Part shown: positions 1 to 36,707 of the stretch, piece by piece
How positions within the stretch are numbered: the stretch's first letter is position 1
How the letters are laid out: every line of letters begins with the position of its first letter
Source of the DNA: Catenulispora sp.
Lineage (GTDB): Bacteria > Actinomycetota > Actinomycetes > Streptomycetales > Catenulisporaceae
NCBI GenBank assembly: GCA_013361685.1
Contig: JABFXP010000861.1
Span: 1 to 36,707 of the forward strand
Direction of reading: 5' to 3'
DNA: 36,707 nucleotides
Notes under the pieces: model-generated
What the model saw: only the letters and a program-made list of their open reading frames with translations
Database searches by the model: none
What the model was told of the DNA's origin: nothing
Translations under genes and position numbers: made by a program

Positions 1-1
1 G

Positions 2-97
2 ACCGGCACAGGCTCGCGCGCGGCAGCTGCGGCGCGCGCGGCGATGAGCCCGGAGGACGTGCCAGAGCCAGTCCAGCGGCGGACGGCCTGGTTGTGA
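2..97 (+). CDS. Possible 3' end of an upstream gene (partial)
   Basis: An open frame enters from the left edge and stops at TGA 95-97. The visible tail is Ala-rich and then reads SPEDVPEPV...TAWL. A 'SPEDV' stretch near the C terminus occurs in short-chain dehydrogenases, but 31 residues are too few to assign a family. A perfect 7-bp hairpin begins two bases after the stop, which supports a real gene end here. The 5' part lies outside the window, so the reading could also be chance. Confidence 0.25.
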   Translation, partial: TGTGSRAAAAARAAMSPEDVPEPVQRRTAWL

Positions 98-98
98 A

Positions 99-121
99 TC
101 GAATCCTTAGCGCCGATTCGA
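99..121 (+). terminator. Hairpin after the left-edge frame
   Basis: TCGAATC (99-105) and GATTCGA (115-121) form a perfect 7-bp stem with a 9-base loop, directly after the TGA at 95-97. No T-run follows, as is common in high-GC actinomycetes. It could end the partial upstream gene or serve the leftward EthD gene that ends at 164. Confidence 0.35.
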
Positions 122-163
122 GATAGCGTGCTGGATCGTCTACCGCCTCAGATCGAAACGTCC

Positions 164-520
164 TCAGCCGAGCGAGGATTCGCCGTGCGTCGTGGTGATG
201 TGCTCTTCCACGATCCACGAGCGGGTTCGAGCGCGGTCCAGGAAACGGGCCTCGTCCTCGGCGACGCCTGAGTCCGCAGCGAGCACGAGCGACAGCCAGG
301 CTCGGCGGGCGGCCTCGTCAGCGAACTTCATGTGGGTCATGACATCGAAGTCAGCGGGGAAGCCACGTTGGTCGGTCTCCGGCAGATAGTTGCGCGCGTA
401 ATAGTCCGGTGCCGGCGCGACGCTGAGAATCAACGGCACGTGGTGGTTCTCGTAATAGTCCATGAACTCCTTCCGGCTGAGCCCTGCACGGGCCTTCAGC
501 AACGCGATGCTGGTGATCAC
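164..520 (-). CDS. EthD-domain protein
   Basis: A 118-residue protein of the EthD family (dimeric alpha/beta-barrel). Visible features are the opening strand ITSIALLKARAGLS, the helix KEFMDYYENHHVPL with the typical paired His, a middle part rich in Tyr/Asp, and the closing strand SWIVEEH. EthD proteins are small cytoplasmic proteins; some act with oxidative ring- or ether-cleaving systems, but most have no known role. The start is GTG 520, chosen because AGGAG lies about eight bases upstream. The GTG overlaps the TGA of the upstream DUF2255 gene by four bases (GTGA), so the two genes are probably translated in a coupled way. The family is secure and the substrate is unknown. Confidence 0.85.
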   Translation of the reverse strand: MITSIALLKARAGLSRKEFMDYYENHHVPLILSVAPAPDYYARNYLPETDQRGFPADFDVMTHMKFADEAARRAWLSLVLAADSGVAEDEARFLDRARTRSWIVEEHITTTHGESSLG

Positions 521-966
521 AGGTTGTTCTCCTGGCTGTCGCGGTTCTCGCGAACCTGATCGGTGTTGTCGCGGTTGCCGCATGGTGAGACGGCTGCGGT
601 GATCCGTATCGTGGCCTCCCGCGCGGCGACGGACGCGACCAGTCCTGCCGCGGCCGGCCCGTACTTCGCGACGAACGCTTCGTCGATCTGCTCGACCGGT
701 CCGGGGTCGCCGGTGTGAAGGATGACGTCGCGGACTACTTCGCCGATACGGATCCGACCGCGGCCGTGTCTGCGTGAGGCCTGGTACCAGCGTGAGCGGG
801 GTCCCTTATAGGCGCGGACATACAGCTGGCCGTCGGCGAGGACCATCCCGACCTCCACGCCGTCCTGGACCTCGTCACCTATGGCCAGGACGAGTGAGGG
901 CCGATCTGCGAGCAAGGCGAGGTCGTCCGCGCTCCAACTGGTGTTCGTGGATGTCATGTTCTTCAT
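517..966 (-). CDS. DUF2255 family protein
   Basis: A 149-residue protein matching the DUF2255 layout. It has an N-terminal WSADDLALL helix, a core GQLYVRAYKGPRSRWYQAS strand-turn-strand with the family's YVR and W residues, then GRIRIGEVVRDV and a C-terminal IDEAFVAKYG helix followed by a short tail. The biochemical role of DUF2255 is not established. ATG 966 is chosen because AGGG lies ten bases upstream. TTG 972 and ATG 957 are alternatives that would change only the first few residues. It is the first gene of a two-gene leftward operon with the EthD gene. The last ~30 residues (NRDNTDQ...RENRDSQE) look like an added disordered tail. Confidence 0.8.
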   Translation of the reverse strand: MKNMTSTNTSWSADDLALLADRPSLVLAIGDEVQDGVEVGMVLADGQLYVRAYKGPRSRWYQASRRHGRGRIRIGEVVRDVILHTGDPGPVEQIDEAFVAKYGPAAAGLVASVAAREATIRITAAVSPCGNRDNTDQVRENRDSQENNL

Positions 967-1268
967 TATCAATCAACCCTGGGAGAGTTTCTTCCTATGC
1001 GCCGCCGAACCGGGCTTACTTAAACGTCGCCGCTATCTTCCCTCCTTTCGCCTCGTATTTGTGCAGTCATTTGACTGCGGCGCGCTGACGGCACTTGGCA
1101 GAGGAAGAAGCTCAGACGAGGAAGAAGGGATGCGTTGACATGACCAGGACTGCGGTGACGTTTGACAGCGTCGGCATCGTCGAGCGTGACTTTGGCCTTC
1201 GACGCGGTGCTGCTGCACAAGGACCGTCGCCGGTGTCGTGGACGGCGATTACCCTCGGCTGGGGGAGA
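967..1268. other. Intergenic stretch without a supported gene
   Basis: About 300 bases lie between the 3' end of the GNAT gene and the start of the DUF2255 gene, both leftward. Short open frames on either strand carry no recognisable domain and no good ribosome-binding site. The segment next to 966 is less GC-rich than the flanks and probably carries the promoter of the DUF2255-EthD operon, but I could not fix -35/-10 boxes with confidence. Confidence 0.4.
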
Positions 1269-1730
1269 CTACAGCTCCAGCGTCATGAAAACGCTGGCCG
1301 GGTCGAGCACATAATCCGCGAACGGCGGGCACTCGACGAATCCGTGGCGCTCGTAGAGTCGTCGCGCGGGGGCGAAGAAGGGCTGGCTTCCGGTTTCTAG
1401 GCTCAGGCGCTTGTAACCGCGGTCGCGGGCCTGCTCCAGTAGGAACGTGAGCATGTGGGCGCCGATGCCGGCGCCGCGTGCCGCCGGGGTTGTTCGCATG
1501 GCCTTGATCTCGCCCTCGGACGGGTTCAGCTCCTTCAGAGCTCCGCAGCCGAGAAGGTCGCCGTCTCGGTGGATCGTCCACATGGACACTCCGGCTGCCT
1601 GGAGGCCGGTGTTGTCCAGGGCGTGCACGCTTTCGGCCGGTGAGGTCGCGTGCATGTCGGCCAGGTGCTCGTCGATCAGGCGGCGCAGCTGCTCGTCGGT
1701 GAAGTCGGCCGGAGTGATCACGAGTGTCAT
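1269..1730 (-). CDS. GNAT N-acetyltransferase, YsnE-like
   Basis: A 153-residue single-domain GNAT enzyme expected to transfer acetyl from acetyl-CoA to an amine. The order of motifs closely follows Bacillus subtilis YsnE: SPAESVHALD near residue 30, GDLLGCGALKEL, the beta4/motif A region EIKAMRTTPAARGAGIG (acetyl-CoA pyrophosphate loop R-G-A-G-I-G), YKRLSLETGSQPFF, ARRLYERHGF and the terminal FADY...SVFMTLEL. ATG 1730 fits the family start; the preceding sequence has no clear Shine-Dalgarno site, so initiation may be weak or leaderless. It lies 104 bases downstream of the XRE-type gene in the same direction. The substrate is not known from sequence; YsnE itself has been linked to indole-acetate formation in Bacillus. 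Confidence 0.88.
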   Translation of the reverse strand: MTLVITPADFTDEQLRRLIDEHLADMHATSPAESVHALDNTGLQAAGVSMWTIHRDGDLLGCGALKELNPSEGEIKAMRTTPAARGAGIGAHMLTFLLEQARDRGYKRLSLETGSQPFFAPARRLYERHGFVECPPFADYVLDPASVFMTLEL

Positions 1731-1834
1731 GGCTGCTGAGGCTAGGTGGCTTTTGTTTCGACAGTATGTCTGCGCCTCACCAGTAGCGGACGCTGGATGG
1801 GCGTCACCGATCGAAGCACTGGCTCTGGGAGAGG

Positions 1835-2893
1835 TCACCAGGTGATGGCGCCGAGATTGAACACGACGGGCGTGACGCCGGTGTTGACTATCTCGATGGC
1901 TGTGCCCTGCACGTGGTGTGCGGCGAGATCCGGGACCTTCCACTGGTAGGTGTGCCAGCCCGGGGCGCTGTTCGGCGACAAGTAGAGCTCGCGGACCTCC
2001 GGGTAGTAGTTCACATAGGTGCCCGACTGCTGGATGAACGGGCAGATGACCGCTGCGCCCTGGCCGCCGTACCAGAAGGTGATGGTGACGGTGTCGCGGG
2101 ATTCCAGGCCCGGCATGTGCGTGCTGCCGATCTGTGCCATGCCCAGGTCCACCTCGACCCGGAGGGTGTTCTTGCCCTGGTATTGCGGGTCGGAGGTCAC
2201 GGTCTCGATGAGGTTGTCCGGCTCACCGGGGGGCGGTTTGGGGAGCCAGGTGCCCCAGTAGTGGTTCGCGGTGGTCGCCGTCGCGAAGTCCATCTCGCCG
2301 GGAGCCTCGGTGCCGGCGTCCGGTTCCGGGGCCGTCGGTTCGGGCAGCAGATGGCCGGCGCTGATGTCGGGCCAGCACGCGGTGCCCGGGGCCGGGGAGT
2401 GGGTCACGGCGCGGATCTGCGGCGCGGTCGCCTGCTTCTGGTCGGGCCCGCCCGCGGCCATGACCGAAGTGACGGCGAGGGCGGTCATCGCCAGAGCGGC
2501 CGGCGCTGAGATCAGCACTCGAGGAGGGTGCCAGGGCGCGTGCGGCGATCGGCCGTCGGGGGCGGAAGCCGCATCGGGAGGCTTCGGCGTGGAAGTTTCA
2601 CCACGGACGGCCGCCGACGGCTCCGCCGCGGCCCTGTCGCTGAGCTCCTGCCACCGCCGTCGCCACTTCTCCTCGTCGCCACCGCACGCCCGCACGTACG
2701 CCTCCAACACCGGCAGCGAAGGCAGAGCGCGCCCGTTGGCCGCTGTCGACAGGGCGGAAGCGGAGTAATGAGCGAGCTGGGACAACTGACGGTAGCTGGG
2801 GCTTCCGGCATCGCGGCGCAACTCCCGGAGGTCGTGCGCGAACTGCTGGAGCGCAGTGGCCTGTGGGTTGAGCTCGGACTCGCGCCGGCCCAT
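1835..2893 (-). CDS. Membrane-anchored XRE-type HTH protein with extracytoplasmic beta domain
   Basis: A 352-residue protein in three parts. Residues about 8-75 form an actinobacterial XRE-like helix-turn-helix (FAHDLRELRR, SYRQLSQLA, SALSTAANG, then the EEKWRRRW signature). Residues about 122-146 are one hydrophobic segment (VLISAPAALAMTALAVTSVMA). The remaining ~205 residues are predicted outside, with paired Cys and many aromatic beta strands (NHYWGTWLP, VTITFWYGG, WHTYQWKVP), ending VVFNLGAITW like a carbohydrate-binding jelly roll. The ATG at 2893 has GGGGAGG about six bases upstream. The layout suggests a one-component transmembrane regulator or sensor; ligand and DNA target are unknown. 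It is divergent from the secreted glycosidase gene, which is a plausible target. Confidence 0.8.
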   Translation of the reverse strand: MGRRESELNPQATALQQFAHDLRELRRDAGSPSYRQLSQLAHYSASALSTAANGRALPSLPVLEAYVRACGGDEEKWRRRWQELSDRAAAEPSAAVRGETSTPKPPDAASAPDGRSPHAPWHPPRVLISAPAALAMTALAVTSVMAAGGPDQKQATAPQIRAVTHSPAPGTACWPDISAGHLLPEPTAPEPDAGTEAPGEMDFATATTANHYWGTWLPKPPPGEPDNLIETVTSDPQYQGKNTLRVEVDLGMAQIGSTHMPGLESRDTVTITFWYGGQGAAVICPFIQQSGTYVNYYPEVRELYLSPNSAPGWHTYQWKVPDLAAHHVQGTAIEIVNTGVTPVVFNLGAITW

Positions 2894-2961
2894 GGTGCCT
2901 CCCCTGCCGCGCCGCCGCTCCGACGCGAATACGGATTCTGTGATAGCGGTCCGTGGCGCAG

Positions 2962-2989
2962 AGCATAGTGGCTCCGCCGAGTGCCGCAA
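2962..2989 (-). promoter_or_regulatory. Candidate sigma-70 type promoter for the XRE-type gene
   Basis: Read on the minus strand, TTGCGG (2989-2984) is followed after 16 bases by TATGCT (2967-2962). Transcription would begin near 2955, leaving a leader of about 60 bases before ATG 2893. Both boxes are close to the vegetative consensus, but this is pattern matching only. Confidence 0.35.
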
Positions 2990-3088
2990 CTGTCCGTCAT
3001 CCCTCGGTCACCGCCGCCCGCCGATCGTCTCCGGCGGTGCGGCGGTACTGCGCTCCCGGCATCCCGGCCAGGCGGCGGCAAGCGGCAT

Positions 3089-3125
3089 GTTCGTTTGATT
3101 TGTTGTTCGGCGATTGTTCTCGAAC
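3089..3125. promoter_or_regulatory. Three evenly spaced GTTCG half-sites before the glycosidase gene
   Basis: GTTCG occurs at 3089-3093 and 3105-3109, and its complement CGAAC at 3121-3125, so the half-sites start exactly 16 bases apart. The segment is locally AT-rich for this genome and lies about 90 bases before the glycosidase start, inside the 322-base divergent region 2894-3215. It could be an operator or activator site. Nothing else in that region is recognisable apart from the candidate promoter nearer 2970. Confidence 0.3.
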
Positions 3126-3215
3126 GGCCGGGATCTTCTGCGGCTCGCCTCCCCGCATCCAGGCTGAGCGGTGCTCTGCTGCACACGCATGCCGACACTT
3201 CGAAGGGATGCAGCA

Positions 3216-4844
3216 ATGGTGAACACTGAATTGATGCGGCCCCGTGCCGTGATCCTGCTGTCGCGAGCGCTGGTCGCGATGGCGGTCGCGCTCGGCACGG
3301 TGGTCGCGATCCTGATCCCGGGTCACAGCGCCCGGGCCGCGACCGCCTCGCCGCTGTTGTTCGGCGAGAATCTGGACCTTCAGCCGGGATCGGCGAGCAC
3401 TGACTTCTTCCTCAGCAACCCCGCGCTGCGTGCGGGACTCGTCAATGCGGGAGTGCACATCCTGCGCATGCCGGTCCGCGGCAGCTCGCCGTCGACGCCG
3501 GGGATCGCCAACGAGCCGGAGCTGAACCAGGCTCTGCAGCTGACCAAGTCCCTCGGGCTGGTCCCGCTGGTGATCCTGCGCAACCCCAATGACGGCGCCA
3601 GCCAGGGCAGTGCCGCGCTGCTCGCGGACGACACCAGAGCCGTCGACGACGTCCTGGCGGTGTTCGGATCGACCCCGGTCTACTACGAGTTCGCCAACGA
3701 GACCGACCTGGCCGGCTCCGGCTTCGCCTCCTCGTCCCTGTACGTATCGCAATGGAATGCCGTCGTACCGCATCTCAAGGCGATCGCCAGTCCCGGTTCC
3801 CAATTCATCGGCCCTGTCAGCTACCAGTACGACCCGGCCTATCTGCAAGCGTTCCTGACCGGTGCGAACCCGCAGCCCGACGCGATCAGCTGGCACACCT
3901 ACACCTGCAACGACACCAACGACTCCGAGGCGACGTGCCTGGGGAACATCGACCACTGGACCACCAACTTCGACGCCGCGCGCACCTTGATGACGAACAC
4001 GATCGGCCGCCAGCTGCCGATCTGGGACACCGAGTGGAACTACACCCCGGTCATCGACACGAAGAACTCGGCGAAGTCCACCGACACCGCGTTCCTGAAG
4101 CAGTGGACCACCAAGGCGATCCAGACCCTCGCGGCCGACGGCATCGCCGCGTCCCTGCACTACAACGTCCAGAACTCGCTGCCGCTGGTGAACGGCGACG
4201 GATCGTTCGCGGCGGAGGGCGTCGCCTTCAACGCCGAGTACACCACCCTGATCGGTCCCGGCTCGCCGCCGAGCACCAGCCCCTCTGGCAGCGCCAGCAG
4301 TCCTACCTCCCCGCCCTCCTCTCCGCCGTCGACCTCTCAGTCCTCTCCTTCCTCGCCGCCCTCGACTCCGACTTCCTCGACACCCTCCGCGGGCGGCCCG
4401 CGGTACAGCTTCGAGGACGGCACCCTCCAGGGCTGGACGTCGACCGGCGGTGTCAGCTCCCTGGTGAACAGCACCGATGTGCCCGCGCAGGACGGAACCC
4501 ACGAGCTGGAAGCAGTCTTCGCATCCGCCACCAGTTCCGACCAGCCCTACATCCACACCAACCCGCTCCACGGCCCCACCGCGGGACAGACGCTCAGCGC
4601 TTACGTCTACGTCCCCACGACCACGACGACGACCGTGACCGCGAAGCTGTACGTCCAGGACTCCGGCTATGCCTGGCACCAGGGGGCCGGCGTCGTGATC
4701 AGCCAGCGCGGCGCCTGGGTGAAGCTCAGCCTCACCCCGTCCGGTTACTCGGGCAGCGCCATCCAGGTCGGATTGCAGTTCCTGGAATCCTCACCTTCCG
4801 GTACGCCCTCGACGATCTTCCTCGACTCGGTGGATTGGAGCTGA
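3216..4844 (+). CDS. Secreted clan GH-A-like glycoside hydrolase with C-terminal carbohydrate-binding-like domain
   Basis: A 542-residue secreted enzyme. A signal peptide (positive MVNTELMRPR start, hydrophobic segment, cut near ARAATA) precedes a TIM-barrel-type catalytic part of about residues 45-345. The Asn-Glu pair in FANETD (E162) fits the acid/base of clan GH-A, and E273 in WDTEWNY fits the nucleophile. SWHTY and the Cys pair in TCNDTNDSEATC are further landmarks. A Ser/Pro/Thr linker (about 347-395) leads to a 146-residue beta-rich domain also found at the end of the next gene. ATG 3216 has AAGGG ten bases upstream. The exact GH family and polysaccharide substrate cannot be told by eye. 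The gene is followed after eight bases by the next secreted-protein gene, so the two form an operon. Confidence 0.75.
   Translation: MVNTELMRPRAVILLSRALVAMAVALGTVVAILIPGHSARAATASPLLFGENLDLQPGSASTDFFLSNPALRAGLVNAGVHILRMPVRGSSPSTPGIANEPELNQALQLTKSLGLVPLVILRNPNDGASQGSAALLADDTRAVDDVLAVFGSTPVYYEFANETDLAGSGFASSSLYVSQWNAVVPHLKAIASPGSQFIGPVSYQYDPAYLQAFLTGANPQPDAISWHTYTCNDTNDSEATCLGNIDHWTTNFDAARTLMTNTIGRQLPIWDTEWNYTPVIDTKNSAKSTDTAFLKQWTTKAIQTLAADGIAASLHYNVQNSLPLVNGDGSFAAEGVAFNAEYTTLIGPGSPPSTSPSGSASSPTSPPSSPPSTSQSSPSSPPSTPTSSTPSAGGPRYSFEDGTLQGWTSTGGVSSLVNSTDVPAQDGTHELEAVFASATSSDQPYIHTNPLHGPTAGQTLSAYVYVPTTTTTTVTAKLYVQDSGYAWHQGAGVVISQRGAWVKLSLTPSGYSGSAIQVGLQFLESSPSGTPSTIFLDSVDWS
4404..4841 (+). repeat. 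Copy 1 of shared 146-residue C-terminal domain
   Basis: This encodes a domain running from YSFEDG to FLDSVDWS that is 146 residues long. The same domain with the same length is at 6044-6481 in the next gene. Long shared blocks such as SSDQPY, GPTAGQTL, AYVYVP, TAKLYVQDS and YAWH show a duplication. It resembles family 4/9-type carbohydrate-binding beta sandwiches (W near residue 11, closing D-x-V-x-W). Confidence 0.85.
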
Positions 4845-4852
4845 GCCACGCC

Positions 4853-6484
4853 GTGCGCATGAGCCTCATCAAAACCATCCTCGCCGGAGTGTTCGCGACC
4901 GCTGCCGTGCTCGGCCCGTGGGGGTCGGCGGTAGCGCCGGCGGCGGCCGAGACGTCGAAAGCACAGACGTCGGCAGCACAGGCATCGGTGGCACAGACGT
5001 CCGATCCGACACAAACCAGCTACTCCTTCGGCGTACTGGTGCTGAAGTACTTCCCGCTGACGGCTGACGGCCAGAACGTCGACATCCACGTGACCGGCGA
5101 CGTGGGCGACTCCGTCGCGTCATTGCGTGCGAAGACGGACTCGATCACCTCGAACCTGGTCACCGACCTCGCCAAGGGCACCCAGTATCACGGCTATGCG
5201 AATCCGGCGGCACCGGCCTCGTACGCCTACCACGTGGTGGACACCAAGGAGGTCGACACCGCGGTGCCCAGCGTCGCCAACCCGTACTACAGCCCGCCGT
5301 CCAATCCGTACGCGGTACGGCCTGACTATCCGCGGATCATGACCGGGGCGAACATCTGCGACTACGTCGATAACAGGGGAGTCGGCGAAGTCTGGATGTA
5401 CGCGTATCAGGGCCCGAGCCAGTTGCAGATCGACGAGTCGAAGATGGCCGGGCCCAACGGCGACGTCTCCAACGAGTGGACGCATGACGCACTGCCTGTG
5501 TGCTCGAAGACCTACACGCTCTACACCTTCAACTACGGTCGCGGCACAGCGGAAGCCTTCCACTCGCACGCTCACCAATACGAATTCGAGCTGCGTTACG
5601 TCGACGACCAGGAGTACTCCGACGGCGGGCATCTGTTCAACGACCTGTTCGAGGGCGACAACTATCCGCAGACGCACGGGGTGACCGGCCGGTGCGGCTC
5701 GGTGCACAATCCGCCGAACGCGCGCAGCGAGTACGACTGGTCCAACACCGCGCCGCAAGCCAGCGACTGCGAGAACTGGAATCCCGACAGCCTCGGGGCG
5801 ACCAGTCAGATCGATTGCACTGTCTGGGGTCCGGCAAACCCGCCATGCGGCTATGCCAGTGACACCGACAACTCTCAACTGAACTACATCGTCTGGTGGG
5901 AACAGAACATCCCCGGCCGCGGCAATACGGTCACCTATCGGGGACAGTCCCTGCGCAACTGGTGGGACGTCCACGGCGAATGGGACGTGCTCGTCAGCCA
6001 GCGGCTCGGGCTGACTCTGCCCCCCGCCACCGGGCCGCTCAAGTACTCCTTCGAAGACGGCGGCCCTGACGGCTGGTCGGCCAGCGGCAACGTCACCGCG
6101 CTGGCGAACAGCACCGCGGTCGGCGGGCAGGACGGCGCGCATGCCCTGCGGATCGACTTCCATTCGACGCAGTCGAGCGATCAGCCCTACGTGCATGTCA
6201 ACCCGACCAGCGGCGGACCCACCGCCGGCCAGACCCTCACCGCCTACGTCTACGTGCCGTCCACGACCGCTTCCACGATCACGGCGAAGCTCTACGTCCA
6301 GGACTCGGCGTATGCCTGGCACACCGCCGGTGCCACCGTCGTGTCGGCCCGCGGATCCTGGGTCGAGCTGTCGTTCACGCCGACCGGCTACTCCGGCGCC
6401 GCGAAACAACTCGGGCTCCAGCTCCTGGAATCGCCCTACAACACCACGTCGACCGTTTACCTCGACGCTGTGAACTGGGCCTGA
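4853..6484 (+). CDS. Secreted protein of unknown family with carbohydrate-binding-like C-terminal domain
   Basis: A protein of 543 residues if begun at GTG 4853, which has GGAG twelve bases upstream inside the end of the previous gene; ATG 4859 is two codons later. A signal peptide (hydrophobic FATAAVLGPW..., Ala-rich cut region) and a Thr/Gln/Ser-rich spacer precede a ~330-residue domain I do not recognise. That domain has paired Cys, TGANICDYVD, EVWMYAYQG, HSHAHQYEFELRY, GRCGSVHNPPNAR and WDVHGEWDVLVS. The His-rich stretch and the conserved-looking HNPPN could bind metal or substrate. The last 146 residues duplicate the end of the preceding glycosidase. Shared binding domain and operon suggest that both proteins act on the same external polymer. 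Confidence 0.7.
   Translation: MRMSLIKTILAGVFATAAVLGPWGSAVAPAAAETSKAQTSAAQASVAQTSDPTQTSYSFGVLVLKYFPLTADGQNVDIHVTGDVGDSVASLRAKTDSITSNLVTDLAKGTQYHGYANPAAPASYAYHVVDTKEVDTAVPSVANPYYSPPSNPYAVRPDYPRIMTGANICDYVDNRGVGEVWMYAYQGPSQLQIDESKMAGPNGDVSNEWTHDALPVCSKTYTLYTFNYGRGTAEAFHSHAHQYEFELRYVDDQEYSDGGHLFNDLFEGDNYPQTHGVTGRCGSVHNPPNARSEYDWSNTAPQASDCENWNPDSLGATSQIDCTVWGPANPPCGYASDTDNSQLNYIVWWEQNIPGRGNTVTYRGQSLRNWWDVHGEWDVLVSQRLGLTLPPATGPLKYSFEDGGPDGWSASGNVTALANSTAVGGQDGAHALRIDFHSTQSSDQPYVHVNPTSGGPTAGQTLTAYVYVPSTTASTITAKLYVQDSAYAWHTAGATVVSARGSWVELSFTPTGYSGAAKQLGLQLLESPYNTTSTVYLDAVNWA
6044..6481 (+). repeat. Copy 2 of shared 146-residue C-terminal domain
   Basis: Same length and fold pattern as 4404-4841, from YSFEDG to YLDAVNWA. 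By eye well over half of the residues agree with copy 1, without large gaps. The copies sit at the ends of adjacent genes, so the domain was duplicated or spread between them after the catalytic parts were already different. Confidence 0.85.
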
Positions 6485-6491
6485 GCCGCCA

Positions 6492-6525
6492 AGTGGGCCC
6501 CTCTGGCCGTCCGGCGGGGCCCACT
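6492..6525. terminator. Bidirectional terminator hairpin
   Basis: AGTGGGCCCC (6492-6501) pairs perfectly with GGGGCCCACT (6516-6525) around a 14-base loop, seven bases after the stop of the rightward secreted-protein gene. The leftward SGNH hydrolase gene ends at 6592, so the same hairpin can end both converging transcripts. Confidence 0.8.
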
Positions 6526-6591
6526 CCGCGATGCCGTTCATCTCCAGCCGGTTCGAGAATCGGTCGCTCAGCTCGAGCTACATCCGCACCC

Positions 6592-8232
6592 TTATGAGCC
6601 GATGAGGGCCTTCAGGTCAGCCGCGTACTTCGCGTAGCCCGCTGTGTTCGGGTGGAACGAGTCGTTGCCACCGACACCGACGATGGTGTTCTCCCACTGA
6701 ACGGCGGTGCACAGCTCGTGGCCCTTGAACGCGTCGCGCTCGTCGAGGTGCTCGATTCCGGCGTTGTTCGCCGCCGTGACGATGACGTCGTCCAGATGGA
6801 CGAGCGCCGCGCGCAGCAGGTCGAGCTGTTTCTGGCTGGTGATGATCTGCCCGCCTCGCGGCCCGTTGGCGCAGTCATGGAAGTTGGTGTCCACGTCACC
6901 GGTGGCGGGATAGATCTGGGGGTAGGTCACGGCGACGACCCTGGCGTTGGGGGCGTCCGATTTGATGTCTGTGTAGAGGCTCGTCAACGAGATCGCCTGA
7001 TCGTCGATCAGCTGGCTGAACGTCTCCGTGCCGCCGTTGTAGTCCTTGTTGGTGAGTTTGTCGATGAAGCACGCGTCGATGGCGGAGGTCGTTTTGGTCA
7101 GGCCGGTGCCGTAGCAGCCGGTGATCAGGTCGGCGAAGTCGACGTTGTTGATGCCCAGGCTGACCGTGACCAGGGTCGTGCCGCTGCCGAGCGCGAGGTC
7201 CTGGTCGAGCTCGCCGGCGTCGGGGACCTGCATGGAGTTCACCGGGGTGTCGGCGTGGTAGAACTCCCCGATGACCGCGCCGGAGCAGGCGACGTTGTCA
7301 ACCATATGGTAGTAGTTCGAGATACTGGTGTACTGCCCCGAATATGAGCTGTCTGAGCGGTGGCACTGGTTCCCCACCGAGTTGGTCTCGTTGGTGTAGT
7401 TCTGGGTTCCCTCGCCGGACGACAGCGAGTCGCCCATGTTCACGTAGTGATAGACGCCGCCGGCCAGCGAGATGGACGGGCTGTCGGGGCCGGGGTACGC
7501 GCCGCCGTTGAGGTTGATGCGCACGTAGGCGTGCACGTTCGTCGTGGCGGTGAGATCGCCCGTTGGGTTCCCGGTGATGTGCCCGGTGGAGCAGGGCTGT
7601 TGACTACCGCCGCTCAGCTGGTGGTTGTGGTCGTCCCAGCTCTGCACTTCGAGGCTGCACGTGGTCGGGAACGGCGTGGAGTTGACGTAGATGTCGGGGT
7701 AGGCCGTGGTTCCGGTGTGCTGGTCGTTGACGCAGACGCCGATAGAAAAGCCCTGCGTTGTGTACGTATTGCAGCCGCCCTGCCCGGAAACGCCCTGCCG
7801 CAGCCGGATCGACGGACTGTTGCCCGCGGCGAAGTGCGTGCCGTTCAGGTCCAGCCGGGCATAGCCGTGCACGGTGGCCGCGGAGGACGGCGCGGCGCTG
7901 TTGCCCGTGTAGTGGCCTACGGTGCAGGCGACCTGCTTGTCCGAGTACTGATGATTGTTGTCGTCCCAGACCTGGATGTGGATGTCGCAGGTCGAGGGGC
8001 TCGGCACGTAGTTGACGTACGCGTCCGGGAAGCCGACGGTTCCGGTGTTCCGATCGCTGATGCAGCTGCCGATGTTGAAGCCCTCGGACCAGGCGGTGGT
8101 GCAGCCGCCCTGACTGGCCTGCGCGGCGGTAGCGCCGAAGAGCCCGCTGCAGAGGAGTGCGGCGAGCAGCACGAAGACGGTCACCAGCTTGGAGCGCCGG
8201 CGTCTGTGTCGGGAGTTGTCGCAGTGGTGCAT
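6592..8232 (-). CDS. Secreted SGNH/GDSL hydrolase with duplicated N-terminal module
   Basis: A 546-residue exported hydrolase. An arginine-rich start and a hydrophobic segment ending ATAAQA form the signal peptide. Two tandem beta modules of about 108 residues follow (about 41-150 and 151-258), each with GG-C, GFxIG-C, YVN, WDD-NHQ, C-TGH and a closing SPSI-L. The catalytic SGNH domain then has Ser269 in MGDSLSSGEG (block I), a GINNVDF block III and the Asp524/His527 pair in DSFHPN (block V). Such enzymes are lipases, esterases or deacetylases acting outside the cell. ATG 8232 has GAGGG ten bases upstream. The modules may bind a carbohydrate or the cell surface; they are not a family I can name. 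Function is secure at the level of SGNH esterase. Confidence 0.88.
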   Translation of the reverse strand: MHHCDNSRHRRRRSKLVTVFVLLAALLCSGLFGATAAQASQGGCTTAWSEGFNIGSCISDRNTGTVGFPDAYVNYVPSPSTCDIHIQVWDDNNHQYSDKQVACTVGHYTGNSAAPSSAATVHGYARLDLNGTHFAAGNSPSIRLRQGVSGQGGCNTYTTQGFSIGVCVNDQHTGTTAYPDIYVNSTPFPTTCSLEVQSWDDHNHQLSGGSQQPCSTGHITGNPTGDLTATTNVHAYVRINLNGGAYPGPDSPSISLAGGVYHYVNMGDSLSSGEGTQNYTNETNSVGNQCHRSDSSYSGQYTSISNYYHMVDNVACSGAVIGEFYHADTPVNSMQVPDAGELDQDLALGSGTTLVTVSLGINNVDFADLITGCYGTGLTKTTSAIDACFIDKLTNKDYNGGTETFSQLIDDQAISLTSLYTDIKSDAPNARVVAVTYPQIYPATGDVDTNFHDCANGPRGGQIITSQKQLDLLRAALVHLDDVIVTAANNAGIEHLDERDAFKGHELCTAVQWENTIVGVGGNDSFHPNTAGYAKYAADLKALIGS

Positions 8233-8514
8233 CGTGGACTGTCCCTCATTTCTGCGTGAGGTCTCCAGTGATCGACGATCGACGATCGCTGCTCCCAGCC
8301 TGGTGAGCGGAGTCGGTGCCCGAAAGGCGCGCCATGTTCGGTGACCAATCCCTGATCAATCGATCAACGCCGTCGCAGTGGAGAGGTGCTCGGCCCCGCA
8401 CGACACGCAGATGGCGTTCGCCGGCGATGAGCTCGACGGCGTGCGGGCCCAGCGGGCCGTAATGCTGCTCGGTCGCCTGCCGTCGCTGCTCGTTAGCGCA
8501 GGGCGGCGGAGAAG
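8233..8514. other. Intergenic region with short repeats, presumed SGNH promoter region
   Basis: About 280 bases without a supported gene. It contains two full tandem copies of GATCGAC followed by GATCG (8270-8288), and an inverted repeat TGATC-4-GATCA (8353-8366). Both could be operator sites for the leftward SGNH gene. The part next to 8515 reads like weakly coding sequence on both strands but shows no domain. Confidence 0.35.
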
Positions 8515-9453
8515 TCAGCCTGGCGTGATGATCAGCTTGCCGCGCTTGGCCGCGCCGCCTTGCTCGAGTTCGGTGAGCGCCGGGATGGCTTGCGAGAGTG
8601 GGACGGTGCGGGCGATCGGCAGCCGCAGGGTTCCCTGGCTGGCGGCTTGTACGACGTTTTCGAGGTCTTCGGTTACCGGTTGCGTGACCAGGACCTTATA
8701 CGGGCCGGGCAGGAAGCTTCTTGCGAGGTTTGCAGGTGTGGGGGCGACGCTGACGATGCGGCCGCCCGGCTTGAGCATCGTCCGTGCGGCCTTGACCGGC
8801 AGCGAGTGCTTGCCGCCGGCGTCGAGGACGAGGTCGAATCGCCCGGCAAGTGAGGCGGGGTCGAAGTCGAAGTCGACGACCGGGTCGATGCCGAGGGCGC
8901 GTGCTTCTGATCCGGCGGTGTCCCGGCAGCTGCCTGCGACCGTGGCCTGGTGTGCGAGGGCTATCTGCACGGCGGAACGGCCGACCCCGCCGAGGCTGCT
9001 GTGGACGAAGACGGCCTGGCCCGGCCGCAGGTTTCCCTTCGTGATCAGGGCCTGCAGGGCGGTGGCCCCGACCGTCGGGAGCGCGGCAGCGTCCTCGAAC
9101 GAGAGGTTCGCAGGCTTTTTCACGACGAGCTTCTCCTGGGTGAGGACCACGTCGGCGAATGCGCCCGCGGACTTCATCCTCGCCCCGCCGAGCACTTCGT
9201 CACCGACGTGCAGCCGGGTGACGCGGTCGCCGACTGCCTCGACGACGCCCGCGAAGTCATAACCCATCGCCTGCGGGAAGCTCCGGCCGGTCACCATCTT
9301 CATGCGGCCGGCGCGGATCGCGAAGTCCATCGGGTTGGCCCCGGCCGCGCGCACCCGGACGAGGACCTCCCCGGCGCCGGGCGGTGCCGGCTCGAAGTCC
9401 TCGAGCCGCATGACCTCCGGGCCGCCGTACTGGTGATACTGAATCCGCTTCAC
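8515..9453 (-). CDS. NADPH:quinone reductase-like zinc-independent MDR oxidoreductase
   Basis: A 312-residue medium-chain dehydrogenase/reductase. The N-terminal GroES-like part shows YGGPEVMRL, GEVLVRVRAAGANPMD and GYDFAGVVEAVG. The Rossmann part shows the nucleotide-binding loop HSSLGGVGRSAVQIA, DLVLDAGG and the closing GKLIIT. No zinc-ligand cysteines are visible, as in quinone reductases. Start choice: GAGGGG stands right against ATG 9459 but six bases before GTG 9453, so GTG 9453 is preferred (MKRIQYHQYGG). It is second in a leftward pair with another MDR gene, 43 bases downstream of that gene's stop, and probably under the divergent TetR regulator. The physiological electrophile or quinone substrate is unknown. 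Confidence 0.88.
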   Translation of the reverse strand: MKRIQYHQYGGPEVMRLEDFEPAPPGAGEVLVRVRAAGANPMDFAIRAGRMKMVTGRSFPQAMGYDFAGVVEAVGDRVTRLHVGDEVLGGARMKSAGAFADVVLTQEKLVVKKPANLSFEDAAALPTVGATALQALITKGNLRPGQAVFVHSSLGGVGRSAVQIALAHQATVAGSCRDTAGSEARALGIDPVVDFDFDPASLAGRFDLVLDAGGKHSLPVKAARTMLKPGGRIVSVAPTPANLARSFLPGPYKVLVTQPVTEDLENVVQAASQGTLRLPIARTVPLSQAIPALTELEQGGAAKRGKLIITPG

Positions 9454-9496
9454 TGTCATCCCCTCGGCGCTTCTTGGTGAGTTCTGTCCGACGTCG

Positions 9497-10417
9497 TCAC
9501 AGCGTGACCACGACTTTGCCGTGGACGTGGCGTCCGGCCTGCAGGGCGACGGCGTCACGGATCTGCTCGACCGGGAAGACCTGAGCGATGGGGACGGTGA
9601 GCCGGCCCGCCAGGATCGCGTCGGTGACCTGCTGAAGGGCATCCGGCGCCGCGTCGAAGCCCCCGGTGGCGCGTACGCCGCCGGGAGGATTGGGGCCCGC
9701 GGCGATCGTCGAGATCCGCTCAGGCGGCACGCCGAGCGCCAGCGCGGCCTCGGCCGTCTCGGTGCCGAACAGGTCCGTCGCCGCGCTCACGCCGCCGGGG
9801 GCCAGTGCCCGGACCCGGTCCGCCAGTCCGGGGCCGTAAGCCACCGGCTCGGCGCCGAGCTGCCGCAGGAACTCGAAGGTGCCCGGCGCGGCGGTGCCGA
9901 TCACGGTCGCGCCGGCCAGGACCGCGAGCTGTACGGCGAACACACCCACGCCGCCGGCCGCGCCGCCGATCAGGACGGTGTCGCCGGGCTGCGGGCCGAT
10001 CGCCGCCAGCGCCGCGACAGCGGTGGCGCCGGCCACCCCGAGGGTGCTCGCCACCTCATCGCTGATGCCCTCCGGCGTCGGCCGCAGCGCGTCGGCAGGG
10101 GGCCTGACCACCACGAAGTCGGCCACGGCCCGTCCCAGGGCGGCTCCGTAGACGCGGTCGTCCACGGAGAAGCCGGTCACTCCGTCGCCGACCTCGTCGA
10201 CCACGCCGGCGAGGTCGGACCCGAAGCCCGACGGCACGGTGATGCCGAACCGCGCCGCCGCCTCCGGCCGCGCGGCGATGCCCCAGTCCATCGGGTTCAG
10301 CCCGGCGGCGGTCACGCGGACACGGACCTCACCCGGGCCGGCATGTGGCTCCGGAACCTCCCGCAACTCCAGCACATCAGGGCCTCCGAACGTCTCGTAG
10401 ATGACAGCTCGACTCAT
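9497..10417 (-). CDS. NADP-dependent MDR oxidoreductase, quinone reductase-like
   Basis: A 306-residue member of the same superfamily as the next gene, but clearly diverged from it. It has the N-terminal ETFGGPDVLEL, GEVRVRVTAAGLNPMD, GSDLAGVVDEVGDGV, nucleotide-binding GGAAGGVGVFAVQLA and terminal HGKVVVTL. No structural or catalytic zinc motif is seen. ATG 10417 has GGAGG seven bases upstream. It is first in the leftward operon and divergent from a TetR gene, with two operator-like repeats in the 84-base gap. This is the usual arrangement for a repressor that controls a detoxifying reductase in response to an electrophile or quinone. That role is inferred from arrangement only. Confidence 0.88.
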   Translation of the reverse strand: MSRAVIYETFGGPDVLELREVPEPHAGPGEVRVRVTAAGLNPMDWGIAARPEAAARFGITVPSGFGSDLAGVVDEVGDGVTGFSVDDRVYGAALGRAVADFVVVRPPADALRPTPEGISDEVASTLGVAGATAVAALAAIGPQPGDTVLIGGAAGGVGVFAVQLAVLAGATVIGTAAPGTFEFLRQLGAEPVAYGPGLADRVRALAPGGVSAATDLFGTETAEAALALGVPPERISTIAAGPNPPGGVRATGGFDAAPDALQQVTDAILAGRLTVPIAQVFPVEQIRDAVALQAGRHVHGKVVVTL

Positions 10418-10438
10418 GGTCAGACCTCCAGTGGACCA

Positions 10439-10488
10439 GTGACGGAACTTGGTTCCATCACCATACACGTGTGACGGAACCAAGTCCT
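10439..10488. promoter_or_regulatory. Paired operator-like sites for the TetR regulator
   Basis: GTGACGGAAC occurs at 10439-10448 and again at 10471-10480, 32 bases (about three helical turns) apart. The first copy continues into a perfect inverted repeat GGAAC-TTG-GTTCC (10444-10456). The second makes the imperfect GGAAC-CAA-GTCC (10476-10487). A palindrome ACACGTGT (10465-10472) lies between them. The sites cover the divergent region between the reductase operon and the TetR gene and are the natural candidates for its binding. Confidence 0.65.
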
Positions 10489-10501
10489 GTAAACTCTGTC
10501 C

Positions 10502-11071
10502 GTGGCTCGCTGGGAACCGAACGCACCCGAACGGCTCGCTCAGGCTGCCCTCGACCTGTTCGCGGAGCGCGGCTACGAGAACACGTCCGTGGTCGACATC
10601 GCGCAGCGGGCGGGACTGGGGAAGACCACCTTCTTCCGGCACTTCCAGGACAAGCGGGAAGTGCTCTTCGGCCGCGGCACGATGGACGAACTGGTCACCA
10701 AGGCGATAGCCGACGCGCCGGCAGCCGCCACCCCCCTGGAAGCGGTCGCCCACGCACTCGACGCGGCCGGAAGGGAAGTATTCACGCCCGCCCGCCGCGC
10801 ATTCACCGCTCGTCGGCGGGCAGTGATCGCCGCCCACCCCGAACTGCGAGAACGTGAAGCGCTGAAGAACCTCGGCCTCATCGCATCGGTGACGGACGCG
10901 CTCAAGCAGCGCGGCGTTCCCGCCCTGACCGCTCGCGTGGCCGCGGAACTCGGCGCGCTTGTCTTCGCGATCGCCTACGAACGCTGGAGCGACCCCGCCA
11001 ACAGCGACGACTTCAGCGAACTCGCCCGTAGAGCGCTCGACGACGTGCGGGCGACCACAGCCCTCTGCTGA
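10502..11071 (+). CDS. TetR family transcriptional regulator
   Basis: A 189-residue regulator. The N-terminal TetR helix-turn-helix is complete: ERLAQAALDLFAERGYENTSVVDIAQRAG followed in the next helix by GKTTFFRHFQDKREVLF. The remainder is a helical ligand-binding part without sequence features that name the ligand. The start is GTG 10502, which places the HTH at the usual distance from the N terminus; no strong ribosome-binding site precedes it. It is divergent from the two MDR reductase genes and flanked by operator-like repeats, so it is probably an autoregulated repressor of that operon. Confidence 0.88.
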   Translation: MARWEPNAPERLAQAALDLFAERGYENTSVVDIAQRAGLGKTTFFRHFQDKREVLFGRGTMDELVTKAIADAPAAATPLEAVAHALDAAGREVFTPARRAFTARRRAVIAAHPELREREALKNLGLIASVTDALKQRGVPALTARVAAELGALVFAIAYERWSDPANSDDFSELARRALDDVRATTALC

Positions 11072-11076
11072 CCCGG

Positions 11077-11117
11077 CGACAGCCTTGAACAGGCGAGTGA
11101 CGGCTGTCGTGACTCGC
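11077..11117. terminator. Overlapping alternative hairpins between converging genes
   Basis: CGACAGCC (11077-11084) pairs with GGCTGTCG (11102-11109). GCGAGT (11093-11098) pairs with ACTCGC (11112-11117). The two stems interlock, so only one can form unless they make a pseudoknot. The segment begins five bases after the TetR stop and faces the leftward lectin gene ending at 11197. A terminator is the simplest reading. Confidence 0.5.
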
Positions 11118-11196
11118 AGGTCCGGCCGGTTGCTTCGTGAGACTTCGCAGCCGGCGGGACGTTTTCACAGCGTGTGGCAGGTGATGGGTTCGAACC

Positions 11197-12120
11197 TCAG
11201 CCCTGCCGCCAGACCTGGTTCGGGTTGCCGTTGCAGGCTTGCAGCCGCATGCCCGAACCGCCGTTGACGCTCTCGACGCAGAGGTTGGCCTGCCGGTCGA
11301 GGAGCGCGCTGCCCGTGAACGTGAACAGTTGTGCCGGGTTCCCGCTGCAATAGGCGATCTGGACGATCGTGCCCGGCGCGGTGCCACCCCATGCGGCGTC
11401 CATGCACAGGACGCCCTTGATGTGGATGGTGCCGTCAGAGCGGATGTCCCACTTCTGGTTCACGTTTCCGTTGCAGCTCCACAGGATCAGCGGCGTGCCG
11501 TCGGAGCCCGCCGAGCCGCTGAGGCACTGGCCGGTGCTCGGGTTGGTCAGTGGCTGGCCCGGGAAGTCCTGCGCCGGTGGTGGGGATGTCGAGGACGGCG
11601 GCGGGGGCGGCGGGGCCGAGGTGGTCGGCTTCGAGGATGCCGCGGCAGACGTGGTCGGGTGCGGGGCCGGCGTGGTCGTCGTGTGGTGGGTGGGGTCGGG
11701 CCGCGCCGAGGTCGGCGGGGCGGCGGCCCCGCCGGTGGTCGCCACCACGACGGACGTGCTGGTGACCACCGGCGGGGCCGCGGGGCTTGACGGCGGCGGG
11801 GCCTGCGTCGGAGTCGGCGACACAGGCTCCGACAACGTGGTGGAGGCCGGGGTCGAGGCGGTGGTGGCGTCGGAAGCGGCCGCCGTGGTGGCCTCGGAAG
11901 TGGCCGCCGTGGTGCGGTTGGAGGACTCCGCCACGGTGCGCTGGTCAGTGGCGTGCCCGGGGCCGGCGTCCAGGGTGAACGCGACCACGCTCAGCGTCCC
12001 GGCCACGAGCGCCGCGGTGGCCGAGAAAATCAGTACCTTGCGCCTGCGGTCCGGAGCCTTCGGCGGGGGCGGCTGTGCCGACGGTTCCCAGACGAAGTCG
12101 TGGCCGGGCTGGTCGTTCAT
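11197..12120 (-). CDS. Membrane-anchored ricin B-lectin domain protein
   Basis: A 307-residue protein. A short cytoplasmic start (NDQPGHDFVWEPSAQPPPP) and a basic RRRK stop precede one hydrophobic helix (about residues 28-48). A long Thr/Ser/Pro/Ala-rich spacer (about 50-185) then carries a beta-trefoil (about 190-307). The trefoil repeats show C-S-...-W-C, NQKWDI, C-MDAAW, then C-ES and a final NQVW, so Q-x-W motifs mark repeats one and three and the middle one is degenerate (AQLF). It is probably a type II membrane protein displaying a sugar-binding domain at the wall. ATG 12120 has GAGGAG seven bases upstream. Its leader holds tandem 13-bp repeats. The ligand is unknown, and no catalytic domain is present. 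Confidence 0.85.
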   Translation of the reverse strand: MNDQPGHDFVWEPSAQPPPPKAPDRRRKVLIFSATAALVAGTLSVVAFTLDAGPGHATDQRTVAESSNRTTAATSEATTAAASDATTASTPASTTLSEPVSPTPTQAPPPSSPAAPPVVTSTSVVVATTGGAAAPPTSARPDPTHHTTTTPAPHPTTSAAASSKPTTSAPPPPPPSSTSPPPAQDFPGQPLTNPSTGQCLSGSAGSDGTPLILWSCNGNVNQKWDIRSDGTIHIKGVLCMDAAWGGTAPGTIVQIAYCSGNPAQLFTFTGSALLDRQANLCVESVNGGSGMRLQACNGNPNQVWRQG

Positions 12121-12187
12121 GGCAGGCTCCTCGCGGGGAGTGGACAGCGGCGCCGACCTGTTACGCGGTCCGGTCGTTGCCGGCGTA

Positions 12188-12253
12188 GAGGTCGGGGGCA
12201 GAGGTCGGGCACAAGGGTCGGAGACAAGAGTCGGCAGGCAGGGGTCGCAGGCA
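12188..12253. repeat. Five tandem 13-14 bp repeats in the lectin leader
   Basis: Units are 12188-12200, 12201-12213, 12214-12226, 12227-12240 (14 bp) and 12241-12253, each matching roughly RGGGTCGGvvrCA with GTCG constant. The array begins about 68 bases upstream of the lectin start codon and is outside any supported gene. It could be a multi-site operator or an unstable leader repeat. Confidence 0.7.
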
Positions 12254-12328
12254 GCTGGCGCGTGACCAGCCGGCGCGGCACGCCCCGCCGCCAGGCTAAG
12301 CCGACGAGGAAGTCGCGCACCGGATGGT

Positions 12329-12350
12329 ATGTATGAACATTTAGATACAT
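12329..12350. promoter_or_regulatory. AT-rich inverted repeat, operator-like
   Basis: ATGTAT (12329-12334) and ATACAT (12345-12350) form a perfect inverted repeat around a 10-base AT-rich core. The 22 bases are strikingly AT-rich for this genome and lie between the giant-protein gene and the lectin gene, so the likeliest role is a promoter/operator for the leftward lectin transcript. Confidence 0.45.
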
Positions 12351-12353
12351 CAG

Positions 12354-12374
12354 CCGAAGGGAGACACCCTTCAG
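12354..12374 (-). terminator. Terminator hairpin of the giant-protein gene
   Basis: CCGAAGGG (12354-12361) and CCCTTCAG (12367-12374) form an 8-bp stem with one G-T pair and a 5-base loop, about 20 bases after the stop of the leftward giant gene. On the minus strand it runs into an AT-rich stretch, which helps termination. Confidence 0.6.
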
Positions 12375-12394
12375 CCGAGCTCGTCAGGATGCGG

Positions 12395-15300
12395 TCACCC
12401 GCTGCCCTGGGAACTGTCGACGCTCCCACCCCCGTTCGCCGCCTCCTGACCCGCCGTGACGGTCTTGGCGTGGTTGCCGCCGCTCAGACCGCTGGCACCG
12501 GCGAGCAGATCGTTGACGAGATAGTCGATCGCGAGCTTCTCGCCGAACTGCAGGCTGATGTCCCCGATGCCGCCCTGGTGGAACCAGCGGCCGGACAAGC
12601 CCAGGTGGCCCAGGGTCTTGATGGCGCCGAAGGTGAGGCCGCCCACGGCGCTCCCGGCCATGCTCAGACCCGCGGCCGCGGCCAGGTCGCCGCCGTGCAG
12701 GACGATGCCCTCCTTGCCGAAGCCGAAGGTGGAGCCGGTGACGAGGGTCGCGATGAAGCTGCCGAAGGCCGGGACGGCGGTGTTGCCGACGAAGTAGTCG
12801 AAGGTGCCGGAGCGCCAGCGCGTCGGGTTCTCGTTGCCCGCCCACTCGTTGTCCCAGTGCTTGTCGTTGTTGTAGGGCTGGCGGTTGAAGTCCTTGCCGC
12901 CGTCCAGGTTTCGCAGTCCGTCACGGAAGTTCTTCAGCACCGTCTCGGTCGCGATCCCGTACCCGGCCTTGACCCCGGAGCGGATGGCGCCGCCGGCGAA
13001 GATGGTGCCGAGCTGGTCGCCGTTGAAGTTCCAGCCGTCGACGGCGCCGGTGATGATGATGTTGGCGCCGACGTCGATCACGAAGTCCTGAAGGAAGTCC
13101 AGGACGGTCTTCTCGGCGATCTTGGACCATTGGCCGCGGACCGAGGCCACGGCCTCGTCCGCGGCGGTGAACTGGATCCGGTTGGGTTCCCGGAGTTCCC
13201 GGTTGATGCCGCGGAAGGCGTTGAACGAAGGGAACAGACCCCTGCTCTCGCGTTCAGACCCGACCAGCTTCCACTGGCCGAAGGCGTTGCGTTCCCAGAT
13301 GGAGCCGGTGATGCTTCGGTAGCGGACCAGTTCGCCGTTCATGTTCGTGACGCGCCACTGCTTCTGGAAGCTCTCCTTCTCGAGGTACAGGTTCGGGTGT
13401 CCGCTGAGCGGTTTGCGCTCGCGCCACACCGACCCGAAGTCGTACTCCTTCCACTCGTGGGCGCCGCCGGCCACGTTCGTGTATTCGCGCACCTTGCCGT
13501 CGATGAGCTCGCGGATCACCAGGCCGTCGGAGTTGACGTCGCGCCAGTCGGCGAGCCTGGGCTTCTTGAAGATCCCGGGCCTGGGCTGGTAGACGACACC
13601 GTTGTGGTCCTTCCACTCGCGGACGGCCGCGGTCCCGTCGACCGGCCTGCCCTGGAAGTCGTACTTCCCCGACACCCAGGTGCCGTCGGGCAGGCGCTCG
13701 GCACGCAACGACGTGCCCTTGTCCAGTGCGCGGAAGTCGCGGATCTGGAAGTGCTGACCGTCGGCTGTCGTCCGGAAGTCCGCGTAGGAGTCGTCCCAGG
13801 AACCCTTGAACGGGGTGTTACGGCCCGAGATCCGTACGCCGGTGCCCAGGTGGTCGTCTTCCCATCGCCAGTCGCCGGTGCGCGGGTCGCCCCTGCCGAC
13901 GACGTGGATCGTGACGGTCCCGTCCCACCGGCCCCATTGATCCCCGCGCTCGACGATCTGCCCCATGGTGTTGCGCGTGATGCTGACGCGGGTGTCGCCC
14001 CCGGCGCTGTGGTCGAGCCCGAGGAACGCTCCGCTGGTGTCGAGATGCGGCTTCGTCTCCCCCGTGAAGTGCACGACATCGCCGGTCGGCGTGGTGTGCC
14101 GGACGACGTAGGTGGTGCCGCCGGCGTCGGTGAAGGTGTCCCGCCACTGCTTGCCGTTGAAATCCCGGATGCCCGCGGGGGAGACGGGCTTCTTGTCGCT
14201 GCCCAGCTGATGCCAGTTCAGGGTCTGCGCGGGCCGGCTGCCGCCCCCGCCGACCTGGAACGTGTCCCACTTCCCGGGGTTGTTCGGGTCGCGGCCGATC
14301 TCCACGGTGTGCCCGTTGTCCAGTTTGATCGCGCCGCGCACGAACAGGCCGTCGCCGGCGAAGTCCGAGAACGAGCCGTCCGGGGTCACGACCCGCACGC
14401 CCTCGGAATGGAGTGCGCCGCGTCCGTCCTTCTCGACCCACTTGAACACCTGGAAGCGCGAGTCGCCGAACACGACACCGTGCACGGGGAAGTCGACCGC
14501 GCCCCACTTCGAGCCCAGGTACGACTTGGCGATGACCTTCGAGAAGCCGTCGGGGAGGTTTGCCGGGGTCTTCCACAGGAAGTCGGGCACCCGCTGCTCG
14601 GAGTACCGGGTGAACTCGATCGTGTGGCCGTTGGCCAGCGTCTCCAGACTGCCGGTGTCCTTGCCCTGGGCCGAGACCTCCTTGTATGAGGAGTCGATCC
14701 GGAACGCGCCCGAGGTGTTCGGGACAGGCGAGACCTTGTATTCGCGATAGTGGCTCGCGTGAGTGAACGGCCGCCAGTGCATGTCGCCGCTGAACAGGTG
14801 GTACCTGCCCCAGTAGCGCTGCGCGTCGATCGTCGTGCTGTCCGCACGGACGAACGGGTCCCGCCAACCGAAGGCGTTGTCCACCAGGCCGGACAGCGGG
14901 CGCTCCCGGATGCCGCCGAGCCCGGTCACGGTGCCGTCCTTGGTGAATCTGGTCCACCGCAGGCCGGTGTCGCCGATCTTCTCGGTCCGGATCAGACCGC
15001 CGTCGAGGGCGACGCGGTAGTGGCGGATCGTGCGGCCCAGGCTGTCGAGATCCCAGAACGTGGTGCCGCCGTCCTCCGTGGAGAAGCGCCGGATGCCGCT
15101 GCCGGTGAGGTTTCCGTGCACGTCCCATGTGGTCCACCGCCGGCTGCCGTTCTCAAGCCGGAGCACCCTGATGGTCACACCGTTCGCCAGCGGCTCACGG
15201 GTGAAGGCGGGAGTCATGTCCTCTCCCACGAGGACGAGCGTGCCGTCGTTGCGCACCTCGACCGGGCCCGAGCTGTTGTAGCCCGAGCTGAGCCGGGCGT

Positions 15301-18300
15301 CGTCGACGTGCGGGTTCCCGTCGTCCGGGTGCTGCATCAGGGGGCGCATCTGACCGCTGACGTCCTGGCGGGTCCAGGTCGGCTTGGCGCCGTCCAGCCC
15401 GGTGACGGCGAAGTGCTCGTCGTTCGCGAGCGGCCGGCCCTTCCGGTCCGTGATGGTGATGCGCTCGCCGGTCTTGATGCCGCGCGCGTCGAAGGTCTTG
15501 AAATCGTTGGGGTGAGCGGCGTTCAGTCCGAAGACCCGCAGTCCGCCGGTGTCGGGATCGCGCACGACCGGCAGTGGACGGCTCCCCGGCGCGGCGGGGA
15601 TGCGGACGTCCCGTCCGTGCGGAGCGAGGTGGTCCAGATGGACCTGCACGGTCTCGCCCTGCAAGGTGACCCGCTCATTGCGCACCGCACCGCTGACCCC
15701 GTCGAACTCGGCGAACGAGCCGTTGGGGCGCCCCGGACGCACATCGCTGAGGACGAAGTGCCCGTCGGCGGTCCGCGTGGCCTGGAAGCCGGGTACCTCG
15801 TGGCCGTCCCCGTCCACCACGGTGTGCGCTGTGTTCGGGTCCGCAGCGAGATGGTCGGTGCCGATGTGCACGTCGTGCAGTTCGCCGGTGACGGGATCGC
15901 GCGTGGTGAACAAGCTGAAGCGCAGTTCGTTGTAAGCGTTGAAGTGCAGGGTGTGCACCCCGTCGATGCTGGTGAGCACAAACCCGCCGCCACCGCCGGA
16001 TTCGTGGGCGAAGGTCCACTGCGTGTCCCGCGGCAGGCCCCCGTGACCGAAGATCGCTCTGTCGTCCTCGTGCAGCACGTGAACCGTGCCGAGCACGGCA
16101 CCGGTGCTCGCGTCCTCCACCTGGATCTGGTGCAGGACGAGCTCGTCGTCATCGTTGAAGTGCAGGACGTGTGTACCGTCCTGGCTGGTCAGGATGTAGC
16201 CCTCGTGCTGAGCGTCGTGCTGGAAGTGCCAGGTCTGATCCGGCAGGCCCGGGGCGCGGAAATCCGCCGTCCCCTGTGTGTAGTCCACGCGCACAGCGTT
16301 CAGGTCGCCGCCGCCGGGCAGCGAGGCGTGCAGCTCGGCGTGGGTGATGACGGTGCGCGTGGTCTGGTCGAGGACCTCGACGACGGTGCCGTCGCCCATC
16401 GGAATCAGGGTTCTGTTGCCGTCGTTGGCCACGCCGGTGTGCCGCACGCCGGTCCCGTCGGCCCCCACGAGGGTCACGCTGTGGGACTGCGGCGCCATCC
16501 GGACGTCGAACTCGATGTCGCCGAGCGCGTGCCCGTCCCAGTGGTGGAGCGGGTTTCCCCAGCCGGTCAGCCTGCCGCGGGCGTCGTACCCGGTCCACGC
16601 GGTGATCCCGGGCGTGTCCACGCCCAGGCGGAAACCACCGGAGCCGTCCGCGTCCGGGGTGAAGGTCCACGGCTCGTCGGTGCCGTCCGCATGATAGGTG
16701 TGCGCGGTCCCGCCGAGGTGGTCGATGTGGATGGCGATGGTCGGGTTCCCGAGGTGGTCCGTCAGTTCCAGCGGTTGGTAGGTCTGCGTACCGTGCGCGT
16801 CGAACTCCCAGGTGCGCCAGCCGGCTGACTCGGTGAGCCGGAATCCGCCGTCGTCCAGCGACTCCAGGTGCAGTCCCGTCACCTGTTCCCCGCCGGGCCG
16901 GCTGTACCGCACGGTTCCGTCCGAGTACCGGCCGTACTCGCCGATCAGGTTGCCGCGCACGTCGAAGACCTCGCGGCCGGCGACGACGACCGTCCCGTCG
17001 GCCGCATATCCGCGGAAGCTGCTGCGTGGATCCAGCGTGTCGATGCGGAACGCGCCGTTGTCGCCGATCGGGCTGAGGCTGCCGCCGAAGGTGGCCTCGC
17101 CGGTGCGGACGTCGACGACCTCGCCGAACGTGTGCCCCTCGGTGACGGTGATGACCAATTGCCGATTCGGCCCGAGGGGGTGGACGTCGACCAGCGCGCC
17201 GGGGTCGTCGGTGAACCGGCCCCGATTGGGGGTGAGCCTGCCGGACCAGTCGAACGTCCACTGCCGCCCGCCGGAGCCGGTGATTCGGAAGCCGCTCTCG
17301 CCGAGGTTCTCGAAGGGGAGGTCCGTCAGGACGGACTCGCCGAGCCGGCGCAGGTCGGCGGTTCCGTCGGCGTACACGACGATCTCGCCGAAGTGCGCAC
17401 CGGCCTGGTCGGCCAGAGCCAGGCCTTCGGCATGGACCGTCCCGTCCGGCAGGTACTCGCGGAAGGCGCCGTCGCCGTCGACCGAGTCGAGCCGGAAGCC
17501 GCCGTGCCACTCGGGCTCGGTGAGCCGGCCGCTGAAGGCGGTCTGACCGGTGTGGACGTCGACGATCTCGCCGAACTCGTGGCCCTGGCCGGCGTTGATG
17601 ACGAGCTGGTGGTCCGGGCCGAGCGGGCGGGTGGAGACGAGGGGGCGGCCGGTGGCCGGATCCACCGTGATCGCCTTGTCGCCCGGGCGGCTGCCGCCGA
17701 GCAGCTTCGGAGCGGTGTTCAGCTGGGCCGTCAGATGGCTGTGCTCCGTCAGGCCGAGTCGCAGCGGGTTGACGCCGAGGCCGTGTAGCTTCCCGGCTGC
17801 CGCGTTGAGCGCATGGGTGGCGACGTCGAGATTGTGTACGGCCGTGGCCTGCGCGTCCGTCTGCGGGGCCTTGCCGTTGAACGCCACCGAGGCCTGGCCA
17901 GGCTTCGGATCGGCGCCGGCGAACTGCACGTTGTGTTCGTTGAGCGCGGCACCGTGCTGGAACTGTGCCTGCTTGAAGTCGGTCCACGCCACGGCGACCC
18001 GCTCGGCGTTCGGGTCGAACAGGCCCGGCGCACCGGCGAGATCGGGTTCGGCGACGTGCACGCCCGGTGCGCCGGCCGAGTGCGCGGCGGCCTCGTCGAC
18101 GCCGGCGCTGGAGACGGTGGGGATGGAGGTTTCGGTGGGGATGGCGGTTTCGGTGTGCACCGTGGTTTCCGAGGCCTCGACCACGTTCGTCCGCGTGTGG
18201 ATCCCGGCGTCGGTGATGGTCACCTGGGCGCCGAGCTCGGGATTGTTCTGCAGGGTTCTGATCTCCACGGGCACGGTCTGGACGTGCTCCTCGGCCAGGT

Positions 18301-20443
18301 GCGGGGTCGCGAGATGCGGATTGCTCAGGCGAGGCACGTCGAGCGAGGGCGCGGACAGGTGCGGAGTCGCCGTGCCGAGTGAGGGCGTGGACAGATGGCT
18401 GAACGCGTCGGTGTGCGGCACGGCGCTGATCGAGGTTCCCGCCACGGTGTCGACGTGCACGGTGTCGGCCGGCAGCTGAGCGCTGGTGATCCTGAGGCCG
18501 GTGTCGGTGTGCTGGACGGCCAGCCCGTGCGACTCCGCAACGGTGATCTTGGTGTGCGCGACGGCGCCGAGATTGGGCATGTCCTGCGGTGACGGCAGGT
18601 GCGAGGCGGTCACACTCGTGAGGTCGACGGACTTCAGCTGAGGCAGGCTCAGGTCGGTGGTGTGCAGCGAGGGGACCGAGGTGCGCAGGCCGTCGGCCGG
18701 GACGTGCGTGCCGAGGGCGCCCGGATTCGGCACGCTCACCTGGTGCAGCGTGGGCACGCTCAGGTCGCCGCCGTGCAGGCCGGCGGTGGTCAGATCTCCG
18801 GTGTGCAGGGCCGGGACGTTCAGGTCGCCGGTGTGGATCGCCGGGACCGAAAGGTTCGCCCCGTGCAGTCCGTTCGCATTCAGACCGGTCAGGTTCGTGT
18901 CCACCGGCGGCACCGCCAGCTTGTCGTCACGCACCACCACGAGCGAGAGGTCGCTCATATGGACCACGGTCGTGCCGTTGCCGATGTTGTTGAGTTCCTT
19001 CGGGTAGCGCAGATCAGGGAGCTCCAGGCCGTTCAGGTGGAAGTTCCCGTTCGGGATGTGCGTGCTGATGGTCCCGATCTCCAGCGAACCGTGCTGGAAG
19101 CCCGCCGCCAGGTTGCCGATGGAGAGCGTGGGAGCCTCGAGGTGCAGGTCCAGCCCCGTCATGCCGATGTTGACGTCCACCTTCGGCAGCGAGGTCTGCA
19201 TCCCCTTGGCGATGTTCACGTCCATGGTCGAGATGCGGGGCACGTCGAGGTAGCTGAATCCGCCGAAGTGGTACGTGCCGGTCCCGATCCCTTTGAGGGC
19301 CAGCTTGTTGAGAACGGCGAGGTTGAGGGCCGGTTCGGCGGTGATGCCCAGGCCGCGCTCGACGAAGCCCAGCCGCAGCGCCGTGAGCAGGCCCAGCTTC
19401 TCCACCTCGACCGCGTCCACCGGCAGGACCAGGCTCAGGAAGGCGCCGGTCTTGATGTTGGTGACGATCTTGACGGCGCCGGAGGAGAACAGCTCGCCGA
19501 GCTTGACGGCGAACGCGGTGCCCGCGGTGATCGCCATGCTGGGCAGGTCCTTGATGCCGTTGAACACCCACAAGCCGGCCTTGAGCGCGAAGTTGCCGAT
19601 GTTGATCAGCGTGTCCAGGGAGACCAGATCGGTCAGCCTGCCCACGGTGAGCAGGTCGATGAACTCGTTCAGTCCCGCCCGGACGTTGAGGAAGCCGGTC
19701 TTGATGAACGAGCCGATGCCCTTGACCACGTCCACGATGTCGCCCAGGCTCAGGGCCCGGGTGGTCGGGGCGAGGATGCCGAGCGCGGCCAGCAGCAGGC
19801 CGCCGATGCTCAGGTTGCCCTGCGCGAACTCGACCAGGGCGTTGACGAACAGGATGGCGTTGACGACGAACTCGACCAGCGCGATCACCCCGCCGAAGAT
19901 CATCGCCGGCAGGATCAGCAGCAGCGCGATCCAGCCGAGGATCTTCAGGAACTCCTCCCACGGACTGAGCGGATCCGACGGTCCCGGCAGGTTCTGGATG
20001 ACCTTGACCGCGGTGTCCGAGGCGGTCCCCAGATCGGTCCCGGCCTGCTTGGCCTGCGAGGCCCAGCCCTTGACCTTGGGATCGTCGGGCTTGAGGCCGG
20101 AGTTCTGAGCCTGGGTCAGCAGGTTGTCGGCGGTCGCCTGGTGCTGGGTCATGGCGCTGAGATACGTCTTGAGCGCCGGGGCGGCCTGGCTGAAGGCCTC
20201 CTGCGCGCTCTGCACGAACTTGGTGATCCGGCCGTTCATCTGCTGCCGCAGCGCGTCGGCGGTGGCACCGGCGAGATTGCCGGAGTCGGCGTAGCCGTTG
20301 ACCGTGTTGATGGTGTCCAGAATCGTCTGGTAGTCGGTGGCCAGGGTGTTGAGCAGGGTGTAGACGTCCTGCACCTGGGACTGCTCGCCGGGGGTCGGGT
20401 CGGCGGTCAGGCCCAGGGCGGACCAGTCGGTCGGCCGCGTCAT
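12395..20443 (-). CDS. Giant putative T7SS-secreted polymorphic protein (2682 aa)
   Basis: The N terminus (TRPTDWSALGLTADPTPGE, then about 120 residues of helices) matches the helical T7SS-targeting start of large actinobacterial secreted proteins, which share a DW-x6-DPTPGD-like motif. Residues about 160-205 form a hydrophobic pair of helices. Then come an Asp/Leu/His-rich repeat zone (about 510-630, units like LHTGDLNVPA), an ETxIPT repeat (about residue 760-775), and about 1300 residues of beta-rich DGT-type repeats (about 930-2250). The latter include two adjacent ~150-residue copies starting LVSTRPLG and LVDVHPLG. The last ~240 residues contain Gly/Ala-rich hydrophobic helices but no nuclease, deaminase or other toxin motif that I recognise. 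ATG 20443 (after GAGGA) is preferred over GTG 20446. It lies 43 bases downstream of the AAA ATPase gene. No obvious immunity gene follows. Confidence 0.75.
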   Translation of the reverse strand: MTRPTDWSALGLTADPTPGEQSQVQDVYTLLNTLATDYQTILDTINTVNGYADSGNLAGATADALRQQMNGRITKFVQSAQEAFSQAAPALKTYLSAMTQHQATADNLLTQAQNSGLKPDDPKVKGWASQAKQAGTDLGTASDTAVKVIQNLPGPSDPLSPWEEFLKILGWIALLLILPAMIFGGVIALVEFVVNAILFVNALVEFAQGNLSIGGLLLAALGILAPTTRALSLGDIVDVVKGIGSFIKTGFLNVRAGLNEFIDLLTVGRLTDLVSLDTLINIGNFALKAGLWVFNGIKDLPSMAITAGTAFAVKLGELFSSGAVKIVTNIKTGAFLSLVLPVDAVEVEKLGLLTALRLGFVERGLGITAEPALNLAVLNKLALKGIGTGTYHFGGFSYLDVPRISTMDVNIAKGMQTSLPKVDVNIGMTGLDLHLEAPTLSIGNLAAGFQHGSLEIGTISTHIPNGNFHLNGLELPDLRYPKELNNIGNGTTVVHMSDLSLVVVRDDKLAVPPVDTNLTGLNANGLHGANLSVPAIHTGDLNVPALHTGDLTTAGLHGGDLSVPTLHQVSVPNPGALGTHVPADGLRTSVPSLHTTDLSLPQLKSVDLTSVTASHLPSPQDMPNLGAVAHTKITVAESHGLAVQHTDTGLRITSAQLPADTVHVDTVAGTSISAVPHTDAFSHLSTPSLGTATPHLSAPSLDVPRLSNPHLATPHLAEEHVQTVPVEIRTLQNNPELGAQVTITDAGIHTRTNVVEASETTVHTETAIPTETSIPTVSSAGVDEAAAHSAGAPGVHVAEPDLAGAPGLFDPNAERVAVAWTDFKQAQFQHGAALNEHNVQFAGADPKPGQASVAFNGKAPQTDAQATAVHNLDVATHALNAAAGKLHGLGVNPLRLGLTEHSHLTAQLNTAPKLLGGSRPGDKAITVDPATGRPLVSTRPLGPDHQLVINAGQGHEFGEIVDVHTGQTAFSGRLTEPEWHGGFRLDSVDGDGAFREYLPDGTVHAEGLALADQAGAHFGEIVVYADGTADLRRLGESVLTDLPFENLGESGFRITGSGGRQWTFDWSGRLTPNRGRFTDDPGALVDVHPLGPNRQLVITVTEGHTFGEVVDVRTGEATFGGSLSPIGDNGAFRIDTLDPRSSFRGYAADGTVVVAGREVFDVRGNLIGEYGRYSDGTVRYSRPGGEQVTGLHLESLDDGGFRLTESAGWRTWEFDAHGTQTYQPLELTDHLGNPTIAIHIDHLGGTAHTYHADGTDEPWTFTPDADGSGGFRLGVDTPGITAWTGYDARGRLTGWGNPLHHWDGHALGDIEFDVRMAPQSHSVTLVGADGTGVRHTGVANDGNRTLIPMGDGTVVEVLDQTTRTVITHAELHASLPGGGDLNAVRVDYTQGTADFRAPGLPDQTWHFQHDAQHEGYILTSQDGTHVLHFNDDDELVLHQIQVEDASTGAVLGTVHVLHEDDRAIFGHGGLPRDTQWTFAHESGGGGGFVLTSIDGVHTLHFNAYNELRFSLFTTRDPVTGELHDVHIGTDHLAADPNTAHTVVDGDGHEVPGFQATRTADGHFVLSDVRPGRPNGSFAEFDGVSGAVRNERVTLQGETVQVHLDHLAPHGRDVRIPAAPGSRPLPVVRDPDTGGLRVFGLNAAHPNDFKTFDARGIKTGERITITDRKGRPLANDEHFAVTGLDGAKPTWTRQDVSGQMRPLMQHPDDGNPHVDDARLSSGYNSSGPVEVRNDGTLVLVGEDMTPAFTREPLANGVTIRVLRLENGSRRWTTWDVHGNLTGSGIRRFSTEDGGTTFWDLDSLGRTIRHYRVALDGGLIRTEKIGDTGLRWTRFTKDGTVTGLGGIRERPLSGLVDNAFGWRDPFVRADSTTIDAQRYWGRYHLFSGDMHWRPFTHASHYREYKVSPVPNTSGAFRIDSSYKEVSAQGKDTGSLETLANGHTIEFTRYSEQRVPDFLWKTPANLPDGFSKVIAKSYLGSKWGAVDFPVHGVVFGDSRFQVFKWVEKDGRGALHSEGVRVVTPDGSFSDFAGDGLFVRGAIKLDNGHTVEIGRDPNNPGKWDTFQVGGGGSRPAQTLNWHQLGSDKKPVSPAGIRDFNGKQWRDTFTDAGGTTYVVRHTTPTGDVVHFTGETKPHLDTSGAFLGLDHSAGGDTRVSITRNTMGQIVERGDQWGRWDGTVTIHVVGRGDPRTGDWRWEDDHLGTGVRISGRNTPFKGSWDDSYADFRTTADGQHFQIRDFRALDKGTSLRAERLPDGTWVSGKYDFQGRPVDGTAAVREWKDHNGVVYQPRPGIFKKPRLADWRDVNSDGLVIRELIDGKVREYTNVAGGAHEWKEYDFGSVWRERKPLSGHPNLYLEKESFQKQWRVTNMNGELVRYRSITGSIWERNAFGQWKLVGSERESRGLFPSFNAFRGINRELREPNRIQFTAADEAVASVRGQWSKIAEKTVLDFLQDFVIDVGANIIITGAVDGWNFNGDQLGTIFAGGAIRSGVKAGYGIATETVLKNFRDGLRNLDGGKDFNRQPYNNDKHWDNEWAGNENPTRWRSGTFDYFVGNTAVPAFGSFIATLVTGSTFGFGKEGIVLHGGDLAAAAGLSMAGSAVGGLTFGAIKTLGHLGLSGRWFHQGGIGDISLQFGEKLAIDYLVNDLLAGASGLSGGNHAKTVTAGQEAANGGGSVDSSQGSG
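16780..17644 (-). repeat. Two adjacent ~150-residue repeats inside the giant protein
   Basis: Read on the minus strand, the copies begin near 17644 (LVSTRPLGPDHQLVI) and near 17195 (LVDVHPLGPNRQLVI). Each continues through EFGEIVD/TFGEVVD, a GxF-R-D block, a GTV block and a W-x-F-D block. The spacing is about 450 bases. The boundaries are approximate. Confidence 0.65.
18116..18169 (-). repeat. Three tandem 18-bp repeats in the giant-protein gene
   Basis: GGTGGGGATGGAGGTTTC, a near-identical second copy and a degenerate third lie at 18116-18133, 18134-18151 and 18152-18169. On the minus strand they encode a hexapeptide close to ETxIPT. The first two differ at one base, so the duplication is recent. 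Confidence 0.8.
18590..18900 (-). repeat. Decapeptide-like LH-GDL-VP repeats in the giant protein
   Basis: The minus strand encodes successive units such as LHGANLSVPA, IHTGDLNVPA, LHTGDLTTAG and LHGGDLSVPT, then looser copies to about 18600. The units are near 30 bases, and the regular Leu/Asp/His spacing suggests a beta solenoid or a stack of short strands. The boundaries are approximate. Confidence 0.7.
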
Positions 20444-20489
20444 CACGTCCTCGATTCCGGTCGGGTTGCGGCGGGCACGCCGGCGTCGC

Positions 20490-22361
20490 TCACTGGTCCG
20501 CGGGCTCGGAGGGTGGTTCGAGCGGCACGTCTTGGGGAAGCAACACCGTCAGATCCCGCATGGTCGGCTCGGCCAGCAGGGCGGTGCGCTGCGCATGCCG
20601 CTCGGTGAGGGTCTGGAACAGTTGCCGCGCCGAGCGCCCGTTGCCGAAGCCCGGCTCCCGGCACAGAGAGGCGAAGTGGCCCACGACCGCCGCGCGCGTT
20701 CCGGGACCGAGCTCGTAGCGATGCTCGGCCACCTGGTTGTCGACGATGTCGGCGAGTTGTTCGGCCGAGTAGTCCACGAACATCAGGGTCCTGGTGAAAC
20801 GGGAGGCCAGGCCGGGGTTGGAGTCGATGAAGCGCTGCATGTCGCCGGGGTATCCGGCCACGATGACCACGATCTCGTCGCGATGGTCCTCCATCAACTT
20901 GACCAGCGTCGCGACCGCCTCCTGGCCGAAGTCGTTGCCGCCGCCGAGCGGGGCCAGAGCGTAGGCCTCGTCGATGAACAGCACGCCGCCGAGCGCCTTG
21001 CGGAACACCGCCGTGGTCTTCGGCGCCGTGTGGCCGACGTACTCGCCGACCAGCATGCTGCGGTCGGCCTCGACCAGGTGCCCGCGCTCGATCATGCCGA
21101 GCGTGTGCAGGATCCTCCCGTAGAGCCGGGCCACGGTGGTCTTGCCGGTGCCCGGATTGCCCGCGAACACCAGGTGCCGGTTCGTCGGGGGCGGGGGCAG
21201 GCCGATCTCGATGCGCCGGCGCGCCAGCCGCATCACGTTGATCATCGCGGTCACGTCGCGTTTGACCGACTCCAGCCCGATCAGGTTGTCGAGTTCGGCG
21301 ATGAGCTCGTCCAGGGTGGTCGCCGTGTCCTGGCCGTCCCCTGCCGCCTCCTCGCGCCCGGGCGGCGGCAGGGTGGACACGGTCACGGCGCTCACCCGCA
21401 CGTCCGCCAGCCGCGGCGCGGCCGCCTCGGCGATGTCGAGATCCTGGTCGACGTCGTGGATGTGCAGCGCGCGCAGCACCGGATCGGCACGTTCACCGAC
21501 ATGGACCGCCGGGTACGCGGTGTGCGAGATCTCGCAGTCCTCGATCTCGCCGTGCGAGTCCTCGGCGAAGAAGACGCCGTTCTTCCCGGCACCGGTGACG
21601 ACCACCTCGCGCGCCTGGACGGTCGCGCCCGTCCACACCACCAGCCCGGTGCCCCCGGTCCCCTCGATCCGGCAGCGCTCGACGCGCGCGGTGGTGCCCG
21701 CGCCGATCAGTATTCCGGCCCGCTCGGTCTTCTCCACGGTGCAGCCGCTGAGCACGACCCGCCCGGCGGTCTGCGCGCTGATCCCGCTCAACCCGCTGTC
21801 CCGGACGGTGCCGCCGTCGATCCGCAGTGAGGATTCCTCCGTCGCCCGCACCCCGTGCTCGCGGCTGGAGAAGACGACGCAGTCCTCGAGCTCCAGGTCC
21901 GCCCGGCCGGCCAGATGCACGGCGCTGAAGGCGCTCTCGCCGACTTCGCAGCCGAGGAGCCGGGCGGTGGCGTTGCCGCCGAGGAACAGCCCGTTGCCGC
22001 TGACGCTGGTGATCTGACTGCGGTCGGCCGCCAGCCGGGCGTCGTCGCGCAGACCCACGCCGGTGGACGCGGCGCCGCGCACCACGCAGTCACTGAGCCG
22101 CAGCCGGACCGCACCCACGGCCAGCAGCCCGGCGCCCTCGATCGTCAGGCCGCGCAGCTCGGTGTCCGCGCGCACCGCGCAGGGCCGGTCCAGCTGGATC
22201 GTCACCGACCCCGGGCCGCCCGCGGCGACCAGGGTGACCGGCCGCGCGAAGGAGAGCTGCTCGCGGTAGCTGCCCCCGGGGATCTCGACGACCGCGCCGT
22301 CCGGAGCCGAGGAGAGCAGGCTCATCACGGAGCCGGTGTCCGGCGCTGTGCTTGCTGACAT
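20490..22361 (-). CDS. EccA-like AAA ATPase with N-terminal right-handed beta-helix
   Basis: A 623-residue cytoplasmic protein. Residues about 18-320 are parallel beta-helix (NosD/pectate-lyase-type) turns, seen as repeated xLxGCxVxxSxxxGI units. After a charged linker, residues about 340-623 form a CbxX/CfxQ-type AAA+ domain as in EccA: LDNLIGLESVKRDV, Walker A GNPGTGKTT (near residue 400), GEYVGHTAPKT, Walker B GVLFIDEAYAL, sensor-like VIVAGY and the NPGLASRF arginine-finger region. EccA proteins remodel or release T7SS substrates; the helix part may recruit them. ATG 22361 gives the short N terminus usual before APDGAVVEI; GTG 22397 is possible and neither has a strong ribosome-binding site. 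The giant-protein gene follows 43 bases downstream, so the two are probably co-transcribed. Confidence 0.88.
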   Translation of the reverse strand: MSASTAPDTGSVMSLLSSAPDGAVVEIPGGSYREQLSFARPVTLVAAGGPGSVTIQLDRPCAVRADTELRGLTIEGAGLLAVGAVRLRLSDCVVRGAASTGVGLRDDARLAADRSQITSVSGNGLFLGGNATARLLGCEVGESAFSAVHLAGRADLELEDCVVFSSREHGVRATEESSLRIDGGTVRDSGLSGISAQTAGRVVLSGCTVEKTERAGILIGAGTTARVERCRIEGTGGTGLVVWTGATVQAREVVVTGAGKNGVFFAEDSHGEIEDCEISHTAYPAVHVGERADPVLRALHIHDVDQDLDIAEAAAPRLADVRVSAVTVSTLPPPGREEAAGDGQDTATTLDELIAELDNLIGLESVKRDVTAMINVMRLARRRIEIGLPPPPTNRHLVFAGNPGTGKTTVARLYGRILHTLGMIERGHLVEADRSMLVGEYVGHTAPKTTAVFRKALGGVLFIDEAYALAPLGGGNDFGQEAVATLVKLMEDHRDEIVVIVAGYPGDMQRFIDSNPGLASRFTRTLMFVDYSAEQLADIVDNQVAEHRYELGPGTRAAVVGHFASLCREPGFGNGRSARQLFQTLTERHAQRTALLAEPTMRDLTVLLPQDVPLEPPSEPADQ

Positions 22362-22683
22362 GCCCAGGGTTACGGCTGGCGGGGCCGTGTCGTTCACGGG
22401 TTCGCCCGGCGAAGGCGGAGAACACGACCGGATCGCTTACCCACCGCCACGCGGCGCGGAGTGTCAACCGACATCGGATGAACTCTCGAAAAATAAGATA
22501 TCGCCGGGCATCGAATCACGGATGAATTTGTGGGTTCCTTCAGCCGAATGCCCGAGATCATCGCCGGAAACGCCCTTCACCTGCGCGTGCCCGCTAAAGC
22601 GCACGATGAAAGTCATGACTGTTTCAGCACCGAATTACGTTGTAGTTTCGAATCAAAGCACTGTCGCCGAGACGAGACGGACG
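22362..22683. promoter_or_regulatory. Divergent control region of the secretion island
   Basis: About 320 bases separate the leftward AAA/giant-protein operon from the rightward sigma-factor operon. Its middle (about 22480-22545) is clearly less GC-rich than the flanks. On the minus strand a perfect TTGACA (22468-22463) is a candidate -35 box for the AAA gene, but the -10 choice is weak. No gene is supported here; upstream in-frame starts for the sigma factor at 22606 and 22615 remain possible. Confidence 0.45.
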
Positions 22684-23256
22684 ATGACTTCTACATCGCC
22701 TGCCCCCTTTGTCCCGCACTTGACCGCCCACCGAATGCGCACCATCTACCGGCTCCACTCCGCCGCCTTGCTCAGTACTCTGCTGAACTGGACCTACGGG
22801 GACTGGCAGGCGGCCGAGGACCTGCTCCAGGAGACGATGGTGCGCGCCTGGCAGCACCTGGACACGCTCAACGCGGACCCGCGGACCCTGCGGCCCTGGC
22901 TGTTCACCGTCGCGCGCCGGATCGCGATCGACCGGTTCCGGGCCCGGGTGGCGCGGCCGCCGGAGACCGAGCCGGAGCCGCTGGAGGAGACCGCCGCGCC
23001 CGGTGAGCCGTTCGAGCGGCTGCTCGACCGGGCCACCGTGGTCAGTGCGTTGCGGGGGGTCGACGAGGTCCATCGCAAGGCTCTGATCCAGGTCTACCTC
23101 ATGGACCGCACCGTCCCGCAGGCGGCGGTGGCGCTCGGCGTGCCGGAAGGGACCGTCAAGTCCCGGATACACCACGGTCTGCGCGCCGCTCGGAAGGTGG
23201 TCGGCTGCGGGGACCGTTGTCGCGCCGAGGTCGAGTGCGGCGGCGCTTGCGCATGA
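22684..23256 (+). CDS. ECF RNA polymerase sigma factor with four-cysteine C-terminal tail
   Basis: A 190-residue extracytoplasmic-function sigma factor. Region 2 is clear (LLNWTYGDWQAAEDLLQETM, RAWQHL, PWLFTVARRIAIDRFR), then an acidic linker, then region 4 (HRKALIQVYLMDRTVPQAA, LGVPEGTVKSRIHHGLRAARK). The last 16 residues carry four Cys spaced C-x3-C-x5-C-x3-C (codons at 23206, 23218, 23236, 23248), a pattern suited to binding a metal or sensing redox. No anti-sigma gene adjoins it. ATG 22684 is chosen by family length; ATG 22615 or 22606 would add about 25 residues. It starts the rightward operon of the secretion island and is divergent from the AAA gene, so it may drive both. Confidence 0.85.
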   Translation: MTSTSPAPFVPHLTAHRMRTIYRLHSAALLSTLLNWTYGDWQAAEDLLQETMVRAWQHLDTLNADPRTLRPWLFTVARRIAIDRFRARVARPPETEPEPLEETAAPGEPFERLLDRATVVSALRGVDEVHRKALIQVYLMDRTVPQAAVALGVPEGTVKSRIHHGLRAARKVVGCGDRCRAEVECGGACA

Positions 23257-23320
23257 CCCGGGACGGCCGTGAACGGTCGGCGGGGCCACGCCGTAAACCC
23301 TGGGTGGGAGGTGCTACGCC

Positions 23321-24229
23321 ATGACCGACAGCACCAGCTACAACTACAAGGACCTCACCATCGACTACGGTCTGCTGCACCAGGCGGCGACCGCCATCGA
23401 AGGCCTGTCACCGGAGATCAGCCGGATCAAGAACGCCGCCAGGGCCGAGGGGCGGGCGGTGGTCGAGACCGTGCCGGGGCAGGTCAACCAGAACAACCCG
23501 CACCTGGGGCCGGGCACCTCCCTGTACCGCGCGCTCGGCCATTTCTACAGCCGGTGGGCCAGCGACATGAGCAACGCGATGGACGCCCTGGACAAGATGG
23601 CGGGCTACTTCAAGGGCGTCGCGGACAGTTTCATGGAGACCGACGCCGCGCAGGCCGCCGGCCTGAACCTGAGTGCGGCGATGTCCGCTGTGCTGCGGTA
23701 CCCGGCCGCGATGGACGAGTGGTACCGGGAGCGCGACAACGCGACGGCGGCCGGCAAGCAGTTCACCACGCCCCAGCCGACCGCCCCGGCGAACCCGTTC
23801 CGGCTCACGTCGGCGAACGGCGCGGTCACCACCTACACCACACAGACGGACACGAACGTCCCGGCGGCCGACAAGGCGACGCACGCCCCGAACGTCGTCC
23901 TCGCCTCGGAGACCACCACGGTGACCGTGAACGGCATGACGTACACCGAGACCACCACGTACCAGGCCGACCAGGGGTGGAGCCCGAACGGCGGCCCGAC
24001 CCAGAACACCACGCAGACCATCACCAACCCCGACGGGTCGACCGACACCATCACCACGACCACCGACACCAGTGGCAAGGGCACGTTGACCGACTACAAC
24101 AGCGCGTCGAAGACCACGTCGACGTACACCCGCGCGGACTGGAAGTCCAAGTGGGTCGACACCACGCCGCCGGATCAGGACTCCTCCGGCGATGACGGCG
24201 GGCCGGACGCAGCCCCCTTCGTCAACTGA
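23321..24229 (+). CDS. Long WXG100-like T7SS-associated protein with Thr-rich tail
   Basis: A 302-residue protein. The first ~150 residues are helical and WXG100-like, with W79 in RWASDMS standing in for W-x-G, and helix AMDALDKMAGYFKGVADSF. A YRERD sequence (Y135) fits the YxxxD/E export signal. Residues about 150-302 are Thr/Asn/Asp-rich and probably beta-stranded: TYTETTTYQ, TITNPDGSTDTITTTTD, then YNSASKTTSTYT and an acidic end. There is no signal peptide. ATG 23321 follows GGGAGG by about nine bases. It is the second gene of the sigma-factor operon. A secreted substrate, or the chaperone-like partner of the small WXG protein, is most likely. The tail resembles a shortened version of the beta repeats in large secreted proteins. 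Confidence 0.7.
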   Translation: MTDSTSYNYKDLTIDYGLLHQAATAIEGLSPEISRIKNAARAEGRAVVETVPGQVNQNNPHLGPGTSLYRALGHFYSRWASDMSNAMDALDKMAGYFKGVADSFMETDAAQAAGLNLSAAMSAVLRYPAAMDEWYRERDNATAAGKQFTTPQPTAPANPFRLTSANGAVTTYTTQTDTNVPAADKATHAPNVVLASETTTVTVNGMTYTETTTYQADQGWSPNGGPTQNTTQTITNPDGSTDTITTTTDTSGKGTLTDYNSASKTTSTYTRADWKSKWVDTTPPDQDSSGDDGGPDAAPFVN

Positions 24230-24290
24230 CAGAACGTCACGAACCCGCATCAGACACCTGACTCCTGACACACCAGAAAGCGAGTCGACC

Positions 24291-24614
24291 ATGGGCACGC
24301 CCGACATCGGCATCAACTACGAGGACATCACGACGGCCTCGACCCTGCTGAACACCGCGGCCAACGACACGATCGCCCCGGAGCTCACGACGCTGTACAA
24401 CAGCGTGCACACCCTGCTGCAGAACGGCGGCGGCCTGTACATGATCCAGACCAGCCCGGCCATCCAGGCCCAGTACGACCAGTTCAACACCTCCGCCCTG
24501 CAGTGCGTCGACGCCATCCGGAGCTTCGCGAAGATGTTCGGCGACCTCGTGACGAACCTGCAGTCGATGGACGGCAAGCTGGCCTACAACATCACCCACC
24601 CCTCCAGCAGCTGA
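24291..24614 (+). CDS. Small WXG100-like protein
   Basis: A 107-residue protein with the length and two-helix hairpin expected of the WXG100 family. Helix one covers DITTASTLLNTAAND through LYNSVHTLL, a Gly-rich turn QNGGGLYMIQ sits where W-x-G would be, and helix two runs through AQYDQFNTSALQCVDAIRSF to NLQSMDGKL. The Trp is missing, which is known for some family members. No signal peptide and no clear C-terminal YxxxD/E are present. ATG 24291 has an AGAAAGCGAG purine stretch upstream. It probably pairs with the 302-residue protein before it for export. The kinase gene begins only one base after its stop, indicating translational coupling. Confidence 0.75.
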   Translation: MGTPDIGINYEDITTASTLLNTAANDTIAPELTTLYNSVHTLLQNGGGLYMIQTSPAIQAQYDQFNTSALQCVDAIRSFAKMFGDLVTNLQSMDGKLAYNITHPSSS

Positions 24615-24615
24615 C

Positions 24616-26757
24616 ATGCCGGCCGACCCGTCGTCCGTCTTCGACGACCTGGGGACGGCCCTGGGCGTGACCGAACTCGTGCCGCTGGCGCAGGGCGGGC
24701 AGAAATTCGTGCTGCGCGCCCTGCGCCAGGGCCGCCCGGTCGCGGTCAAGGCCATGCTCGTACCGCCGGGCCCGCTCTACGCCGCGGCCCTGGAGCGAGC
24801 CCGGCGGGAGACCCGCGTGCTCGCCGCCGTCGACTCGCCACGCCTGGTCCGCCTGCTCGGCGAGATGCGGGAGCTGAGATACCAGGGCGTCGTGCCGTAC
24901 GGCCTGGCGTGGACCGAGGAACTGCTCGACGGCAGCGACCTGGAGGAGCTGCTCGGCAGCCCGTGGCGCCCCGCCGAAGCGGCCCGGCTGCTCGTCCACC
25001 TCGCCGAGGCGCTCGCCGCGCTGCACGCCGAAGGCATCGTCCACCGCGACCTGAACCCGGGCAACGTCCGGCGCCGAGCCGACGGCGGCTACTGCCTGAT
25101 GGACCCGGGGCTGGCCCGTTTCCTGACCGACGAGGACCCGGCCGACGCGCACTGCATCGGCACGGTCGGCTACCTCAGCCCGGAACACGTGCCGGGCGGC
25201 GCCGTCGGTCCGCCGAGCGATGTCTACTGTCTCGGCATCCTGATTCACCAGGCCCTGACGGCCGAACTCCCGACGGCGCCCGATGCCGCGCCGCCGCCGG
25301 AGACGCCGGCCGCCCTGACCCGGATCATCGACCGCTGCCTGCGCCTGAAACCGGCAGAGCGCTTCGCGGACGGAGGCGAGCTCCTGGCCGAGCTCGCACG
25401 ACACCCTGATCTCCGCGAATCAGCCTTCGACGACGATTCCGCGCCTGATGATCCGCCGACCGCGCTGGAGGATCTGGGATACGCCCGGTGCGGCGAGGAG
25501 GTCGTCGAGGTACGCGGCGCGTTCGGCACGCGACGCGTGGAGGTCGAGTCGCTGGCCAAGGATCAGGAGCCGTTCGCCGTCCGGCTCCAGCCGTGCGAGC
25601 TGGAGATCGCCTCCGGTGTCACCTTCGCCGCCCGGACCGTGGAGCTCGGCGACGGCCGCTTCACGAACCTGTACGAGCTCGCCGTGGACACGCGCCGGGC
25701 GCGGGTCGGTGTGACCGGCGGCGGCGAAGGCTTCCACCTGCCGCACCTGCTCGCTGAACCAGCGGTGATCGCGGCCGTCAGCGGGTCGTTCTCGTTCATC
25801 TCCGATGATGCCGACTACGAACCCGCAGAGTTCTGCCTCGACTTCTGTGCCCGCGACGGCATGACGGTATCCCTGCCGACCGTCGGCAAGCCCGCATTCA
25901 CCGTCGGCCGCGACGGCCTGCGCCTGGCTGAGCTGGATGCCCGGGGCACGCTGCGCATCGGCGACCGCCGCCACGACTGGATCGGTTCCAAGGTGCGCGC
26001 GTCGCCGGCGGACGCTTCAAGCCTGGTCGTGTATGGCGCGGCCAACTGCCGGGTGCGGTACTCCGAGGCCGAGCGGGTGGCGCTGCTGCGCGGCGTGGAT
26101 CGCGCGGCGAACCGTACGCCGGCCGGGGGCGGCGACGTCGTCGATCTCGTGGTCGCCCGTCGAGACACCGGACACGTCGTCACGGCGGTCCACCGAGGCG
26201 GGGGCGTGGATCTGTTCGAGGGATCCTTCGTCTTGCGGGGCCGCACCGGAACGGTGGGCGGCGTGCGCCCCGGCGACGAGGTGGAGATCCGATCCGTGGG
26301 CGGCGTGGCCGCCGCCGGCATCGAGTCGGGATTCTCCGTCGGCCCGAGCGTGGCCGCGGCCGCCCGGGCCGACCGCCTCGAAGGGTACGACGAGTCGCTC
26401 GGCCTGTCCCCGTTCCTGCCCGGCGCCCGCTATGCGCGGACCCTGATCTGCCTCACCGGCGACCTGCTGCGCCTGCGGGTGCTCGACGGCGCGCCGCTCA
26501 CCCGAGGCTTCCAAGGCTTGTCCTGCTCCGAGACGGCCCGCTTGGTCCAGGCGGACGGCCTGGACCCGGAAGCCGTCTACCATCTCGACGGGGGCCAGTC
26601 CGCCAAGCTCGCGTTCCGCCGCCGCGACGGCGCCGAGGTCGTGCTCGGCAGCATGCACTATCTGCTGTGGCCGAAGCAGGACGCGGGCGCGTTCCACTGG
26701 CAGGGCCGCGAAGGCCGCCTGCTTCGCAGCGCCCTGGCCGTCCGGGTGGACGGTTGA
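24616..26757 (+). CDS. Ser/Thr kinase fused to phosphodiester-glycosidase (NAGPA-like) domain
   Basis: A 713-residue protein with two enzyme-like halves. Residues 1 to about 265 form a Hanks-type kinase: a degenerate glycine loop (LAQGGQKFVL), K45 in VAVKAM, a helix C Glu in RRETRVL, HRDLNPGN (D145, N150), DPG in place of DFG (D163), GTVGYLSPEH and SDVYCLGIL. All phosphotransfer residues are present. Residues about 300-713 match the phosphodiester glycosidase family (NAGPA, PF09992), with RYARTLI for the usual PRT block, LSCSETARLV and Y-HLDGGQSAKL (D658) for the usual LDGGGSTTM. No signal peptide or membrane helix is visible, though NAGPA domains are normally exported. It starts one base after the WXG100-like gene and ends three bases from the convergent EccC-type gene. 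Confidence 0.78.
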   Translation: MPADPSSVFDDLGTALGVTELVPLAQGGQKFVLRALRQGRPVAVKAMLVPPGPLYAAALERARRETRVLAAVDSPRLVRLLGEMRELRYQGVVPYGLAWTEELLDGSDLEELLGSPWRPAEAARLLVHLAEALAALHAEGIVHRDLNPGNVRRRADGGYCLMDPGLARFLTDEDPADAHCIGTVGYLSPEHVPGGAVGPPSDVYCLGILIHQALTAELPTAPDAAPPPETPAALTRIIDRCLRLKPAERFADGGELLAELARHPDLRESAFDDDSAPDDPPTALEDLGYARCGEEVVEVRGAFGTRRVEVESLAKDQEPFAVRLQPCELEIASGVTFAARTVELGDGRFTNLYELAVDTRRARVGVTGGGEGFHLPHLLAEPAVIAAVSGSFSFISDDADYEPAEFCLDFCARDGMTVSLPTVGKPAFTVGRDGLRLAELDARGTLRIGDRRHDWIGSKVRASPADASSLVVYGAANCRVRYSEAERVALLRGVDRAANRTPAGGGDVVDLVVARRDTGHVVTAVHRGGGVDLFEGSFVLRGRTGTVGGVRPGDEVEIRSVGGVAAAGIESGFSVGPSVAAAARADRLEGYDESLGLSPFLPGARYARTLICLTGDLLRLRVLDGAPLTRGFQGLSCSETARLVQADGLDPEAVYHLDGGQSAKLAFRRRDGAEVVLGSMHYLLWPKQDAGAFHWQGREGRLLRSALAVRVDG

Positions 26758-26760
26758 GGC

Positions 26761-29700
26761 TCACCGAGCGGCGCCGCTGCTCTCCTTCAACTCGGTCAGG
26801 GGCAACGCCACAGCCACCGCCGCACCGGTGGCCGGATCGGCGACATAGCCGCGGCCCAGCTTCAAGGGCCGACGGACGAGTTCCATCGGCAGGCGGGCAC
26901 CGGCCAGGTCGCCCTCGTTCATCGTCCGCGGGTGCAGGAGCACACCCTGGCGGGCCCGTTTCGCCTCGCCGATCCACGAGACCGGGTTCTGCAGCAGCGC
27001 CTCCGCCGAGCCCGCGCAGGCCAGCCCGATCCCGCGGTCCCGGCCGGTCCTGAGGATCATCCGCAGCGTCGGGTCCACGTTCAGAGCGTTGACCAGCAGG
27101 TCCACGTCGTCGATCAGCACCACGCACGGCGATCCGAGTTCGGCCAGCGCCTCCTCGATCTCCCGGCCGTCGGGCTGCGCCGAGGTCAGGACTCTTACGT
27201 TCGGGTCGGCGGCCAGCCGGCGCAGCGGCGATTCGCGCGGCGTCAGTATCAGCAGTCTGGTGTGTGCGGCGAGCAGCGAGATGGCCAGGGTGGCCAGGGT
27301 GTTCGACCGGCCGCTGCCGCTGGGTCCGGCCACCATGAAGGCGTATCCGCGACCGGCGAAGTCCACGGTGACCGGGCCCGTTTCGTCGGCGCCGATGCCG
27401 AGCAGGGCGACCAGCGGCCTGGCCTCGGTGAGCAAGCCGTAGGCCTGGCTGAAGTCGATCCCGATCGGCAGCTTACCGACGGTGAGAGGTCGGTTCGCGG
27501 CCAAGGTTCCGGCGTCGCGTTGCGCGGCGGTGCGGCCGATCCGGCGCAGCGCCTCGGCCTGCGCCTGGCCCGATGGATCCGCGGTGAGCAACGCCATCTG
27601 CATCTCGGCCAGGTGCCCGGACTGCCAGCCGCGGCCCGGCGGCACGCGGGTCGGCAGGCCGTTGGCCTTCAGGCCGATGAGCATGAAGTCGTTGCGGTCG
27701 TTCATCCGCAGCATCAGCCGATTTTCGATCAGATGGCCCACCCGGCCGTTGGCCAGGCCCCGGTCGCCGGCGAGCAGGACGTGCACGCCGCCGGCCGCCC
27801 CCTCCCGCAGCAGGCGGTACAGCTCGTCGAGCAGCCGCCCGTTCTCATGCTCGCCGATCGTCTCGTACAGGGACTCCCAGCCGTCGGTGAACAGGAACAG
27901 GTGCCCGGGACGCGGCCCCGGCGGCAACGCGGCCCGCAACTCCGTCAGGTTGTTGCTGTGGTGCTCGGCCAGCAGCTCCTGGCGCCGGGTCAGCTCGGCG
28001 GACAGCCGCGTCAGCAGCCGGTCGAGCCGTTCGATGTCGTTGCGGCCGACCACGGCTCCGGTGTGCGGCAACGCTTCGAGCACCGCCAGGCCGCCGCCGG
28101 CCGCGTCGATGCCGTACATGTGCACCTCGGCGGTCGTGTACCGGTCCGCCAGGACGCCCGCCACCGTGCGCAGCGCCTGCGTGCGCCCGGACCGGGCCGT
28201 GCCGATGACCGCCAGGTGGGTGAACGTGTGCAGGTCGAGCAGCACGGGGCGCTGCTCCTGGAGCATCGGAAGGTCCTCGATCCCGATGGCGACCGGCGGG
28301 AGCTCGCCACGGCCGTCCGACGCGCCGGCGATGCCCGCCGCGGGCAGCTCGGCGAGCGTGATCCGCTCCGGCAGCGGCGTCAGCCACGGTCGCGGCTGCG
28401 GCTCGATCTCCAGATCCTCAGCGGCCCGGCGCATCGCCTGGACCAGGATGGACAGGTCCGTCTCCGCTTGTCCCGGCGCCCGGGGGTCCGCCGCGGGTAC
28501 GGCGATCGGCAGGTCGTCGGGGCGCCCGAGCCCCAGCCACGGCAGTTCGACCGCGGCGGCGGGCGTCGCCGGGGCCTGAGCCGTGAAGTACGGTGCGCCG
28601 GTGTAGGCCGCCTGGAACGCCGCGACGGAACGGTGCGAAAGCCGCACCAGCGCGCGGCCCGGCACGGTGGTCGGGATCAGCGCGGCGTCGCCGGTGTCGA
28701 TGACGTCCTTGCTCTCGGTCGGATCGAGCACCCGCAGGGCGATCCTCAGGTTCGTATTGGCCTTGATGTCCGCGCTGACCACGCCCGCCGGGCGCTGCGT
28801 GGCGAGCACCAGATGGATGCCGAGCGAACGGCCCCGCTGGGCGAGCGAGACCATTCCGGGGATGAAGTCGGGCACCTCGCGCACCAGCGTCGCGAACTCG
28901 TCCACGATCAGCATCAGGCGGGGCAGCGGCGGCATCGCCGGCTCCAGGCGGCGCCTGGCCAGGTAATCGGCCTGGTCCTTGCAACCGTGCCCGGCCAGCA
29001 GCCGCTCGCGGCGCCGCAGCTCCGCGGACAGCGACTCCAGCACCCGGCCGACCAGGTGCCCGTCGAGGTCGGTGACCATACCGAGGGCGTGGGGCAGGTG
29101 CACGCAGTCGCGGAAGGCCGAGCCGCCCTTGTAATCCACCAGCAGGAAGGTCAGCTCGTCCGGGCGGTTGGCCACCGCCAGCGAAGCGACCAGCGTCTGC
29201 AAAAGCTCTGATTTACCGGAGCCGGTGGTGCCCGCGATCAGTGCGTGCGGACCGTCCTGAACGAGGTCCACCGACAGCGGTCCGTCGTAGCCGGAACCGA
29301 GCAGAGCGACCGTCGAGGCAGGCTGGGCGAGCCAGCGGGCGGCGATGACATCGGCGTCCGGTGCGGCCAGATCGAGCAGTTCGGTGAGCCGGACCCGGTC
29401 CGGGAGCACGCTGCCCTCGTCGATCGTGGCGTCCCGCAGCGGGGCGAGCGCCCGGGCCACGTGCTCGAACCAATCCGGTTCGCACAGGTCCGGGCGGATC
29501 CCCGGGAACTCCGGCAGGCCGTCCTGGCGCAGCGTCAGCTGCTCGCCGTCGTCGACCACGACCGAGGTGGCCTCCTTCGGCAGCATCCGCAGCTCGCGGT
29601 CCACGCAGATGCTGAAGATGCGCATCCGCGGCCCGTCGGTCAGCAACTGCGTCAGGCCGGGAAGGTCGCGCATCCGGCGCGCGCCGTCCACCAGCACCAC

Positions 29701-31230
29701 CAGGTCGGGCTCGGTGAACACGGCCCGGCCCAGCGGCGACTGGGCGGCCTGTTCGCGCCGGGAAAGCGTGCCGGTCAGCTCCGAGAGCCGGTATCCGACG
29801 GTCTCCGGGTCGTTGCCGATCAGCAGCGCCGGGCCGAACGGCGAGCGCAGCTGCGGCAGCCAGCGCAGCCAGTCCCATTGCGCGGCCCGATCCGCATCGG
29901 TCAGCACGGCGACGCGCACCGCGTGCGGGCTGTGCAGCACCGCGATCTGTGCCAGGAGCCAGCCCGCCAGGGCCCTGATCCGCTCCGGCGGCCCGGCCAG
30001 GCCCACCACGCCGCGGTCGGCCAGCGCGAAGCCGACCGGAAGCCCCGGCACGTTCCAGCGCACCTTGTCGCGGAACTCCCCGCCGCGGTCGGGGTCGTCG
30101 ACCTCGATGATCGAGGGCTGATCAGCTGTGCCGACCCGCAGCACCAGGTAGTCGGCGTCGCGCCGCCGCCGCTCCCAGAGCTGGCGGCCCGGGCCGGTCG
30201 CGATGCGCCGCACCGCGGCCGGATCGGCGGCGATGCCGAGCCGCAGCACGCGTTCGGCTCGCACGTCGGCATCGATGGCGCGTTCGTTCTCGGTCTTCTG
30301 CCGGAAGTAGTCGGCCAGGTCGCGCTTGTGGTTCCGGCGGCCGTTGCGCCGCGCACTGATCCAGTTGGCCAGGCCGAAGACGGGGGAGAAGAACGCGAAC
30401 ATGCTGTAGAGGATGTTGTGGAACAGCACGGCCATCGTCAGACCCATGAAGGCCGGAGCGATCACGATGATCAGCGGGAACGGGTTGCGGCCGGGGAACC
30501 GGGGACGCGCCGGAATGCGGTGCTTGCGTTGCGGCACCGGTTCCACCATCCGCGGCGGCCGGTTGAAGTCCAGACCGACGCCGTCCTCGGTGGGCTGCAC
30601 GGAGGAGTCGTCGGCCGGTGCGGGCTGAACCCAGCGCAGCACCGTGTCCCGCACGAGCAGGTCGGCGTCGGCGGGCCACAGCCGGGATCCCGGCACACCG
30701 GCCGGTGGCGCGGGAACAGCGGCGGGTTCGGGCACCACCGGCTCGCCGCGGCGGCGCTTCGGCGGCGGCGCGGACTCGGGGGCGGCGACGGCGATCAACG
30801 AGGCGCCGTCCCCCAGCGATACGGACACGACTCCGTCCGGGTTCACGGTGATCTCTGCGGCCAGGGGCGCGGCTCCGGGGACCGGGATCGCGCAGTGGTC
30901 CGCCGAGCCGACCGTGTGCCGACCGGCGGCCAGGGGATGAACCGCCCCGGCGCCGAGCCCCGACACGGCGTGCAGCTCGAGCAAGGGCGGCGGTTCGGCG
31001 GGCACGGCCGGCCGGGCGGCGAAGGAGAGGTTCGCGCCCTCGTAGAGCCCGGCCTCGGCGAGCGTGGCCTCCGGATCGAATCGCCGGGATCCTTGGTAGA
31101 GCTCGGTCCCCGGCTCGTCCACGGCCTCTGCGATCGCGGCCGCCGTCTGCCCGAGTGGGGTGTCGGGTCCCGCGCCGATGAGTACGTGCCGCGGTGTGCT
31201 GCGGCCTTGGACGGTCACGGCGAATCGCAT
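26761..31230 (-). CDS. EccC/EssC-type T7SS FtsK/SpoIIIE ATPase with ubiquitin-like and FHA domains
   Basis: A 1489-residue motor of a T7SS-like system. Residues about 1-75 look like a ubiquitin fold (DPEATLAEAGLYEGANL ending). About 85-165 are an FHA domain (GRHTVGSADHCAI). GLDFNRPPRM leads into two membrane helices near 250-300. Three FtsK/SpoIIIE ATPase domains follow: D1 with canonical GTTGSGKS (near residue 670) and LMLIVDEFATL; D2 with GTARSGRT (near 1012); D3 with GPSGSGRS (near 1302). In D2 and D3 the Walker A Lys is Arg, so only D1 should hydrolyse ATP normally. ATG 31230 has AGGAAG nine bases upstream. FHA-bearing forms are usual in Firmicutes EssC and in a streptomycete-type class. 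The FHA domain could read phosphothreonine made by the neighbouring kinase. Confidence 0.92.
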   Translation of the reverse strand: MRFAVTVQGRSTPRHVLIGAGPDTPLGQTAAAIAEAVDEPGTELYQGSRRFDPEATLAEAGLYEGANLSFAARPAVPAEPPPLLELHAVSGLGAGAVHPLAAGRHTVGSADHCAIPVPGAAPLAAEITVNPDGVVSVSLGDGASLIAVAAPESAPPPKRRRGEPVVPEPAAVPAPPAGVPGSRLWPADADLLVRDTVLRWVQPAPADDSSVQPTEDGVGLDFNRPPRMVEPVPQRKHRIPARPRFPGRNPFPLIIVIAPAFMGLTMAVLFHNILYSMFAFFSPVFGLANWISARRNGRRNHKRDLADYFRQKTENERAIDADVRAERVLRLGIAADPAAVRRIATGPGRQLWERRRRDADYLVLRVGTADQPSIIEVDDPDRGGEFRDKVRWNVPGLPVGFALADRGVVGLAGPPERIRALAGWLLAQIAVLHSPHAVRVAVLTDADRAAQWDWLRWLPQLRSPFGPALLIGNDPETVGYRLSELTGTLSRREQAAQSPLGRAVFTEPDLVVLVDGARRMRDLPGLTQLLTDGPRMRIFSICVDRELRMLPKEATSVVVDDGEQLTLRQDGLPEFPGIRPDLCEPDWFEHVARALAPLRDATIDEGSVLPDRVRLTELLDLAAPDADVIAARWLAQPASTVALLGSGYDGPLSVDLVQDGPHALIAGTTGSGKSELLQTLVASLAVANRPDELTFLLVDYKGGSAFRDCVHLPHALGMVTDLDGHLVGRVLESLSAELRRRERLLAGHGCKDQADYLARRRLEPAMPPLPRLMLIVDEFATLVREVPDFIPGMVSLAQRGRSLGIHLVLATQRPAGVVSADIKANTNLRIALRVLDPTESKDVIDTGDAALIPTTVPGRALVRLSHRSVAAFQAAYTGAPYFTAQAPATPAAAVELPWLGLGRPDDLPIAVPAADPRAPGQAETDLSILVQAMRRAAEDLEIEPQPRPWLTPLPERITLAELPAAGIAGASDGRGELPPVAIGIEDLPMLQEQRPVLLDLHTFTHLAVIGTARSGRTQALRTVAGVLADRYTTAEVHMYGIDAAGGGLAVLEALPHTGAVVGRNDIERLDRLLTRLSAELTRRQELLAEHHSNNLTELRAALPPGPRPGHLFLFTDGWESLYETIGEHENGRLLDELYRLLREGAAGGVHVLLAGDRGLANGRVGHLIENRLMLRMNDRNDFMLIGLKANGLPTRVPPGRGWQSGHLAEMQMALLTADPSGQAQAEALRRIGRTAAQRDAGTLAANRPLTVGKLPIGIDFSQAYGLLTEARPLVALLGIGADETGPVTVDFAGRGYAFMVAGPSGSGRSNTLATLAISLLAAHTRLLILTPRESPLRRLAADPNVRVLTSAQPDGREIEEALAELGSPCVVLIDDVDLLVNALNVDPTLRMILRTGRDRGIGLACAGSAEALLQNPVSWIGEAKRARQGVLLHPRTMNEGDLAGARLPMELVRRPLKLGRGYVADPATGAAVAVALPLTELKESSGAAR

Positions 31231-31255
31231 GGGTGCGGCTTCCTGTTCGGTTTGG

Positions 31256-31291
31256 GGTGTTCGAGGTGCACGGGGTGTACGAGATGTACGG
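31256..31291. repeat. Four tandem 9-bp repeats in the EccC leader
   Basis: GGTGTTCGA, GGTGCACGG, GGTGTACGA and GATGTACGG follow one another at 31256-31264, 31265-31273, 31274-31282 and 31283-31291. They lie 26 bases upstream of the EccC-type start codon and after the stop of the 341-residue gene (31306), so they are non-coding leader sequence on the minus strand. Confidence 0.7.
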
Positions 31292-31305
31292 GGCGGGAGG
31301 GGTGG

Positions 31306-32331
31306 TCAGTTCGAGGGTTCGGTGCCGGTTCGGCTGGAGACGGCGAATTCCGCGGCCCAGTTGTGGAGGCCGTCCTCGGCGGGAGCAGGCGTGCGCAGCG
31401 GATCGGCCGATCGAGCTGATGTGGGGGCTGTGACACCTGAGACACCGGCGTCGATCGCCTTCGACTCGGCCGTGGGCTCCGGCGCGGTGGTCTGCCATGG
31501 TTCCGGCTCGGGCTCGGGCGCGTCTGTCTTCTCGACGTACTCCGCCAGATCGCTCTGCTCATCGGCCGGCTGGACCTGCTGGATCTGCCCCACCTGGTGG
31601 ATCTGCTCGGCCTGCTCGACGTCGTGCTCCACCGCCGCCGGTGGCCGCCGGTGCTCCAGCCCCGCGACACGCTCCATCAGCTCACACGCCAGCCGGACCT
31701 CGTCCCCACTGAACATGCGCGCGATCGCCAGCCCGAGCAGCACCACCGCGTCGCCCTCGACCTCCACCGGCCACCACGCACCGCGCGGCCCGACATCGTT
31801 TCCATCGTGGGGGGCATCGCCGCTAACCAGATCCGCAGGGCGCACCATCTGTGCCTGGCGCGTGAGGAGCTCACGCAGCAGCCCTGCCGCACCGCTCGAG
31901 CCGCCGCCGACCACGATCGGCCCCGGCGCCCGCGAGGCGTTGACGAAAACCACTGACTCCTGGAAGTGCCCGATCACCAGTACCGAATCCGGGACGGTCT
32001 GCGACACCACCGGACCACCGACACCGACCTCGTCCCGCTCCGCGATCCACACCCGCGCGTCGTGTCCCACCCGCCACGGCGCCTCGGGCTCCGGCACCGC
32101 GGACGCGCCCCCGGCCCAGCGCAGCGTGACCGTACGCGGCCCGACCGAGGCGACGAACGGCCAAGACACAGCCTCGCGCCGCTCGACCAGCGCGAACGCA
32201 TCCACCGCCGCGTAGACCGTACCCGGATCGCCAAGCAGCAGTTCAAGGGTGGTGGGGGCCCCGCTGCGCCGCTGCCCGCGCCGTGAACCTCGCATGCTCC
32301 GTTGTACGCGCCCCGCGGCGGAATCGTTCAC
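31306..32331 (-). CDS. T7SS-linked accessory protein of unknown function
   Basis: A 341-residue protein with no signal peptide or membrane helix. The first ~190 residues are a mixed alpha/beta domain (VYAAVDAFALVERRE, VTLRWAGG, APWRVGHDARVWIAERDE, DSVLVIGHFQESVVFVNAS, IVVGGGSSGAAGLLRELL). It reminds me of the conserved N-terminal or central segment of large LysM/BTAD-type actinobacterial proteins, where a W-x3-G and a strand-GGxxxA-helix recur; this is tentative. The second half is Gln/Glu/Pro-rich and probably disordered (HQVGQIQQVQ, PEPEPEPW). The start GTG 32331 has GAAG five bases upstream; ATG 32295 is an alternative. It precedes the EccC-type gene by 75 bases in the same direction and is probably co-transcribed with it. 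Confidence 0.6.
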   Translation of the reverse strand: MNDSAAGRVQRSMRGSRRGQRRSGAPTTLELLLGDPGTVYAAVDAFALVERREAVSWPFVASVGPRTVTLRWAGGASAVPEPEAPWRVGHDARVWIAERDEVGVGGPVVSQTVPDSVLVIGHFQESVVFVNASRAPGPIVVGGGSSGAAGLLRELLTRQAQMVRPADLVSGDAPHDGNDVGPRGAWWPVEVEGDAVVLLGLAIARMFSGDEVRLACELMERVAGLEHRRPPAAVEHDVEQAEQIHQVGQIQQVQPADEQSDLAEYVEKTDAPEPEPEPWQTTAPEPTAESKAIDAGVSGVTAPTSARSADPLRTPAPAEDGLHNWAAEFAVSSRTGTEPSN

Positions 32332-32348
32332 GAGGACTTCGGTTGTGT

Positions 32349-32364
32349 AAAGCTCCTAAGCTTT
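32349..32364. promoter_or_regulatory. Short inverted repeat in a divergent promoter region
   Basis: AAAGCT (32349-32354) and AGCTTT (32359-32364) flank CCTA in the 134-base gap between the leftward accessory gene and the rightward secreted-protein gene. The segment is AT-richer than its surroundings. It may be an operator for one or both promoters. Confidence 0.35.
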
Positions 32365-32465
32365 CCCAAAGGTTCGTCGGCAGTCGCCCGGAAGTCGGAC
32401 CGGTTTCCTTCTCATCAAGGCCGCACGAGACACGCGCGGCCGCGACCCTCGGAGGGAACTCGAAC

Positions 32466-33143
32466 ATGACCCACATGCACTTGCGCCGCAAGGTGGCCGC
32501 AGTGGCCATCGGCGCCGTCGCGCTGGCGTCAACCGCCGGCGCGGCCGCCGCGGCCGACTCCGGCGCCACCCCGACCGGCAAGGGCACCGCGACGACGCAG
32601 GCGGCCGTGAAGCAGGGCCCGGACGCCAAGGGCAAGCCGAAGCCGGACCCGAAGACCGACCAGGAGATCGCCGCGGTCGCCAAGGACCTCGGCGTCACCG
32701 TCGACCAGCTCAACGACGCGCTGCGCGCCACCAAGGAGTGGTTCGGCACCACCGGCACCGAGCCGACGCCGGAGACCGTCGCGGCGCACGTCGGCTCGAT
32801 TCTGCACGTCCCGGCCGCCAGGGTCCTGGCCTCCTTCAAGGCGCACGGCCTGTTCGACGACAAGTCCGGGGACAAGAAGCCCGGCGGCAAGGACCGAGGC
32901 GGAAACTCCGCCAACCTCGACAAGGCGGCCAAGGACCTCGGCGTGACCCGCGCCGCCCTGGAGAACGCCCTGACCCAGACGAAGATGTGGATCGGAAGCA
33001 CCGGAGCTCAGCCGACACCGGAGCTGATCGCCGCCCACGTCGCCTCAATCCTGGGCAAGAACGCCGACCAGGTCCTCAAGATCCTGGAGGCCGACGGGAT
33101 CCTGGACCCCGCGCCGCCGGCCAAGCCCAAGGCGCAGGCCTGA
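32466..33143 (+). CDS. Secreted protein with two helical repeats
   Basis: A 225-residue exported protein. A signal peptide (HLRRK, then hydrophobic VAAVAIGAVALAS, Ala-rich cut near AAAAADSG) is followed by a Lys/Pro/Gly-rich spacer. Two related helical repeats of about 60 residues follow, starting near residues 65 and 150. Each has A-KDLGVT-x3-L-AL, a TK-W-G-TG block, PTPE--AAHV-SIL and an L---GI/LFD end. A Lys/Asp/Gly-rich hinge joins them and the C terminus is Pro/Lys-rich. ATG 32466 has GGAGGG nine bases upstream. I do not recognise a named family; a wall-associated binding or sensing partner is possible. It lies just before an OmpR-type two-component system, whose regulator or stimulus may involve it. 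Confidence 0.75.
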   Translation: MTHMHLRRKVAAVAIGAVALASTAGAAAAADSGATPTGKGTATTQAAVKQGPDAKGKPKPDPKTDQEIAAVAKDLGVTVDQLNDALRATKEWFGTTGTEPTPETVAAHVGSILHVPAARVLASFKAHGLFDDKSGDKKPGGKDRGGNSANLDKAAKDLGVTRAALENALTQTKMWIGSTGAQPTPELIAAHVASILGKNADQVLKILEADGILDPAPPAKPKAQA

Positions 33144-33147
33144 GGCG

Positions 33148-33157
33148 CGGACGTCCG
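33148..33157. promoter_or_regulatory. Ten-base palindrome after the secreted-protein gene
   Basis: CGGACGTCCG is perfectly self-complementary and begins five bases after the stop at 33143. With no loop it is a poor terminator but a possible operator for the two-component genes that begin at 33232. Confidence 0.3.
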
Positions 33158-33216
33158 TGGTGACTGAGTTCGCGAACCCGCTCGGAGTCGCCAGCCCTCT
33201 CAGTGTTTTCAGCGGC

Positions 33217-33222
33217 TATTAA
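33217..33222 (+). promoter_or_regulatory. Candidate -10 box of the two-component operon
   Basis: TATTAA stands nine bases before the GTG at 33232 in a short AT-rich island. A transcript starting seven bases downstream would begin almost at the start codon, so this mRNA may be leaderless. No good -35 box is seen 16-18 bases upstream. Confidence 0.35.
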
Positions 33223-33231
33223 GCAGGCGCC

Positions 33232-33921
33232 GTGGTACTCACCGGCATACGCATCCTCGTAGTGGACGACGACCCCGCGGTCCGGCGCTCGCTCGAGCAC
33301 GCCCTACGCCGTGACGGCTACGACGTGACCGTCGCGGCCGACGGTACGGCGGCACTGGCTGAGCACGAACGAACCAGCCCGGATGCCCTGGTGCTCGACG
33401 TGATGATGCCCGAACCCAATGGTCTGGAGATCTGCCGCGCGCTGCGCGACGCCGGCGACGACACGCCGATCCTGCTGCTCACCGCCCGCGACCTGGTCAC
33501 CGACCGGGTCGCGGGCCTGGACGCCGGGGCCGACGACTACCTGGTCAAGCCCTTCGCCCTGGAGGAGCTTCGAGCCCGGGTGCGGGCTCTGCTGCGCCGT
33601 GCGGGGGCCGGAGCAGCAGAGATCCTGCGGTTCGCCGGCGTCGAGTTCGACGCCGCGGCATGCCGGGTCACCCGAGACGGGCGGCCGGTCCCGCTGACCC
33701 GCACGGAGCTTGCCCTCATGGAACTATTCCTGCGCAACCCGCGCAGGGTTCTGTCTCGCACCCAGATCTTCGAGGCTGTGTGGGGGTACGACTCCGGCCC
33801 GGAGCCCAAGGCGCTGTGGGTCACCATCAGCTACCTGCGGGGCAAGCTGGAGGCCGGGGGTGCGTCGCGACTGATCCAGACCGTGCGGGGCCTGGGCTAC
33901 GTGTTGAGGGAGGACCCGTGA
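33232..33921 (+). CDS. OmpR-family response regulator
   Basis: A 229-residue two-domain regulator. The receiver (about 1-120) has the acidic pair VDDDP, phosphoacceptor D56 in LVLDVMMPE, the switch Thr in LLLTARD and K106 in DYLVKPF. The C-terminal winged-helix DNA-binding domain (about 130-229) shows LTRTELALMELFLRNP, VLSRTQIFEAVWG and the wing VRGLGYVLR. It resembles mycobacterial MprA/PrrA-type regulators. The start GTG 33232 has only a weak AGG four bases upstream and a -10-like TATTAA close by, so initiation may be leaderless. Its stop overlaps the start of the histidine kinase gene by three bases, making them one coupled unit. Confidence 0.93.
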   Translation: MVLTGIRILVVDDDPAVRRSLEHALRRDGYDVTVAADGTAALAEHERTSPDALVLDVMMPEPNGLEICRALRDAGDDTPILLLTARDLVTDRVAGLDAGADDYLVKPFALEELRARVRALLRRAGAGAAEILRFAGVEFDAAACRVTRDGRPVPLTRTELALMELFLRNPRRVLSRTQIFEAVWGYDSGPEPKALWVTISYLRGKLEAGGASRLIQTVRGLGYVLREDP

Positions 33922-35372
33922 ATCTGCGCACGCGCGTGGCACTGGCCGGCGGCGCGGTCGTGATCGCGGCGCTGACGCTCGTCGGAGCCGTGGAGTACCC
34001 GGCAGTCGACTGGGAGCTGCGCGGGCAGCTGGACGCGTCCCTGGCCACGATGGTGAAGCAGGCCCCTGCCACGTTCCACGAATACCAGCAGAAGCTCATC
34101 ATGGCCGGGAAGCAGGGGCCGGACCCGCTGCAGGGGAACGGCTGGGTCGTCACCCTCGGGTCGGGGAGCATCCAGATCGTCACCGATCCGCTGCCGGTAT
34201 CGGGCGAGGAAGCACCGGATCCGAAGCCGGAGTCCGGCATGAACCCCGACGACGCGAAGCGCGCGGCTGGCAAGGAGTTCGGGGACCTCACTCCCCGGGA
34301 CGTGGACGTCGCGAGCGGAGCCACGAGCCCTTACTACGGTGACGTGCTGTTCCAAGGCGAGCGCTACCGCACCTACACCGCGCAGATGCCGGGAATGGCG
34401 AACACCGTCGTCCGCGCCGCGAAGCCCGAGTCCGACTCGGCATCCACCATGCGGCGCCTGCTGTGGCTGCTCATCTGCCTCACCCCCACGGCCGGCCTGG
34501 TCGCCATCGTGTCCGCCCGGCTGCTGGCCGGCCGGGTCCTGCGGCCGGTCGGCGTGCTGACCTCGGCAGTCGAGCGCATCACCGAGACCGGCGACTTCAC
34601 CACCCCGGGCACACTGCGCCAGCCGGCCCGCGGCCGCGACGAGGTCGGCCGCCTGGGCCGGGCCTTCGCCGCCATGACCGAGGCTCTGGACGGCTCGGTC
34701 GGCGCCCAGCGACGCCTGGTCGCCGACGCCTCGCACGAGCTGCGCACTCCGCTGACGTCGCTGACGACCAACCTGGAGCTGCTCAACGAAAACCCGGCCG
34801 ACCCGGCCTCCCCGGCGCTGCTCGCCGACGCACTGGAGCAGGCGCGGGAGCTGAAGGTGCTGATCAACGACCTCGTGGACCTGGCGCGCTTCGGCGAGGC
34901 CGCGGCCCGGACCGAGCCGGTGCGGCTGGACCTGGTCGCCGAGCAGGTCGCCGAGGGCCGCGGCGTCCCGGCCCGCACCGAGCCGGCGGTCCTTTGCGGC
35001 GACCCGGACGCCGTGGAGCGCGCGGTCGCCAACCTCGTGGACAACGCGGTGAAGTTCAGCGGGATGCGCGGCGTCGCGGTCACGGTCCTCACCCGGGGAC
35101 ACCAGGGCGTGCTCGAGGTCCGCGACCAAGGGCCGGGCATCCCGCCCGCAGACCTGCCGTACATCTTCGACCGCTTTCACCGCTCCTCCGCCGCCCGTGC
35201 GCTGCCGGGCTCCGGGCTCGGGCTGGCGATCGTCAAGCAGATCGCGGACGCACACGGCGGCCGAGTCGAGGCGGTGCCGGTCGAGACCGGGGCGCTGCTG
35301 CGGTTGACGCTGCCGCTGTCGATCGCCGTGCCGGAGCCTTGTGACGGTCAGAAGCTCAGCTACGAGGGTTGA
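33918..35372 (+). CDS. Sensor histidine kinase
   Basis: A 484-residue membrane kinase. It comprises TM1 (about residues 6-28), an extracytoplasmic sensor part of about 140 residues that is acidic and Pro-rich in the middle, TM2 (RRLLWLLICLTPTAGLVAIV), and a HAMP region (RVLRPVGVLTSAVERI). The HisKA box ASHELRTPLTSL has H273 as phosphoacceptor. The HATPase domain has N box NLVDNAVKFS, G1 DQGPGIP and G2 GSGLGLAI. GTG 33918 follows GGAGG by five bases and overlaps the regulator's TGA. It should phosphorylate the adjacent OmpR-type regulator. The sensor region is not a recognised domain; with a secreted repeat protein encoded next door, a cell-envelope signal is plausible. Confidence 0.92.
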   Translation: MNLRTRVALAGGAVVIAALTLVGAVEYPAVDWELRGQLDASLATMVKQAPATFHEYQQKLIMAGKQGPDPLQGNGWVVTLGSGSIQIVTDPLPVSGEEAPDPKPESGMNPDDAKRAAGKEFGDLTPRDVDVASGATSPYYGDVLFQGERYRTYTAQMPGMANTVVRAAKPESDSASTMRRLLWLLICLTPTAGLVAIVSARLLAGRVLRPVGVLTSAVERITETGDFTTPGTLRQPARGRDEVGRLGRAFAAMTEALDGSVGAQRRLVADASHELRTPLTSLTTNLELLNENPADPASPALLADALEQARELKVLINDLVDLARFGEAAARTEPVRLDLVAEQVAEGRGVPARTEPAVLCGDPDAVERAVANLVDNAVKFSGMRGVAVTVLTRGHQGVLEVRDQGPGIPPADLPYIFDRFHRSSAARALPGSGLGLAIVKQIADAHGGRVEAVPVETGALLRLTLPLSIAVPEPCDGQKLSYEG

Positions 35373-35389
35373 TCTGGGTCTTTATGCGG

Positions 35390-35411
35390 GCCACGAGTCA
35401 CTGACCGTGGC
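35390..35411. terminator. Hairpin after the two-component operon
   Basis: GCCACG (35390-35395) pairs with CGTGGC (35406-35411) around a 10-base loop, 17 bases after the histidine kinase stop. It lies within the 59-base gap before the TPR gene and may be a terminator or an operator for that gene. Confidence 0.4.
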
Positions 35412-35431
35412 TATCGTTATGGTTCCCGATC

Positions 35432-36707
35432 GTGGATGCTGAGGAACTCGACCGCAGGGCCAGGACGTACGACGGCTGGCTGCGTCCAGAGATCGTGACG
35501 GTCCTGCTGGACGCCGGCTACCTCGATGAGCTGCACCGACAAGCTGAGGCCGGCGATTGGTACTGCGCGCGCAGGCTGGCGCGAATACATGCCGAGCAGG
35601 GGCGTCTTGATGAGGCACTCGAGCTGCTCGACGAGTACGTGCGGGTAGGTTGGTGGACCGCTGTTGATGTGGCCGCTGCGATTTTGGACGAGTCTGGCCG
35701 GGGCGGCGAAGCGACCGCCCTCGTTCGGCCGTTCGCCGAGGCTGGCAATAGGGTGGCGTTGCATCGGTTGATCGGTCTGCTTAGCCGCCAAGGACGTCTG
35801 GACGAGGCGTTCGTTGTGGCTCGAACGCATTCGGACGACTGGTTTCTGATCTCAGCGCTGGTCGATGTGGGCGGTGACGCGGGGCGGGCCGACGAGCTCG
35901 TCGCGATACTGCGCGCCCGTATCGGGCCGGACCCGTGGCAGGCTGACGTCTTAATGGTCGGGCAGCTTGCCAGGATTCTGGAACGTCAGGGGTTCGCCGA
36001 CGACGCTGTTGAGCTTCTCCGCTTCTACGCCAACCCCGCGGGCATGGTCCAGGTCAACCACGTCGAGCAGCTTGCTGACCTGCTCGTGCGCCACGGTCGT
36101 CTGGACCAACTGCAAGAAGTCATCGCACGGCCCGGCGGCGAGCACGCGGCCGAACGCCTCGCCGAGTTCCTGGCCGAACGCGGCCAGATCGAAGATGCCC
36201 TCGACACGCTGCGACCTTTCATCGCGACTGGTGATCCGAACCGGGCCTGGCAGGCTGCGGAGATACTGGAACGTGCTGGTCGCGTCGACGAGGCGATCGA
36301 CGTGCTCCGTCCCTTCCCCACATCCATGACGGGTGACACCGACTGGATGATCAACCGTCTGGCCGAGCTTCTCGTCACGCAGGGACGCCCAGAAGAAGCC
36401 TTGTCGATCATCGACAGTCTTGCCGCCCCAGAACAGGGTCCATGGTTCGAGGTCGCACGCATCCGGTTCTGGATCTTGGCTCACAGCGGCCGCGTCGATC
36501 AGGCCATCGCTGAACTGCGTGTCCATCACGAAGCCGACACCTGGTACGGGGAGCAGGAACTCGCCACGTTGCTCGCCGACTCTGGCCGGCTCGAGGATGC
36601 TGTCGCGCTGCTTCAGGCCTCGTCGCATGCGAGGCACCATGGCATCCTGCTTCAGAAGTTGCTCATCCGACAGGGCAGGGTCGCAGAAGCCATTGCCGCC
36701 GCTCGCG
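35432..36707 (+). CDS. TPR-type repeat protein (3' end outside the window)
   Basis: An open frame of 425 codons continues past the right edge. It is built of about a dozen helical-pair repeats of 30-37 residues, with recurring motifs such as LA-IHAEQGRLDEAL, LI-LLSRQGRLDEAF, LAEFLAERGQIEDAL, LAELLVTQGRPEEAL and LATLLADSGRLEDAV. This pattern is of the tetratricopeptide type and suggests a protein-binding scaffold. There is no signal peptide or enzyme domain so far. GTG 35432 is the first start in frame after a TGA at 35402; no Shine-Dalgarno site is visible, so translation may be leaderless. By eye it uses many more T- and A-ending codons (GCT, GTT, CTT, CAA) than neighbouring genes, a hint of separate origin or weaker selection. 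Confidence 0.75.
   Translation, partial: MDAEELDRRARTYDGWLRPEIVTVLLDAGYLDELHRQAEAGDWYCARRLARIHAEQGRLDEALELLDEYVRVGWWTAVDVAAAILDESGRGGEATALVRPFAEAGNRVALHRLIGLLSRQGRLDEAFVVARTHSDDWFLISALVDVGGDAGRADELVAILRARIGPDPWQADVLMVGQLARILERQGFADDAVELLRFYANPAGMVQVNHVEQLADLLVRHGRLDQLQEVIARPGGEHAAERLAEFLAERGQIEDALDTLRPFIATGDPNRAWQAAEILERAGRVDEAIDVLRPFPTSMTGDTDWMINRLAELLVTQGRPEEALSIIDSLAAPEQGPWFEVARIRFWILAHSGRVDQAIAELRVHHEADTWYGEQELATLLADSGRLEDAVALLQASSHARHHGILLQKLLIRQGRVAEAIAAAR

What the first reader, a model, noticed from the sequence alone, without database searches (positions are those of the whole stretch)
24616..26757. Kinase fused to a phosphodiester-glycosidase domain inside a T7SS island
A complete Hanks-type kinase (K45, D145, N150, D163) is joined in frame to a NAGPA/PF09992-like domain whose LDGG-S motif (D658) and R-T block are visible. 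NAGPA domains are usually exported and cleave sugar-phosphate diesters, yet this fusion shows no signal peptide or membrane helix. It is coupled to a WXG100-like gene with a one-base gap. I infer that it attaches and trims a phosphate or sugar-phosphate mark on T7SS substrates or on the machinery. The pairing may represent an undescribed modification-demodification enzyme.
Basis: partly seen in the sequence, partly recalled or inferred. Interest (0 to 1): 0.85.

Follow-up and report, generated by a model that had tools for sequence, protein, structure and literature searches.

The report
Kinase fused to intracellular phosphodiester-glycosidase-like domain
A soil actinobacterium carries one gene that joins a protein-kinase-like domain to a sugar-phosphate-cleaving enzyme domain of a usually exported family; the nearest relatives found of the second domain each sit beside or inside some kind of kinase gene, which suggests an uncharacterised two-step phosphate chemistry inside the cell.

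Summary
Window 24616-26757 (+) is one 713-aa frame: a divergent Hanks-type kinase (PF00069 E=4e-22) fused to a NAGPA/PF09992-type domain. The window protein gives no PF09992 hit; of five homologues scanned one passes the cut-off and four fall just short. Profile-profile comparison gives 98.7% over 307 columns (window alone 96.4%; three unrelated profiles at most 0.75%). It starts one base after a weakly WXG100-like gene and converges on an eccC gene.

The fusion is rare but not a lone case: 3 of 14 family genomes, same locus, purifying selection. Four of seven related loci lack it, so it is an accessory of one locus lineage.

New here: the domain's nearest stand-alone relatives (7 plasmids, 1 genome), in 8 of 8, directly follow a phosphotransferase gene (APH family in 5 of 6 scanned) without detectable similarity to the fused kinase. 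So 11 of 11 near members found are kinase-linked, against 0 of 3 distant ones examined. I read it as a cytosolic kinase plus phosphodiester-glycosidase pair acting in sequence on a sugar-phosphate substrate. Action on T7SS proteins is untested. No structure could be predicted.

The parts
24616..26757 (+). Kinase-NAGPA-like fusion, 713 aa
   Evidence: Open frame; dN/dS 0.24-0.32 in both halves against two relatives (from dN and dS)
24616..25419 (+). Kinase domain (residues 1-268; Pfam match 31-221)
   Evidence: PF00069 E=4e-22; K45, E65, D145, N150, D163 invariant in 3 of 3 fusions
25525..26754 (+). NAGPA-like domain (about residues 304-713)
   Evidence: hhalign 98.7%, E=3.3e-16 (one-template comparison), 307 columns against 17 NAGPA proteins; 30 column shuffles at most score 20.6 against 126; start taken from the match to stand-alone P0003
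26437..26601 (+). Conserved motif block: R608-T609, D624-G625, E639, L657-D658-G659-G660-Q-S662
   Evidence: R, D-G, E and LDGG invariant and T nearly invariant in the 10 rows of A2; shared with canonical NAGPA
24291..24614 (+). Small WXG100-like gene, about 107 aa, one base upstream of the fusion
   Evidence: PF06013 14 bits, below cut-off; start inferred from homologues in L028, L086 and L087
23321..24229 (+). 302-aa Thr-rich gene of the same locus type
   Evidence: No Pfam family, TIGR03930 E=0.033, below cut-off; homologues at 7 places in 5 of 14 family genomes
26761..31230 (-). eccC-like FtsK/SpoIIIE ATPase, 1489 aa, convergent with the fusion
   Evidence: PF01580 E=6.5e-60, three stretches; 77-78% identical in the two other fusion loci, at most 59% elsewhere in the 14 family genomes
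20490..22397 (-). AAA+ ATPase with N-terminal right-handed beta-helix
   Evidence: PF13229 1e-24, PF00004 6e-16, PF17866 1.9e-12
12395..20446 (-). 2683-aa protein with a weak T7SS signal domain
   Evidence: PF21725 23.7 bits, cut-off 27

Best explanation
The gene makes one cytosolic, two-domain enzyme. The N-terminal domain is an active but atypical Hanks-type kinase that transfers phosphate from ATP. The C-terminal domain is an intracellular member of the NAGPA phosphodiester-glycosidase superfamily that breaks (or in reverse makes) a sugar-phosphate diester bond. The two act in sequence on one substrate or on neighbouring steps of one path, most likely a sugar or sugar-carrying small molecule. 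In Catenulispora/Actinospica-type bacteria the enzyme became an accessory of one lineage of T7SS locus. Shown: domains, conservation of catalytic-type residues, lack of a recognisable export signal, purifying selection, locus, and the second kinase pairing. Inferred: cytosolic location, activity, order of steps, substrate, and any effect on secretion.
For: Kinase PF00069 4e-22 with catalytic residues kept in 3 of 3 fusions. NAGPA superfamily by profile-profile: 98.7% over 307 columns; a set of 8 NAGPA rows all found by PF09992 gives 96.8%; window alone 96.4%; three unrelated profiles at most 0.75%; 30 shuffles at most score 20.6 against 126. One homologue passes the PF09992 cut-off and two miss it by under half a bit. 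The canonical proteins in turn match solved human NAGPA and 3ohg. No signal-like N-terminus in the fusion or in the 7 of 8 near stand-alone relatives checked. Purifying selection on both halves. A phosphotransferase gene lies directly upstream of the stand-alone domain in 8 of 8 near relatives (one has it fused to the oxidoreductase before it). It matches PF01636 (APH) in 5 of 6 members scanned, 37.7 bits against a cut-off of 23.2 for the Embleya one. It shows no detectable similarity to the fused kinase, so the partner differs while the kinase link stays; the fused kinase itself touches APH only below its cut-off (17.3 bits). The 11 kinase-linked rows stand apart from 3 unlinked ones at 100/100. 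HRDLNP lacks the Lys usual in Ser/Thr kinases (that rule is recalled).
Against: Only two settings show the pairing, and two of the eight operon rows are near copies. The tree does not resolve whether the operon rows are one clade (1 origin in 38% of bootstrap trees). The G220 phosphotransferase gave no Pfam match at E up to 10, and the profile A5 finds only chance matches among solved structures. The catalytic residues of NAGPA were not checked against a structure or paper. An Asn invariant in six canonical proteins (N114) is Ser in the window and most rows here, and LDGGGS is LDGGQS, so activity or chemistry may differ. Against three long NAGPA proteins (L043, L044, L052) hhalign gives only 13.3% over 55 columns. 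The G013 copy has a frame break inside the domain. The operon's PIG-L deacetylase is absent from the 3 fusion genomes. No substrate is known.
Confidence: 0.45

Rival explanations
1. The fusion modifies T7SS proteins: the kinase phosphorylates the Thr-rich 302-aa protein, the small WXG-like protein or EccC, and the NAGPA-like domain removes or uncovers a sugar-phosphate mark, so tuning secretion.
For: One-base gap to the WXG-like gene; same locus in 3 of 3 fusions. Phosphorylation of the WXG100 protein CFP10 by PknA is reported to regulate ESAT6 secretion (PMC10653824, abstract and outline seen).
Against: Four related loci have the same 302-aa/WXG-like/eccC genes without the fusion; by eye the Thr-rich protein is Thr-rich there too. 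Nearest stand-alone relatives of the domain lie in operons with no gene annotated as T7SS. A stretch of EccC that I read by eye as FHA-like lacks the usual phosphothreonine-binding residues; no tool named it FHA.
Confidence: 0.25
2. The C-terminal domain has lost catalysis and is a sugar- or sugar-phosphate-binding sensor that switches the kinase.
For: Changes at positions invariant in six canonical members: N114 to Ser, LDGGGS to LDGGQS, and a different C-terminal segment.
Against: R608, D624, E639 and D658 are invariant in 10 of 10 rows of A2; stand-alone members exist without a fused kinase.
Confidence: 0.2
3. The protein is a T7SS-exported effector, encoded directly behind its WXG-like partner, and the NAGPA-like domain works outside the cell as its relatives do.
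For: Position directly behind a WXG-like gene; the same slot holds other genes at two of four related loci.
Against: Pfam finds no T7SS signal domain in it; a kinase outside the cell would lack ATP (general knowledge); near stand-alone relatives lack signal-like N-termini and are not in annotated T7SS loci.
Confidence: 0.1

Closest known systems
NAGPA / DUF2233 superfamily (PF09992; [quoted passage not shown] 3ohg)
   Same: About 300 aligned columns including R-T, D-G, E and LDGG-S
   Different: No signal-like N-terminus, window protein not matched by Pfam, LDGGQS and different C-terminal segment, fused to or paired with a kinase
Hanks-type Ser/Thr kinases of actinobacteria (PF00069, PknB type)
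   Same: VAVK, alpha-C Glu, HRD...N, Asp of DFG
   Different: GGQK loop, HRDLNP, DPG; no PASTA part; NCBIfam PknB model 95.9 bits against cut-off 450
Plasmid operon of Streptomyces, Embleya and Kitasatospora with Gfo/Idh/MocA, phosphotransferase, NAGPA-like and PIG-L genes (no name found)
   Same: Same NAGPA-like branch, 42-48% identical in the seven near rows of A2, kinase-type partner directly upstream
   Different: APH-type partner instead of Hanks kinase, separate genes, metabolic neighbours, no annotated T7SS gene
Actinobacterial T7SS loci with eccC and WXG100 genes
   Same: EccC with three FtsK/SpoIIIE stretches, small partner gene
   Different: No eccB, eccD or mycP recognised among the 26 window frames scanned; fusion is an added gene

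Membership tests
NAGPA (PF09992) | Pfam match over the curated cut-off | tested here: not met
   No match for the window protein; of five homologues one passes (25.2 bits) and four miss (20.2 to 24.9), cut-off 25
NAGPA (PF09992) | Homology to recognised members by profile-profile comparison | tested here: met
   98.7%, E=3.3e-16, 307 columns; unrelated profiles at most 0.75%
NAGPA (PF09992) | LDGGGS, R-T and D-G motifs | tested here: inconclusive
   LDGG, R-T, D-G kept; third Gly is Gln, canonical Asn114 is Ser
NAGPA (PF09992) | Fold | not tested
   20 structure requests, each answered as busy
NAGPA (PF09992) | Exported (usual, not universal; recalled) | tested here: not met
   No signal-like N-terminus by hydropathy
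Hanks-type kinase (PF00069) | Pfam cut-off and catalytic K, D, N, D | tested here: met
   79.3 bits against 31.7; residues invariant in 3 fusions
Hanks-type kinase (PF00069) | Glycine-rich loop and catalytic-loop Lys (recalled rule) | tested here: not met
   GGQK and HRDLNP
T7SS locus | eccC-type ATPase | tested here: met
   PF01580 6.5e-60
T7SS locus | WXG100 protein over the cut-off | tested here: not met
   Small gene: PF06013 14 bits against 27.3; 302-aa gene: TIGR03930 14.4 against 44.85
APH phosphotransferase (operon partner) | PF01636 match | tested here: met
   5 of 6 members match at E up to 10; the Embleya one has 37.7 bits against 23.2; the G220 one has no match
PD-T4-6 anti-phage kinase | PADLOC match stronger than that of ordinary kinases | tested here: not met
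   124.6 bits; four ordinary kinases score 238.6 to 340.6 with their best PD-T4-6 model

The most novel reading that the evidence does not exclude
A bacterial intracellular counterpart of the mannose-6-phosphate tagging path: a kinase and a phosphodiester glycosidase in one protein write and uncover a phosphate or sugar-phosphate mark, used by one T7SS lineage, and a sister version with another kinase class works in a plasmid-borne biosynthetic path.
Probability: 0.15. Interest if true: 0.85.

Novelty: new variant of a known kind. Interest (0 to 1): 0.55.

Why it matters
Members of the NAGPA superfamily are best known as exported enzymes (recalled). A branch without export signals that is tied to a kinase in each of the 11 near members found, once by fusion and once by gene order with another kinase class, points to a coupled reaction that I did not find in the papers searched. 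It gives a compact, single-protein test case for bacterial sugar-phosphodiester chemistry and a clear test of whether any T7SS locus uses phosphorylation or sugar-phosphate marks.

Tried and rejected
Anti-phage kinase (PD-T4-6): the best match was 124.6 bits, but four ordinary actinobacterial kinases scored 238.6 to 340.6 with their best PD-T4-6 models, so the match is not specific and the reading was dropped.

Phage or viral origin: no match in the phage collection of 50,697 records; 50 pattern matches in viral contigs, none confirmed.

Direct search of solved structures with the domain or its profile A2: only chance matches. The same for the phosphotransferase profile A5.

Phosphothreonine reading by EccC: a stretch that I read by eye as FHA-like lacks the expected residues; the PDB search with that region gave only weak ubiquitin-like matches (best E=0.0083).

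Operon PIG-L deacetylase in the fusion genomes: 0 of 3, found in G220 only. So the fusion does not depend on that partner.

Search of 99 genomes with the whole fusion was uninformative for the kinase half: 99 of 99 match, because actinobacteria have many kinases.

Papers: searches. Searches returned no paper; others listed 20 of 22, 10 of 7,397 and 12 of 16. No listed title or abstract start reports a kinase-NAGPA fusion or pairing. Passages read: PMC11188070, a reference entry in PMC4000134, PMC12419801. Abstract and outline: PMC10653824. Das et al. 2013 on DUF2233 is not held and was not read.

Rows dropped or left out: L030, L031 and L032 (own-genome NAGPA hits, matching only up to profile position 137) were left out of the NAGPA alignments. 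L035 was found with A1, so the 17-row set is slightly circular; it does pass PF09992 at 106.3 bits, and the 8-row set without it gives 96.8%. A2 holds no G013, G473, G620 or L095 row. A4 used 6 of the 17. The first tree held a G013 piece that I cut in the wrong frame; it was replaced. The ninth plasmid record, NBC_00624, matches 72% of the query near its start (29.8%) and its neighbours were not examined.

Full report
The frame and its domains. The window frame 24616..26757 (+) encodes 713 aa. Pfam finds a protein kinase at residues 31-221 with E=4e-22. The C-terminal part gives no Pfam match, even at E up to 10. Five homologues scanned give PF09992 (NAGPA) at 20.2, 23.2, 24.9, 25.2 and 24.6 bits, cut-off 25. 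A ten-row profile of the domain (A2) compared with 17 actinobacterial NAGPA proteins gives 98.7%, E=3.3e-16 (a one-template comparison), 307 columns; an eight-row set found only by PF09992 gives 96.8%. Thirty column shuffles reach at most a score of 20.6 against 126, the reversed profile 17.9. The window sequence alone gives 96.4%; three unrelated profiles at most 0.75%. Against three long NAGPA proteins the score is weak, 13.3% over 55 columns. Canonical proteins match solved human NAGPA, 3ohg and 6ozd. So the domain is a diverged NAGPA-superfamily member. Its fold was not tested: the structure machine was busy in all 20 tries.

Residues. R608-T609, D624-G625, E639 and LDGG (D658) are shared with canonical members; apart from T609, which is nearly invariant, they are invariant in A2. 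The third Gly of LDGGGS is Gln, an Asn invariant in the six canonical proteins of A4 is Ser here, and the C-terminal segment differs. The kinase keeps K45, E65, D145, N150 and D163 in 3 of 3 fusions, but has GGQK, HRDLNP and DPG. That Ser/Thr kinases usually carry Lys in HRDLKP, and small-molecule kinases do not, is recalled knowledge.

How common is the fusion. The C-terminal domain is found in 3 of 14 genomes of the family, the window's own among them (in which 4 of 293 genomes of the order matched; the fourth is the stand-alone G220). Other draws, partly of the same genomes, gave 4 of 394 in the class (the window genome, two distant stand-alone homologues and one secreted canonical NAGPA, which passes PF09992 at 106.3 bits) and 1 of 396 in the phylum, the window genome; a search with the stand-alone G220 protein gave 3 of 394. 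A pattern scan of a collection of 84,980 species, which finds close relatives only, gave one, Actinospica acidithermotolerans. The window copy is intact. In G013 the kinase and the first half of the domain share one open frame, then the frame breaks; I cannot say whether that is real or a sequencing error. In Actinospica the gene is cut by two contig ends that share 16 bases; the reading frames of the two pieces agree there, so one gene is inferred, not shown. dN/dS is about 0.32 for the kinase and 0.24 for the NAGPA-like part against Actinospica, 0.29 for the G013 kinase and 0.32 for its 3' piece (ratios). No plasmid record holds the whole fusion: 0 of 26 matching records cover 80%.

The T7SS locus. 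The fusion starts one base after a small gene that resembles WXG100 proteins only below the cut-off. It converges on an eccC-like gene with three FtsK/SpoIIIE stretches. EccC is 77-78% identical in the other two fusion loci and at most 59% elsewhere in the 14 family genomes. Homologues of the 302-aa gene occur at 7 places: 3 fusion loci and 4 without the fusion. In two of the four nothing lies between the WXG-like gene and eccC; in one there is a weakly P-loop-like protein (best Pfam 19.4 bits, cut-off 27), in one an alpha/beta hydrolase (PF01738 35 bits, cut-off 21). So the place between the two genes looks like an accessory slot, and the fusion belongs to one locus lineage.

A second kinase pairing. 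A protein search of plasmids found nine records with the domain. In seven of them, and in genome G220, the stand-alone gene follows a Gfo/Idh/MocA oxidoreductase and a phosphotransferase, with a PIG-L deacetylase after it: 8 of 8 by tblastn with the Embleya proteins, Embleya being one of the eight. In G220 the deacetylase lies about 2 kb downstream. In NBC_01462 the phosphotransferase is fused to the oxidoreductase. The phosphotransferase matches APH (PF01636) in 5 of 6 members, the G220 one being the miss. It shows no detectable similarity to the fused Hanks kinase, though both may share the wider kinase fold. Three more distant homologues (L042, L090, L091) have no match to it in the stretches searched. 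On a tree the 11 kinase-linked rows stand apart from the 3 distant ones at 100/100, and the fusions form one group at 99/100 (the G013 row fills 49% of the columns, and two operon rows are near copies). Of the eight stand-alone proteins put through the hydropathy measure, seven near ones reach at most 0.79 in their first 60 residues and the distant L042 reaches 1.42.

How it most likely works. A kinase link that is kept across two kinase classes suggests that phosphate transfer and phosphodiester cleavage are consecutive steps. The operon neighbours (oxidoreductases, a RipC/CitE-like lyase, a BshB-like deacetylase, both below the curated cut-offs) suggest a sugar-carrying small molecule. I therefore prefer a cytosolic two-step phosphate chemistry on a sugar-phosphate substrate (0.45) over modification of T7SS proteins (0.25), a sensor role (0.2) or export as an effector (0.1). 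Precedent for the T7SS reading exists: CFP10 phosphorylation regulates ESAT6 secretion (PMC10653824, abstract).

Novelty. Both domains are known kinds; the architecture and the kinase-linked branch did not appear in the paper searches. That supports 'new variant of a known kind'. A same-genus genome has one contig of 10,467,782 bases, which matches my recollection of Catenulispora acidiphila; this is not a tool result.

Noticed in passing
L036-L041, L095 (plasmids), L029: A conserved plasmid operon of Streptomycetaceae: lyase, MaoC, GNAT, APH, Ldh-type and LLM oxidoreductases, Gfo/Idh/MocA, phosphotransferase, NAGPA-like, PIG-L deacetylase; product unknown. G220 holds the last four with a PKS-like gene nearby, read by eye.
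   Followed up: partly
L036:9401-11956: Oxidoreductase and phosphotransferase are fused in one protein in Streptomyces sp. NBC_01462.
   Followed up: yes
window 26761-31230 (-): EccC starts with a weak ubiquitin-like stretch followed by a stretch that I read by eye as FHA-like without phosphothreonine-binding residues.
   Followed up: partly
window 20490-22397 (-): AAA+ ATPase with an N-terminal right-handed beta-helix; a similar frame, read by eye, lies at the G013 locus.
   Followed up: no
window 12395-20446 (-): 2683-aa protein with a sub-threshold T7SS signal domain and repeated blocks; possible secreted substrate.
   Followed up: no
L086, L089: The slot between the WXG-like gene and eccC holds different genes in related loci: an alpha/beta hydrolase and a weakly P-loop-like protein.
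   Followed up: partly
L028 about 13449-13485: Frame break inside the NAGPA-like part of the G013 fusion, although the 3' part stays conserved.
   Followed up: partly
L042, L033: Two distant stand-alone homologues lie next to a convergent HD-domain-type gene (annotated in L042, read by eye in L033).
   Followed up: no
window 22336-23256 (+): Sigma-70 family (ECF-like) gene upstream of the 302-aa gene; one also at the G013 locus.
   Followed up: no
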